This document shows, piece by piece, positions 1 to 47,990 of a stretch of 47,990 nt of DNA (position 1 is its first letter; the number at the start of each line of letters is the position of its first letter). The notes beneath the pieces were generated by a model. It was given only the letters and a program-made list of their open reading frames with translations. It was not told the DNA's origin and searched no databases. Position numbers and translations under genes: made by a program. Source of the DNA: a virus; the IMG/VR virus record IMGVR_UViG_3300045051_000258, positions 1-47,990 of that record; one strand, written 5' to 3'.

Positions 1-96
1 GGAGTTGGAGTAGGAGTGGGAGTGGGAGTAGGAGTGGGAGTTGGAGTAGGAGTTGGAGTAGGAGTAGGAGTGGGAGTTGGAGTAGGAGTGGGAGTA
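1..96. repeat. GGAGTD hexamer array, left part
   Basis: Sixteen tandem copies of GGAGTN, where the sixth base is T, A or G and never C. The same array closes the right end of the window, so the contig was opened inside it. On the plus strand the three frames read (Gly-Val), (Ser-Trp/Arg/Gly) or are stopped. On the minus strand one frame reads (Thr-Pro). GGAG is a Shine-Dalgarno core, so an RNA copy would carry many anti-SD binding sites. Copy number may be collapsed in assembly. Confidence 0.95.
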
Positions 97-121
97 GGGT
101 TTAACTTTTTAAGCAACTTAA

Positions 122-673
122 ATGAAAAATAAATATAAACTCTGGAAGACTATAACACTAGGCAAGAAACCCAACTTAAAAGGTGTAAATATCTCTGACT
201 GGGCACAAGAATTACTGGACAAAACTACCTACTCAAATAAAAAAGAGAAAATAGACTTAGTTAGAGTAACCTTGAGTGATTGGTTTAGCGAAATGCCTAC
301 AACAGATGAAATATACGCCAGGGCTGAAAAGGAAGGATTAGAATTATGCCCCGCCGAAATAGGCCCACAATTAAGAGTAGTTTACAAAGACCAGCCTTTA
401 TATGATTGGTTATATATTGCAATGAAACAAATTACCGATTCCGTCGGCCGTCCGGGCGTCTTCGAGCTCGGTCGGGATGGGGGCGTACCGTGGTTGTATG
501 ACTATTGGGCCGGGCCCGGCTATCGTTGGGGTCTCGACTACGAGGTTGTTTTCCGTCTCCGCAAGTCTCTTAGACACTCTGTTCCTTCCCCTTTGAAACT
601 TAGTTCCTCTGATACTTTGGAAAAAAGAGTAGCAAAGTTAGAAAAAAGGTTAGACAAATTGACCAAGATATGA
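122..673 (+). CDS. 183-aa protein with DGR-like, Trp-rich variable segment
   Basis: Residues 1-100 are an ordinary AT-rich helical domain. Codons from about residue 106 to 147 are suddenly GC-rich and almost free of adenine, encoding alternating fixed Trp/Pro/Phe and variable Gly/Asp/Tyr/Arg residues (for example PWLYDYWAGPGYRW). Residues 165-183 form a Lys/Glu/Leu coiled coil. The pattern resembles a variable region of a diversity-generating retroelement, where template adenines have been replaced. I recall similar small proteins from Patescibacteria genomes but could not check. No reverse transcriptase or template copy is visible in the window. Function unknown; perhaps a ligand-binding surface. 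It is the first gene after the hexamer array and heads the run of small early genes. Confidence 0.7.
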   Translation: MKNKYKLWKTITLGKKPNLKGVNISDWAQELLDKTTYSNKKEKIDLVRVTLSDWFSEMPTTDEIYARAEKEGLELCPAEIGPQLRVVYKDQPLYDWLYIAMKQITDSVGRPGVFELGRDGGVPWLYDYWAGPGYRWGLDYEVVFRLRKSLRHSVPSPLKLSSSDTLEKRVAKLEKRLDKLTKI

Positions 674-692
674 AAAAAATTACCCTAGAAGT

Positions 693-908
693 ATGAAGAA
701 ACTAGAAAAAGACTTTGCGGAGAAACTTGCAACCATATTTGGTTATGTTGAAGAACTTTCACCGAGTACAGGTCTAAAGCAAATATGGAAAAGAAGTGAA
801 TATTTAATGGCGGTTGACTTATTCAAACAAGAAATGCAGAAGGCTTATTCGTTAGGGGTGGAAGATGGAATTGAACTACAAGAGATGCACGAGAAATCAA
901 AAATGTAA
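693..908 (+). CDS. hypothetical 71-aa helical protein
   Basis: Unrecognised. Mostly charged helix, with a Tyr-Ser-Leu-Gly-Val-Glu-Asp-Gly stretch near residue 53. That stretch fits a loose Y..G...G helix pattern which recurs in several small proteins of this region (2803, 3530, 3688). It follows the variable-region gene by 19 bases, so the two are probably co-transcribed. There is no clear Shine-Dalgarno site. Confidence 0.6.
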   Translation: MKKLEKDFAEKLATIFGYVEELSPSTGLKQIWKRSEYLMAVDLFKQEMQKAYSLGVEDGIELQEMHEKSKM

Positions 909-943
909 TTTTAGGAGGAAACGGGCCAAAATATCAAAGGTTT

Positions 944-1087
944 ATGTTAAAAATGTACGGCCAAGAAGTCATTGATGAATTAGAAAAACTTGACGGCCAA
1001 ACCAAACCAATGAAAGTCTATATGTATTTAGAAATTGCTGACACTTATAAGGAAAAATACGAGAGTTTGAAAGAGAAGTATAAATAA
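944..1087 (+). CDS. hypothetical 47-aa protein
   Basis: Short acidic/basic helical protein with no recognised domain. An AGGAGG sequence lies at 913-918, about 25 bases before the ATG, which is too far for normal use. A weaker AAAGG sits directly before it. The ATG at 944 is the only conventional start in frame. A structured intergenic stretch follows. Confidence 0.5.
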   Translation: MLKMYGQEVIDELEKLDGQTKPMKVYMYLEIADTYKEKYESLKEKYK

Positions 1088-1096
1088 GGGTTTTGG

Positions 1097-1161
1097 GGTG
1101 CGGATGGGGATGAGCGAAAGCTATGAACCATAGGGAGCAACGAACCTACTTTGCCCGCACC
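1097..1161 (+). ncRNA. candidate structured RNA
   Basis: A 7-bp closing stem (GGTGCGG at 1097-1103 with CCGCACC at 1155-1161) encloses an AGC-GAAA-GCT GNRA-type hairpin (1113-1122). It also encloses either CTATG-AAC-CATAG (1121-1133) or the alternative TAGG/CCTA pairing (1131-1134 with 1145-1148). The stretch is more GC-rich than its surroundings and lies in a 109-base gap between two genes. It is too short and lacks a T-arm for a tRNA. The alternative pairings could be a switch. Family not recognised. Confidence 0.45.
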
Positions 1162-1196
1162 ACCTAAGCCCTCTAAAGAGGAACTGATTAAAAGAA

Positions 1197-1379
1197 ATGA
1201 TATTTACCGATAGAAATATGATAAACAAAATAAAAGTCTTTATAGGTAAAAGTTGGCTATGGTTTATTCTGCGATTGGGTGCGGAAAAATGGGTTGGGGT
1301 TTCCTATGATAAGACACCACGGGTTTGGAGGCTAATAAATTCTTTTACGATGTGGTTGCATGAAAATCTATATGACTAA
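1197..1379 (+). CDS. hypothetical 60-aa Trp-rich protein
   Basis: Small protein with seven Trp residues and a moderately hydrophobic middle, not clearly membrane-spanning. No family recognised. It follows the structured RNA candidate, which could act as its leader. A GAGGAA sequence about 15 bases upstream is a poor ribosome site; the later Met at codon 8 is an alternative start. Confidence 0.5.
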   Translation: MIFTDRNMINKIKVFIGKSWLWFILRLGAEKWVGVSYDKTPRVWRLINSFTMWLHENLYD

Positions 1380-1397
1380 TCCCAAAGTAACAGGTAT

Positions 1398-1616
1398 ATG
1401 AAATTAACGGAAACACTTTTAAGAATTGTTGACAGGTTACCAGAATACGAAAGTTATGTAACCAGAGATAACCTAATAGATGCTATTTGTGGCGAGTTTG
1501 GGTTGTGTGTTAGTTGTAAAAAGAGAAAAGTTCCTAAAGCCATTAGAGGAGATGGCTGGTATCCACAGTTTTGTAATGTTTGTGCCAAAAAACTAGAAAG
1601 GCATTTAGGTTTATGA
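1398..1616 (+). CDS. 72-aa zinc-ribbon protein
   Basis: Cys37-x2-Cys40 and Cys59-x2-Cys62 form a four-cysteine zinc ribbon with a basic loop (KKRK). The N-terminal 30 residues are helical. Such phage microproteins often bind nucleic acid or host factors, but no specific role can be given. The stop TGA overlaps the ATG of the next gene, showing translational coupling. Confidence 0.65.
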   Translation: MKLTETLLRIVDRLPEYESYVTRDNLIDAICGEFGLCVSCKKRKVPKAIRGDGWYPQFCNVCAKKLERHLGL

Positions 1617-1855
1617 ACCAACCAGTAGATAAAAGAGAGATAGAGATATTAAGAAAATTGAGAAAAGAAGTTATTGCTATGAGGCAAAGGATTTTTATTC
1701 CAATAGATGAGGTTGAGGGCGACCAGTCGGATGAACTAGTTGCTATGCAGTCCGCTAGTGTCCACATTCAAGAAATGATTAGAGCGAGCTACAAAAACGA
1801 AGGTTATCAAAGAGCTTTAATTGATGTTCTTGACGCAATAGACAAACTAAAATGA
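1613..1855 (+). CDS. hypothetical 80-aa helical protein
   Basis: The start at 1613 is chosen because its ATG overlaps the preceding stop (ATGA), as throughout this operon. A longer reading from 1580 would run through the previous gene. The protein is highly charged and predicted helical, ending in a Leu/Ile/Asp-rich helix. No motif recognised. Confidence 0.6.
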   Translation: MNQPVDKREIEILRKLRKEVIAMRQRIFIPIDEVEGDQSDELVAMQSASVHIQEMIRASYKNEGYQRALIDVLDAIDKLK

Positions 1856-2160
1856 AACCATCTAGTTTAAAGGAATTGAAAGAGGAGTTTGAGAAGAAGT
1901 TTTTGATGTCTTTGTTACCGTTATTACCCATGATTCCGAACCGTAACTTAATAACCGAAATAGAAGAATTTATATCCTTAAACCTCCAAGACTCATTAAG
2001 GGAGCAGAAAGAGGAGATAATTAAAAAGGTTTGGAATTTAGATAATCCATACCTACATAGTTTAGAGCCTGGAAGTAAAAAGGAATATAACCCCGATGCT
2101 TGGCACGATTGGGAGGCTTGCAAAGAACAGGTTGTAACCCTTTTAGAAGGAGATGAATGA
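1852..2160 (+). CDS. hypothetical 102-aa protein
   Basis: ATGA-coupled to both neighbours. Acidic and helical, with a C-terminal WHDWEACKEQ segment. No membrane segment and no recognised domain. Codon use matches adjacent genes. Confidence 0.6.
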   Translation: MKPSSLKELKEEFEKKFLMSLLPLLPMIPNRNLITEIEEFISLNLQDSLREQKEEIIKKVWNLDNPYLHSLEPGSKKEYNPDAWHDWEACKEQVVTLLEGDE

Positions 2161-2309
2161 AAAAAAGATATATTGACTTGAAATTAGAACTTTGTCCGCA
2201 TGGACATGTCTACTGTACCTGTAAATCTAGATTTAAAACTGAACTTAGAAAATTGATTGAACTTGACGCTATTGAGATGAGAAGTTCTCTTAAATTTAAT
2301 AACCAATAA
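2157..2309 (+). CDS. 50-aa protein with Cys/His cluster
   Basis: The ATG overlaps the previous stop. The sequence CPHGHVYCTC holds three Cys and two His in ten residues, a likely metal-binding knuckle, followed by a basic helix. No family recognised. The length and overlap pattern match the other coupled microgenes here. Confidence 0.55.
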   Translation: MKKRYIDLKLELCPHGHVYCTCKSRFKTELRKLIELDAIEMRSSLKFNNQ

Positions 2310-2311
2310 AC

Positions 2312-2638
2312 ATGTCTAATACAAAACCTGAAAAATGGGAGGGGATATTTATGAAGGAAGTTGTTTATCCCCACAATCAAAATCGCAAGAACAGAATGGA
2401 TGACAAAGGTAAAGAAATCTTAATAACTGGATTTGATGTGGTCATGGTTAATAAAACAAAATCCTTCATCCACAAATTATTAGCTAAAGAGAGGAAAAAT
2501 TTAGAAGAGGAAGCGTGGGCTTCTCATATAGACGAAATAAATAAGGAAGATGGAGGAAAATATGAGACCTATAAAGAAGCTAAAGCATTTAATGAAGCTC
2601 TTGATTTAGTAATAAGTTTTTTGAACTCACAAAAATGA
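2312..2638 (+). CDS. hypothetical 108-aa protein
   Basis: The start at 2312 is two bases after the preceding stop. An internal ATG at 2351 has a much better ribosome site (GGAGGGG eight bases upstream), so a 95-aa form is quite possible. The protein is charged and mainly helical, without a recognised motif. Its stop is ATGA-coupled to the next gene. Confidence 0.6.
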   Translation: MSNTKPEKWEGIFMKEVVYPHNQNRKNRMDDKGKEILITGFDVVMVNKTKSFIHKLLAKERKNLEEEAWASHIDEINKEDGGKYETYKEAKAFNEALDLVISFLNSQK

Positions 2639-2790
2639 ATAACAAAAATAAAATAAATACGAGTGAGACTCTAATTGCGAAAGACGAATTGTTTAGACGA
2701 GCCATTCACCGTATTAGCGATGAAGATAGGAGAATAAGACGAATGTCTAATAGAGAATTGGAAGAAATTATAAGTAAGGCTAACCCATGA
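2635..2790 (+). CDS. hypothetical 51-aa basic protein
   Basis: ATGA-coupled to the previous gene. Arg-rich helical peptide with a RRIRRMSNRELEE stretch. No recognised family. Could be a nucleic-acid or host-protein binding microprotein, but nothing in the sequence decides this. Confidence 0.5.
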   Translation: MNNKNKINTSETLIAKDELFRRAIHRISDEDRRIRRMSNRELEEIISKANP

Positions 2791-2802
2791 CTAAATAGAA
2801 GA

Positions 2803-3039
2803 ATGAAGAAAAAAAAGATAAATTACAATAAGAAAATAGAAATTAAGGACGCATTAAGACTTTCGGTCGGTAGGGTTGATGAAGCGGAAAAGACGGGACG
2901 TTTCATACAAATTAGATATGGGCGTAAAGCAAGTAGTCTCTTTCTTCAAGGATTCAGGTATGCACGGAATAAATTACAAGAATCCAAAGATTATCTAATT
3001 GAGGAGATTATGAAAAATGATAAAAACAATAAGACCTAG
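2803..3039 (+). CDS. hypothetical 78-aa basic protein
   Basis: Lys-rich N terminus and a helix containing LFLQGFRYARNKLQE. This resembles in pattern the YFYQKGYRAGRKAEE helix of the protein at 3688, suggesting a shared fold or duplication. The end overlaps the next gene by 23 bases. Function unknown. Confidence 0.55.
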   Translation: MKKKKINYNKKIEIKDALRLSVGRVDEAEKTGRFIQIRYGRKASSLFLQGFRYARNKLQESKDYLIEEIMKNDKNNKT

Positions 3040-3169
3040 ATTTAATAAATCTGAAGTGAGACTAATATTACATGTTTACAAAGAGTTTTTTAGATTCTAT
3101 CCCGAACTCTCAAAGCCAGCAAAAGAATATTTTATGAAAATTCCAAACAAACTTAAAAAACTTATATGA
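3017..3169 (+). CDS. hypothetical 50-aa basic protein
   Basis: The ATG at 3017 lies inside the end of the upstream gene, and the stop is ATGA-coupled to the zinc protein downstream. Aromatic and basic residues alternate (EFFRFYPEL). No family recognised. Its placement between two overlapping neighbours supports it as real. Confidence 0.5.
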   Translation: MIKTIRPRFNKSEVRLILHVYKEFFRFYPELSKPAKEYFMKIPNKLKKLI

Positions 3170-3348
3170 CACACTCAAAAAGGAAGAAGGAAAATAAAGT
3201 TATATCTCTTGGAAAAGCATATTGCGAAGATTGTGGGAAAGAAGATTGTATAGAGGAAGTTCGTTATGAATGTCTGGGTTGTACTCGTTGCAAAACGGAA
3301 CATGTAAGTTTTAGGGGGATAGATAAATTTATAAAGGCTATATGTTGA
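3166..3348 (+). CDS. 60-aa zinc-binding protein
   Basis: Six Cys arranged as CEDCGKEDC, CLGC and CTRC-type pairs, consistent with one or two zinc sites. Starts at an ATGA overlap. The basic N terminus (SKRKKENK) could touch nucleic acid. No named family recognised. Confidence 0.6.
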   Translation: MTHSKRKKENKVISLGKAYCEDCGKEDCIEEVRYECLGCTRCKTEHVSFRGIDKFIKAIC

Positions 3349-3533
3349 CAACAAAAAAGATAGAGATGGAGTGTGAATGTTTTTGTGAACGGGTATCTTT
3401 TGAAATGGACGAAGATGGGTTTCTTTATATAGCCATAGCCGATAGGGTGCGAGGAAGGCCTAAATGGCACGAAATTGTATTATACGGAGAAAAAATAGAT
3501 AAGTTGAGAGAAATATTAAACCAAAGAAAATGA
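3342..3533 (+). CDS. hypothetical 63-aa protein
   Basis: Overlaps the previous gene by seven bases. The centre looks like a small beta sheet (FLYIAIADR) and carries CECFC near the start. No recognised domain. Ends in an ATGA overlap with the next microgene. Confidence 0.55.
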   Translation: MLTTKKIEMECECFCERVSFEMDEDGFLYIAIADRVRGRPKWHEIVLYGEKIDKLREILNQRK

Positions 3534-3691
3534 ATAACCCTTACACATTAAAATATTTAAACAAGGTATTCAAGACACCAAGGTTTAAGAAGTTTCTGGT
3601 AGAGTTGGATAAAGCATATAAAGAAGGTCAAGAGGAATGGCACAAACATGAAATGACAGGGTTAGAACAGAAAGAGGACCAAAGAAAATGA
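3530..3691 (+). CDS. hypothetical 53-aa protein
   Basis: ATGA-coupled at both ends. Basic N-terminal half, then a YKEGQEEWHKHE helix similar in pattern to those of neighbouring small proteins. No function can be assigned. Confidence 0.5.
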   Translation: MNNPYTLKYLNKVFKTPRFKKFLVELDKAYKEGQEEWHKHEMTGLEQKEDQRK

Positions 3692-3960
3692 TGAGAATGA
3701 GAAAAATGAAACTAAGCGAAGATTTATGGCTTGAACTTGAAGGTACGTTTCAGCCGATTTTACATAAAGGAGAAAGTACATGGAGTGATACTGTACGGAT
3801 TATATTTAAGGTAAAAGAGTATTTTTATCAAAAGGGGTATAGGGCTGGAAGGAAGGCTGAAGAAAGACTTATTAAACGGTCTCAAAGTGTGAGACTCCCA
3901 ATGGAATATATTCGTGTAAATACAAAAATCAAGACTCTAGCAGATGACTATAAACCCTGA
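3688..3960 (+). CDS. hypothetical 90-aa protein
   Basis: Several ATGs cluster at the start (residues 1, 2, 4 and 7); the first is coupled to the previous stop. The region around residues 47-62 (YFYQKGYRAGRKAEER) gives the clearest example of the recurrent Y..GY..G helix in this operon. No recognised family. Confidence 0.55.
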   Translation: MMRMRKMKLSEDLWLELEGTFQPILHKGESTWSDTVRIIFKVKEYFYQKGYRAGRKAEERLIKRSQSVRLPMEYIRVNTKIKTLADDYKP

Positions 3961-3986
3961 GTGGATACAGTTCTTAGGAAAAGAAA

Positions 3987-4133
3987 ATGAAAGTTAAAAG
4001 GTGTATTAGATGCCACAAGGAGGGAAAGTTTCATGACGAACTCTGTGGCAGATGTAAAAGTATATTACATCAAAGAGTATTGTATAAGGCTACTAATCCA
4101 CTTGGGAATGTGGTTCGGAAAAAGAACTTGTAG
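3987..4133 (+). CDS. 48-aa zinc-ribbon microprotein
   Basis: Two pairs, CIRC near residue 6 and CGRC near residue 20, make a minimal four-cysteine zinc ribbon in a basic protein. It begins 26 bases after the preceding stop with a weak AGGAAAAG site. It is the last gene before an apparent promoter at 4155-4183. Confidence 0.55.
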   Translation: MKVKRCIRCHKEGKFHDELCGRCKSILHQRVLYKATNPLGNVVRKKNL

Positions 4134-4154
4134 GTAAATGAAAAAAGTTATCCC

Positions 4155-4183
4155 TTTTCAAAATAGGGTGTTTGATATATAAT
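4155..4183 (+). promoter_or_regulatory. sigma70-type promoter
   Basis: TTTTCA at 4155-4160 and a perfect TATAAT at 4178-4183 with a 17-base spacer. The predicted start near 4190 leaves only about 10 bases before the ATG at 4200, and there is no Shine-Dalgarno site. This suggests a nearly leaderless mRNA for the block that includes the nuclease and DNA-binding genes. Confidence 0.6.
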
Positions 4184-4199
4184 GGCGTAAACAATATCT

Positions 4200-4499
4200 A
4201 TGCCCAGATATTCCAAGAGTTTTATTAAAGTAGCAGACCCTTATAGTTTGCTCGCTTTAAACGTCTTCTTGGAAGCGTTCAGAGATATAGAATGTTATTT
4301 TAACGGAATAGGAAGCTACGAGGAACGATTAGAAGGTAAAAAGAGCATCAATTGGATGAGAAAGATGGAGGGTAATTTCAGAGTATTAAGTCTAGCAGCC
4401 GACTATTACTCAACAGAAGAAATACACGCCCTCTGTATGAGAAAGATAAACCAAATCAGGAAAGAAGCATACGATGCAAAACACGGAATGGGAAGATAA
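4200..4499 (+). CDS. hypothetical 99-aa protein
   Basis: First gene after the promoter at 4155-4183. Helical and rich in aromatic and charged residues, with no recognised motif. The last 26 bases overlap the start of the nuclease-like gene, so the two are probably made together. Confidence 0.6.
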   Translation: MPRYSKSFIKVADPYSLLALNVFLEAFRDIECYFNGIGSYEERLEGKKSINWMRKMEGNFRVLSLAADYYSTEEIHALCMRKINQIRKEAYDAKHGMGR

Positions 4500-4938
4500 G
4501 ATAAAAAGAGCAAGAGAAGTTGAACGGGAAATACTGCTTTGGTACAGACAAACAGACCCTCAAGCTAAACTTACCGAAGGCTATAATGCCGACTGCGACA
4601 TTATTGGCCCCAAAGGCTCCATAGAGGTTAAGGAAGACCGTATGGCTCATCAGACTGGTAACTATGCACTTGAATATGAAACACACGATGGAAGGCCTTC
4701 AGGGTACGCAGGAACTAAGGCTAACATTTTCGCTTTAGTTGATTGGGAGTATGTATGTTTAATGGACATTCATGTTTTAAAAGACATCATTAACTCAATG
4801 GAAATTAAAAAAAGCATCAACATGGGTCAAGTTTTCACCGACGGTAAGACTAATAAGGGTTGGTTGATTCCTCGAGAGAAGATATTAAACAATGGCTCAG
4901 TCACTGTTATGGAGCGATGGTTCCCAGTTGCTGGTTGA
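4474..4938 (+). CDS. PD-(D/E)XK-type nuclease-like protein
   Basis: 154 aa. An N-terminal helix with E is followed by a YNADCDIIGPKGSIEVKED stretch. This fits the D...(E/D)xK core of the PD-(D/E)XK nuclease fold: Asp in the first strand, then Glu-Val-Lys. Members act as restriction-like, Holliday-junction or recombination nucleases. Which of these applies here cannot be told from sequence. Neighbours (putative DNA-binding and MerR-like proteins) suit a DNA-metabolism role. It may be one of very few DNA enzymes this phage encodes besides terminase. Confidence 0.6.
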   Translation: MQNTEWEDKIKRAREVEREILLWYRQTDPQAKLTEGYNADCDIIGPKGSIEVKEDRMAHQTGNYALEYETHDGRPSGYAGTKANIFALVDWEYVCLMDIHVLKDIINSMEIKKSINMGQVFTDGKTNKGWLIPREKILNNGSVTVMERWFPVAG

Positions 4939-4997
4939 GTTAGGCGGAAGCTGAGTCTTAACAACTCAACAACTACCCGCCTCCGTCTAATTAAATT

Positions 4998-5531
4998 ATG
5001 AAAGAAGAAGAACACAAAATTAAGTCATGGGAAGAGTTTTTGACAGAAGGTATGGCCGCTAGAGAGGCTAAGGATGATTCGAACTGGAAACTCGGAGACC
5101 TAGCACTTGAAGTTGCAAAAGATTATGGTGAGGATTCAATAGGCAAGTTTGCTTACGGGATTAGTGTACCTAAAAAGAGTCTGATGAATAACCGAACTGT
5201 TGCTAAAAGATTCCCATTAGAACTTAGAAGTAAGTACAAGAAACTGAGCTGGAGTCATTTCGAAGCCGTAAGCGCTGAGAAGATTGAAAGACCTGAGGTT
5301 TGGCTAGAGAAGGCTGATAATGATGAGCTGAGTGTAGAAAGTTTACGAAAAGCAATCAACGAAGCCTATCCTAGTATCGGTCAACCTGATTTAAATGATG
5401 ACCCACCTGAAGTGTATAGGTGTGAAGAGTGTGGTAGGTGGAGGCTTAAAGACACGAGTAGTTTAGAAATTTGCCGTGGACATTACAAAATAGTTAAAAA
5501 AGGAAGTGAGTTCACACAAGAATATACATAA
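4998..5531 (+). CDS. putative DNA-binding protein with zinc ribbon
   Basis: 177 aa. The middle (about residues 60-115) reads like the helix-turn-helix-containing phage proteins in which a LSWSHFEAV segment is followed by LSVESLRKAI; I recognise this pattern as common in phage DNA-binding or ParB-like accessory proteins. The C terminus has CEECGRWR and a further Cys/His (CRGH) for zinc. Probably a regulator or replication accessory factor. Sits two bases before the MerR-like gene. Confidence 0.5.
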   Translation: MKEEEHKIKSWEEFLTEGMAAREAKDDSNWKLGDLALEVAKDYGEDSIGKFAYGISVPKKSLMNNRTVAKRFPLELRSKYKKLSWSHFEAVSAEKIERPEVWLEKADNDELSVESLRKAINEAYPSIGQPDLNDDPPEVYRCEECGRWRLKDTSSLEICRGHYKIVKKGSEFTQEYT

Positions 5532-5533
5532 AA

Positions 5534-5752
5534 ATGAAAATGAAGTTAGAAAATCCATATAAATACAAGACACCAGACCTTTGTAGACTCTTAGGAGTTA
5601 CTCGCATGACTTTATACAACTGGGAACAACAGGGAATATTCTCGCCTCCTCGCAATTTAGCTGGAGACAGGGTATTCACTGAAGTTCAGTTAAAAGAAAT
5701 AGCTAAGGCAATGGGACCTGGAGGAAGTGGTCATTGGATTTTTGAAGGATAG
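5534..5752 (+). CDS. MerR-like HTH regulator
   Basis: 72 aa. Residues about 8-45 have the MerR-type pattern: TPDLCRLLGVTRMTLYNWE followed by a QQGIFSPPRN wing. Only the DNA-binding domain is present, as in phage excisionase or small repressor proteins. It is the last plus-strand gene, ending at the convergent junction with the late operon. A role in early/late control or in excision is inference. Confidence 0.7.
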   Translation: MKMKLENPYKYKTPDLCRLLGVTRMTLYNWEQQGIFSPPRNLAGDRVFTEVQLKEIAKAMGPGGSGHWIFEG

Positions 5753-5808
5753 TTACTTAATTAAGACTAAAACTATAGTGACTAGTTGTAAGAATATGGA
5801 CAAGTATG

Positions 5809-5823
5809 CTAGGAGTATCCTAG
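5809..5823. terminator. hairpin at convergent junction
   Basis: CTAGGA-GTA-TCCTAG, a perfect 6-bp stem with a 3-base loop, lies between the converging plus-strand and minus-strand units. No adjacent T tract, so termination strength is uncertain. Confidence 0.4.
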
Positions 5824-5849
5824 ATACCATAAATTCGGATTGATTCTTC

Positions 5850-5866
5850 GGTATGAATTTCATACC
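5850..5866. terminator. palindromic hairpin overlapping a stop codon
   Basis: GGTATGAA-T-TTCATACC is an 8-bp perfect stem that covers the stop codon of the minus-strand gene at 5860. On the plus strand it is followed by TTTA. It is well placed to stop both converging transcripts, but the T run is short. Confidence 0.5.
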
Positions 5867-6135
5867 TTTACATATTTAGCCTCATCACTCCATTTTGAAA
5901 ATAAGTCATAAAAAGCGTTGAGTATGTAAAGAATCATGGCTCCAGTCACCATCCCATCAACTATAAAATCTGTAGGTTGAAACCCATCTTTTCCCACACC
6001 TGCTATTACCGCACCAAAGTAAATAAGTCCTAGAGGGGCTAAGAATTGTCGGGCATTTAAGAGCCACTTTTCAACATCTTGTTTGGTCAGAACGAATCTT
6101 TCCGACTTAACAGCTTTGATTTCTACTTTTTCCAT
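5860..6135 (-). CDS. 91-aa protein with two membrane segments (holin candidate)
   Basis: Two hydrophobic segments (about residues 31-48 and 58-77) joined by a short polar loop, with a basic N terminus and charged C terminus. This is the size and topology of small holins, but also of many unrelated phage membrane proteins. It is the last gene of the late operon, downstream of the M23 hydrolase, which supports a lysis role. Confidence 0.5.
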   Translation of the reverse strand: MEKVEIKAVKSERFVLTKQDVEKWLLNARQFLAPLGLIYFGAVIAGVGKDGFQPTDFIVDGMVTGAMILYILNAFYDLFSKWSDEAKYVKV

Positions 6136-6164
6136 AATTATCTACCTGGGCCCCGTCCTCCGAC

Positions 6165-6398
6165 CTAAATAACACCAAATATCCTAAGAATAATCAAATC
6201 AATTATAAAAACCATTATTATGTGTTCAGCCCTATCCTTACCTTTGTAAAAAAAATACCAATTGAATATATATTTCATAGTTTTTCTAAAACCTCTCTTT
6301 TTTCTGGCAAGCCAAAGGTCTGATGGGCGTGCAATCTCATCAAATTCTTTGATTTTTGCTTCAAGTCTGCGTGTTTCACCTTTCGTCATATTTGCCAA
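6165..6398 (-). CDS. 77-aa C-tail-anchored membrane protein
   Basis: A basic, charged N-terminal 50 residues followed by a single C-terminal hydrophobic segment (about 59-77) rich in Ile. Lies between the M23 hydrolase gene and the two-membrane-segment gene. Might be a lysis accessory or membrane anchor. No family recognised. Confidence 0.5.
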   Translation of the reverse strand: MANMTKGETRRLEAKIKEFDEIARPSDLWLARKKRGFRKTMKYIFNWYFFYKGKDRAEHIIMVFIIDLIILRIFGVI

Positions 6399-6417
6399 CT
6401 TTTAAACTGGTTGGCAA

Positions 6418-7110
6418 TCAGCCCAATGCCACCTTAGCATTCTGGATACGTGCTTTCAGAGCGTTAATTTCATTATTTTTGTTACTCAAATCCACCCTCT
6501 GTGCTTGCATAACGGACCTCGCCGCTTGCAACTCCATTATACCAAACCCATCACCAAAGTCATATTTCGATTGGTCTGAAACTGGAGGGGTTGGTGCGGG
6601 AACAGGTGCTTGTGTCCAAGTCTCTAAGAAAGTGACAGGATTTTCCCACTTAGCGTTTAACTCTGTATCATTATGAGCAATAGAGTCTATTCCACCATTT
6701 GTGGCGGGGTCTACTTTCCAAATAGAAAAGTGTAAATGGGCTGAAGGAGAATTGCCGCTTTTTCCTAACTCCGCCACCTTTTGGCCTTCTGTAACCGCCT
6801 GTGAGCTATTAAGAAAGGCATTCTCGCCTGCATGTGCATACATACACCATCTCACACCCCAAGGGCCGTTAATTTTGATTACGAGATGTCTCCCAAAACC
6901 TGTTGTGGGGTGTGAACCATAGTGATAGTAAACTACATCCCCATTTGCTATAGCATACAAAGACTGACCCAAGTCTGTATCCCCGCCTGTTTTAAGGTTT
7001 AAGTCCAGTCCTTCATGTCTACCATAAGTGGTAACTGCCCCAAAGCCTTGAGCGATATACCAATCGTTGTCGAAAGAATCTTTAGTTGGTGCAACAGGTC
7101 CAAATCTCAT
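6418..7110 (-). CDS. M23-family peptidoglycan endopeptidase (endolysin)
   Basis: 230 aa. Zinc-site residues of the LytM/M23 family are visible: His32-x3-Asp36 (HEGLD) and His125-x-His127 (HLH), with His93 (YAH) between them. The GYGxHLVI-type strand is also present (GFGRHLVIKI). The C terminus (about 195-230) is a predicted coiled coil instead of a cell-wall-binding repeat. There is no signal peptide, so export needs a holin or the virion. The ATG overlaps the stop of the upstream 32-aa gene. M23 enzymes cleave peptide bridges of peptidoglycan, so the host has a murein wall. Confidence 0.85.
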   Translation of the reverse strand: MRFGPVAPTKDSFDNDWYIAQGFGAVTTYGRHEGLDLNLKTGGDTDLGQSLYAIANGDVVYYHYGSHPTTGFGRHLVIKINGPWGVRWCMYAHAGENAFLNSSQAVTEGQKVAELGKSGNSPSAHLHFSIWKVDPATNGGIDSIAHNDTELNAKWENPVTFLETWTQAPVPAPTPPVSDQSKYDFGDGFGIMELQAARSVMQAQRVDLSNKNNEINALKARIQNAKVALG

Positions 7111-7205
7111 GCGTATTTAGGATATTTTCTTCTCTTTACAGGTGTTTTTCTAACCAGAGTAATTTTCCTTCCAGTTCTTTTATTTACAAGTGTTCTTTTA
7201 CTCAT
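7107..7205 (-). CDS. 32-aa basic microprotein
   Basis: About a third of residues are Lys or Arg (begins MSKRTLVNKRTGRK, ends in RRKYPKYA). ATGA-coupled to the M23 gene and overlapping the upstream membrane microgene, so its reading frame is kept tight. Function unknown; could be a nucleic-acid-binding or cationic lysis peptide. Confidence 0.5.
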   Translation of the reverse strand: MSKRTLVNKRTGRKITLVRKTPVKRRKYPKYA

Positions 7206-7341
7206 TTAATTTCCATTCTTCTAAAATTGTGATTACTCTGTCTATTTTCTGTTCGAGTTGAGTTAATCTTTTAATTTCAGACGTGTGCCATATCAAAAGC
7301 ATAAGGATTATAAGTAATATTACCACAGCTATTTTTTTCAT
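7198..7341 (-). CDS. 47-aa single-span membrane microprotein
   Basis: MKK followed by a run of Ile/Leu/Val to about residue 18, then an amphipathic coiled-coil tail. Topology resembles a signal-anchored spanin-like or lysis accessory peptide. Overlaps both neighbours (8 and 4 bases), consistent with a coupled lysis cassette. Confidence 0.5.
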   Translation of the reverse strand: MKKIAVVILLIILMLLIWHTSEIKRLTQLEQKIDRVITILEEWKLNE

Positions 7342-7487
7342 TCATTTAATTCAAAACCATTTGATTTATCAATTAAAATGTTCAGTTTTATATTAGAATC
7401 ATCAACTCCCTTTTTTAAATTAAAGAAGAATATCGCTAGAAGAATGATTATTATTAAAATGATTATTTTATAGATGTTCTTCTTCAT
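7338..7487 (-). CDS. 49-aa single-span membrane microprotein
   Basis: MKKN followed by an Ile/Leu/Phe-rich span (residues about 6-22), then a short polar tail. It looks like a sibling of the 47-aa protein downstream. ATGA overlap on both sides. No family recognised; together with its neighbour it may form a two-component membrane-disruption pair. Confidence 0.5.
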   Translation of the reverse strand: MKKNIYKIIILIIIILLAIFFFNLKKGVDDSNIKLNILIDKSNGFELNE

Positions 7488-7780
7488 TTTATTAAATTTT
7501 GTATAATAAGAAGTGAGGTAGATACAAGACCGAGGGCCGCCATTACGATTTTCTCATTGTCCCACCTCGGTTTCTCCTTCCTATCACTCTCCTCTTCATC
7601 TCTTTTGGCCATGGCCGTTGCCACTGCTAAGTCTGTATTTATTTTGCTTATCTTGTCGTTTGTCTCTTTTTGGTAGTTATCTAATTTTACTCCAACCCCA
7701 TCTATTTTTCCACTCATCTCTCCCATTCGGTAAAGAATGAGTTCCATACTAGGCTTTTTTAATTCATCAGGTACGGTCAT
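7484..7780 (-). CDS. XhlA-like coiled-coil membrane protein
   Basis: The start at 7780 is set by a strong GGAGGAAC ribosome site directly before ATG; a longer frame to 7831 lacks one. 98 aa: a long polar coiled coil (residues about 15-65), a charged KRDEEESDRKEK segment, and one C-terminal hydrophobic span. This is the topology of XhlA/haemolysin-type phage lysis proteins. Overlaps the upstream four-span gene by 14 bases. Confidence 0.6.
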   Translation of the reverse strand: MTVPDELKKPSMELILYRMGEMSGKIDGVGVKLDNYQKETNDKISKINTDLAVATAMAKRDEEESDRKEKPRWDNEKIVMAALGLVSTSLLIIQNLIK

Positions 7781-8189
7781 GTTCCTCCTTTTCAAAATCG
7801 AATATCGCAAATGTGTACAAAAGGGTTGCAACTATTGCGGGCATCTGGTCTACGAATATAAATTGCCACGACTTCATCACTCCATCCGCATAGTGGCCTT
7901 GTGATATGTGATATATAGCTGAACTAGAGGTTAGAAGTAGGAATCCTAGTTGAGGAAGGAAAAGAAGAAAACGAAAACCATCTCCTTTTGCGAAGAATCC
8001 AGCTAGGGCTAGTAAAGTTGCTATCAGCATAAGTACCGCTCCAAATTTAAAATCCGAGAATGTTTGGTAGAAAAAACCTAAGTTAGCTACCCGTAGAGGT
8101 TCTTGAGAGGCTAGGACAAACAAAGAGGTTATTCCTTGAGTAAGAATAGCATAAAGGATGATGAATCTATTTTTAGGTTTTGGTTTCAT
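7767..8189 (-). CDS. 140-aa polytopic membrane protein
   Basis: About four hydrophobic segments (near residues 10-28, 50-66, 72-90 and 110-128) separated by short loops, with a charged tail (DFEKEEHDRT). Coupled to the 91-aa gene upstream by a 4-base overlap. No named family recognised. Position in the lysis block suggests a holin or envelope protein. Confidence 0.5.
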   Translation of the reverse strand: MKPKPKNRFIILYAILTQGITSLFVLASQEPLRVANLGFFYQTFSDFKFGAVLMLIATLLALAGFFAKGDGFRFLLFLPQLGFLLLTSSSAIYHISQGHYADGVMKSWQFIFVDQMPAIVATLLYTFAIFDFEKEEHDRT

Positions 8190-8461
8190 CTTCCCTCGTA
8201 TTTCTGTACTGGTTTATCACCAGTTCCGCCTATCGCACTATGGTTTGTACGACTAAAGTAAAATCCTATTATTAAGAAGAAAGCATTAGTTAGCTCCTGA
8301 CTCAAAACTTTGGTGACTGAACTATATATAACCGCTCCCGTAATAATTACTGCTATAGCTGATTGCGTACCTTCCCATATAAGATTTACTCTTCTTTGAC
8401 CAGCTGTAACTAAATCTTCTTGGGTTGTTGTCGTTGGTGCTACTGATTGCTCCTCTTGCAT
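8186..8461 (-). CDS. 91-aa protein with two membrane segments
   Basis: A polar Thr-rich N terminus (about 25 residues), then two hydrophobic segments (about 33-48 and 58-71) and a basic tail. Similar in size to small holins. It is the first of a five-gene overlapping membrane-protein block. Its start lies 40 bases from the divergent moron promoter on the other strand. Confidence 0.5.
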   Translation of the reverse strand: MQEEQSVAPTTTTQEDLVTAGQRRVNLIWEGTQSAIAVIITGAVIYSSVTKVLSQELTNAFFLIIGFYFSRTNHSAIGGTGDKPVQKYEGR

Positions 8462-8500
8462 ACATTTATTATCTCGTAGTGCAGAAAATGTCTCAAGTTA

Positions 8501-8529
8501 TTGACTTGAGATTATTATTTTGGTATAAT
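8501..8529 (+). promoter_or_regulatory. consensus extended -10 promoter
   Basis: TTGACT (8501-8506), a 17-base spacer and TATAAT (8524-8529), preceded by TG at the extended -10 position (8521-8522). It is the best sigma70-type promoter in the window, yet it faces against the late operon. The predicted start near 8536 is only about 7 bases before the ATG at 8543. Confidence 0.8.
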
Positions 8530-8542
8530 TCTGTAAAGAGTT

Positions 8543-8707
8543 ATGGGAATTATATTTGGCCTAATCTTGGTTTTACTAATTTTTGGTGTACCTGCTATTG
8601 TTGGAGAAATATTCGGAATAAATCCTATTTTGGCTGGACTAATACTTTTTGTTTTCTTAATCGGAATAGCTGCTTTTGATAACGACGAACACAATCCCTA
8701 CATCTAG
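8543..8707 (+). CDS. 54-aa two-span membrane moron
   Basis: Plus-strand microgene inside the minus-strand late operon, too short for most gene callers. It encodes two hydrophobic segments (about residues 2-22 and 27-43) and an acidic tail (DNDEHNPYI). It has its own consensus promoter and almost no leader, and it fills exactly the gap between the genes at 8186 and 8708. This is the arrangement of lysogenic-conversion morons such as superinfection-exclusion proteins. Function is inference. Confidence 0.7.
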   Translation: MGIIFGLILVLLIFGVPAIVGEIFGINPILAGLILFVFLIGIAAFDNDEHNPYI

Positions 8708-10108
8708 TTACTTCTTATATCTTGAAAGTCCAACAGCACCAGCTCCAGTGATTGCAGCCCAAGGCCAAAGTCTTCCAATAATGCCACCAAGTGCTGATTT
8801 AGCTTGATATACTTTACCCAAACCTTTTTCTAATCCTCCAGCCGCAGGAGATATTCTAGATATAACATCGGTAAGAGCACTTCTTGTAGCTGCATTATAC
8901 GAGGCTGAACTTTTCCCGAGTAAATCCTGAGTTGGACCGAAAGCTGCCCTACCCCTACTGGAAATTTCTGTCAATAAATCGCCAAGAGATAAGGGTCTAG
9001 CATTTGCTCCTCCAAAAGTTTGTATATCTTGCCCCGCCAGTGTCCTAGCTGTAGGTATATCTTGAGGACCAGCATTACCAACTCCTCCAGAAGCGTATTT
9101 CACCCCAGCTTCAGGGATGATACTACTTGAAGGTAACTTTCCCCCCATGTTTATAGCTCTAGTTAAGAAAGCATCCCTTGCTGCTCCTAAGGTTCTAATA
9201 GGATGAAGAATTGCATTTAGTCCCGCTCCTTTAAGAGTTGCAACTCCAGCAGCAGGACCACTATATTTATTAGCAGCTTCTCTTGTAAGGGGAATGCCAC
9301 CGCTTTTGAGTTGGTCAAGCCAATTTCCTACTCCCGCTATCGCTCCACCTACGATTGGATTTTTACCAAACCCCCCACCCACTGTCATACCCGCAGCTCC
9401 GTAAGGTAAATTAGGAAGGGGTACATCAACCTTTTCTTTACCAGTATTCAATACCCTTTGAAGTAAATTTCTGTGGTCGATTGGTGTGACTGGTGCATCA
9501 GCTGGATATTTAGACATTACATCGCTTAATGATGAAGGATTTTTCTTTCTCAAGCCATTATAATAATTGTCGGTTTTTGGAATACCAAGTCCTTCACGGA
9601 TATTCTTAAATGCTAGTTCTGCCTCTTGAGGAGTCAAATCAGCATCAGCAAGTGCTTGAAGTTGTGCAGCCTGTTCAGCCATGGCAATATTCCCTGAATC
9701 GCCCGCAGCTTTTGCAAGTGTTGCTCCAAGTGTCCTTGCATATCTACTAAAGTTTTCATATTCACTGCTCGCTTCAAACTTCGTGCCGTATTTATGTATT
9801 ACTCTACCCAGTGCATTTGTTTGTGCTGGCAGGGCAAGTTTATCTTCATTAGGAAACCACATGGATTCCAGAACTGAAAGTCGTTGGTCAAGAGTTCCCT
9901 CATTCTTTTTTTGTTTAAGCTCATCGGCAGTTGGTTTAGGAATGAGTCCCGAAATACTACTGTACCAAGAAGCATGTTTAGGGTCAGTGAGAGCTTTCAT
10001 TAGCAGTGCCCTTTGGAGAAGGTCTGAATTATCTCCCGTTCCACTAGCAGCTCCCCCGCTTTCGGGAGTATCTATGAATTTATTTTGTGATACCGACCAA
10101 GTTGCCAT
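8708..10108 (-). CDS. putative internal virion/ejection protein
   Basis: 466 aa. Ala/Gly-rich, with amphipathic helices in the first 250 residues, Gly-rich stretches near 230-260, and a C-terminal hydrophobic span (WPWAAITGAGAVGL). No catalytic motif. It follows two other Ala/Gln-rich proteins downstream of the tail nozzle. This is where podovirus ejection proteins lie, and no longer tape-measure candidate exists. Role is by context and composition. Confidence 0.5.
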   Translation of the reverse strand: MATWSVSQNKFIDTPESGGAASGTGDNSDLLQRALLMKALTDPKHASWYSSISGLIPKPTADELKQKKNEGTLDQRLSVLESMWFPNEDKLALPAQTNALGRVIHKYGTKFEASSEYENFSRYARTLGATLAKAAGDSGNIAMAEQAAQLQALADADLTPQEAELAFKNIREGLGIPKTDNYYNGLRKKNPSSLSDVMSKYPADAPVTPIDHRNLLQRVLNTGKEKVDVPLPNLPYGAAGMTVGGGFGKNPIVGGAIAGVGNWLDQLKSGGIPLTREAANKYSGPAAGVATLKGAGLNAILHPIRTLGAARDAFLTRAINMGGKLPSSSIIPEAGVKYASGGVGNAGPQDIPTARTLAGQDIQTFGGANARPLSLGDLLTEISSRGRAAFGPTQDLLGKSSASYNAATRSALTDVISRISPAAGGLEKGLGKVYQAKSALGGIIGRLWPWAAITGAGAVGLSRYKK

Positions 10109-10109
10109 T

Positions 10110-10829
10110 TTATTCGATTACATCTGCTCCTGACGGGACCCATGATTGATATTGTTTGTTCCATTCCCATTGTCCTTCTGGAGACCTCCAATTAGTATTT
10201 ACATACTGGGGGTCATTAGGAGGAGGGTTAATTGGTTGCGGTTCTGATGGCTGACTATTTGATTCTCCGCCTCCTCCGCCGCCAAGAATGGCTAGGATAT
10301 CAGCCAAGGAGCCCAATCCAGAATCACCAGACCCAGACTTAGCAAGTTGTGCTTGTTTATAAGCAACATCGCTCTTAGCTCCTGCCAGTCCAAATAATCT
10401 TGCATATTTATCTGCGGCTAGTTGTGCCGCTCCTTGAGCCGAGGTAACATTGGCCCCAAAAGCTCCAGTTGCCCTACTGATTATATCTTGAATTGAACCT
10501 AGTCTTTGGCCTAATATGTCTACATTATTCTGGTAAGGAAGATAGGCCTGATTTGTCGCCTGTTGTACTAGGGCTTCTCTTTGGAAGGGATTGAAAATAT
10601 CCTGATATTGTACCCTAGCGGCAGAAGGAGCATTAAAATAATTCACCATGCTCGTATTTTTTTCGTTAATCAGGTCTTTGTTGTAATCAAGTTTTTGGTT
10701 AATCGCATCTTTAAGTGCCGCTGGGAGCATGGACGCAGCTGTTTGATATTGGGTGGCTGTCTGGGTTGCGGTATCTGCAGCTGTTCCTGCTGCTGTAAGT
10801 TCTGGATTATTGGTGTATTGGTCAATCAT
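10110..10829 (-). CDS. putative internal virion protein
   Basis: 239 aa. Ala/Gln/Thr-rich helical protein with a Gly-rich segment (around residue 185) and a Pro/Asn-rich C terminus ending in a W-rich SPEGQWEWNKQYQSWVPSG motif, perhaps a surface-contact element. One base separates it from the 466-aa gene. Composition and location suggest a virion-packaged or tail-associated protein. Confidence 0.5.
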   Translation of the reverse strand: MIDQYTNNPELTAAGTAADTATQTATQYQTAASMLPAALKDAINQKLDYNKDLINEKNTSMVNYFNAPSAARVQYQDIFNPFQREALVQQATNQAYLPYQNNVDILGQRLGSIQDIISRATGAFGANVTSAQGAAQLAADKYARLFGLAGAKSDVAYKQAQLAKSGSGDSGLGSLADILAILGGGGGGESNSQPSEPQPINPPPNDPQYVNTNWRSPEGQWEWNKQYQSWVPSGADVIE

Positions 10830-10841
10830 ATTTTAATTATA

Positions 10842-11582
10842 TCAAGCATAAGTCCCAAATGCGGCATCATAATAATTTTTTTCTTTGATTCCATATTCAT
10901 TAAGAGCCTCGCCTTTTCTCTGTAAAACCCCTCCTTCGATTGCAGCTTTTTCTGCTCTGTTTTGGTCTCTTGTATATTGCGAAAGTGCGGTGTCAAGATT
11001 CTCACCAGTTCTTTGCTCACTAGTTTTAGCTTGAGCTGTGTTGTAACCATAATTACTTAAATAATTCCCAACCTGTGCTTGATTTTCGGTTTGAAGTTCT
11101 TTAACATCCCGTCCACGGACTCCTGAAAAGAAAAGCCCTCGACCCGCATAGCCTTCATTAGTATTTCTAACTGCTGTATCAAGTGCCCGTCTTTGGACTC
11201 CAGTGTAATACTCTTTTCCTGCATTTAATTGTTCAAGTGTAGTTTTTAAATCTTCAGCACTTCTTGACTTGGTCCTCTCAACATTGCTCGTATAGTCTGT
11301 TAAAAGTTCCTTGTAATAAGGAGCGTATTCAGCAGTTGAGGCCTGTCTAGCTAGAGCTTCATCGAAAGAAAAAGGATTAGCGGATTCATAAGGAGCCACC
11401 TTCTGAACGAGGGGAAGAAATGAATTGACTGCCTGTTGAAGGATACTGTCTGCCCCACCCGTTGGGGTGTTTGTTGAGCTAGAGTGTTTGGAGTTCCAAT
11501 CCGCTTGTGCTTCCACTTCACCCCAGCCAGTATAGGCTACCGTTCCATATTTATTAAGTGAATCTTGTTGTGATAATGCCAT
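10842..11582 (-). CDS. putative internal virion protein
   Basis: 246 aa. Long helical, Gln/Thr/Ala-rich protein with a central YAGRGLFFSGVRGRDV segment, a pattern I recognise from podovirus-like internal or tail proteins of unknown role. It lies directly after the Ser/Thr-tailed 124-aa gene. No enzymatic motif seen. Confidence 0.5.
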   Translation of the reverse strand: MALSQQDSLNKYGTVAYTGWGEVEAQADWNSKHSSSTNTPTGGADSILQQAVNSFLPLVQKVAPYESANPFSFDEALARQASTAEYAPYYKELLTDYTSNVERTKSRSAEDLKTTLEQLNAGKEYYTGVQRRALDTAVRNTNEGYAGRGLFFSGVRGRDVKELQTENQAQVGNYLSNYGYNTAQAKTSEQRTGENLDTALSQYTRDQNRAEKAAIEGGVLQRKGEALNEYGIKEKNYYDAAFGTYA

Positions 11583-11584
11583 TT

Positions 11585-11959
11585 TTACGTTGTACTAGTT
11601 GATGTGCTGGTGGAACTGGTTGACGTACTACTCGTACTAGAACTCGTCGAACTAGTACTCGTGCTACTCCACAAAACATCAGCCCATTGTCCGTCTCCAA
11701 CCCACAACTTAACCTTTTGATTGTCTCCGTCCCAATAGATTTTACCTAAGTCGTTTCCTTGAGGTTTAACCCGCAAGTCTTTCAACTTAATCATCCTATT
11801 GAAGAGCATATCATCTAATAATACTTCAAATTGTGCACCTGGAATAAAGTCCGCCTGTTTATTGGCTGCTTCAGGCGTTCTACTTACAAAGGGGTCGAAA
11901 CCTCCTTGCTTCCAGTCTGTGCTATCTTTAATTCTATCTTCTTGTGTGTTATCTTTCAA
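11585..11959 (-). CDS. fibre-module protein with Ser/Thr tail
   Basis: 124 aa. The centre (about residues 50-93) has a KIYWDGDNQKVKLWVGDGQW pattern. The same G..YYD...LYIY.G..W module occurs in the proteins at 32974, 33273 and 33977. It is followed by 30 residues made only of Ser and Thr. No ATG is available near the start; TTG at 11959 is used here, directly after the preceding stop, without a good ribosome site. Likely a virion surface protein whose tail could be glycosylated. Confidence 0.6.
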   Translation of the reverse strand: MKDNTQEDRIKDSTDWKQGGFDPFVSRTPEAANKQADFIPGAQFEVLLDDMLFNRMIKLKDLRVKPQGNDLGKIYWDGDNQKVKLWVGDGQWADVLWSSTSTSSTSSSTSSTSTSSTSTSTSTT

Positions 11960-11960
11960 T

Positions 11961-13469
11961 TTAGTTAAGAGAATCAGGGCTAAAATAAATATCTAATCCC
12001 TCGAATGAAAATCTGTCTCCCGAAGAGCTTTCTATAATTCTAAACTTAATTCTCTTACCCCTTTGTCCCGCTGGGAAGATTAACTCACTCTGTGTATTTT
12101 TAACTTTACCTAATGTCTGCCAGTCCCCGTCATCCAGTTTATATTGAACGGTAATAGCCCGTACCCCGTCCACAAAGACATGAACCTTCTGAAACAGTTT
12201 AAAGACGGCTGGATAGTCAAGGTAATAATCTTTAGTCTCTAACGTAAAGGCAATATCGGTCCCATCAAATGAATTGCCACTATCTTGCTGAAACACTACT
12301 CCATCAGTTGTTCCAAAAAAGACTCTTTCTTCAGAGGAAAGAATACCGTTATAAGTTGTGTCTGCGGAGTTGTAGGTAATCGTAGCATCGTTATAGCCAA
12401 TGGCAGACCTGTCATCTCGGAAGGTAAAGAATACTGTGGGCTCAACTGTAAGGCTTCTGACTGTCAAAGCGTTTTTAGCTATATCAAAATCAATCAAACA
12501 TTTATTTATCTGAATATTGGCACGGGTATTGTTTATATCACCTACATAACAATAATAATGGTCATTTTTAGTGTAAGCACAAGCATCTGTTAAATTCTTG
12601 GTAGAAATTCCTTCAATAATGTCTTTAATCTTTCGGGAGATAAGTTTACTCGTTGAACCGTCATACATATAAAGTCCTGATGAATGCAGATAAATCGTAA
12701 ACCCAAGTAGTTCTTTAACCGACCTCTGACTTACCGTACCAGGGGCCCCTGGCACTTTATAGAGGGTATTGGTGTTATAGCGGTACAAAGCATTCTCTTT
12801 GAAGACTAGAAGAGTGTTTGAATTCACAGATAAGCCTTTAATCACATCTCGGTCGTCACTATCTACGTCAAACCAGTTCTCCGCATTATTCCAGCTTATA
12901 AGGTGTGTTGTATCATCAGGCAAGTCAGAATAAATTACTCTTGAGGGATAGGTTGTAGCCCCATCTACAACATATGCGGTGTAAATGCGGGAATTATATA
13001 GTTTAATGAACTTAGCTTTGGGAGCCGAAGTAACATTGGTTGCGGTAGACCAGGCTGTATAGTTGTTAAATCTGGTAACGTCATCAAAATTCACCATAAA
13101 TATCCCATCCAGGAAATATTCAAATTGTGCTTTAGCTCCCGAAGTTAAAGAGAGAATGTGGGGAGTCCAACTGTCTGTTGCTGAATTGTAAGTATAGACA
13201 TCAGAGCTGGCGGCATCGTCCGCCACAACCAACTGTTTCATCGTTCCATCTGATTTGTACCCTGATGCAGCACCTAGAATTGTGTAGCCTGTATTTACAT
13301 CACTTCCTCTTTGAGTGTAGCCACGGGTTTTAAATACTGGGCCCACCCTCTCTAGGTCTCCGTTAATTAAAAGGGGATATTCGTTGTCTGAAGCCAGTAT
13401 TCTCCCTACAGCCTGCTGCATTCCCCCAGAAAAGTCTGGAAAAAATCGGTGTAAATAATTTTCGCTCAT
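11961..13469 (-). CDS. tail nozzle-like beta-propeller protein
   Basis: 502 aa. Begins with a FFPDFSGGMQQAVGRI segment and LLINGDLERVG. It continues with many short beta repeats (YNSATDSWTPH, LLVFKENALYRY, LYMYDGSTSKLI), the look of the beta-propeller-like podovirus nozzle (T7 gp12-like). It follows the adaptor-like protein, as in T7-like tails. A C-terminal beta-sandwich (about 380-500) is plausible. Assignment is by pattern and order. Confidence 0.6.
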   Translation of the reverse strand: MSENYLHRFFPDFSGGMQQAVGRILASDNEYPLLINGDLERVGPVFKTRGYTQRGSDVNTGYTILGAASGYKSDGTMKQLVVADDAASSDVYTYNSATDSWTPHILSLTSGAKAQFEYFLDGIFMVNFDDVTRFNNYTAWSTATNVTSAPKAKFIKLYNSRIYTAYVVDGATTYPSRVIYSDLPDDTTHLISWNNAENWFDVDSDDRDVIKGLSVNSNTLLVFKENALYRYNTNTLYKVPGAPGTVSQRSVKELLGFTIYLHSSGLYMYDGSTSKLISRKIKDIIEGISTKNLTDACAYTKNDHYYCYVGDINNTRANIQINKCLIDFDIAKNALTVRSLTVEPTVFFTFRDDRSAIGYNDATITYNSADTTYNGILSSEERVFFGTTDGVVFQQDSGNSFDGTDIAFTLETKDYYLDYPAVFKLFQKVHVFVDGVRAITVQYKLDDGDWQTLGKVKNTQSELIFPAGQRGKRIKFRIIESSSGDRFSFEGLDIYFSPDSLN

Positions 13470-13487
13470 AATTTTGTTTCATACATA

Positions 13488-14693
13488 TCACCAGTCCGTC
13501 TCAGAATTTCTCGAAAGGCTTTGACTTCCACCAAATAATCTTGCATCAGCATCTGGCCCTTTGTATCTCCACAGGTTTCTTAATGAGCCCACTTGTTTCT
13601 TCTGCATCATCTTTAAGAGTTCGACTTGTTCTCTAAATATCCTGTCGTATCTATCAGCATTGGTTTCTTCTTTTCGTATCTGGAATATTTGAGCTAAAGC
13701 GTAATCTTCCAACATCGAAGGAATGGGTACTTGAGTGAGGTCTCCATAGCTATCTAAATCAGTAATTATCGTGTAATACTTGGGAATTAAATCAAGTCCT
13801 GCTGTTTCGGGTTTGGGCCAGACTTTTAAGTATCCAGTAGTATTGGTCGAATCTCCTGGGTCAATTGTATAAAACTCTAATTTGTCATCATCTGAGGCAG
13901 TATTGTCTCTACTTTCGTAATCAAACTCTATTCCTGGTAAGTATTTAAGATTGTAATTTGAATCTGTTGAACCACTCACAAATCTATATTTAACAGTACT
14001 CATTCTTCCAAAGTCCGAAGGAAGATTGTAGGTTGATTGAGAGGCCACAGTATCAATCGTTGTACCTGTTTTGAATAGGAACCACCATCTATCATATAGG
14101 GTATAAATCTTGTCTTGTGCTTCATTGAAGTATCTGATTATCTCGGTATCGGAAACGGTCTTACTTTCAGGGTCATTTATGGTTTTTCTGACCTGACGAA
14201 TCATATAACCCACTGAGTTTTTAGCCCATCCTGAAGCAGTAATCGTATCGGAATAGTCCGAATAAGCTGCGTTTTCTGTTGAGTAGTATCTGTACTTCCA
14301 TTGATAGGTACTCGTGGCGGCCGTATCTCTATACTCTGTGTTAATTGCGTCATAATGGAGGTCGGCTGGCATCGACCCGTAGACAGTCCAGCTTCCCGTT
14401 GAGGTTGTGGCGTAGCTTAATTCATATTTATCCCATCTCAAAAAAGTTACAGGAGTTCCTTTAGCGTGAGAATAATTGAGTGAGGCAATAGTTAATGTTG
14501 TTGCATTTCCAGGACTTGCAGTTAAGTGACTTATTTCACTTTTCTCAAGTCCAGGTTCTCCTACCAGAATATAATTACCATTGACAAAAGAGGTCGAAGA
14601 ATCGACATTAAGTGTAGTTCCCGAAGAATAATCTTGGGAAATATTTGTACTTATGTTATCCGACAGGTTCGGATTTCTTATTGATACAACTAT
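13488..14693 (-). CDS. head-tail adaptor-like protein with AUA start
   Basis: 401 aa if started at the ATA at 14693, which lies 8 bases after a perfect AAAGGAGG; no ATG, GTG or TTG occurs in frame until far downstream (TTG at 14441). The region before that TTG is open and protein-like. The middle, VRKTINDPESKTVSDTEI then IRYFNEAQDKI with Trp residues, resembles podovirus adaptor proteins. The ATA directly follows, and is in frame with, the TAA of the 62-aa zinc protein. Stop readthrough giving a 464-aa fusion is the alternative. Confidence 0.6.
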   Translation of the reverse strand: MVVSIRNPNLSDNISTNISQDYSSGTTLNVDSSTSFVNGNYILVGEPGLEKSEISHLTASPGNATTLTIASLNYSHAKGTPVTFLRWDKYELSYATTSTGSWTVYGSMPADLHYDAINTEYRDTAATSTYQWKYRYYSTENAAYSDYSDTITASGWAKNSVGYMIRQVRKTINDPESKTVSDTEIIRYFNEAQDKIYTLYDRWWFLFKTGTTIDTVASQSTYNLPSDFGRMSTVKYRFVSGSTDSNYNLKYLPGIEFDYESRDNTASDDDKLEFYTIDPGDSTNTTGYLKVWPKPETAGLDLIPKYYTIITDLDSYGDLTQVPIPSMLEDYALAQIFQIRKEETNADRYDRIFREQVELLKMMQKKQVGSLRNLWRYKGPDADARLFGGSQSLSRNSETDW

Positions 14694-14882
14694 TTAGTTA
14701 TCCTCCTTTACTAATTTACCCAATACATCTTTATTAGATTTTTCCTGTTTGTCTTTAATCTTTTTCCTGCATGGGGCACAGAGGTCAAATACATGTCCAA
14801 TCCCATGCTCATCCTTATAGAATATTTCATCTAGGGCATTAGGAAAAACATCTCCGCATGAATCACAGGTAAAGGTCTTCAT
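14694..14882 (-). CDS. 62-aa zinc-ribbon protein
   Basis: CDSCGDVF and CAPCRKK pairs form a four-cysteine zinc ribbon, followed by a Lys-rich helix. The ATG overlaps the end of the previous gene. Its TAA is followed in the same frame by the large adaptor-like reading frame. An unusual protein among tail genes; role unknown. Confidence 0.6.
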   Translation of the reverse strand: MKTFTCDSCGDVFPNALDEIFYKDEHGIGHVFDLCAPCRKKIKDKQEKSNKDVLGKLVKEDN

Positions 14883-15517
14883 GTTAAAAAACTAAGTATG
14901 CTGGCATTAAAAATATTCGGTGCAAAAGAAACTATGATTCCTCCCACATCTCCCACACTGAAAGTTGCATTTAAGTTTGTTGAGCCTGGAGGAGTAATTG
15001 CTGCATTTCTATCAAGTGCTGCGACATTGTTGTTGTTGATTCTTAATGTAGTATTGGACCCAGCAGCCGTGCTGCTTCCCCCTACCAGACCCATGGTTGT
15101 CCAACAATTATTTTTAATTGTAGTCGTTGTGACCGATAAAGAAGTACCACTGTGTACAGTATTTGTATTTATTGAATCTGGGAAGCCTGTTTGGCGAACT
15201 CCCTTATAAGAAATACTCACCGCCTCAAAATAAGCGGAACTTAATGAAACAACCACATTATGTGCACCTGAAGCTGGATTGATTAAATAAAAACCTACAA
15301 GAGTTGTAGAACCTGTAGGAGGAGATGTAACTGTTTGAGATATCTTAGTCATTGCAACCCCGTTATAAGTAGCCCCAGTGGTTTTGTCTCCGTCTCCGCT
15401 ACCACTTCTGCCCCAAACTATTAGAAGACGATTCGTACCGCTACAAGTATGAGACCAGGTCAATGAAGTACCTGGATTTACGTTTCCGCCAGAGATAGAG
15501 GTATCATACTGTATCAT
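14879..15517 (-). CDS. beta-rich tail/fibre protein
   Basis: 212 aa. Thr/Ser/Gly/Asn-rich beta sequence beginning with SISGGNVNPGTSLTWSHT, with repeated strands typical of phage or metagenomic surface beta-sandwich domains. Coupled (ATGA) to the gene upstream. I infer a virion surface or receptor-binding role. No catalytic motif. Confidence 0.55.
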   Translation of the reverse strand: MIQYDTSISGGNVNPGTSLTWSHTCSGTNRLLIVWGRSGSGDGDKTTGATYNGVAMTKISQTVTSPPTGSTTLVGFYLINPASGAHNVVVSLSSAYFEAVSISYKGVRQTGFPDSINTNTVHSGTSLSVTTTTIKNNCWTTMGLVGGSSTAAGSNTTLRINNNNVAALDRNAAITPPGSTNLNATFSVGDVGGIIVSFAPNIFNASILSFLT

Positions 15518-16128
15518 ATGTTTTGTCCTGCAATATATCCATCATAAGTTCCAACTCCAGTAACCCTGAAAGCAAAAGTGTCTTTCTTACTAGCTGTCGT
15601 TGTCAAAGTGGGGGTGGTGTTTCCATCTGTCCATTTGATAGTACTAAACCATGTTACAGTTCTACTTCCGACTGAATCTTGTAAGATTTCTACAACAAAA
15701 AATTGACCTGCAGTGGCATTAGAAATAGCAATAGTTATATTTCCTGCTGGCATATTTATTAAAAATACATTTCCAAGTGATAGGTCAAGGGTGGCAGTCC
15801 CTGCTGCTGATGGAGAATAGGAGGTTACGGTTTGAACTGTTTGAGCAACTGTTGCTTTACCTGTAAAAGCAGTGGCCCCTGAAAAGGTTTTATTTCCAGC
15901 TATAGTTTCATTGCCTAGGTTAGAAACTGACTTACCCGTACCTGTAACCCCCGATAGCTTATAATCGTGTGTCGTTGTAACAGCAGAAGAATTAACCCCA
16001 ACTTTAGTGGCTAAGGCTACTATTTCATCGTTCTCATTTGAATGTTGAGTAGAATGCGGAGGGGAATTAAGATAATTACTCCCCGTTGGGTTGGAAAAGC
16101 TAGGCAGAGTTGTAGGAAAATTGCTAAT
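15514..16128 (-). CDS. tail fibre-like protein with AUU start
   Basis: 204 aa from an ATT at 16128, nine bases after AAAGGAG. In-frame TAA lies just upstream, and no ATG occurs until residue 127 (MPAGNITIAI). The long stretch before that Met reads like a fibre (DYKLSGVTGTGKSVSNLG, TIAGNKTFSGATAFTG), a pattern of collar and fibre repeats, so truncation at that Met is unlikely. A seven-codon ATG frame (MKGVNQN) overlaps the site; a +1 frameshift from it is the alternative. Confidence 0.6.
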   Translation of the reverse strand: MSNFPTTLPSFSNPTGSNYLNSPPHSTQHSNENDEIVALATKVGVNSSAVTTTHDYKLSGVTGTGKSVSNLGNETIAGNKTFSGATAFTGKATVAQTVQTVTSYSPSAAGTATLDLSLGNVFLINMPAGNITIAISNATAGQFFVVEILQDSVGSRTVTWFSTIKWTDGNTTPTLTTTASKKDTFAFRVTGVGTYDGYIAGQNI

Positions 16129-16184
16129 TTTGGTTTACTCCTTTCATATACTTAATAATAACTTCTAACCATAAATCTATCAAA

Positions 16185-17060
16185 TCAGAAATAGTTCACT
16201 TCACTATACTCAGGATGAGCTTCGTTAATTAAATCCAGTACTCCTTTGAACATAATGGTTGAAGAAGAAGAGCTAGACGAAGTTGAACTCGTTGAAGTTG
16301 AACTTGTGGAACTGGAGGAACTGGAAGTGCTTGTACTAGACGTGCTTGATGATGATGAACTAGTTGAGCTGCTGGTGGAAGAAGTACTAGATGAACTTGT
16401 AGAGTGTGTGGTAGAGGTGGAGGAACTAGACGTAGTATGGGAGGTTGAACTGCTTGTGGAGGATGTTGAAGAACTTGTACTTGAGGTACTCGACGAGGAA
16501 GAAGAACTACTAGATGTGGTCGTTAAGTCATAGGTTACTGTTAATTGTGCACAATCTACTGCACTTCCTGAATAATCAACTGAAGCCATGTTTCCGCTAG
16601 ATGTTCCATTGTCTGCTATTTTAAATCCAATATTCTGCCCCGTAGCCCAACCTGAACGATTAACAATCTCTTGTAATATTGTACTTATATCGGGGCTTGA
16701 CCTTCTCGCAAATGAGAAGGGGAAAACCTGTTCCCATGCCACCGAAGCTGAGGTTGCAGTTCTCGTACCTGGTTCATTTGAGCCATCAGATAAAAAGACG
16801 GCAGCATTATCTTGTGCAAATCCAGTTATAATCATTTTTATCGTAGCCGTACCTGGACTTGCACCAAAACCATATAAATCTATTGTTGCTGATACTATGT
16901 GTGCTTTATAAGGAATGGGGATAGATTCAAAAACAAGACCTATTCTTCCTCCAACTACATAGTCATTATGCCCTCCATCTCCAGTTTGATGCCAATTTGG
17001 GGTATCTCCTGCGTTGTAATAGCCATCTCCTGCGTCTGATGCGATTAAATAACTTGCCAT
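16185..17060 (-). CDS. beta-sandwich protein with Ser/Thr-repeat tail
   Basis: 291 aa. Residues 1-175 look like a carbohydrate-binding or fibre beta-sandwich (ends with VDYSGSAVDCAQLTVTYDLT). Residues about 178-268 are almost purely Ser and Thr in TSSTSSS-type repeats, with a His-containing TSHTTSSSS break. The final 22 residues are ordinary. Probably a virion surface protein with a mucin-like stalk. Confidence 0.6.
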   Translation of the reverse strand: MASYLIASDAGDGYYNAGDTPNWHQTGDGGHNDYVVGGRIGLVFESIPIPYKAHIVSATIDLYGFGASPGTATIKMIITGFAQDNAAVFLSDGSNEPGTRTATSASVAWEQVFPFSFARRSSPDISTILQEIVNRSGWATGQNIGFKIADNGTSSGNMASVDYSGSAVDCAQLTVTYDLTTTSSSSSSSSSTSSTSSSTSSTSSSTSHTTSSSSTSTTHSTSSSSTSSTSSSTSSSSSSTSSTSTSSSSSSTSSTSTSSTSSSSSSSTIMFKGVLDLINEAHPEYSEVNYF

Positions 17061-17996
17061 CTATTCCTCATCCCTTCTATCAATTATTATTATCATATTA
17101 TCTGCCAAATCTAGTCCTTCAGGTTCTTCCCAGATAGTTGAAGTAGAAGAAGAAGATGTACTAGAGGTTGATGTACTTGATGTAGACGAACTTGTGGAAG
17201 ACGTGGAACTTGACGAAGAGGTACTGCTCGTTGACATGGAGCTTGTTGTATAACTGGTACTAGTACTAGAACTTGTCGAGGACGTTGAGGAACTTGTTGA
17301 TGAGGTTGAAGAAGAACTAGAAGTAGAGCTCGTAGAAGATGATGATGAGCTTGTTGTATGACTGGTTGAGCTAGACGAGGACGTGCTTGAGGTAGATGAA
17401 CTAGTTGAAGAAGTGGATGTGCTTGAAGTAGATGTTGAACTTGTACTCAAACTGGAAGATGTACTCGAAGTAGACGAGCTGGTGGAGCTGGTGGATGATG
17501 AAGATGACGAACTTGTGGAACTGGTTGACGTAGAAGTCGTTGTTAAACCGATAAAATATTTAGGAATGGGAAGTTCATACTTCTCGAACCACCAGCAAAG
17601 ATGCACGGGTTTATATTTAAGTAAGAACTCTTCACTAATAAAAGGACTTAATATCCTGTGTAGTCTGTCGGTAAATCTCTCAATTACACGGGCTTTCTTA
17701 TGGATTGGGCAATTACACTTATCAGATATAGTTTTCTCCCATAAATCCTTGTAGAGTTTGCCTATTCGGTAATCAATTGTTATTTCTTGCCCTTTTTTAA
17801 TTCCTTTTGAGTATAGGGTGTGAGTCTGCATATCTCCCTCGTCAGGTTGAACTATAAACGAATTGGGGTTACAGGAGTGATTAAAATAGATAACATCAGG
17901 GGGGTTTCCTGCAAACTTTAATATCTCTGCATAATGGCTGTAATATTTGTCTGCAAAGACTCCTTTTCCGTGTATCTTAGATTTTTTTACAATCAT
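17061..17996 (-). CDS. SET-domain protein with Ser/Thr-repeat tail
   Basis: 311 aa. Residues 1-100 carry SET methyltransferase signatures: HGKGVFA (9-15), NHSCNPN (39-45) and GQEITIDY (69-76), followed by a CNC post-SET-like pair (94-96). SET domains transfer methyl groups from S-adenosylmethionine to lysine. The insert between the first two motifs is very short, so activity is uncertain. Residues about 152-287 are TSSTSSS repeats with a TSHTTSSSS break, then a 24-residue acidic tail. It lies between two other Ser/Thr-repeat genes. Confidence 0.75.
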   Translation of the reverse strand: MIVKKSKIHGKGVFADKYYSHYAEILKFAGNPPDVIYFNHSCNPNSFIVQPDEGDMQTHTLYSKGIKKGQEITIDYRIGKLYKDLWEKTISDKCNCPIHKKARVIERFTDRLHRILSPFISEEFLLKYKPVHLCWWFEKYELPIPKYFIGLTTTSTSTSSTSSSSSSSTSSTSSSTSSTSSSLSTSSTSTSSTSTSSTSSSTSSTSSSSSTSHTTSSSSSSTSSTSSSSSTSSTSSSTSSTSSSTSTSYTTSSMSTSSTSSSSSTSSTSSSTSSTSTSSTSSSSTSTIWEEPEGLDLADNMIIIIDRRDEE

Positions 17997-20572
17997 GTTC
18001 TCTTTCTAATATCAAATGTCAGTGCTTCTCTATCATTTATATCAAATTCCAGAGGTACTGTTTGACTTGTAGAGGATGACATGGAAGTAGATGTGGTGGT
18101 GTTACTAGAGGTGCTGGTAGATGACGTACTTGTTGAACTTGTCGAGGATGAAGTTGAACTTGTGGACGAGCTAGTAGAAGAAGTGCTGGAACTAGATGAA
18201 CTCGTAGAACTGGAACTTGTCGTGTGAGAAGTCGAGGATGATGAGGATGTGCTACTCGTAGAAGAGCTGGAGCTGGTAGACGAGGTAGATGAGGATGTTG
18301 ACGAAGTACTACTTGACGTTGAGCTAGTAGACGAACTAGACGAAGTGGAACTGGTAGAACTTGAGGTTGAGGAGGTGCTTGAACTGCTGCTCGTTGAACT
18401 CGTTGAGGAGCTGGAAGATGTCGAACTTGTGCTTGAGGAAGAACTTGTAGACGACGTAGATGAGCTAGTACTAGATGTGGAAGAGGAGGATGTGCTGGTT
18501 GTTCCTGTTAAAGTTGTTGTGGTTGACGTTGAACTGGACGAACTGGTAGAGGATGTGGAACTAGATGAACTCGTTGAGGAGGTACTACTACTTGTAGACG
18601 AAGTAGAACTGCTTGACGATGAGGTACTTGATGTTGAGCTGGAAGAACTCGTACTACTGGTGCTGGAGGATGTAGAACTCGTGCTTGAGGAAGTTGATGA
18701 GGTGCTGGAACTACTACTGGACGTAGATGAGGTTGAACTACTTGTGGAAGATGTAGATGAAGAAGAGCTGGTTGAGCTGGTAGAGGAAGAGGTCGAACTT
18801 GTGCTTGAGCTTGTGCTGCTAGTCGAAGAACTGGACGATGTCGATGACGTACTGCTACTTGTTGAAGATGTACTTGAGGAAGACGTGGTGTGAGAGGTTG
18901 AACTACTGGAAGAAGTGCTGGAAGTGGAAGAACTTGTGGAAGAAGTACTGCTACTTGTAGAACTGGTGGAACTCGAACTAGAGGTGCTACTCGTACTCGA
19001 ACTAGTGGAACTAGTACTACTGGAACTTGAAGAGGTGCTACTCGTGGAGGAGGAGGTGGAAGATGTAGAGCTGCTGGAGCTGGTTGAGCTTGTTGAAGTT
19101 GAACTGCTGGTTGAAGAGGTGCTGCTACTCGACGAACTGGTAGAACTTGTACTGGAACTTGTAGAACTAGTTGAGGAAGAGGAACTGGTACTACTGGTTG
19201 AACTTGAAGTAGAAGAAGTACTGCTCGATGAACTACTCGTAGAAGATGTGCTACTGCTCGTACTTGAAGTACTGGAACTGGAGGTTGTATGACTTGTGCT
19301 CGAAGAACTAGAAGTCGAAGATGTCGACGAAGATGATGAAGAAGTAGAGCTTGTTGAACTGGAGGTTGAACTTGTTGATGAGCTTGTGGAAGAGGTGCTA
19401 CTGGAACTGGAGGTGGTTGTTGCTGGTGGTGGTGTGTAATCTACCAAAAGCCACAAAGCACTAACTTGTAGCGTTCCTGTTGCATCAGTCGATATTCTTA
19501 CTCCAATTTGAGCAGTATCTAGTGTGGCCTTTGTCCAAGCACTTGAGTCTCCTGGTTGTTCATAATTTGAATTATTATTTATGGCGGGATGATTTCTTGG
19601 GATTGCTATGGCATTCGTAATAAATGTAGTTGCCGAAGTAGACGTCAACTCCCCAGATTCATCTGTTGTTCCCGCTGAAGCCGCTTTTAACCTTACAACC
19701 ATTCCTGGTTCGGCTGCTGTCGTTGAGTTCCATCTAACTCCAACCTGAACAACGTTAATGGTCGCATCAGAAGCTATTCCAGCAGGAGTTGCCTCTAGGG
19801 TCACTTCCTCAACCTGATTAAGAGTCGTTGAACTAACAAAATCAGCGTCATTGGGGGTTACATCATCGAGAGTTGTGTAATCACCTGTCCAATCTACTGC
19901 GTCACCACCCCCGTCAGGTAAGAGATGAACTATTGCCCCATCTCCAGGATAACTGGTTTGGTAAGAACCAGTTGTATCATTTATTGCAAGGTCATCAAAA
20001 TACCAAACACCTGTGGTTTGAGCTTCTGCACCAAGGTTTCCTCCCAATATCCAAATAAAAGGTTGGTTCGTTCCTACGATGTTTCTTGTGGAGGATGATG
20101 CAAAAGCAGCCGCCCCGTCAACTTTAGCCTCAACGACCTGTGAACCACCTGCGGGGGTAGTATCAATGTGCACTTCAATTCTGTACCAAGTTCCTGTAGA
20201 GAGTGTTGTTGTTCCCGCAATCTGGCCATCCTCATCGTAAAGTTTTAATACGCCACCATTATCAACAGTTACATAGACCCCAGGGGTTGCTGTTGAGGCA
20301 AGGTCATTCCACAAAGCGATTCTGTTTTCTGCTGAAGGAAAAGTCGTTGCGTAATAATAAAACCTGAAATATCTATTACTTGTTGCCTCAGAAGCCAGAT
20401 ATGTGTACGACAAAAACCTTGCAGTACCAGATACTAAACCCGTAATTTTATATGAATAAGTTCCGCTTCGGGGATTTGTTGTATCTATAACAGGGGAACC
20501 AGAAGATGAGGTAAACTCAACTTCTGCTGCTGTTGTATTCAATTCGAATCCGCTTGACCAAAGTCTTGCCAT
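17993..20572 (-). CDS. large mucin-like Ser/Thr-repeat fibre protein
   Basis: 859 aa. Residues about 1-230 resemble a concanavalin/LamG-like beta-sandwich (GTWYRIEVHIDTTP, VWYFDDLAIND). A second beta domain runs to about 385. Residues about 388-832 are nearly all Ser and Thr in a TSSTSSS pattern with several SSTSHTTSSSS breaks. The last 24 residues are ordinary (VPLEFDINDREALTFDIRK). Ser codons of both families and all Thr codons are mixed, so the protein pattern, not the DNA repeat, seems to be kept. Likely a long, O-glycosylated fibre stalk. Confidence 0.7.
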   Translation of the reverse strand: MARLWSSGFELNTTAAEVEFTSSSGSPVIDTTNPRSGTYSYKITGLVSGTARFLSYTYLASEATSNRYFRFYYYATTFPSAENRIALWNDLASTATPGVYVTVDNGGVLKLYDEDGQIAGTTTLSTGTWYRIEVHIDTTPAGGSQVVEAKVDGAAAFASSSTRNIVGTNQPFIWILGGNLGAEAQTTGVWYFDDLAINDTTGSYQTSYPGDGAIVHLLPDGGGDAVDWTGDYTTLDDVTPNDADFVSSTTLNQVEEVTLEATPAGIASDATINVVQVGVRWNSTTAAEPGMVVRLKAASAGTTDESGELTSTSATTFITNAIAIPRNHPAINNNSNYEQPGDSSAWTKATLDTAQIGVRISTDATGTLQVSALWLLVDYTPPPATTTSSSSSTSSTSSSTSSTSSSTSSTSSSSSSTSSTSSSSSTSHTTSSSSTSSTSSSTSSTSSSSSSTSSTSSSTSSTSSSSSTSSTSSSTSSTSSSSSSTSSTSSSTSTSSTSSSSSTSSTSSSTSSTSSSSSSTSSTSSSTSSTSSSSSTSSTSSSTSSTSSSTSSTSSSSSTSHTTSSSSTSSTSSSTSSTSSSSSTSSTSSSTSSTSSSTSSTSSSSSTSSTSSSTSSTSSSSSSTSSTSSSTSSTSSSTSSTSSSSSTSSTSSSSSSTSSTSSSTSSTSSSSSTSSTSSSSSTSTTTTLTGTTSTSSSSTSSTSSSTSSTSSSSSTSSTSSSSSTSSTSSSSSTSSTSSSTSSTSSSSSTSSTSSSTSSTSSSTSSTSSSSSTSSTSSSSSTSHTTSSSSTSSSSSSTSSTSSSTSSTSSSTSSTSTSSTSTSSNTTTSTSMSSSTSQTVPLEFDINDREALTFDIRKRT

Positions 20573-20603
20573 ACCTCATTTTAGCCTATATGGGTAAAAC
20601 ATT

Positions 20604-20664
20604 AAAAACGGCCCTGGAAAGAGCTGCTTGTCATTTTTGAGGTTGACGAAGCAAAACCAGGGCC
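20604..20664 (-). terminator. Rho-independent terminator inside the late operon
   Basis: Read on the minus strand, GGCCCTGG and CCAGGGCC form an 8-bp GC-rich stem, with an inner GCTT(C)GTCA-type pairing in the loop, followed by GTTTTTAAT. It separates the sugar cassette from the giant Ser/Thr protein gene, so expression of the tail genes must come from readthrough, antitermination or a weak promoter at 20573-20603. Confidence 0.75.
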
Positions 20665-20676
20665 AACTAAATTATA

Positions 20677-20832
20677 TCATTCTGAAGTTTGTTTGATTCT
20701 TCCGTAGTAAATCTTAGCTTTATAACATCGGGTACATCTTAAATAAGTTGTCCAATTAAAGAAGATTTTATCTTGGTCTTCCATATAGGGAACCCAATTA
20801 TGTATCCCTAATTTACAGAGAATTCTTTTCAT
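20677..20832 (-). CDS. 51-aa Cys/His protein
   Basis: Begins MKRILCKLGIHNW and has CTRCYKAK later, giving a possible C..H...C..C zinc site seen in many small phage proteins. ATGA-coupled to the glycosyltransferase gene upstream and last before the terminator. Function unknown. Confidence 0.6.
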   Translation of the reverse strand: MKRILCKLGIHNWVPYMEDQDKIFFNWTTYLRCTRCYKAKIYYGRIKQTSE

Positions 20833-21707
20833 TGTGGTATATCAACATAAATTTCTGGCACTCTTGGGTAATTCTTTTTGTCTTTATCTAAACCCCAAAC
20901 ATCAAAACCTTCAGGCCATATCTCTTTTTCATTATTCCAATAATGGTGGTGCGGTGGATGATAATATTTACTTTCAATAGACAGATTTTTTGTTTGACTC
21001 AGGTGATGCCATATCCACGAATAGGTTGTTGAAACGATTCTCAAATTCTTTTGATAGGCTCTCGCCATCATATCGACATCCTCACCCCCACCAGGCCAAT
21101 AATGTTCATCCATTAAACCGACCTCCTCAAACAACTTTCTCTTGAAATAGGGCATAACAAAGATTGACCCATCTATAACATTACCCTTTATTTTTCTAGG
21201 AAATGTCTCAGGCAAGTCTTTATCAGAAAAATCTCCCTCTAATAAATAATTATAGTCTTCTTCTGTATATTCCTCCTTGTAAGGTAAGATATCTGGATTA
21301 TCTTTAACGCCATATCCCCATCCTGGAATTCTTGGACTCATTGGGACAACGCCCACTATTCTTTCATCTAATGCAAATGTTTGCTCTATACCCTCCATCC
21401 ATCGGGAATTTATAATCTCAATATCGTCATTGGCTGGGCATATCAAATCAGTGCCCCAATGGAGTGCGTGGATAATTCCTTCATTCATTCCTTTTGCGTA
21501 GCCAAATTCATAATGTGGGGGATGAATATACAAATGAACTTTATCCTTGATTTCGTCCCACAGCTTCCTACTTATTCCACCATCTACTTGGTCAATATAA
21601 ATAACACGAAAAGAATTAGGCTCCGAATACTTGTACATCGTATAGAACCAACGACTAACAAAGTCCTCCACAATAGGAGCCACTATGTAAGTAACTCTAG
21701 GTTTCAT
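20829..21707 (-). CDS. GT2-like glycosyltransferase
   Basis: 292 aa. GT-A features: an N-terminal YIVAPIVEDFVSRW strand and a nucleotide-binding acidic motif near CPANDDIEI. A later GGGEDVDMMARAYQKNLRI segment matches the ED-containing acceptor/base region of family-2 transferases. Probably transfers a sugar from a nucleotide donor. Part of the 12-kb sugar cassette; donor and acceptor are unknown. Confidence 0.7.
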   Translation of the reverse strand: MKPRVTYIVAPIVEDFVSRWFYTMYKYSEPNSFRVIYIDQVDGGISRKLWDEIKDKVHLYIHPPHYEFGYAKGMNEGIIHALHWGTDLICPANDDIEIINSRWMEGIEQTFALDERIVGVVPMSPRIPGWGYGVKDNPDILPYKEEYTEEDYNYLLEGDFSDKDLPETFPRKIKGNVIDGSIFVMPYFKRKLFEEVGLMDEHYWPGGGEDVDMMARAYQKNLRIVSTTYSWIWHHLSQTKNLSIESKYYHPPHHHYWNNEKEIWPEGFDVWGLDKDKKNYPRVPEIYVDIPQ

Positions 21708-22012
21708 TCTCTTATTGCTTCACCGTCAGGTATTACCTGCAATGTCTCAAAATCTAATTCCCTTTCGTCACCAAATTTGAATCCTAATTTCTCATAGACT
21801 TCTGCATTTGTAATCCATGACTTGTGACCTCCTTTTAAGAGCCAGATTCTATCTCCGTTTCCTCTTACTGGAAGTCCTTTGAACCCTTCTTTGGCTTCGA
21901 CGGGTTTGACTTCTACCCTGGCTTCAGAACTGGCTACAACTTCTCCTGCTTGATTAACGGCTGAATTAACTACTTGTGCTTCTTGTACTGGTGTATCACC
22001 CCAAATTCCTAT
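21704..22012 (-). CDS. hypothetical 102-aa protein with AUA or AUU start
   Basis: An open frame of clear protein character, ending with an ATGA overlap into the glycosyltransferase gene. It contains no ATG, GTG or usable TTG at its 5' end. ATA at 22012 overlaps the previous stop (ATAG) and lies six bases after AAAGGTGG; ATT at 22006 is the alternative. The C-terminal half has a LLKGGHKSWITNAEVYEKL pattern, which I recognise from phage glycosyltransferase neighbourhoods. A decayed start (pseudogene) is possible. Confidence 0.5.
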   Translation of the reverse strand: MGIWGDTPVQEAQVVNSAVNQAGEVVASSEARVEVKPVEAKEGFKGLPVRGNGDRIWLLKGGHKSWITNAEVYEKLGFKFGDERELDFETLQVIPDGEAIRE

Positions 22013-22221
22013 TTGTCCCCACCACCTTTCTGGTCATTAACAAAGTCTTTGTGATATGCAAATATCAAACCAAATTGACAAATACTACACAAGACAACGT
22101 ATTTCTTTCTAAAAGGTAGGTGAATCATAAATCCGCCTTGGCTGATATCGTTTCCACACCTATCACAGACTTTACTTTGTTTGTCTATATAGTTATTTAT
22201 TAGTTTTCTTTTCTTAATCAT
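22009..22221 (-). CDS. 70-aa zinc-ribbon protein
   Basis: CDRCGNDI near residue 19 and CSIC near residue 46 form a four-cysteine zinc site. A Lys/Arg-rich N terminus precedes it. ATGA-coupled to the GT4-like gene upstream. Function unknown; one of several zinc microproteins in this phage. Confidence 0.6.
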   Translation of the reverse strand: MIKKRKLINNYIDKQSKVCDRCGNDISQGGFMIHLPFRKKYVVLCSICQFGLIFAYHKDFVNDQKGGGDK

Positions 22222-23126
22222 TGTCTCACCCCCAGTATCGCCTCATCCAAGTCTTTCAGATATCTTACTTGATTATAGTTATCCTCAATATATTTACGAT
22301 AAATCTCTGGTGTATATTCTGCCTCTGTGAACTTCTCAAGCATTTCTATATAAGAGTTATTAACAAATTGTCCCCAGGTCTCTTTTGCACTCTGCCAGTT
22401 GTTGATTACAGGTTTAATTCCTTTAGCCATAGCCTCTGCTGTGGCGTAACTGAAGGCTTCTTTCGTGCTGGGAAGCAAGAAGTAGTGTTTGTCGTCTAGC
22501 CATTTGTTCATATCTTCTACTCTATCTGGATACCAAACAACAAAGTCTTTAAGTTTCAAGTCTTCTTCTAGGTGTTTGCAGTAGGCGTTGTACTGAGCGT
22601 GAGAAGAATAAGTTCCTCTAACATGAAGTTGCCAGATATACTGTGGTTGTAGCTGTCTAAGGTCGTAGAGCATCTGTAGGGCAATATCGAAGCGTTTAAC
22701 GTCCCAGATACGTCCATCTCCAACTACATAAGCGATACGTCTAATCGGGTCTTTATTTACTTTAGTCTTGAGGGTGAACTTAGTTAAGTCTATACCTGGC
22801 TTGATAATGATTGAAGGGCAGGAGGTGGGAACCATATCCTTAATATGCTGTGCCATGAATATCGCACCTGTGACTTTAGACCAATCAATCGTCTGGGGTT
22901 GATTTGACCACGCCTCTATGTCAACTACCTGAACATACTTTTTGGGGGCTGGGCATTTAAGAACACCGTCTATTGCGGTATTATCCCCCTGATAAAAGAA
23001 GGCTATATCTCCAGTTTCATCCCATTGAGGATTGACTTTAACTTCGTGACCAAGGGACTCCCAGTGTTCTCGGATAGCACCAGAAAATTTGAGGTTCCAA
23101 CTGTCGAACAATAAAATCTTACTCAT
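22218..23126 (-). CDS. GT4-like glycosyltransferase
   Basis: 302 aa, GT-B type. The C-terminal Rossmann half is clearest: YVVGDGRIWDVKRFDIALQ as the donor-domain first strand, then a LLPSTKEAFSYATAEAMAKG segment matching the E-x7-E nucleotide-sugar motif of family 4. The N-terminal half is shorter than in typical 370-aa members. Likely cytoplasmic, building a glycan with the other enzymes in the cassette. Confidence 0.7.
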   Translation of the reverse strand: MSKILLFDSWNLKFSGAIREHWESLGHEVKVNPQWDETGDIAFFYQGDNTAIDGVLKCPAPKKYVQVVDIEAWSNQPQTIDWSKVTGAIFMAQHIKDMVPTSCPSIIIKPGIDLTKFTLKTKVNKDPIRRIAYVVGDGRIWDVKRFDIALQMLYDLRQLQPQYIWQLHVRGTYSSHAQYNAYCKHLEEDLKLKDFVVWYPDRVEDMNKWLDDKHYFLLPSTKEAFSYATAEAMAKGIKPVINNWQSAKETWGQFVNNSYIEMLEKFTEAEYTPEIYRKYIEDNYNQVRYLKDLDEAILGVRQ

Positions 23127-23148
23127 AACAGCTCTTTACAGTATTATC

Positions 23149-23697
23149 TCACGAAATTATCTTTCTGGCAATGACGTGAACTGCCGTGGGGGGTTTGTCT
23201 TTTTGCTCATAAGTTGTATAAACCTCATCTACTCTAAGGGGCAAAAGGTCCTTCCAAACATTTTCTGGTTTAATGTGATTATTAGGTGCTGGGTCATATC
23301 CTTCCCCCACTATCGACATAACCGCAATTCCCCCTGGTTTAAGCATTCTATAAATCTGTTGAAAGGCTTCTTTCTTGTGGTCAAGGTACTCATAAACTCC
23401 AATCATGACGATACAGTCATAAGTGTTGTCTGGTATAGAATCACAGGTTTCTATACTCCTATTGTGAGTTGGAGCGGGTTGGTCTCCTCCGCCTGGATGA
23501 GTGTCCATTGTTTCGTAATCCATAAGTTTGGCGGGGTTATTGAAGAGACAAGAGTAGTCCCAGTATTTATGTACGCCTACATTTAAAACTTTACCAACAT
23601 CAGGAAGCGTCTGAATTACACGAGGGAGAAGCTCTTTATTTATAAAAGCTCGTCCTAAACTGATATTTCCGAAGTCACGATACAATTGATGATTCAT
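23149..23697 (-). CDS. class I SAM methyltransferase-like protein
   Basis: 182 aa. A VLNVGVHKYWDY strand-loop stands where the GxGxG SAM loop lies, and YDCIVMIGVYEYLDHKKEA plus MLKPGG are typical methyltransferase motif III/IV elements. The glycine loop is degenerate. Probably methylates a sugar or is a decayed relative. Overlaps the deacetylase gene by 23 bases. Confidence 0.6.
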   Translation of the reverse strand: MNHQLYRDFGNISLGRAFINKELLPRVIQTLPDVGKVLNVGVHKYWDYSCLFNNPAKLMDYETMDTHPGGGDQPAPTHNRSIETCDSIPDNTYDCIVMIGVYEYLDHKKEAFQQIYRMLKPGGIAVMSIVGEGYDPAPNNHIKPENVWKDLLPLRVDEVYTTYEQKDKPPTAVHVIARKIIS

Positions 23698-24244
23698 TTA
23701 GTTTCTTAAGTAATTCTATCATTTTCGGGAATTGTATCATCTCATCTTGCTTCCAAGAATGAAAATAGACTGAGTGCCCAGACCACTTTCCACCCCTAGC
23801 CAACTCGGTCTCTACTTCTCTAATAAACTTTGCAATATCGTTAGATTCATTATCCAACTTTAGTCCCATATAGTTAGCGGCTTTCTCCATTGTGTTGCTA
23901 AACCTATTCCAAGGTGGATACCAAACAGTAGCCTGAGTATTGAAGTATTTTCTTATAAAATGTTGGCAGGCGGCCAAATCTCGGACTATAAAGTCGTATT
24001 CCATTTCATCGTAAGCAAAATGCCCCCAGCCATGAATCTGTATGCTAAATGAATCCTTATTAGCATTTATGTAATTCACAATTTCTTCGGGTACATTGCA
24101 AAGTCTACCCCATTGAGTAAACTGCATATTGGCAGTTTCTATTAAGCCAGCCTTCTTAAACTCCTCATGCACGGCAATATACTGGGCTGGTTCTAGCCTC
24201 AGGTCATAATCGTCTGAACGGCACACAATTTTATCTGTATTCAT
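23675..24244 (-). CDS. polysaccharide deacetylase-like protein
   Basis: 189 aa from ATG at 24244; the frame extends upstream to 24295 but that part overlaps the HNH gene. CRSDDYD resembles NodB motif 1 (two Asp). HGWGH gives the H-x3-H metal site, and WYPPWNR resembles motif 3. Family members remove acetyl groups from amino sugars using a metal ion. A plausible step in making the phage glycan. Confidence 0.65.
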   Translation of the reverse strand: MNTDKIVCRSDDYDLRLEPAQYIAVHEEFKKAGLIETANMQFTQWGRLCNVPEEIVNYINANKDSFSIQIHGWGHFAYDEMEYDFIVRDLAACQHFIRKYFNTQATVWYPPWNRFSNTMEKAANYMGLKLDNESNDIAKFIREVETELARGGKWSGHSVYFHSWKQDEMIQFPKMIELLKKLNESSIVS

Positions 24245-24737
24245 ATACGTTTTTGAAAACCCATCTACTGTGTACTTTAGCATGACAACTAACACAAAGA
24301 ACTATTAAATTATCAGGGTCATTATTTAGTGGTTTACCCAAATCTCCATTGTTTCCGTCTATATGGTGTATAGCTAAACACCTACTGTGGTCAGTTGAGT
24401 AACCCATACCGCATAGATAGCATTTAGCCCCAATGGTTGTAATACTTTCTCCATATTGTTTTTTCTCAGTCCACCTTCTTTTAAGGAAAGCTCTTTTGTC
24501 ATTATCTCTTTTAGAGATTGCTTTTCTTTTCTCTGGATTATCTTTACACCACTTAAGAGCCTTTTTCATTAACTCTTCTTTGTGTTCAAGATAGTATTGG
24601 TCTTTATATTCTTTTATTTTTTCTTTATTTTTAGATGCATATACTTTTGCTTGGGCACGAATTTTCTCTCTATTCTTGAGATAGTATTTTTTATCACTTA
24701 TTCTTTTTCTTTCTTTGTAAGTTAATTTAGTGTTCAT
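24231..24737 (-). CDS. HNH homing-type endonuclease
   Basis: 168 aa. Lys/Arg/Tyr-rich repeats fill residues 1-85 (KKYYLKNREKIRAQAK type). They are followed by CYLCG, HHIDGNNGD and LCVSCHAKVH, a treble-clef HNH nuclease. It overlaps both neighbours (11 and 14 bases), as free-standing homing endonucleases do after invading an operon. It resembles the HNH protein at 33434 in layout. Not part of glycan synthesis. Confidence 0.85.
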   Translation of the reverse strand: MNTKLTYKERKRISDKKYYLKNREKIRAQAKVYASKNKEKIKEYKDQYYLEHKEELMKKALKWCKDNPEKRKAISKRDNDKRAFLKRRWTEKKQYGESITTIGAKCYLCGMGYSTDHSRCLAIHHIDGNNGDLGKPLNNDPDNLIVLCVSCHAKVHSRWVFKNVYEYR

Positions 24738-25476
24738 TTAATCTTTTTTTCTCTGCGTTACCTCTCTGAATCCATTTAAAGTCAGCCTTTCTCCAAACGC
24801 CACCAAGTTCAATTACCATACTAGCTATGTGATTCCCTGTAATTGTAGTACAAACATAATCGGGATGCGTAGCACAAAACATCTCATATCCTAAATCCGT
24901 CTTATCCCTGCACCATTCTGGCAGAGGTTCTTCTCTTAATCCTACCCAGTTTCCCAAAACAGCCATTTCGTAATCGTGGCGAAGATATAATCCTCCCTTT
25001 GAAATATACTTATCAGCATTCCTTAAAATAAAATCCCCTACCATTTCCCGTTGAGCTCCATCGTTGATAATTAAATCAAATTGTCCTCCAGCTTCCTCTA
25101 TTGACCTAGAATACGAGAGGTCTGGGTCTAAAACTGTTGTGTAGTTCTCGTCCGCAGGGTGATAGATTAACTTTACATTCTTAGCTCCGACCTTTTCTAA
25201 TTCCTTAGTGATAGTTTCGTACCACCAGGGATTGCCCTCAACTGAGACGATTTCGTTATCGGGAAAATTGATTGCCCACCAAATTGTAGTACAGCCACTT
25301 CCATATTCAAATATCCTAGCTTTACGTTCAAATGTATCCTCGAAGTTCTCTATAAAATATGTTTGATAATTTAAGGCAAAGTTGGATTGGCGAAGATAAT
25401 ATCTTCGAGGTTCTTCTCCAATGGTATATTGCCATCTTGACGAATCTTCCACGTTCAACTCCCATTTACGTCTCAT
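24727..25476 (-). CDS. SAM-dependent methyltransferase-like protein
   Basis: 249 aa. ARIFEYGSGCTTIWWA (about residues 53-67) is the SAM-binding strand and loop (ExGxGxxT). IVSVEGNPWWYETI supplies the acidic second strand and FDLIINDGAQR the motif III region. This layout is common in phage and bacterial sugar O-methyltransferases. Probably acts in the sugar cassette. Confidence 0.7.
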   Translation of the reverse strand: MRRKWELNVEDSSRWQYTIGEEPRRYYLRQSNFALNYQTYFIENFEDTFERKARIFEYGSGCTTIWWAINFPDNEIVSVEGNPWWYETITKELEKVGAKNVKLIYHPADENYTTVLDPDLSYSRSIEEAGGQFDLIINDGAQREMVGDFILRNADKYISKGGLYLRHDYEMAVLGNWVGLREEPLPEWCRDKTDLGYEMFCATHPDYVCTTITGNHIASMVIELGGVWRKADFKWIQRGNAEKKRLNEH

Positions 25477-25853
25477 ATAAACACTTTATCCTCTCTAAAT
25501 GGGCCATTTTTAACCTCAAACATCATACAGTCCTCCGTTACCTCTACCTCATGTGCACCAAATATATGTAAATAAATATCTCCCGCTTTCAAAGTCATTG
25601 TCTTAAAAGGTGTTTTATTTAGCCCGAATAACTTAAATTTAACCTTTCCTTTTTGAACCACGAAACACTCGTTCAATTCTTCTGTTGTTCTCATAAGTGG
25701 AGCGTGGTAATGGGCTCCGCAATGATAACCCTTCTTGTGATTCCAGGTTAATATCTGAAGCGGATTTTTAACATCGGTTTGGGGAACGGAACCTTTAGCC
25801 CAATTCTTTACTAAAATCCCTATTAACCTCTCGTTGTGATATATTTTTTGCAT
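25473..25853 (-). CDS. cupin-fold protein
   Basis: 126 aa from ATG at 25853, whose A is shared with the preceding TGA; a TTG at 25871 is less likely. GAHYHAPLMRTTEELNECF fits cupin motif 1 (G..xHxH...E), and LKAGDIYLHIFGAHEVEV fits motif 2. Cupins in such clusters are often sugar epimerases or isomerases, or lipocalin-like binding proteins. The exact reaction is unknown. Confidence 0.65.
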   Translation of the reverse strand: MQKIYHNERLIGILVKNWAKGSVPQTDVKNPLQILTWNHKKGYHCGAHYHAPLMRTTEELNECFVVQKGKVKFKLFGLNKTPFKTMTLKAGDIYLHIFGAHEVEVTEDCMMFEVKNGPFREDKVFI

Positions 25854-26515
25854 CAATAGTATTTTTCCCAATCTTCCTCGTGGCCATTTTTATGGCTTCC
25901 AAGGTGAATCAGATAATTGTTCATTATACTTAAATTCTTCTTAAACTTATAACCCTTTTTTATTAGGGTCGAGTAATATTCACAACCAATATCTTGCGAT
26001 AGGGCTCTGTTGGCTTTAAAGTTCATATTAAATTTATGATAAAGGTCGCCCCTGAAGGCAAAGAACCAACTCGCTAAAGCTGGTGTTCCCTCTCGTGTCC
26101 AATTATCACCTGAACCGCAGTAGGTATTGTCAATATCATTAAAGACATATTCTAGTAAGCCCTCTTTATTTATTCTGCAATCTGTACTTAAATGAACTAC
26201 CCATTTCGCATGGATAAACTGCATGGCGTGGGTAATCGCCAATCCATGACCTGTACTTTCTCCTACTGTTTGTTCTTTTGAAATGTAACAGGAGTTTGGA
26301 TAATCTATTAGTTTCTGCGAATCTGGGTCAAGACTATCCCAACCCTTGTTGTAGACCTGCTTCCACCGTGAAACATCTCCTGGTTTTCCTTTGTCATCCA
26401 TAAAATAAATGGGGATATTGGGATAGTATTTTCTTAAACTATCAGCAGCGTGAACGGCATGAGTAGCCGTCATCCAAGTCGGTATTAAGCAAACAATATC
26501 TTTAGGTACGTTCAT
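25853..26515 (-). CDS. GT2-like glycosyltransferase
   Basis: 220 aa. CLIPTWMTATHAVHAADSLR starts a GT-A fold, IPIYFMDDKG gives an acidic strand end, and HLSTDCRINKEGL holds the DxD-like motif. AFRGDLYHKFN and DIGCEYYSTLIKKGYKF match the later acceptor region. Shorter than typical GT2 domains but complete in core motifs. Adjacent to three methyltransferases. Confidence 0.65.
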   Translation of the reverse strand: MNVPKDIVCLIPTWMTATHAVHAADSLRKYYPNIPIYFMDDKGKPGDVSRWKQVYNKGWDSLDPDSQKLIDYPNSCYISKEQTVGESTGHGLAITHAMQFIHAKWVVHLSTDCRINKEGLLEYVFNDIDNTYCGSGDNWTREGTPALASWFFAFRGDLYHKFNMNFKANRALSQDIGCEYYSTLIKKGYKFKKNLSIMNNYLIHLGSHKNGHEEDWEKYY

Positions 26516-27075
26516 TTTCTTGTAATTTTAGCTGTATGACATTTAGTCTCAATCTTCCAGATTCCCTGTTCTTTCAATTCGTCGAGAAACTCCATTACTC
26601 CGTTTCCTGCCATTCCCTGAAAATCATAGTCATGGAGGAAGACTACCTCGGCAAATTCAATAAAATGGTCAAAGTCATGTCTTACTCCGTCAAGGGTATG
26701 GTCTGCGTCAATAAATAGAACATTAACGGGGTAAGACCATTCAATGTCTTGTGAATTACCGACAATCTGAACTACGTTTTTAAGTCCTCTGCTTTCAATA
26801 TAGCCTTTCGTTTGAAGAAATCCTCTTACATCAAATTGACCATGACTAAAATATTGAGGAATTGTCCCGTATTCTCCAAACCCATCAACTGTGTAAATTG
26901 TCCATTCTGGCTTTAATTGGCTGAAAAATACTGCCGAGTGACCATAACCCGTGCCTATTTCCAGCAAGTTTCCTTTATCGGGAAGTTTAGAAATCGTCTC
27001 GTACATGAACTCAGCGTCCTCTGGGAAGATTGCTGATTGGTCGTTAATGAAAATGTTTATTTCTTTTTTCTCCAT
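26512..27075 (-). CDS. class I methyltransferase (tandem paralogue 1)
   Basis: 187 aa. LLEIGTGYGHSAVF (37-50) is the SAM loop, WTIYTVDGFGEYG the acidic strand, and VLFIDADHTLDGVRHDFDHF the metal-binding DxDH motif of the Methyltransf_24/cephalosporin-hydroxylase-like family. Very similar to the next two genes, so this is a local triplication. Probably sugar O-methylation. Confidence 0.75.
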   Translation of the reverse strand: MEKKEINIFINDQSAIFPEDAEFMYETISKLPDKGNLLEIGTGYGHSAVFFSQLKPEWTIYTVDGFGEYGTIPQYFSHGQFDVRGFLQTKGYIESRGLKNVVQIVGNSQDIEWSYPVNVLFIDADHTLDGVRHDFDHFIEFAEVVFLHDYDFQGMAGNGVMEFLDELKEQGIWKIETKCHTAKITRK

Positions 27076-27599
27076 ATTGCAACAGTTTTTTTATCTTCTG
27101 GAATTTCGGCTCCAATTTCATCCAGCAATTGTTTAACCCCATCCCAGTTTGCATCATGAAAAAGAATAACCCCGCCTTTCTTGAGAAAAGGGCTAAATCT
27201 CTCAAAATCACTCTTAACAAATTCATAATCATGGTTACCATCAATAAATATTGCATCTATCGGAATATTCCAAGGGATTTTGGTACTATCTCCAATTATT
27301 TGTAAAATATTACTTGCCCCCCATGTTTCAAAATATTTTGCTACATCAAACATATCATTTAAAACAACTTTCTTTCCGTGTATGACCTCGTAATATTCTC
27401 CATAAAAGTCGACGGTAAAAACAATCCAGTCTGGTTTAACTCGACTAAAAAAGGTAGCTGAATGCCCATATCCTGTACCTATTTCTAACATTGCTCCCTT
27501 TTGAGGTAATTTGATTAACTCTTCATAAAAGACTTCGCCTTCAAGAGGTGTAATCATACTAGCGGTGTTCAAACAGTTAAGAGCTTCGTCTTTTGTCAT
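27057..27599 (-). CDS. class I methyltransferase (tandem paralogue 2)
   Basis: 180 aa. MLEIGTGYGHSATFF (38-52), IVFTVDFYGEYYEVIHG and AIFIDGNHDYEFVKSDFERF show the same motifs and spacing as the neighbour at 26512, with which it overlaps by 19 bases. Copies have diverged, especially around the substrate region, suggesting different methylation positions. Confidence 0.75.
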   Translation of the reverse strand: MTKDEALNCLNTASMITPLEGEVFYEELIKLPQKGAMLEIGTGYGHSATFFSRVKPDWIVFTVDFYGEYYEVIHGKKVVLNDMFDVAKYFETWGASNILQIIGDSTKIPWNIPIDAIFIDGNHDYEFVKSDFERFSPFLKKGGVILFHDANWDGVKQLLDEIGAEIPEDKKTVAIWRKKK

Positions 27600-28141
27600 A
27601 TTTTTTCAATAATAGCCATACCAACCTTTTTATCATCATGAAGTCCAAACGGAACGTCTAATAATTTAAGTTTAATGTTTGTAGAATCAATTGCTTTCTG
27701 AGCATCTTCTCCATACCAATAATAATCGTGGAGAAGGATAGTCGACCCCTTCTTAACAAACTTACCCCAATTATTGATATCGTCCAACATTCCTTTTACT
27801 GAATGAAGTCCGTCTATAAAAAGTAAATCAATTGATTCATCCCAGTCCAAAACAGCATTATTAGAAGTATCTCCTATAAAATGAACCCTATCGAGAAGTC
27901 CCAGTTCCATCCTTTTACTCAAGAAGTTTTTATTCTCAATGGGGTCAATCGTCCAGACTCTAACAGATGGTTTACTGGCAAGAGCCATAATAAAGGCTGA
28001 GTTTCCAGCAGCCGTGCCTATATCTACAATTATCCCGCCATCGGGAACTTTGGAAGCAAATTCATGGAGTACCTCTTTTTCTTTAAGAGGCATAGTTGTG
28101 GTTATTTTTTCAATTTTTTCGTAAACTCGTGAAAACCTCAT
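27596..28141 (-). CDS. class I methyltransferase (tandem paralogue 3)
   Basis: 181 aa. IIVDIGTAAGNSAFIM (37-52) and LLFIDGLHSVKGMLDDINN place it in the same family as the two genes downstream, but it is the most divergent of the three. ATGA-coupled to both neighbours. Confidence 0.7.
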   Translation of the reverse strand: MRFSRVYEKIEKITTTMPLKEKEVLHEFASKVPDGGIIVDIGTAAGNSAFIMALASKPSVRVWTIDPIENKNFLSKRMELGLLDRVHFIGDTSNNAVLDWDESIDLLFIDGLHSVKGMLDDINNWGKFVKKGSTILLHDYYWYGEDAQKAIDSTNIKLKLLDVPFGLHDDKKVGMAIIEKI

Positions 28142-28695
28142 ATCTTATAAAATATAGCTATAAAAGTAACTCCGTCTATAATTGACCAGTATTCCTGCCA
28201 GTGTTTGTCTATGAAAAGTTCTCTGACCTTGTTTGGGGTATCAAATACCGAGTGATGAGTTGAATCTTTGTCTGCCTGGATATCTCCGTTTACCTCAATT
28301 AAATGTTCTGCCCCAAAAGGAACCGACATTATGATGAACTTTTTGACCTTTTTCTTTAACTTCTTAACAAACGCTTTGGGGTCATATAAGTGTTCAAGAT
28401 TCTCAAATTGAACAGCCACATCACACTTAGGGATGTTCCATTTCTCCAAATCCTCACAAATAAAGTCAGTGTTGTCTCTACTATGCTTGTCTCTACAACA
28501 AGCAATATTAGAAGGTTCCAAATCGACTCCCAATACATGTAGAGCTACTTCTGAAAGAATTTCTGTGCCGTATCCTGTGCCACAACCTAAATCGAGTACG
28601 TTGTCCCCAACGTCCACAAAACCTTTAGCCAGATGATATCTAAACCTATGGAACCTAGTTCTTCCATCTGCTAAATCGTCTTTTTCTGCATTCAT
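28138..28695 (-). CDS. class I SAM methyltransferase (Methyltransf_11/25 type)
   Basis: 185 aa. NVLDLGCGTGYGTEIL (32-47) is a textbook SAM loop, HVLGVDLEPSNIAC the acidic strand and CDVAVQFENLEHLYDPKAF the motif III region. A different subfamily from the three paralogues next to it. Substrate unknown; a sugar or a small metabolite is likely from context. Confidence 0.8.
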   Translation of the reverse strand: MNAEKDDLADGRTRFHRFRYHLAKGFVDVGDNVLDLGCGTGYGTEILSEVALHVLGVDLEPSNIACCRDKHSRDNTDFICEDLEKWNIPKCDVAVQFENLEHLYDPKAFVKKLKKKVKKFIIMSVPFGAEHLIEVNGDIQADKDSTHHSVFDTPNKVRELFIDKHWQEYWSIIDGVTFIAIFYKI

Positions 28696-28703
28696 TGCGT
28701 AGC

Positions 28704-29420
28704 CTATATTTCTATCCCTGTACCCTTTCTAATTTCCTCTTTATCATTATGATAGATTGGCCAGACTGGATTATGTCCTGATTCAGTGTTTTTGTAGCCC
28801 CACATATCTTCATCGTCACGTCCCCAAAGATGATAACAGTGTAATTTTGGAGACCACCCCATTTTGAATCCTCTCTCGGCAAACTTCTCTCCAACCCACA
28901 TTTCTTCATGTCCCCGAAGTGGACGTTTATCATTCCAAGCTCCAGTTTCTTTCACGAGGTCTGTTCTCATAATTCTTGCATACCCTGGCACATGGGGGAA
29001 GGGAACCACTTCATCTTCGGTATCAAACATGGCAAGACTGGTTCCTACTAATGTCTGGGGTCTTAAAGCAATTGCTCCATAATCAGGGTATTTGTCCATC
29101 AACCCGACGAGTTGTGATAACCAGTCGGGGTCATATTTATAGGGGAGGATATCATTATCCATAGATACGAATAAAGGACTTTCTACAAACTGCATACCGA
29201 TATTCTTGGCATATTCTAGTCCGTAGTTTTTATCCAACTTCACATAAACATCTGCCTGTGCTGCATATCTGGTTCTTGAATTACCATTACTTCCACTGTC
29301 TACTAAAATGACTCTGTGAGGGGTTTGGGTATTAAAGGCGACAACATTTAAACAGAGGTCGGTCATCCATTCACGATTCCACGTAGTAACAACGATATCT
29401 AAAGGTTTGTCTTGTCCCAT
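28704..29420 (-). CDS. GT2 glycosyltransferase
   Basis: 238 aa. DIVVTTWNREWMTDLCLNV opens the GT-A fold, LVDSGSNG follows, MDNDILPY supplies the DxD metal motif, and HEEMWVGEKFAERGFKMGW is the ED-containing acceptor motif. Well-preserved family-2 enzyme. Overlaps the upstream GT2 gene by 22 bases, suggesting that the two act in sequence. Confidence 0.8.
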   Translation of the reverse strand: MGQDKPLDIVVTTWNREWMTDLCLNVVAFNTQTPHRVILVDSGSNGNSRTRYAAQADVYVKLDKNYGLEYAKNIGMQFVESPLFVSMDNDILPYKYDPDWLSQLVGLMDKYPDYGAIALRPQTLVGTSLAMFDTEDEVVPFPHVPGYARIMRTDLVKETGAWNDKRPLRGHEEMWVGEKFAERGFKMGWSPKLHCYHLWGRDDEDMWGYKNTESGHNPVWPIYHNDKEEIRKGTGIEI

Positions 29421-30232
29421 CTTGGTGTCTTCCCTGGGTCTACCACATAGTCAGGGTCATCGGGAAGTCTATGACCCCAACGGGAATGAACAAAATAGGG
29501 TGCTGCGTTTAATTTTTTAGCTTTGAATTTGCGAGTCATCTTGTACCAGTAGTAATAGTCCTGCCCCCAGGGATTCCCCAGAGAATTATATTGTCCAGGT
29601 TCTCCTGGCTTCTCAAAGAATTGCTTAATCTCTGGAAACTCCTCAAACGCTTTGTCGGCAAAATCCCACAATCCCAGTTCAGGCATCGGGCCAATCTCTT
29701 CATAAACAGACCTGTGGAATACGAATGAACCAGCTCCGATATGTCCAGACCCAAAAGGTTTATCTCCTTGTTCATCCATGTCCATAAACTCCCTGATATA
29801 GGGTTTGTAGTCGTACCCGAAGATTAAATGATTGAAATTGAATATCTTGTAATCAGGATAAATCTTAATAGCGTCATCTAGCATCTGGAGGTAAGTAGAG
29901 GCGTACTCGTCATCTGCATCCAACCAACAAATCCAATCTCCAGTTGAAGCGGCCATTGCAGCGTTTTGAGCTATAATTCTTCCCGATTTTTCGGGCAAAA
30001 GAACACTCTTTACTTGTAATCCCCTTGGTTTCCACCAACTATCAATATCCTCTAAAACCGATTCAACCGAGGGATTGCTTACATCATCAGCTATAACCCA
30101 TTCCCAATCTGTAAATGTTTGAGTGAAAACTGAATTGGCACACCTTAAAAACATCTCATAACGGGGCATTCTGAGATTGTCAGCATTGTCTTTGTCGTAC
30201 GTAACTGGTGTCGTCACACTGAATTTTGGCAT
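29399..30232 (-). CDS. GT2 glycosyltransferase
   Basis: 277 aa. FSVTTPVTYDKDN, WVIADDVSNPSVESVL and WICWLDADDEYASTYL show donor-binding Asp residues and the DxD motif of family 2. The C-terminal half is aromatic-rich (WGQDYYYWYKM), probably the acceptor site. Abuts the UDP-glucose dehydrogenase-like gene. Confidence 0.8.
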   Translation of the reverse strand: MPKFSVTTPVTYDKDNADNLRMPRYEMFLRCANSVFTQTFTDWEWVIADDVSNPSVESVLEDIDSWWKPRGLQVKSVLLPEKSGRIIAQNAAMAASTGDWICWLDADDEYASTYLQMLDDAIKIYPDYKIFNFNHLIFGYDYKPYIREFMDMDEQGDKPFGSGHIGAGSFVFHRSVYEEIGPMPELGLWDFADKAFEEFPEIKQFFEKPGEPGQYNSLGNPWGQDYYYWYKMTRKFKAKKLNAAPYFVHSRWGHRLPDDPDYVVDPGKTPRWDKTNL

Positions 30233-31005
30233 TATTTCTTTCTGCTAGCCTGCAATAAACCGTCGTTAATTTCATCTATTACTTTGAATAATGGTAAGTT
30301 AGAGTACTTGGCAAAGGCTTTAACGTCCTTAGGGAAGCAGTGACCTCCTCCACCTCTCCCTCCTTTGTGAATAGGCTTTAAATGGTGATGTGTACCCCAT
30401 GGATGTGAATAGATGGCCTCCTTTACAGTATTGTAATTTGCACCGTTTATTTGACATATATCGTACATTTGGTTGGCCCAGATGACCTTAGTCAAGAAGA
30501 ACAGGTTGAAAGCATATTTAATCATCTCCGAGGTAACTGTGTCGGTAATAATGAAGTTTTTAATCTTAAAACTCTTCCAAAGATTAGTTACGGCTATTCT
30601 TGTGGGAACATCATCTGCTCCGATTACAATGGCTTTGGGATGAATTGCATCGTCTTCCCATGTATCCTCTGAGAGAAACTCTGGGTTGTGGGCAACCATT
30701 ACGTCATACTTTTCAGCTAAGTTCTTGCAAGTTCCTGGTAAAACTGTTGACCTAACTATAAATATATTGCGTCCTCCATACTCTTTAATCTGCTTAATAT
30801 ACCCGTCTATGATATCTACACCCTCCTGTTCACCTTTTACATTTGTTGGACTAGGGGTACAGAAGATAATAAATTGTTTCTTAGCTGCTTCTTCCAATGA
30901 TATATTACTCTCGGATAGAGAGAACTGATATTTGGCATTTAAGGATTTCATTGTTGCCCGACCTACAAATCCTGTGCCTCCGATTACAACTATATCTTCA
31001 TTCAT
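30232..31005 (-). CDS. UDP-glucose 6-dehydrogenase-like protein, short
   Basis: 257 aa. GGTGFVG (9-15) is a modified NAD loop. NPEFLSED (107-114), Lys163 in MIKYAFN, and Cys223 in GGGGHCFPKD match the catalytic set of UDP-glucose/GDP-mannose dehydrogenases. Family members have about 400 or more residues. Here the beta-alpha part after the NAD loop is shortened and the C-terminal sugar-nucleotide domain is missing, so the natural substrate or activity may differ. It probably supplies or modifies an acidic sugar donor for the cassette. Confidence 0.75.
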   Translation of the reverse strand: MNEDIVVIGGTGFVGRATMKSLNAKYQFSLSESNISLEEAAKKQFIIFCTPSPTNVKGEQEGVDIIDGYIKQIKEYGGRNIFIVRSTVLPGTCKNLAEKYDVMVAHNPEFLSEDTWEDDAIHPKAIVIGADDVPTRIAVTNLWKSFKIKNFIITDTVTSEMIKYAFNLFFLTKVIWANQMYDICQINGANYNTVKEAIYSHPWGTHHHLKPIHKGGRGGGGHCFPKDVKAFAKYSNLPLFKVIDEINDGLLQASRKK

Positions 31006-32309
31006 GTTGTTTCCTCCTTTGGTGTGTATGAAAATAGGGGTTCAAGCTCATTCTTAAAAATGAAGTCGAGATTGCGTTCCTTACGCAAGAAAGTCTTGAG
31101 AACCAACGCCCTATCATTCTTTAACTCATATTGAAGCATTTTAGCTGCATTTAAGTAGAAATCCTTCTCGTCAGTTACTTTGGTTTCAGTATTCCCATCA
31201 AGTCCTGTGAGTGCGTCTATGTTGCTACTAAAAGGTATCTGGTGCGGAGCCCAGCCAAAAATATCTCTGAAAGGAGGAAAATCCCTATTAACTATCATTG
31301 CCACTCCCGATATCCCCGCTTCTTGCGTAATTAGAGAATAACTTTCGCTTACAGAAGCACCTACGAATACATTAGACAATCTTTCAAAATCACTGATATT
31401 TTTGTAAGGAACTTCCACTTCCCACTCCGCTTTCTGCTCCGAGAGCCAGATAATCTCGTTTTTAGTTAATTCCCATTCCTCGGCAATCTTCTGACACTCC
31501 TTGCGGTATTCTACTTTATCCCCTCCTGTGGAGTGAAAGTCGCCTATTATGAGCCTGACACTGTTGCCCAGATGTTTAAGTGCTCCAATGGTCTTGATTA
31601 CCTTTTCTACCTGCTTGCCCCTGTCCAGTCTAATGGGGTAGGTACAAATCACGTCTGCGGAGAGGATATCGTACTTTTTGATTAAATCCCAGCTATCATC
31701 CTCTATCTTCATAAATGCTTTGATATCTGTCGGGTGGTGGACTATTTTCACGTCGCCATCATCAATCTTGAAGTTCTGGGCTATGCGGGGGATTGAGTAG
31801 TGATTAAAGAAAATATAGAACGAATTAGGGAATTTCTCACCTATTATCTTGGCGTACTCATCTACGAATAAAGGACGGAGTTCTTGTAAGGTATAAGGAG
31901 AGGTGGCCGAGTGTATCCAGTGAAGCCAACGGAGCTCTGGTCTGCGTGCCGCAATCCTTTTGGCGGCTACCAAGTGCTTTACACAAGCTGGTTGATAAAT
32001 AATGTCGTGGGTGAGCACGACATCTACTCCGTCAAGAGCTTCTGAAAGTACCTTCTCAAGCAAGGTAACATCCTGGTCGAAGGTAGAATCCATTTGAACT
32101 TCGTTTGATACTGGAACATCGGGGATTTTCTTGATAATTACTCTGGGGTCTGCGAAGTCAAACACGGGATGAAAGTTGTCCCCGACAATTACAACGGGCT
32201 CGTATCCGTGGTCTACCAGCATTCTAATTTGGTTGGATACAACACGAGTAAGCGAATAGGCTTCGCTGTACGACGAAAAATTCGTAAAAATGGCAACTCT
32301 TTTTTTCAT
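31002..32309 (-). CDS. GT4/GT-B-like glycosyltransferase
   Basis: 435 aa. An N-terminal RVAIFTNFSSYSEAYSLTR Rossmann start and a mid-protein switch to ICTYPIRLDRGKQVEKVIKT, the donor-domain first strand. It then has FVGASVSESYSLITQEAG, the E-x7-E-like motif of family 4. Largest enzyme of the sugar cassette and its first gene in transcription order. Confidence 0.75.
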   Translation of the reverse strand: MKKRVAIFTNFSSYSEAYSLTRVVSNQIRMLVDHGYEPVVIVGDNFHPVFDFADPRVIIKKIPDVPVSNEVQMDSTFDQDVTLLEKVLSEALDGVDVVLTHDIIYQPACVKHLVAAKRIAARRPELRWLHWIHSATSPYTLQELRPLFVDEYAKIIGEKFPNSFYIFFNHYSIPRIAQNFKIDDGDVKIVHHPTDIKAFMKIEDDSWDLIKKYDILSADVICTYPIRLDRGKQVEKVIKTIGALKHLGNSVRLIIGDFHSTGGDKVEYRKECQKIAEEWELTKNEIIWLSEQKAEWEVEVPYKNISDFERLSNVFVGASVSESYSLITQEAGISGVAMIVNRDFPPFRDIFGWAPHQIPFSSNIDALTGLDGNTETKVTDEKDFYLNAAKMLQYELKNDRALVLKTFLRKERNLDFIFKNELEPLFSYTPKEETT

Positions 32310-32342
32310 CTATTCTTCCTGGTTAATCTAACCGTAGGTCAA

Positions 32343-32651
32343 CTAATCGTAATCTATCGCTATGTCTAAACTTGCAGCGTTAGGTTTGGCCCATATTGCT
32401 GTATCGAACCTTTTCCCTCTAGGATAAGTATAATGTACTGACGAATTTGCTGCAACTACAGCCTTAACAAGTCTTGTTGCCGCACTGGCGGTTGTTGCAT
32501 TATGAAGTGTACAAGTAATAACACCACCAGTATCGTTTGTGAATGTGACGTCATATATCACGCAAGGGCCAGTTGAAATGGCTTCTCCCGTTGTAGAGTT
32601 TACATCTTCTTTGTAAAAAACTCTTTCAGCTACCGATTGTGTAACTATCAT
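32343..32651 (-). CDS. 102-aa beta-rich virion-like protein
   Basis: Thr/Ala/Val-rich beta sequence (YDVTFTNDTGGVITCTLHN) ending in DIAIDYD. Similar small beta proteins are common among phage head or tail decoration genes. ATGA-coupled to the gene upstream. No named family recognised. Confidence 0.5.
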   Translation of the reverse strand: MIVTQSVAERVFYKEDVNSTTGEAISTGPCVIYDVTFTNDTGGVITCTLHNATTASAATRLVKAVVAANSSVHYTYPRGKRFDTAIWAKPNAASLDIAIDYD

Positions 32652-32974
32652 ATTGTATCGTTTTCTAAACCTGGGCCTGTAAACCCATCTGCTTCTGATA
32701 ATCCATCTACTGATATAGATTTAGTCAAATTGGCACTTTGAACTCCAAACTTACCCCCTGGAAAAACTGCCTTAGTTGGAGTCTTGTGGACCTTAGCAAC
32801 TACAGCATCTTTTTTTAATTCTGGTGCAAAATCGAAAGATAGAGGTAAGACTTCCTTTAAGTGTTCGTAGAGTCCATCCTCAACTTGCAAGGGTTTATTT
32901 GCCACGAGAACATAATCAAATCCTTCAAAAGGCCTAACTAAATCTTGTTTCTCTTTATTTATGATTATTTGCAT
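32648..32974 (-). CDS. hypothetical 108-aa virion-region protein
   Basis: Short N-terminal beta strand (QIIINKEKQDLVRPFEGF) followed by mixed sequence, ending KSISVDGLSEADGFTGPG. No Ser/Thr tail and no catalytic motif. Sits between the Ser/Thr-tailed 100-aa gene and a small beta protein, so a structural role is likely. Confidence 0.5.
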   Translation of the reverse strand: MQIIINKEKQDLVRPFEGFDYVLVANKPLQVEDGLYEHLKEVLPLSFDFAPELKKDAVVAKVHKTPTKAVFPGGKFGVQSANLTKSISVDGLSEADGFTGPGLENDTI

Positions 32975-33276
32975 TAGAATAGGGTGGTACTGGTTGAGCT
33001 AGATGAGCTAGATGAACTTGTCGAGCTTGTGGATGTCGAACTAGACGACGTGGAAGTCGAACTTGTAGATGTACTAGATGTAGAACTTGATGTCGAAGAA
33101 GTCGACGTTGAAGTCAACTGAGCATATCTCCATGCACTATTTGTGTAAACATAGAGTCTACCTGTAGAGGTATCAAAATAAATTCTTCCCTCGTAAAGGT
33201 CTGCCCCAGTAGGAGCTGATGTTTGAACGTCTACTTGTGTTGCTTGTGACCTTAATTCGGTAAAATTAGAACTCAT
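32974..33276 (-). CDS. fibre-module protein with Ser/Thr tail
   Basis: 100 aa. TSAPTGADLYEGRIYFDTST then RLYVYTNSAWRYA is the recurring small beta module (G.IYFD....LYVY....W), followed by about 45 Ser/Thr residues. Paralogous to the proteins at 33273, 33977 and 11585. Expected on the virion surface near the capsid. Confidence 0.65.
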   Translation of the reverse strand: MSSNFTELRSQATQVDVQTSAPTGADLYEGRIYFDTSTGRLYVYTNSAWRYAQLTSTSTSSTSSSTSSTSTSSTSTSSSSTSTSSTSSSSSSSSTSTTLF

Positions 33277-33458
33277 ACTTGTAAGCTAATAAATAACCAA
33301 CTACTTGCACCATAAATTCCGATTGCTTCACTTCCCACACTGCTGTCAATATAAATGTCTCCAGTTTCCACAGGAGGGTCTGTAGGAGTTGCTGTTTGAA
33401 TCCTGTATTTCTTTGTTAATCCTGTGTGTATTTCTAAATGCGTACTGTTCTCAGCCAT
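33273..33458 (-). CDS. fibre-module protein without Ser/Thr tail
   Basis: 61 aa. ATPTDPPVETGDIYIDSS and IGIYGASSWLFI match the same module as its paralogues, but the Ser/Thr tail is missing; the protein ends directly after the module. It adjoins the HNH gene, which starts upstream and overlaps it by 25 bases, so invasion by the HNH gene may have reshaped this locus. Confidence 0.6.
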   Translation of the reverse strand: MAENSTHLEIHTGLTKKYRIQTATPTDPPVETGDIYIDSSVGSEAIGIYGASSWLFISLQV

Positions 33459-33919
33459 AATTTTATCTCCTTACTATCCTTTCCGTGATGTAGTCTCATG
33501 TGACAAGACATACACAATGTAATCAAGTCACCTAATACTAAATCTCTGCCATACCTTTTGTGGTGTACGTGTAATCTTTCCGTAGTACCACATAATTGAC
33601 ATTTAAAGCCGTCTAAGTTTAATCTAATGTCCCTTAGACCATTGAACTTGGTCTTGTTTTCACGTTCTCTTTCATATTTATTTCTTGCGTCTCTGTGTTT
33701 TAAACGCCACCTTTTCTCTATCGCCCTACGTTCAGTCTTATGAGACTTCATCCAAGACTTCGTTTTTACAAGATGTTCTTTCTTATGCTTTAAATACCAA
33801 TTATGTTTTGAAAGTGCAATTCTTTCTCTGTTCTTCTTTCTATACTCACTACTACTTTTATTATAATACTTTTTATATTTTAAGTAGTGAATACGATTGT
33901 ATTCTTTACTTTTTATCAT
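33434..33919 (-). CDS. HNH homing-type endonuclease
   Basis: 161 aa. Lys/Arg/Tyr-rich N-terminal repeats (YRKKNRERIALSKHNWYLK) and CQLCGTTERLHVHHKRYG then LCMSCHMRLHHG form an HNH treble clef. Its layout matches the HNH protein at 24231, so the two are likely paralogous mobile nucleases. It sits between two fibre-module genes. Confidence 0.85.
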   Translation of the reverse strand: MIKSKEYNRIHYLKYKKYYNKSSSEYRKKNRERIALSKHNWYLKHKKEHLVKTKSWMKSHKTERRAIEKRWRLKHRDARNKYERERENKTKFNGLRDIRLNLDGFKCQLCGTTERLHVHHKRYGRDLVLGDLITLCMSCHMRLHHGKDSKEIKLWLRTVRI

Positions 33920-33976
33920 ACCTCTATACAGGTGGGGCTTTGGAGGGTATAGCCTCCTCGACCCCGTTTTATTCTA

Positions 33977-34396
33977 CTACGTTGTTGACGTTGACGAACT
34001 GGAACTTGATGTCGAACTGGTTGAACTGCTTGTACTAGATGTAGACGAACTTGAACTACTTGTACTAGAACTTGAACTACTTGTACTAGAAGTTGAAGAA
34101 CTTGTACTAGAAGTTGATGTCGAACTGGATGAAGTGGAAGTTGATATGCTGGTCGAAGAAGAACTTGATGTCGTAGTCGTAGATGTAGAACTTGATGTTG
34201 AACTCGTTGATGTTGATGTTGATGTTCCTGCCTCTGTTCCCCACCACTGAGAACCATCATAAATATAAAGGACATCTACTGCTGTATCGTAATATTGGTC
34301 GCCAGCAATAGGAGTAGGGTCAGTTGGTCTGACTTGTCTAGTCCTAATCTTGTGGGTTAATCCACCTATTTGTCCAGTAAAATGTGTTAAAGGCAT
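33977..34396 (-). CDS. fibre-module protein with long Ser/Thr tail
   Basis: 139 aa. RQVRPTDPTPIAGDQYYDTA and VLYIYDGSQWWG show the shared beta module (residues about 18-54). About 80 residues of Ser and Thr follow. First gene after the major capsid protein, so probably a head or neck fibre. Codons in the tail are strongly mixed. Confidence 0.65.
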   Translation of the reverse strand: MPLTHFTGQIGGLTHKIRTRQVRPTDPTPIAGDQYYDTAVDVLYIYDGSQWWGTEAGTSTSTSTSSTSSSTSTTTTSSSSSTSISTSTSSSSTSTSSTSSSTSSTSSSSSSTSSSSSSTSSTSSSTSSTSSSSSSTSTT

Positions 34397-34570
34397 ATTT
34401 GAATTCTATTTTAATTGTAAATACTATATGAAAAACTTGCAACTATACCCTTACGGGTGTGGTGCGTCCTCTTAACTTGCTCCTAGTATTCAATACTTTT
34501 CGGCTTGGGTTAATTAGATTGTGCTTCTTTTGTAAGGTTCCCACCGAACCCCATTTGTCCTTGCAACAGA
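34397..34570. other. noncoding gap after the capsid gene
   Basis: 174 bases with no supported gene. It contains small hairpins, ACCC-TTAC-GGGT (34447-34458) and GGTTC-CCACC-GAACC (34536-34550), but no T tract after either on the minus strand. It may hold an RNA-processing or attenuation site that sets the high capsid-to-fibre ratio. Confidence 0.4.
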
Positions 34571-35482
34571 TTAACTGCTGTATGCAGCCCCGTCGCCTTT
34601 AGAACCGTAAACTCCACGCCAGTCGCTCCATCCAGTACTCATACGCATCCTTGCTTTGAACAAGGCCATACCAGTATCGAAAGAGTTATCCTGTTTGAAC
34701 TCTGGTCTGATTCTCCAGAAATAATTCAACTCGTGCTGAGAACTATCCAATAAGAACCAAGCTGTTGAGCTTGACAACCAATCCCAAGAGACGATTTTAA
34801 GTAGTCCCTTGTAATAGTTGAGGTCATTATCGGCTGTTCCAGAACGCATTGTTGAATTAAGTAGTTCGGTAGCTTTCTTCTCAAGAGCAGGAGGAACAAT
34901 GATAGTATCGGCTTTAACACCAATTTTCATACCTTTGTCGTCCAGTTGTGCTCTCATAGCGAGAAGTGCAGTATTCAAGTTGGCTTCTGTCAGGGTGATA
35001 CCCGAACCCGAAGCATTGCTTTGGGCGGTTCCACCATCTGCTCTAGGATGAAGTGTTGATAGTAAAAATCTACCATCTCCACCTGTTCCAGATGAGAAAG
35101 CGTTATTGAAGACTGATGCAGCTAAGAACTCTGCTGTTCTTCTACAGGCTCTGGCTAAAGCTGCGGGTTTCTTCTTGATGACGGAATATCTGTCGTCCTC
35201 CACGAGCTCTTCAGAGACTTTAAAACCTTTAGTGTATTTCTTATGAACATAAGAAACGTCGTACATTTGTACGGGGTCTTCATATTGAATAGGTGCTCCT
35301 TCACCTGTTTCCTCCAAGAGGGAAAATCCAGTGATTGCAGAGTCTCTTTCAATGTCTACTGAGGAATTTTCTACATGGAAGATAGAACTATAGACTTCTG
35401 GAATTTCTTTAAACTTGTCGTCAAAGATTTTCCTTAGTCCTGGTTCCAATAAATCGCCGAAATTGGCTCTTAAACTTGACAT
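34571..35482 (-). CDS. major capsid protein (HK97/Mu gpT-like)
   Basis: 303 aa. Early YKKYTKGFKVSEELVEDD-like helix (HKKYTKGFKVSEELVEDD), a long spine helix near ALARACRRTAEFLAASVF, and a late IIVPPALEKKATELL with DWLSSSTAWFLLDSS fit the Mu gpT-type HK97 capsid fold. It follows scaffold and decoration genes, as expected. A good AAGGA ribosome site precedes it. No protease domain is seen. Confidence 0.8.
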   Translation of the reverse strand: MSSLRANFGDLLEPGLRKIFDDKFKEIPEVYSSIFHVENSSVDIERDSAITGFSLLEETGEGAPIQYEDPVQMYDVSYVHKKYTKGFKVSEELVEDDRYSVIKKKPAALARACRRTAEFLAASVFNNAFSSGTGGDGRFLLSTLHPRADGGTAQSNASGSGITLTEANLNTALLAMRAQLDDKGMKIGVKADTIIVPPALEKKATELLNSTMRSGTADNDLNYYKGLLKIVSWDWLSSSTAWFLLDSSQHELNYFWRIRPEFKQDNSFDTGMALFKARMRMSTGWSDWRGVYGSKGDGAAYSS

Positions 35483-35495
35483 ATATTAGATTCCT

Positions 35496-36035
35496 TTATG
35501 ACGCAGCCCATCCGTATTGAGATTGTGAAATTCTAAAGAGGCCTTGGTCGTTGACCGTAGCACCTGAAGAACTTACTGTCACAAGCTCGATTAGCTGGAA
35601 CTGTGAAATAGTACCTGACCCAGCCCCTGTTATTGTGTCGGATGCGGATGTCGTATCGAAATACGTACCAACCTCTGCTTGTGTCAATGAACTATCAGCA
35701 GTATTCAAGAATAATGCGTCAGGGTCAGTTGTGACCACGGCGACTACTTTGTCTACTGTTTGATTGTCAGCAGCTGCGGTGTAAGTATTGTCTCCACTTT
35801 TAGTACCCCCGAGGGCTTCTTTAGTTTTGAAAATATTTTCACCTTTAGCAGTTTCAAACCCAGCAAGAATGCCGAGTACTGATTCCGTTGTTGCAGCTAT
35901 TGTTAATACACCTGATGTATATTGAACAGCATCTCCAACTGTTAAGGGACCTTCACTATTGGCAATTAAAACTCTTTGAGTCGCAGGGGCAGAAATACCT
36001 GGTTTCAGATGTTTCTTGTATATAAATCCTGCCAT
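35496..36035 (-). CDS. capsid decoration-like protein
   Basis: 179 aa. Begins AGFIYKKHLKPGISAPATQR, then a beta-rich Thr/Ala/Val domain with VGDAVQYTSGVLTIAATTESVLGI-type strands, in the manner of small head-stabilising proteins encoded just before the capsid gene. AAAGGAG ribosome site upstream. Assignment by position and composition. Confidence 0.6.
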   Translation of the reverse strand: MAGFIYKKHLKPGISAPATQRVLIANSEGPLTVGDAVQYTSGVLTIAATTESVLGILAGFETAKGENIFKTKEALGGTKSGDNTYTAAADNQTVDKVVAVVTTDPDALFLNTADSSLTQAEVGTYFDTTSASDTITGAGSGTISQFQLIELVTVSSSGATVNDQGLFRISQSQYGWAAS

Positions 36036-36084
36036 ATTTAAACTCCTTTCAGTTTATTTAGCCTAAGTGGTCTTTGCAAGAAGA

Positions 36085-36795
36085 TTACTTTTTTCCAGAT
36101 AAGTATTGGTCTCTGGTTAAGCCTAGTCTGTCGGCTACTTTCGCTTCTTCAGGTGTTAATACCTGTTCCGAACTTCCACCTGATGATGGAATACTCGATA
36201 TCGAAGCGTCTGGTTTATCTGCCTCAGCTATAGCGTCTTGCGTTGATTTGTCTACTATTCTACTTTTCGCCAAAGTATAAGCATTCTCTAGGACTGGACC
36301 TAAACGTCGCAAATCAATTCCGTTTATGTCGTTGCCCGTGAGCTCAAAAATTACTTTACCTATTTCTCCTCGTAATTTACCTTGCTCATCGGCAGACAAC
36401 TTTGAAAAATTGTGTTGTTCCTCAAAACGCATTCTTAATATGTCTCGTGTTACAACACCAACTTCGTCCTTATTAGTTGTCTTATCTTTAGCGTCGGCAT
36501 CTGAAGTTTCTGAATTTCTGAGTTTTGCGTCAATAGTCTTGAAAAGGTCTGGGTCGTCTTTGATAACGTCAAACACAGGTTGTGCTACAGACATAAACTC
36601 TCGGACTTGTTTCACTTCGTCTGATTGTGAACCAATCTTCGATTCAGCTTCCGAATATGCATTCGCTAAAGCTTCTACAGTCTTATACTTACCTTTTGTA
36701 AGTGTTTCGACTGATTTGTCTAGTACTTGTTCCTTGTCTGCCGTATCCGTTGGAGTCTCAACAGGGGCTTCCTCTTCTTTTATTTCGTCTGCCAT
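36085..36795 (-). CDS. capsid scaffolding protein
   Basis: 236 aa. Acidic N terminus (EEEAPVETPTDTADKEQ), LTKGKYKTVEALANAYSEAE (a scaffold signature in podoviruses), long helices and a flexible C terminus with a last helix (RLGLTRDQYLSGKK) of the type that touches the capsid. Position between portal and capsid supports this. Confidence 0.75.
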   Translation of the reverse strand: MADEIKEEEAPVETPTDTADKEQVLDKSVETLTKGKYKTVEALANAYSEAESKIGSQSDEVKQVREFMSVAQPVFDVIKDDPDLFKTIDAKLRNSETSDADAKDKTTNKDEVGVVTRDILRMRFEEQHNFSKLSADEQGKLRGEIGKVIFELTGNDINGIDLRRLGPVLENAYTLAKSRIVDKSTQDAIAEADKPDASISSIPSSGGSSEQVLTPEEAKVADRLGLTRDQYLSGKK

Positions 36796-36876
36796 AGTAT
36801 CTTTTGGGTCACAGTTTGTGATTGTCCTCTAGGTATGTCAATTAAAGAATAACATAATTTCTAAATCTGTCAAATA

Positions 36877-37041
36877 TTAAGCTTTCTTTCTTCCTTTGGC
36901 GGCCCATTTGGACATCCTTTTTGCTCCATATTTTTTCCTGCCGATACTAGCGGCAACTGCTTTAGGATTACTTACTTTCCCTTTCAGTTTTCTAACTAGA
37001 GCTTTAAAACGACCTCCTGTTCCGAGTTTTGGTTTACCCAT
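36877..37041 (-). CDS. 54-aa highly basic protein
   Basis: GKPKLGTGGRFKALVRKLKG and RKKYGAKRMSKWAAKGRKK make it strongly cationic. I recognise a similar small protein next to scaffold or portal genes in many phages, of unknown function. May bind packaged DNA or the scaffold. Starts six bases after the transglycosylase gene. Confidence 0.65.
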   Translation of the reverse strand: MGKPKLGTGGRFKALVRKLKGKVSNPKAVAASIGRKKYGAKRMSKWAAKGRKKA

Positions 37042-37047
37042 AAATAG

Positions 37048-37758
37048 TCACTTCCTTTCTACTAGAGACTTCGGAGCCGCAAACCATGCACCCCAGCCTT
37101 GTTTCTCAAAAATAAGCCTTGCCATTTTAATATTCTTGTCTGGGTCATACATATCTTCGAATGAAGTTATCCCAGCTTTTTTCAGAGTATTAGGAAATCT
37201 TTTTTGATAATCGTAGAATGTAGAGTTGTTGATTCTAAAAAGTCCCCTATCTTCAGATGGTTCAGGTTGCTTAGTAAAAGGATTTTGTACAAGTTTGACC
37301 TGACCACTTTCGTCACGATTGTAATCATCCCAACCTTTACCTGTAACAAAACCCGCATTCTCTCCATAGCCATATCCATTCTGTTGCTCCTGATAAGGAT
37401 GATGGAGAATGGAGGCTGCGGAGGTTGCTTGACCATAGGGGTCAAACTCTTGACCTATTATTTGAGCTAAGTTTTGGGGAACATTTGTATATTCTTTGTC
37501 TGGGGTACTTGAGGGAACTTTTATTCTAAAACCTGGATTCTGTTGTACAGGTGCGGGAGAAGGAAGATATTGTGATTGAGGAGTAGGACTTGCCCCGCTC
37601 CCACCGCCTACTCCTATACCAAGTTTACTTTGAACAGATTTAACGACTCTATCTAAGATACTTGGAGTATTTTGTTTCCAATAGCTTTTGAAGCCACTTG
37701 GGGTATCTTCAGTGACTTGTTGACCGCTACCAAATATGTAATCATGCAGATTCGCCAT
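37048..37758 (-). CDS. lytic transglycosylase-like virion protein
   Basis: 236 aa from ATG at 37758 (a longer frame overlaps the previous gene further). Residues about 125-230 resemble a soluble lytic transglycosylase domain: YGENAGFVTG supplies Glu, SEDRGLFRINNSTFYDY is the GLFQIN-type motif, and YDPDKNIKMARLIFEKQGWGAW the last helix. The N-terminal half is Pro/Gln-rich. It would cut host murein during entry. Confidence 0.7.
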   Translation of the reverse strand: MANLHDYIFGSGQQVTEDTPSGFKSYWKQNTPSILDRVVKSVQSKLGIGVGGGSGASPTPQSQYLPSPAPVQQNPGFRIKVPSSTPDKEYTNVPQNLAQIIGQEFDPYGQATSAASILHHPYQEQQNGYGYGENAGFVTGKGWDDYNRDESGQVKLVQNPFTKQPEPSEDRGLFRINNSTFYDYQKRFPNTLKKAGITSFEDMYDPDKNIKMARLIFEKQGWGAWFAAPKSLVERK

Positions 37759-38002
37759 CGTCTTTAGTTTCCTTTTGGACCTTCTCAAATGTCCTAATAA
37801 ACATGTCTATTATCTCAACCATTCCCTCGAACTTTGCTTTCTTGAGATTAAGTTTAGGGTCTTCAGAACTAGTCCTTTGCCACTCAAGTACTGCAATATT
37901 GTTTTTCTGAGACCTAATAAAGTCAATAAATGTTGGGAATTCAGCCCTTCCAATAATCCCTCTAATCGCATCTTTGTGTTTTTGAGTTAGTGTAATTATC
38001 AT
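37742..38002 (-). CDS. hypothetical 86-aa protein
   Basis: Helical protein (KHKDAIRGIIGRAEFPTFID) ending in a charged tail. ATGA-coupled to the portal gene upstream and overlapping the transglycosylase gene. Conserved-looking place between portal and scaffold, but no family recognised. Confidence 0.6.
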   Translation of the reverse strand: MIITLTQKHKDAIRGIIGRAEFPTFIDFIRSQKNNIAVLEWQRTSSEDPKLNLKKAKFEGMVEIIDMFIRTFEKVQKETKDDGESA

Positions 38003-40179
38003 TTACCTGTTATTCCAGCTTTAACTCCTGGCATTCCACTCGGAACTTGTCCCCCTCCTTCAATTCTTCCTGGTAGTACATTGCCCATTTGAGGACCTTG
38101 TGGGGCAGCGGGAGCTCCTCCATTCGGAGAACCTGCCAGAACTCCATTTGGAGAAGCACCTTCTGCTCCACTCGCTCCTCTTGCTTGCTGGGCCATTATC
38201 TCACCCATTACGTGGTCTGTGAATATTTGAAGAGTTTTCTTGTCGTCTGGCGGGACCTGCTCTTTAAACTTCTTGGATTTAATAAATTCTATATGAACCT
38301 CAGTATGGACTGGCGAAGCATAAGGTGTCGGACCTATTTTATTTCCTCTAAGCATCTCGTCATTCTCACTGCCCGCTAAATCAATCATTTTTTCAAGTGA
38401 TACTCCCTGGTCTTGCTGTGGCCCTTGAGCTTGAGCCTTGAAATTGTCTGGGTCTTTCTCACGAGATTGGATAAGAAACTCCGCCAACTTCCAAGGGTCA
38501 ATTGTTGGATTCTGAATGAGTCTGTCGTACATTTCATCAGCCTTTTGTTGTTCAAGAGGCCTACTTATTGGAGTAGAACTGGTTGCTTTATAAGAAATAT
38601 CATATCCTCCATGACTCGGAATAAAGAATTCGGGCTTTGCCTCGAAGAATGAGGCTCCTTTTGATGGTAATATCTCTGGTTGCTTGGTTTGAGCGTTAAT
38701 ATCCATCTTTTGGTCTTGTAAACGAACAGTTCTGAACTTCTTGGCATAACTTTTACCTTCTTTCTCAACTAAAATACCAAGAGCTTTTGCTTTTGCGACT
38801 ACGGCTTCACCAATTATCTCCTCGAGTTTGGGTTCTGAGTAGAATTGTAGAATGTTTGCGACCCTAAGCTTTCCAAGGTCGACTAGAGTATCGTTTTTAA
38901 TCTGCCAAATCTTCAGGTTAAGCCTTTTGAGAGTAGCTTCTTTAAGAATTGCAGCTTCAGTTGCTGTTCCTGCTTGTGAGACGCTCTGTTGACGCTCATC
39001 CATTCCTGTTACTCGGATAGTATCGTCTCCCAAAAGCTCTAAACTCTTAAATACTGACATTGGAATATCTCCATACTCGGCAAATTTAATCTGATTTACG
39101 TCTCCTACAGGCACAATTCCATGTGGTCGGGTGATTGTATCTTCATCTTCTAAGGTAAGATTGTCGGATACGAAGACTGGTTTATCAATATCAAGATGGT
39201 TGCGGTCAATTATCATTCTACGAAGTGTGTTTTTCTCTTCTGAAAGGCTCTCAACCAGTTCACTTTCGCCTTTTCCATAGAACTGGTAAGGTCTAACTAC
39301 ATCCAAGACTCTAACAAAAGGAAGTTGTTTGTGTTTGTAAGGGTTGGGACCAGATTTAACTACTACGTCGTTAGCTACTATTGCGAGAAGGTCGTCAGGC
39401 TTGTTCCAGTACCAGAGAACTTCGACTTCATGGTCGTGTTCAATTCTTTCAGGTGGAGTGTAGTATTCATAGTAATTGGTATCCCCTCCAGCTTTTACAA
39501 GTTTAGCATTCCCAAATGGGTCCCAGGTTTTACCTTTAAAGAAAGAGTTAAAATCATCTATGTCCATGATATAACGCCTAATGCAATCCCTAGCTCCAAA
39601 TGGGCCAGAAAATCCTCTTGCACGCTCATCTACATAAAAATCCCACAATCTTACGGGTTCAAGGTATGGGTCATCGTACTCAAGAACTTCTCTTGTAGTT
39701 TTTCCATCTTCACTTTTAACCATTCGGGGTTCTTTCCAGTAATACTCCATTCCAATTCCAGTTCCGAAAATGAGAGCGTCTTTAATGATGTTAAAAAGTG
39801 ACACGTTACTTTTGGCTGTATCCCAACTGTAGGCAAGGATAGCATTCATAATAGCGGCTTTGGTTTCATCTTCACTACCCCTTGCGTTGACCCACGGCAT
39901 TAAGTCCTGATTATTAAGTTCGGAAAGCATTGATTCAACAATTGATGAAGTTATGGGAATATTGATGTTACTCTTCCAGTCATCTCTGTCTTTAGGAGCC
40001 CTAAACCCGTCCCACTGTTTCTCCCACTTATCCCAGTCTTTATCGAATTTACTCCTAGCATCCCCCATTTGTCTTTTGCGGTCATAGACATGTTTTCTAA
40101 TTCGTTCTTCTTCCTCACTAGGGGAGTAGATTTTAGTTATTCCTTTTTCTTTTCCTGTTTCAACCTTATAAGTGGACAT
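37999..40179 (-). CDS. portal protein
   Basis: 726 aa. The N-terminal KQWDGFRAPKDRDDWKSNI then IPITSSIVESMLSELNNQ, a mid segment of PFVRVLDVVRPYQFYGKGE, and MRRMIIDRNHLD-like helix (RRMIIDRNHLDIDKP) are typical of podovirus-type dodecameric portals. The C terminus is Gly/Pro/Gln-rich and disordered. Abuts TerL by one shared base. Confidence 0.85.
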   Translation of the reverse strand: MSTYKVETGKEKGITKIYSPSEEEERIRKHVYDRKRQMGDARSKFDKDWDKWEKQWDGFRAPKDRDDWKSNINIPITSSIVESMLSELNNQDLMPWVNARGSEDETKAAIMNAILAYSWDTAKSNVSLFNIIKDALIFGTGIGMEYYWKEPRMVKSEDGKTTREVLEYDDPYLEPVRLWDFYVDERARGFSGPFGARDCIRRYIMDIDDFNSFFKGKTWDPFGNAKLVKAGGDTNYYEYYTPPERIEHDHEVEVLWYWNKPDDLLAIVANDVVVKSGPNPYKHKQLPFVRVLDVVRPYQFYGKGESELVESLSEEKNTLRRMIIDRNHLDIDKPVFVSDNLTLEDEDTITRPHGIVPVGDVNQIKFAEYGDIPMSVFKSLELLGDDTIRVTGMDERQQSVSQAGTATEAAILKEATLKRLNLKIWQIKNDTLVDLGKLRVANILQFYSEPKLEEIIGEAVVAKAKALGILVEKEGKSYAKKFRTVRLQDQKMDINAQTKQPEILPSKGASFFEAKPEFFIPSHGGYDISYKATSSTPISRPLEQQKADEMYDRLIQNPTIDPWKLAEFLIQSREKDPDNFKAQAQGPQQDQGVSLEKMIDLAGSENDEMLRGNKIGPTPYASPVHTEVHIEFIKSKKFKEQVPPDDKKTLQIFTDHVMGEIMAQQARGASGAEGASPNGVLAGSPNGGAPAAPQGPQMGNVLPGRIEGGGQVPSGMPGVKAGITGK

Positions 40180-41678
40180 TAGTATAGAAATTTATTCTCT
40201 CGGTCTTCACTATCTCTAGTAAATCTAGGCTTATTTGCTCTTGCCTGGTGAGCAATCTGTAAACCGTAGGCAAGTGCGTCGGCACAATCATCATGCTTCC
40301 CTCTCGGGAAACGCATAAGTTCTTCCTCAAGTTCTTCTCGAAAAGGACACTGAGTTAGGTGATAGATGGCCCCGTTAGCGTATCTAGGAATAAGACCTTC
40401 AATCCTCTCTTCCTTTGACTTGCTTGCTTTTAATTCTACAATAGGTAAGTAAATGTTTCTACGCCTCATCTCGTCAATTAAGGCATATTGGAGGGATTTT
40501 TGAAAAGCTACCATTTCGACTCCGATTTTTCTTGGTTGGAATCTTTCCCAATTAGCAAACACATGGTCTATGATTTCATTAGGTAGGAGTTTGTCCCAAA
40601 TGATATTAACCACAAACCAGTTGTTATATTGGTCAACTCCGATTGTAATGATTGCAGTTCGGTCTGAATTTTTGAGTTGCCCTATTGCGGGGTCCACCAT
40701 AGTGAAATAGGAAACCTCTCGCCATTTAAGTTCATCCTCAAGTACCTGCTTAAACCATTGGGGTTTGAATTTGGCTTCCTCCGAAGGCATGGGGTCGTTC
40801 ATGTACTGATTAGCAAACTCTAGTGGCCCTTTATTCTTTTTTAAGTCAATTAGAATTTCTTGAGTAAACTTCTCAGGATAAAGTAGTTTGAGGTCGACAC
40901 TGGTTTCGAGGTTTCCCGTAAATGCCTGGCGTATGAAAGTATCAAAATCTTCATAGGCTCGTTCTGGGTTAGATTTATCTAGTATCCATCCATACAGGTC
41001 GGCATCACTCCAGCGGGTCCCTATTATGATGAGGGTTCCGTTGGGTTCAAGTAAGTCTAGTGCGTCCTTATAGAAAAGAATTGTTTTTTGAATCTGTTCG
41101 GGAGTAGAGACTAAGTCACGATTAACTATGTCGTCCATGATTATTACATCGTAGTGCTGAGAAACGAGGTTTCCTCCAACTCCATAGGTTGTAACTGTTG
41201 CTTCTTTCTTCTGAAAAGGTTTGGTCTGGGGAACTGTAATCATGTTCTCACTCCATCTACTTGCAGTCTTAGCAAGGTCTCCATAATAATCTCTTAAGAC
41301 CTCGTTATTCTGTAAGTGTTTTTTAATCTGTGAAAGGAATGAGGTAGCCATGTCATAAGTTGCATTGGCAATCAAAATACGAACACTGGGGTCTTTACAG
41401 ATTCGCATTAAAGAGTACCCAACTGTGACCAGGGTAGATTTAAGATGTCCACGGGGAACAAGTATTAGTTTCTTCTTGTCCTTCTTCATGACAAACTCAC
41501 ACATCTCTTTGTGAAATTCACCGAGGGGCTGTTCATGATTCTGTCCTTCAACTTGAAGAATCTCTTTGTTGAATAGAAAAAGGTCTTTAGTAAATCGCCT
41601 TGCATCTAGCTCTTTTTTAACTGCGGTCAGCTCGATGATTTTCTGAATCATTGCTTCCCGCTCCTCAGGAGTCATCAT
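40179..41678 (-). CDS. terL: terminase large subunit
   Basis: 499 aa. Walker A PRGHLKST (75-82), Walker B VIIMDD (178-183), and the RNaseH-like nuclease acidic residues in YFTMVDPAIG, GVEMVAFQKSL and the C-terminal KHDDCADALAYGL. It pumps DNA into the prohead through the portal. It is far from the small subunit gene (43785), with an inverted island between them. Confidence 0.95.
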   Translation of the reverse strand: MMTPEEREAMIQKIIELTAVKKELDARRFTKDLFLFNKEILQVEGQNHEQPLGEFHKEMCEFVMKKDKKKLILVPRGHLKSTLVTVGYSLMRICKDPSVRILIANATYDMATSFLSQIKKHLQNNEVLRDYYGDLAKTASRWSENMITVPQTKPFQKKEATVTTYGVGGNLVSQHYDVIIMDDIVNRDLVSTPEQIQKTILFYKDALDLLEPNGTLIIIGTRWSDADLYGWILDKSNPERAYEDFDTFIRQAFTGNLETSVDLKLLYPEKFTQEILIDLKKNKGPLEFANQYMNDPMPSEEAKFKPQWFKQVLEDELKWREVSYFTMVDPAIGQLKNSDRTAIITIGVDQYNNWFVVNIIWDKLLPNEIIDHVFANWERFQPRKIGVEMVAFQKSLQYALIDEMRRRNIYLPIVELKASKSKEERIEGLIPRYANGAIYHLTQCPFREELEEELMRFPRGKHDDCADALAYGLQIAHQARANKPRFTRDSEDRENKFLY

Positions 41679-42124
41679 GTTATTATTCCGTTCGTTTTGC
41701 TTTTTTCATAAATGGTATTTTCGGCACGGAGGGCGAAGCTGTCTATAGCGTTTAAGTCATATATCGGGTCTTTAACCGCAGCAAAAGCTGTACGAAAAAT
41801 CCGTCCGTCGGGACTTTTGAGTTCCATTACAACTCCCCTATCGCTGGGAGCCTCTATATGAGTCCAACCCATGGGAAAGAATACTGTATGAAGTCGTTCT
41901 GTTAAGAGGTCTGTCAAAAACTTGTGATACCCACGAGTACGTTTCTTCATTTCAACTTCGTCTAATACAATATCCCTCTTAATCTTTGATTCTGCCTCAG
42001 TAAGATTTTGGAAGTCTTTGAAGGCTTTATCCCCAGCTTTACCTTCTTTTCCGATTTCTAGTAAGTTATCATTCTCTTCCTGAAGTTCCTTTTTCTTTTT
42101 CTCAGTATCCCTTAATTTGCTCAT
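41675..42124 (-). CDS. hypothetical 149-aa coiled-coil protein
   Basis: Charged coiled coil in residues 1-65 (EKKKKELQEENDNLLEIGKE), then a small beta domain (VFFPMGWTHIEAPSDRGVVME). ATGA-coupled to TerL. First gene of the late operon. Its ATG lies seven bases after a TATAAT, so it could also be made from a leaderless transcript. Function unknown. Confidence 0.55.
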   Translation of the reverse strand: MSKLRDTEKKKKELQEENDNLLEIGKEGKAGDKAFKDFQNLTEAESKIKRDIVLDEVEMKKRTRGYHKFLTDLLTERLHTVFFPMGWTHIEAPSDRGVVMELKSPDGRIFRTAFAAVKDPIYDLNAIDSFALRAENTIYEKSKTNGIIT

Positions 42125-42131
42125 TTATTAG

Positions 42132-42137
42132 ATTATA
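42132..42137 (-). promoter_or_regulatory. possible leaderless -10 box before the late operon
   Basis: On the minus strand TATAAT is seven bases upstream of the ATG at 42124, so transcription would begin at or next to the start codon. No good -35 element is seen, making this weaker than the promoter at 42249-42276. Confidence 0.35.
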
Positions 42138-42193
42138 CTACTTTGCCAAAAAAAGAGGTTGCCTTGAAGTTTAATCTTGGGAGAAGAAACATC

Positions 42194-42222
42194 TTGACAA
42201 CCTCCGAAACTAGTTGTATAGT
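42194..42222 (+). promoter_or_regulatory. plus-strand promoter, face-to-face pair
   Basis: TTGACA (42194-42199), a 17-base spacer and TATAGT (42217-42222). It would start near 42229 and drive the plus-strand genes at 42481-43169. The minus-strand promoter at 42249-42276 points at it. Confidence 0.65.
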
Positions 42223-42248
42223 TTTAGTTACATTGAATAACTTTCTTC

Positions 42249-42276
42249 ATTATACACCAACAGCCACATACGTCAA
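42249..42276 (-). promoter_or_regulatory. late-operon promoter, face-to-face pair
   Basis: On the minus strand TTGACG (42276-42271), a 16-base spacer and TATAAT (42254-42249). Start near 42242. It faces the plus-strand promoter, with starts about 13 bases apart, so RNA polymerases would interfere. The leader (about 118 bases) can fold GAGGTTG/CAACCTC (42155-42161 and 42198-42204). Confidence 0.7.
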
Positions 42277-42480
42277 GTGTTTTTGCTTTGAACTAATAAG
42301 TTTACCTCACTCGAAGCGACCTAAATTCTAATTCGGAAACTTCAAGCGGAAACCGCTTAAGAATACGTTATAGAGAAAGGGAGCGAGAGAAGGAGAGAAA
42401 CAGATAGATAAGTCCTCAGCAGTAGTTAGGTGTAATACGTAAGCAACTAACGAGGGGGTGTAAGGGGGATAAGGTTTTCT
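42277..42480. other. noncoding leader with hairpin and motifs
   Basis: No supported gene. Contains a perfect AAGCGG-AAA-CCGCTT hairpin (42344-42358), TACGTTATAG (42364-42373) and AGGGGGTGTA-AGGGGG (42453-42468). The last two recur near 43321-43438. Purine-rich from 42370 to 42480. Probably leader and control sequence for the plus-strand transcript. Confidence 0.45.
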
Positions 42481-42651
42481 ATGGAAGAAGAACTTAAAAT
42501 TAGAATGAAGGCCTTAGTAACTAAATGGAAAGGAAATAAACCTGAAAGAAATAGTGATATTTGGTGGCGGTATCGTGCTGACCAATCTCTCTACATTTTT
42601 CTTAAAAGTAAACTTGATTCTTTAAACAAAAAGACTAAACTTAAAATATGA
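42481..42651 (+). CDS. hypothetical 56-aa protein
   Basis: Basic helical protein (KIRMKALVTKWKGNKPERN) with a WWRYR segment. Its stop is ATGA-coupled to the next gene, supporting expression from the promoter at 42194-42222. No family recognised. Confidence 0.55.
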   Translation: MEEELKIRMKALVTKWKGNKPERNSDIWWRYRADQSLYIFLKSKLDSLNKKTKLKI

Positions 42652-42956
42652 ATCCGCAAATGGGTGGAGCAGCACCGTCTAATCAAAACGCTCCGAGTAT
42701 GGAACCACAGATGGCTCCTCAAGATATGGGTGAAGCTATGCCTGAGCAGTCAGACCCCATGAATCCCTTTGATATTTACGAAAAACTCAGAGAATCAGTT
42801 CTTAAACTCCACTACCTCGGTCTTCCTGGAGCGGATAAACTTCTAGCCGCCATAAATAAAATTCAAGTAGATAACGTTGGTCAAAGCGGAATAGACTCAG
42901 GAGCTACTCTAGACCAATATAAACAAGGTGAAGCTTCCCCCACCTCTCAGTACTAA
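42648..42956 (+). CDS. hypothetical 102-aa protein
   Basis: Pro/Gln/Met-rich disordered first 40 residues, then a helical segment (FDIYEKLRESVLKLHYLG) and LPGADKLLAAINKI. The composition recalls the C-terminal tail of the portal protein. Plus-strand island gene; role unknown. Confidence 0.6.
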   Translation: MNPQMGGAAPSNQNAPSMEPQMAPQDMGEAMPEQSDPMNPFDIYEKLRESVLKLHYLGLPGADKLLAAINKIQVDNVGQSGIDSGATLDQYKQGEASPTSQY

Positions 42957-43169
42957 ATGGAACACTTAGGACCATATCACGAGGTAACAATCGAATCTCT
43001 ACTTTCTCTCTGGGCTACAGCTTATCAACGAAACGATTCAGCCCTCTCCCGTGAAATCTGGGACAAGATAGTAAAAATGGGAAAGCCCGAAGAAGAGAAG
43101 CTTAAATCCCTCCGCCTTGAACTTAATCCCCAAAACCCCTCTAACCTTACTGGAGAAGAGTTCCCTTAA
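42957..43169 (+). CDS. hypothetical 70-aa protein
   Basis: Directly follows the previous stop. Helical core (TIESLLSLWATAYQRND) and a Pro/Asn-rich tail. No recognised domain. Last of the three-gene inverted island between TerL and TerS. Confidence 0.55.
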   Translation: MEHLGPYHEVTIESLLSLWATAYQRNDSALSREIWDKIVKMGKPEEEKLKSLRLELNPQNPSNLTGEEFP

Positions 43170-43439
43170 GTATTAAGTTCTCCAAATTTTTTATTATTAT
43201 TTTTTTAGAAGTAAGTATCTCCTTGTTCCCCTATAGTTAATTATGTTCCCAGAATAATTTTAGTTTTAAAAATATATAGCGTATTCCTGAGTCCCTTTAG
43301 GTAAAATTAAATCCACAGAAAGGGGGTGTATAGGGGGTCTAAAACAATTGAATCAGGCTCAATTGATTTGTTTACGTCGCACAATTGTACTTTTGCGACC
43401 AATACTAGGCACAAAATTGATTATGGGGTACGTTATAGG
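43170..43439. other. noncoding convergent region with repeats
   Basis: AT-rich, with T runs at 43187-43210. Holds an AGGGGGTGTA(T)AGGGGG motif (43321-43336), direct CAATTGA copies, an inverted repeat GTCGCA/TGCGAC (43376-43381 and 43394-43399) and TACGTTATAG (43429-43438). No gene seen. Likely terminators for the convergent units plus a copy of the motif set found at 42364-42468. Confidence 0.5.
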
Positions 43440-43745
43440 TTAGTATGGCCTTTGACAGTACGGGCAATAGCTACCACTAAGGCGGCTATCGTTAGCTGAT
43501 ACGGTGTGGTCTAAGTGACAGTCATAACACATAAGCCTCAAATCATCTATGGTTATGTCATCTCCGTACCTCGTGTGGTCGATTCTAAGGCCCGTATCTA
43601 TGAAGAAACTACATTTAGTACCTCTCATCAATACTTTATTACAGATAGCACATTTTGTTCTACCCCGTAAGTACATAGCATTCAGAATATAAGGACGCAT
43701 ATCGTTTAACTGAGCTTGATAATATTCTCTAGTATGTCTAATCAT
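43440..43745 (-). CDS. HNH endonuclease
   Basis: 101 aa. CAICNKVLMRGTKC, IDHTRYGDD and LMCYDCHLDH make an HNH/treble-clef nuclease, with another Cys pair at the C terminus (YCPYCQ). Unlike the HNH proteins at 24231 and 33434 it lacks the Lys-rich repeats. HNH genes beside terminase genes are often packaging partners, so this could assist cos cleavage; homing is the alternative. Confidence 0.8.
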   Translation of the reverse strand: MIRHTREYYQAQLNDMRPYILNAMYLRGRTKCAICNKVLMRGTKCSFFIDTGLRIDHTRYGDDITIDDLRLMCYDCHLDHTVSANDSRLSGSYCPYCQRPY

Positions 43746-43784
43746 TATATTTTTTTAATAACTACCTCACTACACTCAAGCACT

Positions 43785-44201
43785 CTATACTATTATTCCT
43801 TTTGATAACTCTAATAACTTATTACTAAGACTATCATCGTCAAGCGACTTCAATTCATTTATATAGATGTTAGTTTGGGTTAAATCCTTAGTCTTCTCCT
43901 CAGTTAGGTGTCCTTTAAGTTTCAGGGCCAATTCGACTCCTTTGAGCGCAGTATCAGCAGTTGCCTTGATTCCCGTTCCTGCTTCTATATTTTCTTTAAT
44001 CGTTTGCGCTAAGGCTTCATCAGTTAAACCCACCTTATCCAATACATGCAATATTTGCTCCTTCTTCATGAGTCTATTAGCCGTTACTGAAGCACTAGTT
44101 GGGGAATAACCTGCGTACAAAGCACTATCTCTATTATTAAATCCTTTAGTTTTTGCCTCTATGAACTTCTGTTCTCGATAATTCAATCTCTTTTTTGCCA
44201 T
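43785..44201 (-). CDS. terS: terminase small subunit
   Basis: 138 aa. NYREQKFIEAKTKGFNNRD followed by SALYAGYSPTSASVTANRL is the Terminase_2-type helix-turn-helix, then LLKKE-type helices and a C-terminal oligomerisation region (TADTALKGVELALKL). Recognises viral DNA for packaging. Its ATG is five bases from a TATAAT on the same strand, so the mRNA should be leaderless. Confidence 0.85.
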   Translation of the reverse strand: MAKKRLNYREQKFIEAKTKGFNNRDSALYAGYSPTSASVTANRLMKKEQILHVLDKVGLTDEALAQTIKENIEAGTGIKATADTALKGVELALKLKGHLTEEKTKDLTQTNIYINELKSLDDDSLSNKLLELSKGIIV

Positions 44202-44206
44202 ACCCT

Positions 44207-44215
44207 ATTATATCA
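44207..44215 (-). promoter_or_regulatory. extended -10 promoter of terS
   Basis: On the minus strand TGATATAAT, an extended -10 element, ends five bases before the terS ATG. Initiation about seven bases downstream would fall on the start codon itself. No good -35 is present. Confidence 0.6.
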
Positions 44216-44268
44216 TTTTGTTGTCTAGCCTTGAGTTTTCACGGACTTAGCTTTGAAAGTTTTCATAT

Positions 44269-44298
44269 TTGACAAGATTATACATATCATGATATTCT
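44269..44298 (+). promoter_or_regulatory. early-region promoter
   Basis: TTGACA (44269-44274), an 18-base spacer and TATTCT (44293-44298); the -10 element is weak. Start near 44305, just before a long inverted repeat. Would drive the plus-strand early operon. Confidence 0.5.
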
Positions 44299-44308
44299 TT
44301 CCTTAGTC

Positions 44309-44369
44309 TTGGGGGAAGGGAAACATAGAAACGTTCTTTAGAACTTTAAGTATACATAACTTCCCCCAA
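44309..44369 (+). ncRNA. structured 5' leader or small RNA
   Basis: TTGGGGGAAG (44309-44318) and CTTCCCCCAA (44360-44369) form a perfect 10-bp stem. The loop holds a second hairpin GTTCT-TT-AGAAC (44333-44344). It would be the 5' end of the transcript from 44269-44298. Could protect the mRNA, terminate early or be a separate sRNA. Confidence 0.5.
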
Positions 44370-44571
44370 CAAATAAAGTTCTTTAATATAACAAGTTAAG
44401 ACCATCGAACACATAAAGTGACGACCTTAAGTCTATGGACGAGGACACTCGGAGATGGGTAAGAAGTATTGAAGGCGAAAGTCAAGAGTAAATACAGACG
44501 ATATAAATACCGAGTACAAACAAAACTAGCTTAACTTGCGATATTAGAGAATTAGAAAGGGGGGTAAACAT
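44370..44571. other. long untranslated leader
   Basis: About 200 purine-rich bases before the first early gene. An 18-codon frame (ATG at 44435, stop at 44491) begins MDEDTRRWVRS but has no ribosome site. Otherwise no gene seen. The end carries a strong AAAGGGGGG site for the gene at 44572. Confidence 0.4.
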
Positions 44572-44817
44572 ATGAACTACGGATTATCAAAAGACGGAAG
44601 TATTAAGGATTCAGATTGGTTTTGGACTGAGGTAAAACTTAGAGCCATGAATAACTATGGAGATTGGGATAATAATAAATTTCAAGCGGAGTTTAGAGTT
44701 AAAGAGGCTATCGCAGACATTGCTCAGGATAATAGTGTGAGTGTTAGCAAGATGTCGGCACATGAGCACAACACCAAGATACTTGAAATAGTCAAGGATA
44801 TGATAGAAAACAAATAA
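44572..44817 (+). CDS. hypothetical 81-aa early protein
   Basis: Good ribosome site (AGAAAGGGGGG) before ATG. Helical protein (WFWTEVKLRAMNNYGDWD) with no recognised family. First gene of the early transcript, so a candidate host-takeover factor, by position only. Confidence 0.65.
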   Translation: MNYGLSKDGSIKDSDWFWTEVKLRAMNNYGDWDNNKFQAEFRVKEAIADIAQDNSVSVSKMSAHEHNTKILEIVKDMIENK

Positions 44818-44829
44818 CTTAGTTTTGCT

Positions 44830-44857
44830 ACTGCTTTGTACAAAACAACAAGGCAGT
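44830..44857 (+). other. intergenic hairpin
   Basis: ACTGCTTTGT and ACAAGGCAGT pair over 10 positions with one G-T, loop of 8. No T tract, so more likely an RNA stability or translation element for the gene at 44872. Confidence 0.45.
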
Positions 44858-44871
44858 AAGGAACACTAAAA

Positions 44872-45027
44872 ATGACACTAGAAGAGGCGGACGAATACAT
44901 AAATTATAATATCAAGTTAGGAATTTGGGAAGCCGAGGACTTTGAAGAGATGACACCAGCCGAACGGATTAACTTTGTTAAATATCAAATGGCAAGGGCG
45001 GACGATTTAATGAATAAAAATGAATAA
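44872..45027 (+). CDS. hypothetical 51-aa acidic protein
   Basis: Very acidic (TLEEADEYI, WEAEDFEEMTPAER). The size and charge recall DNA-mimic or inhibitor microproteins, but no family is recognised. Overlaps the next gene by eight bases. Confidence 0.5.
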   Translation: MTLEEADEYINYNIKLGIWEAEDFEEMTPAERINFVKYQMARADDLMNKNE

Positions 45028-45322
45028 ACAACAAAAAGAACAAATAAGGAGGGAGTTTCTTGCTAATAAAAAACCCGTTATGGTTTCTGATGGCAAGTGG
45101 AGAACGACATTAGATGAGTACATGGAACAGGAAAGCTACGCTAGGCCCGTTAAACCTCAAGTCTATCAAGAGCCCAAAAAAATAGAATATCCTGCAAATA
45201 ACGACTTAGGTATTCTTGCACCCGATTCAATTCGCAGTAGTCAGCTAGCTTACCTTAGATTATCAGTCGAAAGAGGGATAGACCCATTTCAAAAGTCCCG
45301 AGGCTCGGGAAAATCAAGATGA
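45020..45322 (+). CDS. hypothetical 100-aa basic protein
   Basis: Charged protein with KRSRGSGKSR-like basic end (FQKSRGSGKSR). No domain recognised. Coupled by overlaps to both neighbours. Confidence 0.55.
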   Translation: MNKQQKEQIRREFLANKKPVMVSDGKWRTTLDEYMEQESYARPVKPQVYQEPKKIEYPANNDLGILAPDSIRSSQLAYLRLSVERGIDPFQKSRGSGKSR

Positions 45323-45498
45323 AACAAGAAGATAAATTAAAAGTAGTCAAAGAGTCACTGTCAATTTTAGAAGCTCAATGCTCAGCACTTGGAATTGATT
45401 TAACAAGCATTCCTCCTAAATATACACAGCTTGCAATAAGGATGTTTGTTGAGGGAATTACATTCTGGCACAAAAAACAGGATTATGAAACTAATTGA
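45319..45498 (+). CDS. hypothetical 59-aa protein
   Basis: ATGA-coupled start; helical protein with one Cys. The end overlaps the zinc-ribbon gene by 14 bases. No family recognised. Confidence 0.5.
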   Translation: MKQEDKLKVVKESLSILEAQCSALGIDLTSIPPKYTQLAIRMFVEGITFWHKKQDYETN

Positions 45499-45643
45499 TG
45501 AAACTTATGTTTGTCCCATTTGTGGGTGGCCGTTTACTGTTTGGCGAAGAAGCGACCAGTTAAGAGCCAGGAATCACAAAAAAAGGCTGTATTGTCTTAA
45601 CTGCAACAAGAATAGAGATTTTATTAGAGAAGGTCAACAATGA
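45485..45643 (+). CDS. 52-aa zinc-ribbon protein
   Basis: Start at ATG 45485; an upstream frame from TTG at 45446 would overlap more. CPICGWPFTVWRR and CLNCNKNRD give a four-cysteine zinc ribbon in a basic protein, similar in build to host-type transcription or ribosome-associated zinc ribbons. Function unknown. Confidence 0.6.
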   Translation: MKLIDETYVCPICGWPFTVWRRSDQLRARNHKKRLYCLNCNKNRDFIREGQQ

Positions 45644-45795
45644 TGTACGCAAACGAAGAATTAGGTAAAAGAGTAGCAAGAAGGAGATTTAAAAGGATTA
45701 TCAGGAATGTCTGGCCCGAAGTCCTACTGGGTTTCTTAGTAGGAATAGCTTTAGCCATATTTTGCTACTTGATTTTACCGTCAAGTAATGTATAA
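45640..45795 (+). CDS. 51-aa single-span membrane protein
   Basis: Basic N-terminal half (GKRVARRRFKRIIR) then one hydrophobic span (VLLGFLVGIALAIFCYLIL). N-in, C-out topology is likely by charge. Starts overlapping the previous stop. Early membrane microproteins of phages often act in exclusion or membrane remodelling; here that is inference. Confidence 0.6.
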   Translation: MMYANEELGKRVARRRFKRIIRNVWPEVLLGFLVGIALAIFCYLILPSSNV

Positions 45796-45796
45796 T
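45769..45796 (+). promoter_or_regulatory. internal early promoter
   Basis: TTGATT (45769-45774), a 16-base spacer and TATAAT (45791-45796), overlapping the end of the membrane microgene. Start near 45803, giving a 100-base leader with a GGGAAA/TTTCCC stem (45821-45826 and 45853-45858) and a nine-codon frame (ATG at 45845) enclosed in it. Confidence 0.55.
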
Positions 45797-45902
45797 TTAA
45801 CATATAGAGTTTAATTGACGGGGAAAGGAGTTAAACCGAAAGGAATGGCCCGTTTCCCTTCAAGTAAACTTTAGAATTTAGGAAAAAAGAGAAAAAAGAG
45901 CT

Positions 45903-46112
45903 ATGATTACTAAACAATTAAAAAATTTTCTTTGGGAGTTTGACGAAGATACAAAAGAGTTAATCGTTACATTTCAACCTTACGGGGTTCATGATGCTAA
46001 TTCTTTCAGTATTCCTAAAACGCAAATGGTTTCACTCGAACGATTTATAATTAGAGTGATGGCAAAGCTCAGCACAAAAAGAAGAATCAAAAATGAGAAA
46101 CTTAATAAATAA
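45903..46112 (+). CDS. hypothetical 69-aa protein
   Basis: Small beta region (FLWEFDEDTKELIVTFQ) then a basic C terminus (STKRRIKNEKLNK). First gene behind the promoter at 45769-45796. Overlaps the next gene by 20 bases. Confidence 0.6.
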   Translation: MITKQLKNFLWEFDEDTKELIVTFQPYGVHDANSFSIPKTQMVSLERFIIRVMAKLSTKRRIKNEKLNK

Positions 46113-46326
46113 ACTAATTTCAAAGTTTAGAAAGTCTGATGAGCTGGAGCAAGTAGTCCGAGCAACTTACTACAGTCTACAGAACAGTAATGATAATCTG
46201 ATTGCTATCGCTAGACTTTCCTTGATTAAACCAGAAGTCTTAGTCCGTGAAGCCAGAAACGTACAAGCAAATTCTGATTACTTACTTAAAATGATTGAGG
46301 CACAACAAAATGAAAAAAACAACTAA
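46093..46326 (+). CDS. hypothetical 77-aa helical protein
   Basis: All-helical, charged, no motif recognised (ELEQVVRATYYSLQNSND). Overlaps the neighbouring genes at both ends. Confidence 0.55.
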   Translation: MRNLINKLISKFRKSDELEQVVRATYYSLQNSNDNLIAIARLSLIKPEVLVREARNVQANSDYLLKMIEAQQNEKNN

Positions 46327-46486
46327 AACACTAGAAGAGGCGGTTATTGAGCTAGATGCGTCTATAAATCGACTACGTGAGGTCAGAGATAGCCTTACAA
46401 AGTGGGACTTAATGTATTTTAAAGATTGGAATGTGGGAGTTGATGGGCTCAGAAAACAGATGACAGAAAAAGAGAGTTGGGACTGA
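46310..46486 (+). CDS. hypothetical 58-aa coiled-coil protein
   Basis: ATG at 46310 is preferred over 46295 because it gives shorter overlap with the previous gene. Coiled-coil pattern (EAVIELDASINRLREVRDSL). Function unknown. Confidence 0.55.
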   Translation: MKKTTKTLEEAVIELDASINRLREVRDSLTKWDLMYFKDWNVGVDGLRKQMTEKESWD

Positions 46487-46488
46487 AT

Positions 46489-46893
46489 ATGAAAATCAAA
46501 GAAATAAGTGTAAATTTAAGTGAAAAGATAGGGCAGCCTGAATTTAGTTCAATCATGCTTTCGGCTTCAGTTACGACAACTGTTGAGGAGGACATCGAGC
46601 TGAAGGATGCTTTCAAAAATGCTTGGGCTATAGTTGAAGAAGAGATTGAAGAAAAGAAAAAGGATGTTAAGACTACCCAAGAGATTAAGGAATCAGTTGC
46701 TAATGCCCCTTCTCAAGAACCAGTTGACCCTGCTTGGATTGGCCCCGCTTCTGCTGCACCAGTTGATTCTGCCTCAGTTTGTAAGACTTGCGGAAAGCTA
46801 ATGACATTCAAATCGGGTGTAAACAAAGCTGGCAAACCATACAAAGGATATTTTTGTTCTGAACAGGGTCATCCTGTTAATTGGGTGAAATAA
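46489..46893 (+). CDS. 134-aa protein with C-terminal zinc motif
   Basis: ATG at 46489 is preferred over a TTG at 46477. Residues 1-60 look like a small alpha/beta domain. The middle is Pro/Ala/Gln-rich, and the C terminus has CKTCGKLM and CSEQGH for zinc. This domain order resembles single-strand-binding or accessory recombination proteins of phages, but the match is not clear. Confidence 0.55.
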   Translation: MKIKEISVNLSEKIGQPEFSSIMLSASVTTTVEEDIELKDAFKNAWAIVEEEIEEKKKDVKTTQEIKESVANAPSQEPVDPAWIGPASAAPVDSASVCKTCGKLMTFKSGVNKAGKPYKGYFCSEQGHPVNWVK

Positions 46894-46894
46894 T

Positions 46895-47131
46895 ATGTCA
46901 ACAAACTTGCCAACAGTACTTTCTAATAAACAAGGTTGGGTCTTCGTAGTCGGAGTTGTAGGATTCATGTTGGTTGGAGCCGTCTGCTTCATATGTCTCA
47001 CACTTAATAGAATGTCTGGTAATGATAAATTGGTTCAAGCTCAAGTTAAAGTATATGAAGCTCAAGCAGAAAATGTAGGTAAGCCAACAATAATCAGACA
47101 AGAGTATGTGACACCAATGAAAGCTAAATGA
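46895..47131 (+). CDS. 78-aa single-span membrane protein
   Basis: Short polar N terminus, one hydrophobic span (WVFVVGVVGFMLVGAVCFIC), then an Ala/Gln/Glu-rich coiled-coil tail. Starts one base after the previous stop. ATGA-coupled to the NinG-like gene. Role unknown. Confidence 0.6.
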   Translation: MSTNLPTVLSNKQGWVFVVGVVGFMLVGAVCFICLTLNRMSGNDKLVQAQVKVYEAQAENVGKPTIIRQEYVTPMKAK

Positions 47132-47490
47132 GAAAACTAACCAGAAAAGGAATCGTTCGTAAATTAGACAAACTTGTAAGCCAAATAGTCATTGCAAGGG
47201 ACGGAAAATGTATAGTCTGCGGCACAACACAAAACTTAACTTGTGGACACTTATTTAGTAGAGTAGCTTACTCGACAAGGTGGGATTTAGATAACTGCTA
47301 CGCACAATGTCTTTCCTGTAATCTGAGGCATGAATACGACCCATACCCGATGACACAGGCGGTCATCCTTAAGTTGTTTAATGGGGGTACAACTACACTT
47401 GATATACTCCATTATAAATATGTCACAGTACATAAATTTAAAACCTATGAATTAGAAGAATTGTACGAAGAGTTAAAGCAACTTAAATGA
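47128..47490 (+). CDS. NinG/Rap-like recombination endonuclease
   Basis: 120 aa. CIVCGTTQNLTCGHLFSR, then CYAQCLSCNLRHEYDPYPM: the zinc-finger plus HNH-like arrangement of lambda NinG, which cuts recombination junctions. NinG itself is about 200 aa; the C-terminal half here is short. Together with the PD-(D/E)XK-like protein at 4474 it may form a minimal recombination set. Confidence 0.7.
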   Translation: MRKLTRKGIVRKLDKLVSQIVIARDGKCIVCGTTQNLTCGHLFSRVAYSTRWDLDNCYAQCLSCNLRHEYDPYPMTQAVILKLFNGGTTTLDILHYKYVTVHKFKTYELEELYEELKQLK

Positions 47491-47506
47491 AAGGAGTATA
47501 AACAAA

Positions 47507-47878
47507 ATGAGTAAAAATGAAAAAACAAAAAGTGAACTAGAGAAAGAATTGCAAGAGATTGAGGCCCTGGAAGCTAAAATAAAGTCCAAGAAGGATGGTG
47601 TTAAGTTTTCTAAATTGGATGTTCCCTTTAAAGTGGGTAATGCCTACTTTATAAGAACCGTCACCTATTTCGCAACAGGTAAGGTGAAAGCGGTTGTTGG
47701 GAATTTCCTTGTTTTAGAAGACGCCGCTTGGATAGCTGATACAGGTAGATTTTCAACAGCCATGACAAAGGGAATTTTAGATGAGATTGAACCTGTTGAC
47801 GTAGACATGTACATTAATCTAAATTCAATCGCCGATGCGTTTGATTGGAAGTTCAAACTTCCGAGAGAGGTTAAATAG
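47507..47878 (+). CDS. conserved phage protein of unknown function
   Basis: 123 aa. N-terminal coiled coil (ELEKELQEIEALEAKIKSKK), then a small beta domain with YFIRTVTYFATGKVKAVVG and LEDAAWIADTGRFS, a combination I recognise as recurrent in unrelated phages but without known role. AGGAG ribosome site before ATG. Last full gene before the hexamer array. Confidence 0.7.
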   Translation: MSKNEKTKSELEKELQEIEALEAKIKSKKDGVKFSKLDVPFKVGNAYFIRTVTYFATGKVKAVVGNFLVLEDAAWIADTGRFSTAMTKGILDEIEPVDVDMYINLNSIADAFDWKFKLPREVK

Positions 47879-47888
47879 TTTGTTGTAA

Positions 47889-47910
47889 CTGCTACCTATT
47901 GGGGTAGCAG
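47889..47910 (+). other. perfect hairpin before the hexamer array
   Basis: CTGCTACC-TATTGG-GGTAGCAG, 8-bp perfect stem. The T-rich stretch comes only 20 bases later, so it is a weak terminator at best. It may be an RNA element tied to the array that follows. Confidence 0.5.
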
Positions 47911-47916
47911 GAAGGA

Positions 47917-47990
47917 ATGAATAATTTAATTTTACTACAAGACTTTGGGAGTTGGAGTAGGAGTAGGAGTAGGAGTAGGAGTGGGAGTTG
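47917..47990 (+). CDS. partial ORF entering the hexamer array
   Basis: ATG at 47917, close behind AGGAAGGA, opens a frame MNNLILLQDFG that runs into the array as alternating Ser and Trp/Arg/Gly (AGT plus TGG, AGG or GGG). If the contig ends overlap by 7 bases, the frame continues to a stop at about 102 in the window, giving roughly 45 or more residues. If not, it stops soon after the junction. Could be a real Ser-Arg/Gly repeat peptide or chance. Confidence 0.35.
   Translation, partial: MNNLILLQDFGSWSRSRSRSRSGS
47948..47990. repeat. GGAGTD hexamer array, right part
   Basis: Seven tandem GGAGTN copies ending the window, in the same phase as the array at 1-96 if seven bases overlap. Together more than 20 copies. 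The 6th base is again only T, A or G. Confidence 0.95.

Follow-up and report, generated by a model that had tools for sequence, protein, structure and literature searches.

SET proteins encoded by phages, a viral SET protein packaged in a particle and the glycosylation of phage virions are each already known. The chlorovirus PBCV-1 packages its SET protein, vSET, in the virion (PMC7019647), and to regard a packaged SET enzyme at the locus described here as without precedent, rather than unusual as in the original prediction, would therefore be too strong. Similarly, there is precedent for glycans located at the C-termini of virion proteins (PMC12619734), and glycosylated virions have been reported for the mycobacteriophage Che8 and others (Freeman et al., 2023, as cited in PMC12619734 and PMC11256854).

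The window analyzed here is the whole IMG/VR record IMGVR_UViG_3300045051_000258, a linear stretch of 47,990 bp which is perhaps a fragment. It encodes a 311-aa protein (17061-17996, minus strand), identified by Pfam and by its motifs, in which a SET domain is fused to a long Ser/Thr tract. The reading which we favor, with a probability of about 0.4, is that of a late, probably O-glycosylated and virion-associated SET protein which would methylate lysine residues inside the infected cell.

Genomic context of the SET gene

The terminase, portal, capsid and SU10-type adaptor genes annotated in the window identify a tailed phage. These genes are all located on the minus strand and encode the terminase large subunit (40179-41678), the portal protein (37999-40179), the major capsid protein (34571-35482) and, in the tail module, the SU10-type adaptor (13488-14441). 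The SET gene is found on the same strand as the structural genes, in a late gene block, between two genes which also encode Ser/Thr-tailed proteins. The upstream gene (17993-20572, minus strand) encodes a fiber-like protein composed of a 384-aa head, homologous to a "minor tail protein" of Streptomyces phages, and of a 452-aa Ser/Thr tract, while the downstream gene (16185-17060, minus strand) encodes a 179-aa head followed by an 89-aa Ser/Thr tract. The ATG of the SET gene overlaps the stop codon of the fiber-like gene (ATGA) and its own stop codon abuts the ATG of the downstream gene (TAGATG), so that the three genes form one tightly packed block. With both neighbors Ser/Thr-tailed and one of them homologous to a minor tail protein, the predicted location of the SET gene among fiber and tail genes was borne out.

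The window starts with a GGAGTN-type repeat (1-105) which encodes Gly-Val repeats, and this end of the record is thus probably a repeat-limited assembly break. Two HNH endonuclease genes, which are probably mobile insertions, are found at 24231-24737, within the glycan cluster described below, and at 33434-33919, between two Ser/Thr-tailed genes.

Ser/Thr tails and their codons

The SET fusion protein is composed of a head (approximately residues 1-100), a 50-residue linker, a Ser/Thr tract (residues 152-287; 17136-17543, minus strand) and a 24-aa acidic and hydrophobic C-terminal end (17064-17135, minus strand). In the tract, 132 of the 136 residues are Ser or Thr, encoded by randomized codons, and the tract accounts for 44% of the protein, in full agreement with the mucin-like tail originally proposed. 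Such tails are present on six proteins in the window: three around SET, two whose genes immediately follow that of the capsid protein and a last one which is short. The first of the two small post-capsid proteins (33977-34396, minus strand) has a YYDT..LYIYDGSQW head and an 82-aa Ser/Thr tail, and the other (32974-33276, minus strand) a 44-aa Ser/Thr tail which is conserved in relatives. In the sixth protein (11585-11959, minus strand), the tract is short (27 aa).

All ten Ser/Thr codons occur within the tracts, and identical amino-acid 14-mers share 53.95% DNA identity, for an expected value of 53.97% under random codon choice. Randomized tract codons were also found in three other phages, in tracts of 819, 1,128 and 1,565 residues, while in the related phage G001, DNA identity within the tract is slightly over expectation (0.68 vs. 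0.61). The saturation of synonymous sites, together with a constant Ser/Thr protein, indicates strong protein-level selection on the tracts, and the randomization of codons argues against slippage of repeats or a repeat-driven misassembly. A DNA repeat or a shadow ORF as the origin of the tails was likewise ruled out by the randomized use of all ten codons. Two other possible features of the tails were not retained. A C-terminal motif shared after the tract (PEGLDLADN / PLEFDINDR) reached a best p value of 0.03 among 12 shuffle comparisons, which is non-significant, and the autocorrelation expected at lag 7 for a regular Thr heptad is weak (0.08 in the SET tail and 0.31 in the 17993-20572 protein).

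Giant mucin-like proteins, composed of an N-terminus of ~23-29 residues followed by 819-1,565 near-pure Ser/Thr residues with randomized codons, are encoded at L228:12303-17123 (G016), L232:4392-8156 (G021) and L227:9724-12480 (G013), in each case adjoining a fiber-like Ser/Thr protein.

Linkage of the tails to a glycosyltransferase family

The tracts are genomically linked not only to virion genes but also to a glycosyltransferase family. In the window, this enzyme is a family A3 glycosyltransferase (31002-32309, minus strand), the most conserved member of a glycan-modification cluster and, we infer, a candidate initiating O-glycosyltransferase. The rest of the cluster (20829-31005, minus strand) encodes four further glycosyltransferases, a short UDP-glucose dehydrogenase, a polysaccharide deacetylase and several small methyltransferases. 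The UDP-glucose dehydrogenase-like enzyme (30232-31005) is only 257 aa long, its usual C-terminal domain is missing, and this short form is conserved in relatives at 55-73% identity. A relative of the glycosyltransferase encoded at 20829-21707 (L206:527-2542, in G002) contains an in-frame intein with a LAGLIDADG domain (Pfam).

Relatives of the window phage were gathered by their terminase (65-76% identity). They keep the order of the cluster of glycosyltransferase, UDP-glucose dehydrogenase, sugar-methyltransferase and deacetylase genes, and both post-capsid proteins have Ser/Thr tails wherever that region is sequenced. SET is absent from these terminase-matched relatives. In G001, sequence is available for the whole interval from the cluster to the adaptor, which encodes a 456-aa Ser/Thr protein and a large tail-spike-like protein rich in repeats. 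The absence of SET from this interval indicates that the SET gene is accessory.

The head of the 17993-20572 protein is common to nine other records. Three of them have Ser/Thr tails and are the same three which possess the glycosyltransferase set, whereas the other six have no tail or Ser-Pro tails and all lack this set. Between the window and one of the three tailed records (G013), neither the terminase nor the portal or capsid gene is detectably shared. Including the window, tracts and glycosyltransferases thus agree in 10 out of 10 records (four with, six without), that is 1 in 210 by exact count, a figure which assumes independent records while these are only partly so. In L218, L220 and L221, whose genomes have no linked glycosyltransferases, Ser-Pro-rich (SxSPSxS) tails take the place of Ser/Thr tails on homologs of this head or on a neighboring protein, an alternative tail chemistry.

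A larger test started from the most conserved glycosyltransferase: 80 viral loci with a gene for this enzyme were scanned within 10 kb for Ser/Thr tracts. Tracts were found at 62 of these loci (127 tracts in all) and at none of 187 control loci unmatched for genome position (0/92 viral and 0/95 cellular). The 127 carriers are of virion type or unknown. Most of them are small and have a head of the form "GDxYYDTTTNxLYVYDGxxW", while a few have LamG-like, CBM96-like or unknown heads. Neither enzyme domains nor further SETs were detected among these carriers, which makes SET the sole enzymatic head seen on a Ser/Thr tail. The SET-Ser/Thr fusion is also a single instance, no SET being present in the relatives or in the other glycosyltransferase-bearing phages examined.

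Motifs and predicted fold of the SET head

The three motifs on which the original prediction was built are present in the head exactly as described: HGKGVFA (residues 9-15; 17952-17972), the SET-N SAM-binding motif; NHSCNPN (residues 39-45; 17862-17882), the SET-C SAM-binding motif; and GQEITIDY (residues 69-76; 17769-17792), which contains the catalytic Tyr76, all on the minus strand. With an E-value of 5e-8, the head exceeds the curated cut-off of the Pfam SET profile (PF00856), of which it matches the second half only; the first-half GKGVFA is nonetheless present. AlphaFold models of residues 1-150 were obtained from two different alignments, with mean pLDDT of 76.5 and 70.1. Confidence is concentrated in the first 80 residues, with block-mean pLDDT of 72-95 in the first model save for one block at 65, while the C-terminal region was not improved in the second model, derived from the mixed alignment. 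Both models match vSET and MLL1/MLL-family SET domains in the PDB with a Foldseek probability of 1.00, PBCV-1 vSET being the best PDB fold match of the first model, and both predict a SET (beta-clip/knot) fold for the head.

The head keeps 10/10 columns invariant in the compact set and 8/8 columns invariant in the mixed set, including N39, H40, P44, N45, E71 and Y76, the latter being invariant in both alignments, a conservation which is partly a product of the motif-based collection of the compared SETs. The catalytic Tyr and all residues of the SAM motifs are thus in place within a core which is well predicted over residues 1-80, and the original assignment of a SET domain stands in this respect.

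In contrast to cellular relatives, the head is short. About 29-30 residues separate GKG from NHSC. The GxG-NHS spacing is mostly 31-32 residues in viral SETs collected by motif patterns, and 50-66 residues in cellular SETs which share the FNHSCNPN motif and were gathered by DNA pattern. The head is therefore compact and devoid of the SET-I insert and hairpin, a substrate-wall segment whose loss leaves about 30 residues fewer than in cellular relatives. The same shortening of SET-I is seen in the phage family phrog_34170. Neither this shortening nor the genome-wide linkage of Ser/Thr tails to glycosyltransferases was part of the original prediction. In addition, a CNC motif (residues 94-96; 17709-17717, minus strand) is a remnant of the post-SET zinc site. 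Three of the four zinc cysteines are present (C42, C94 and C96) and the fourth is replaced (CNCPIHKK), although a nearby His could substitute for it.

Regarding the affiliation of the head, profile scores are too close to separate cellular SETs (53.7 bits) from compact phage SETs (50.7 bits), and the FastTree node uniting the head with cellular SETs has a support of only 0.36. The match to the PHROG profile of phrog_34170 is weak (E=3.5e-4), and the window SET is not placed with this family in a weakly supported tree. Exact peptide patterns searched in IMG/VR and tblastn against annotated phages yielded no homolog of the head. A search of viral contigs with the FNHSCNPN DNA pattern gave a single match, in L002, which is antisense to another gene and was discarded as a chance occurrence.

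Compact SETs in podophage tail modules

The compact phage SETs are members of phrog_34170 and are cupin-SET proteins. The domain at their N-terminus gives matches to two families, the "short tail fiber protein" phrog_12032 (2.6e-34) and the "tail fiber adhesin" phrog_24280 (6.9e-26), these tail-fiber labels of the cupin partner being homology annotations. In the cultured Rhodoferax phage P26218, the cupin-SET AKA60333 is encoded one small gene downstream of a gp10-like tail protein, and two Manatee Spring podophages encode a cupin-SET near the stabilization protein. In IMG/VR, 65 out of 82 compact-SET loci have P26218-like tail-module neighbors, including gp10 in 56. The compact cupin-SETs of podophage tail modules probably form one orthologous family. 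The cupin-compact SET in the P26218 tail module (L429:6962-7837) is annotated as hypothetical, and no virion proteomics for the cupin partner of tail-module SETs was found in the literature searched.

As a check for the bias of motif-based collection, five tail-module SETs were picked by homology of their cupin part. They keep the same SAM and catalytic sites with some exceptions, namely the replacement of the motif-final Asn by Ser in P26218 and an NHA variant or a Cys in others. These data bear on the main rival to the favored reading, in which the SET head has lost its methyltransferase function and serves on a fiber-like appendage as a compact beta-clip module with a binding or structural role. 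Virion proteins with beta-clip domains do exist, lambda gpD being an example; the other Ser/Thr carriers (127 carriers and their head clusters) showed no enzyme domain, and the window head has lost the SET-I wall and the fourth post-SET Cys. However, the window head retains all of GxG, NHSxxPN and the catalytic Tyr, and the cupin-SETs picked without motif bias largely do so, while full retention of these motifs is not expected from a purely structural domain. We thus consider this possibility unlikely, although it is the strongest of the alternatives.

Proposed role of the SET protein

Virion association of the SET protein is supported indirectly by several lines of evidence: 1) Ser/Thr tails are present on virion-type proteins here and in related phages, 2) the SET gene overlaps a fiber gene in one late block and 3) cultured P22-like podophages encode similarly compact SETs in their tail module. 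Since the same tail is present on the particle proteins of this virus group, beside sugar-attaching enzymes, the SET domain probably rides on the virus particle.

In the mechanism which we propose, the compact SET head would be carried by the same Ser/Thr tail as the capsid-proximal and fiber proteins of the phage. This tail would be a substrate of the phage's own glycosylation cluster in the producer cell, with the 31002-32309 enzyme as the likely initiating O-glycosyltransferase. Before release, inside the infected cell, the SET head would bind SAM and methylate lysine residues, most likely on virion proteins which are co-expressed and assembled with the SET protein. The latter would then leave on the particle as a glycosylated appendage. 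Against this reading, the SET-I/hairpin, which is one wall of the lysine channel, is missing and the fourth post-SET Cys is replaced; the fusion is seen once and, as judged from gene content, SET is accessory.

The SET protein could also be a cytosolic late enzyme, absent from the particle, whose methylation of host or phage proteins would serve takeover or regulation, the tail being only a tag or a solubility element. SAM is present in the cytosol, and the window head resembles the post-SET SETs of many bacteria and archaea. Yet the gene is located within the structural block and the tail is common to capsid-proximal and fiber proteins, which leads us to regard this explanation as rather improbable. 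A further proposal, made in the original prediction, was that a virion-displayed enzyme might act from outside on the next host, by methylating its envelope proteins. A surface location would be likely by analogy with the other Ser/Thr-tailed proteins, but SAM is an intracellular cofactor, absent outside cells, which would allow at most one turnover per bound SAM, and such an activity is thus very unlikely. Finally, an artefact arising from low-complexity DNA, misassembly or a chance ORF, as might be suspected for a low-complexity protein known from a single contig and one example of fusion, has a negligible probability given the lack of long exact DNA repeats in the gene block, the random codons combined with a constant protein composition, the intact overlapping reading frames and a SET match well above the Pfam cut-off.

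If the favored reading of a glycosylated, virion-associated SET protein is correct, phage particles bear long brushes of O-glycosylated Ser/Thr, which a dedicated glycosyltransferase produces, and a protein methyltransferase is also carried on the particles of some phages. Mucin-type tails and SET methylation, which are usually eukaryotic topics, would then be linked to bacteriophage virions. More tentatively, and with doubt, tailed phages may possess virion-borne SET methyltransferases in a broader sense, compact SETs having been recruited at least twice onto particle proteins, i.e., the short-tail-fiber-like cupin of podophages and a mucin-like glycosylated Ser/Thr appendage. Under this broader reading, the Ser/Thr tails and the dedicated glycosyltransferase found in a wider set of phages would constitute a bacteriophage mucin system. 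Rhodoferax phage P26218 offers a ready cultured experimental system for the tail-module SET.

Comparison with known systems

In the open-licence literature searched, no description was found of a SET domain on a Ser/Thr tail, of a glycosyltransferase-linked Ser/Thr tail system or of compact SETs fixed in the podophage tail module, which is weak evidence of novelty in each case. PBCV-1 vSET (A612L), a chlorovirus histone H3K27 methyltransferase, is a small viral SET like the window head, with ~25% identity in the fold alignment. It functions in a eukaryotic setting with histones and has no Ser/Thr tail, whereas the window protein has one, and the GKG-to-NHS segment of the window head is ~18 residues shorter than that of vSET. 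The ~170-aa post-SET SETs of Omnitrophota, Woesearchaeota, Pacearchaeota and Patescibacteria share with the window head an NHSCNPNSFI-type core, the CxC motif and a helical C-terminus. These bacterial and archaeal proteins have the SET-I/hairpin and the fourth Cys and no Ser/Thr tail, while the opposite holds for the window protein.

The phrog_34170 proteins (e.g., AKA60333) are equally compact, with a GxG-NHS segment of 31-32 residues for 29-30 in the window SET. Like the latter, they are phage-encoded, located in a tail gene module and fused to a virion-type domain. Their partner is a cupin/short-tail-fiber domain, they have no post-SET CxC and they belong to a P22-like tail module, whereas the window SET begins at residue 1, without such an N-terminal domain, and has a Ser/Thr tail as its partner.

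Regarding glycosylation, mycobacteriophages, as represented in the papers which cite the original study, possess phage-encoded glycosyltransferases linked to virion proteins, as does the window phage group. The latter differs by near-pure Ser/Thr tracts carried by several proteins, with lengths of 27-452 aa in the window and a maximum of 1,565 aa in one relative, and by a larger sugar-modification cluster.
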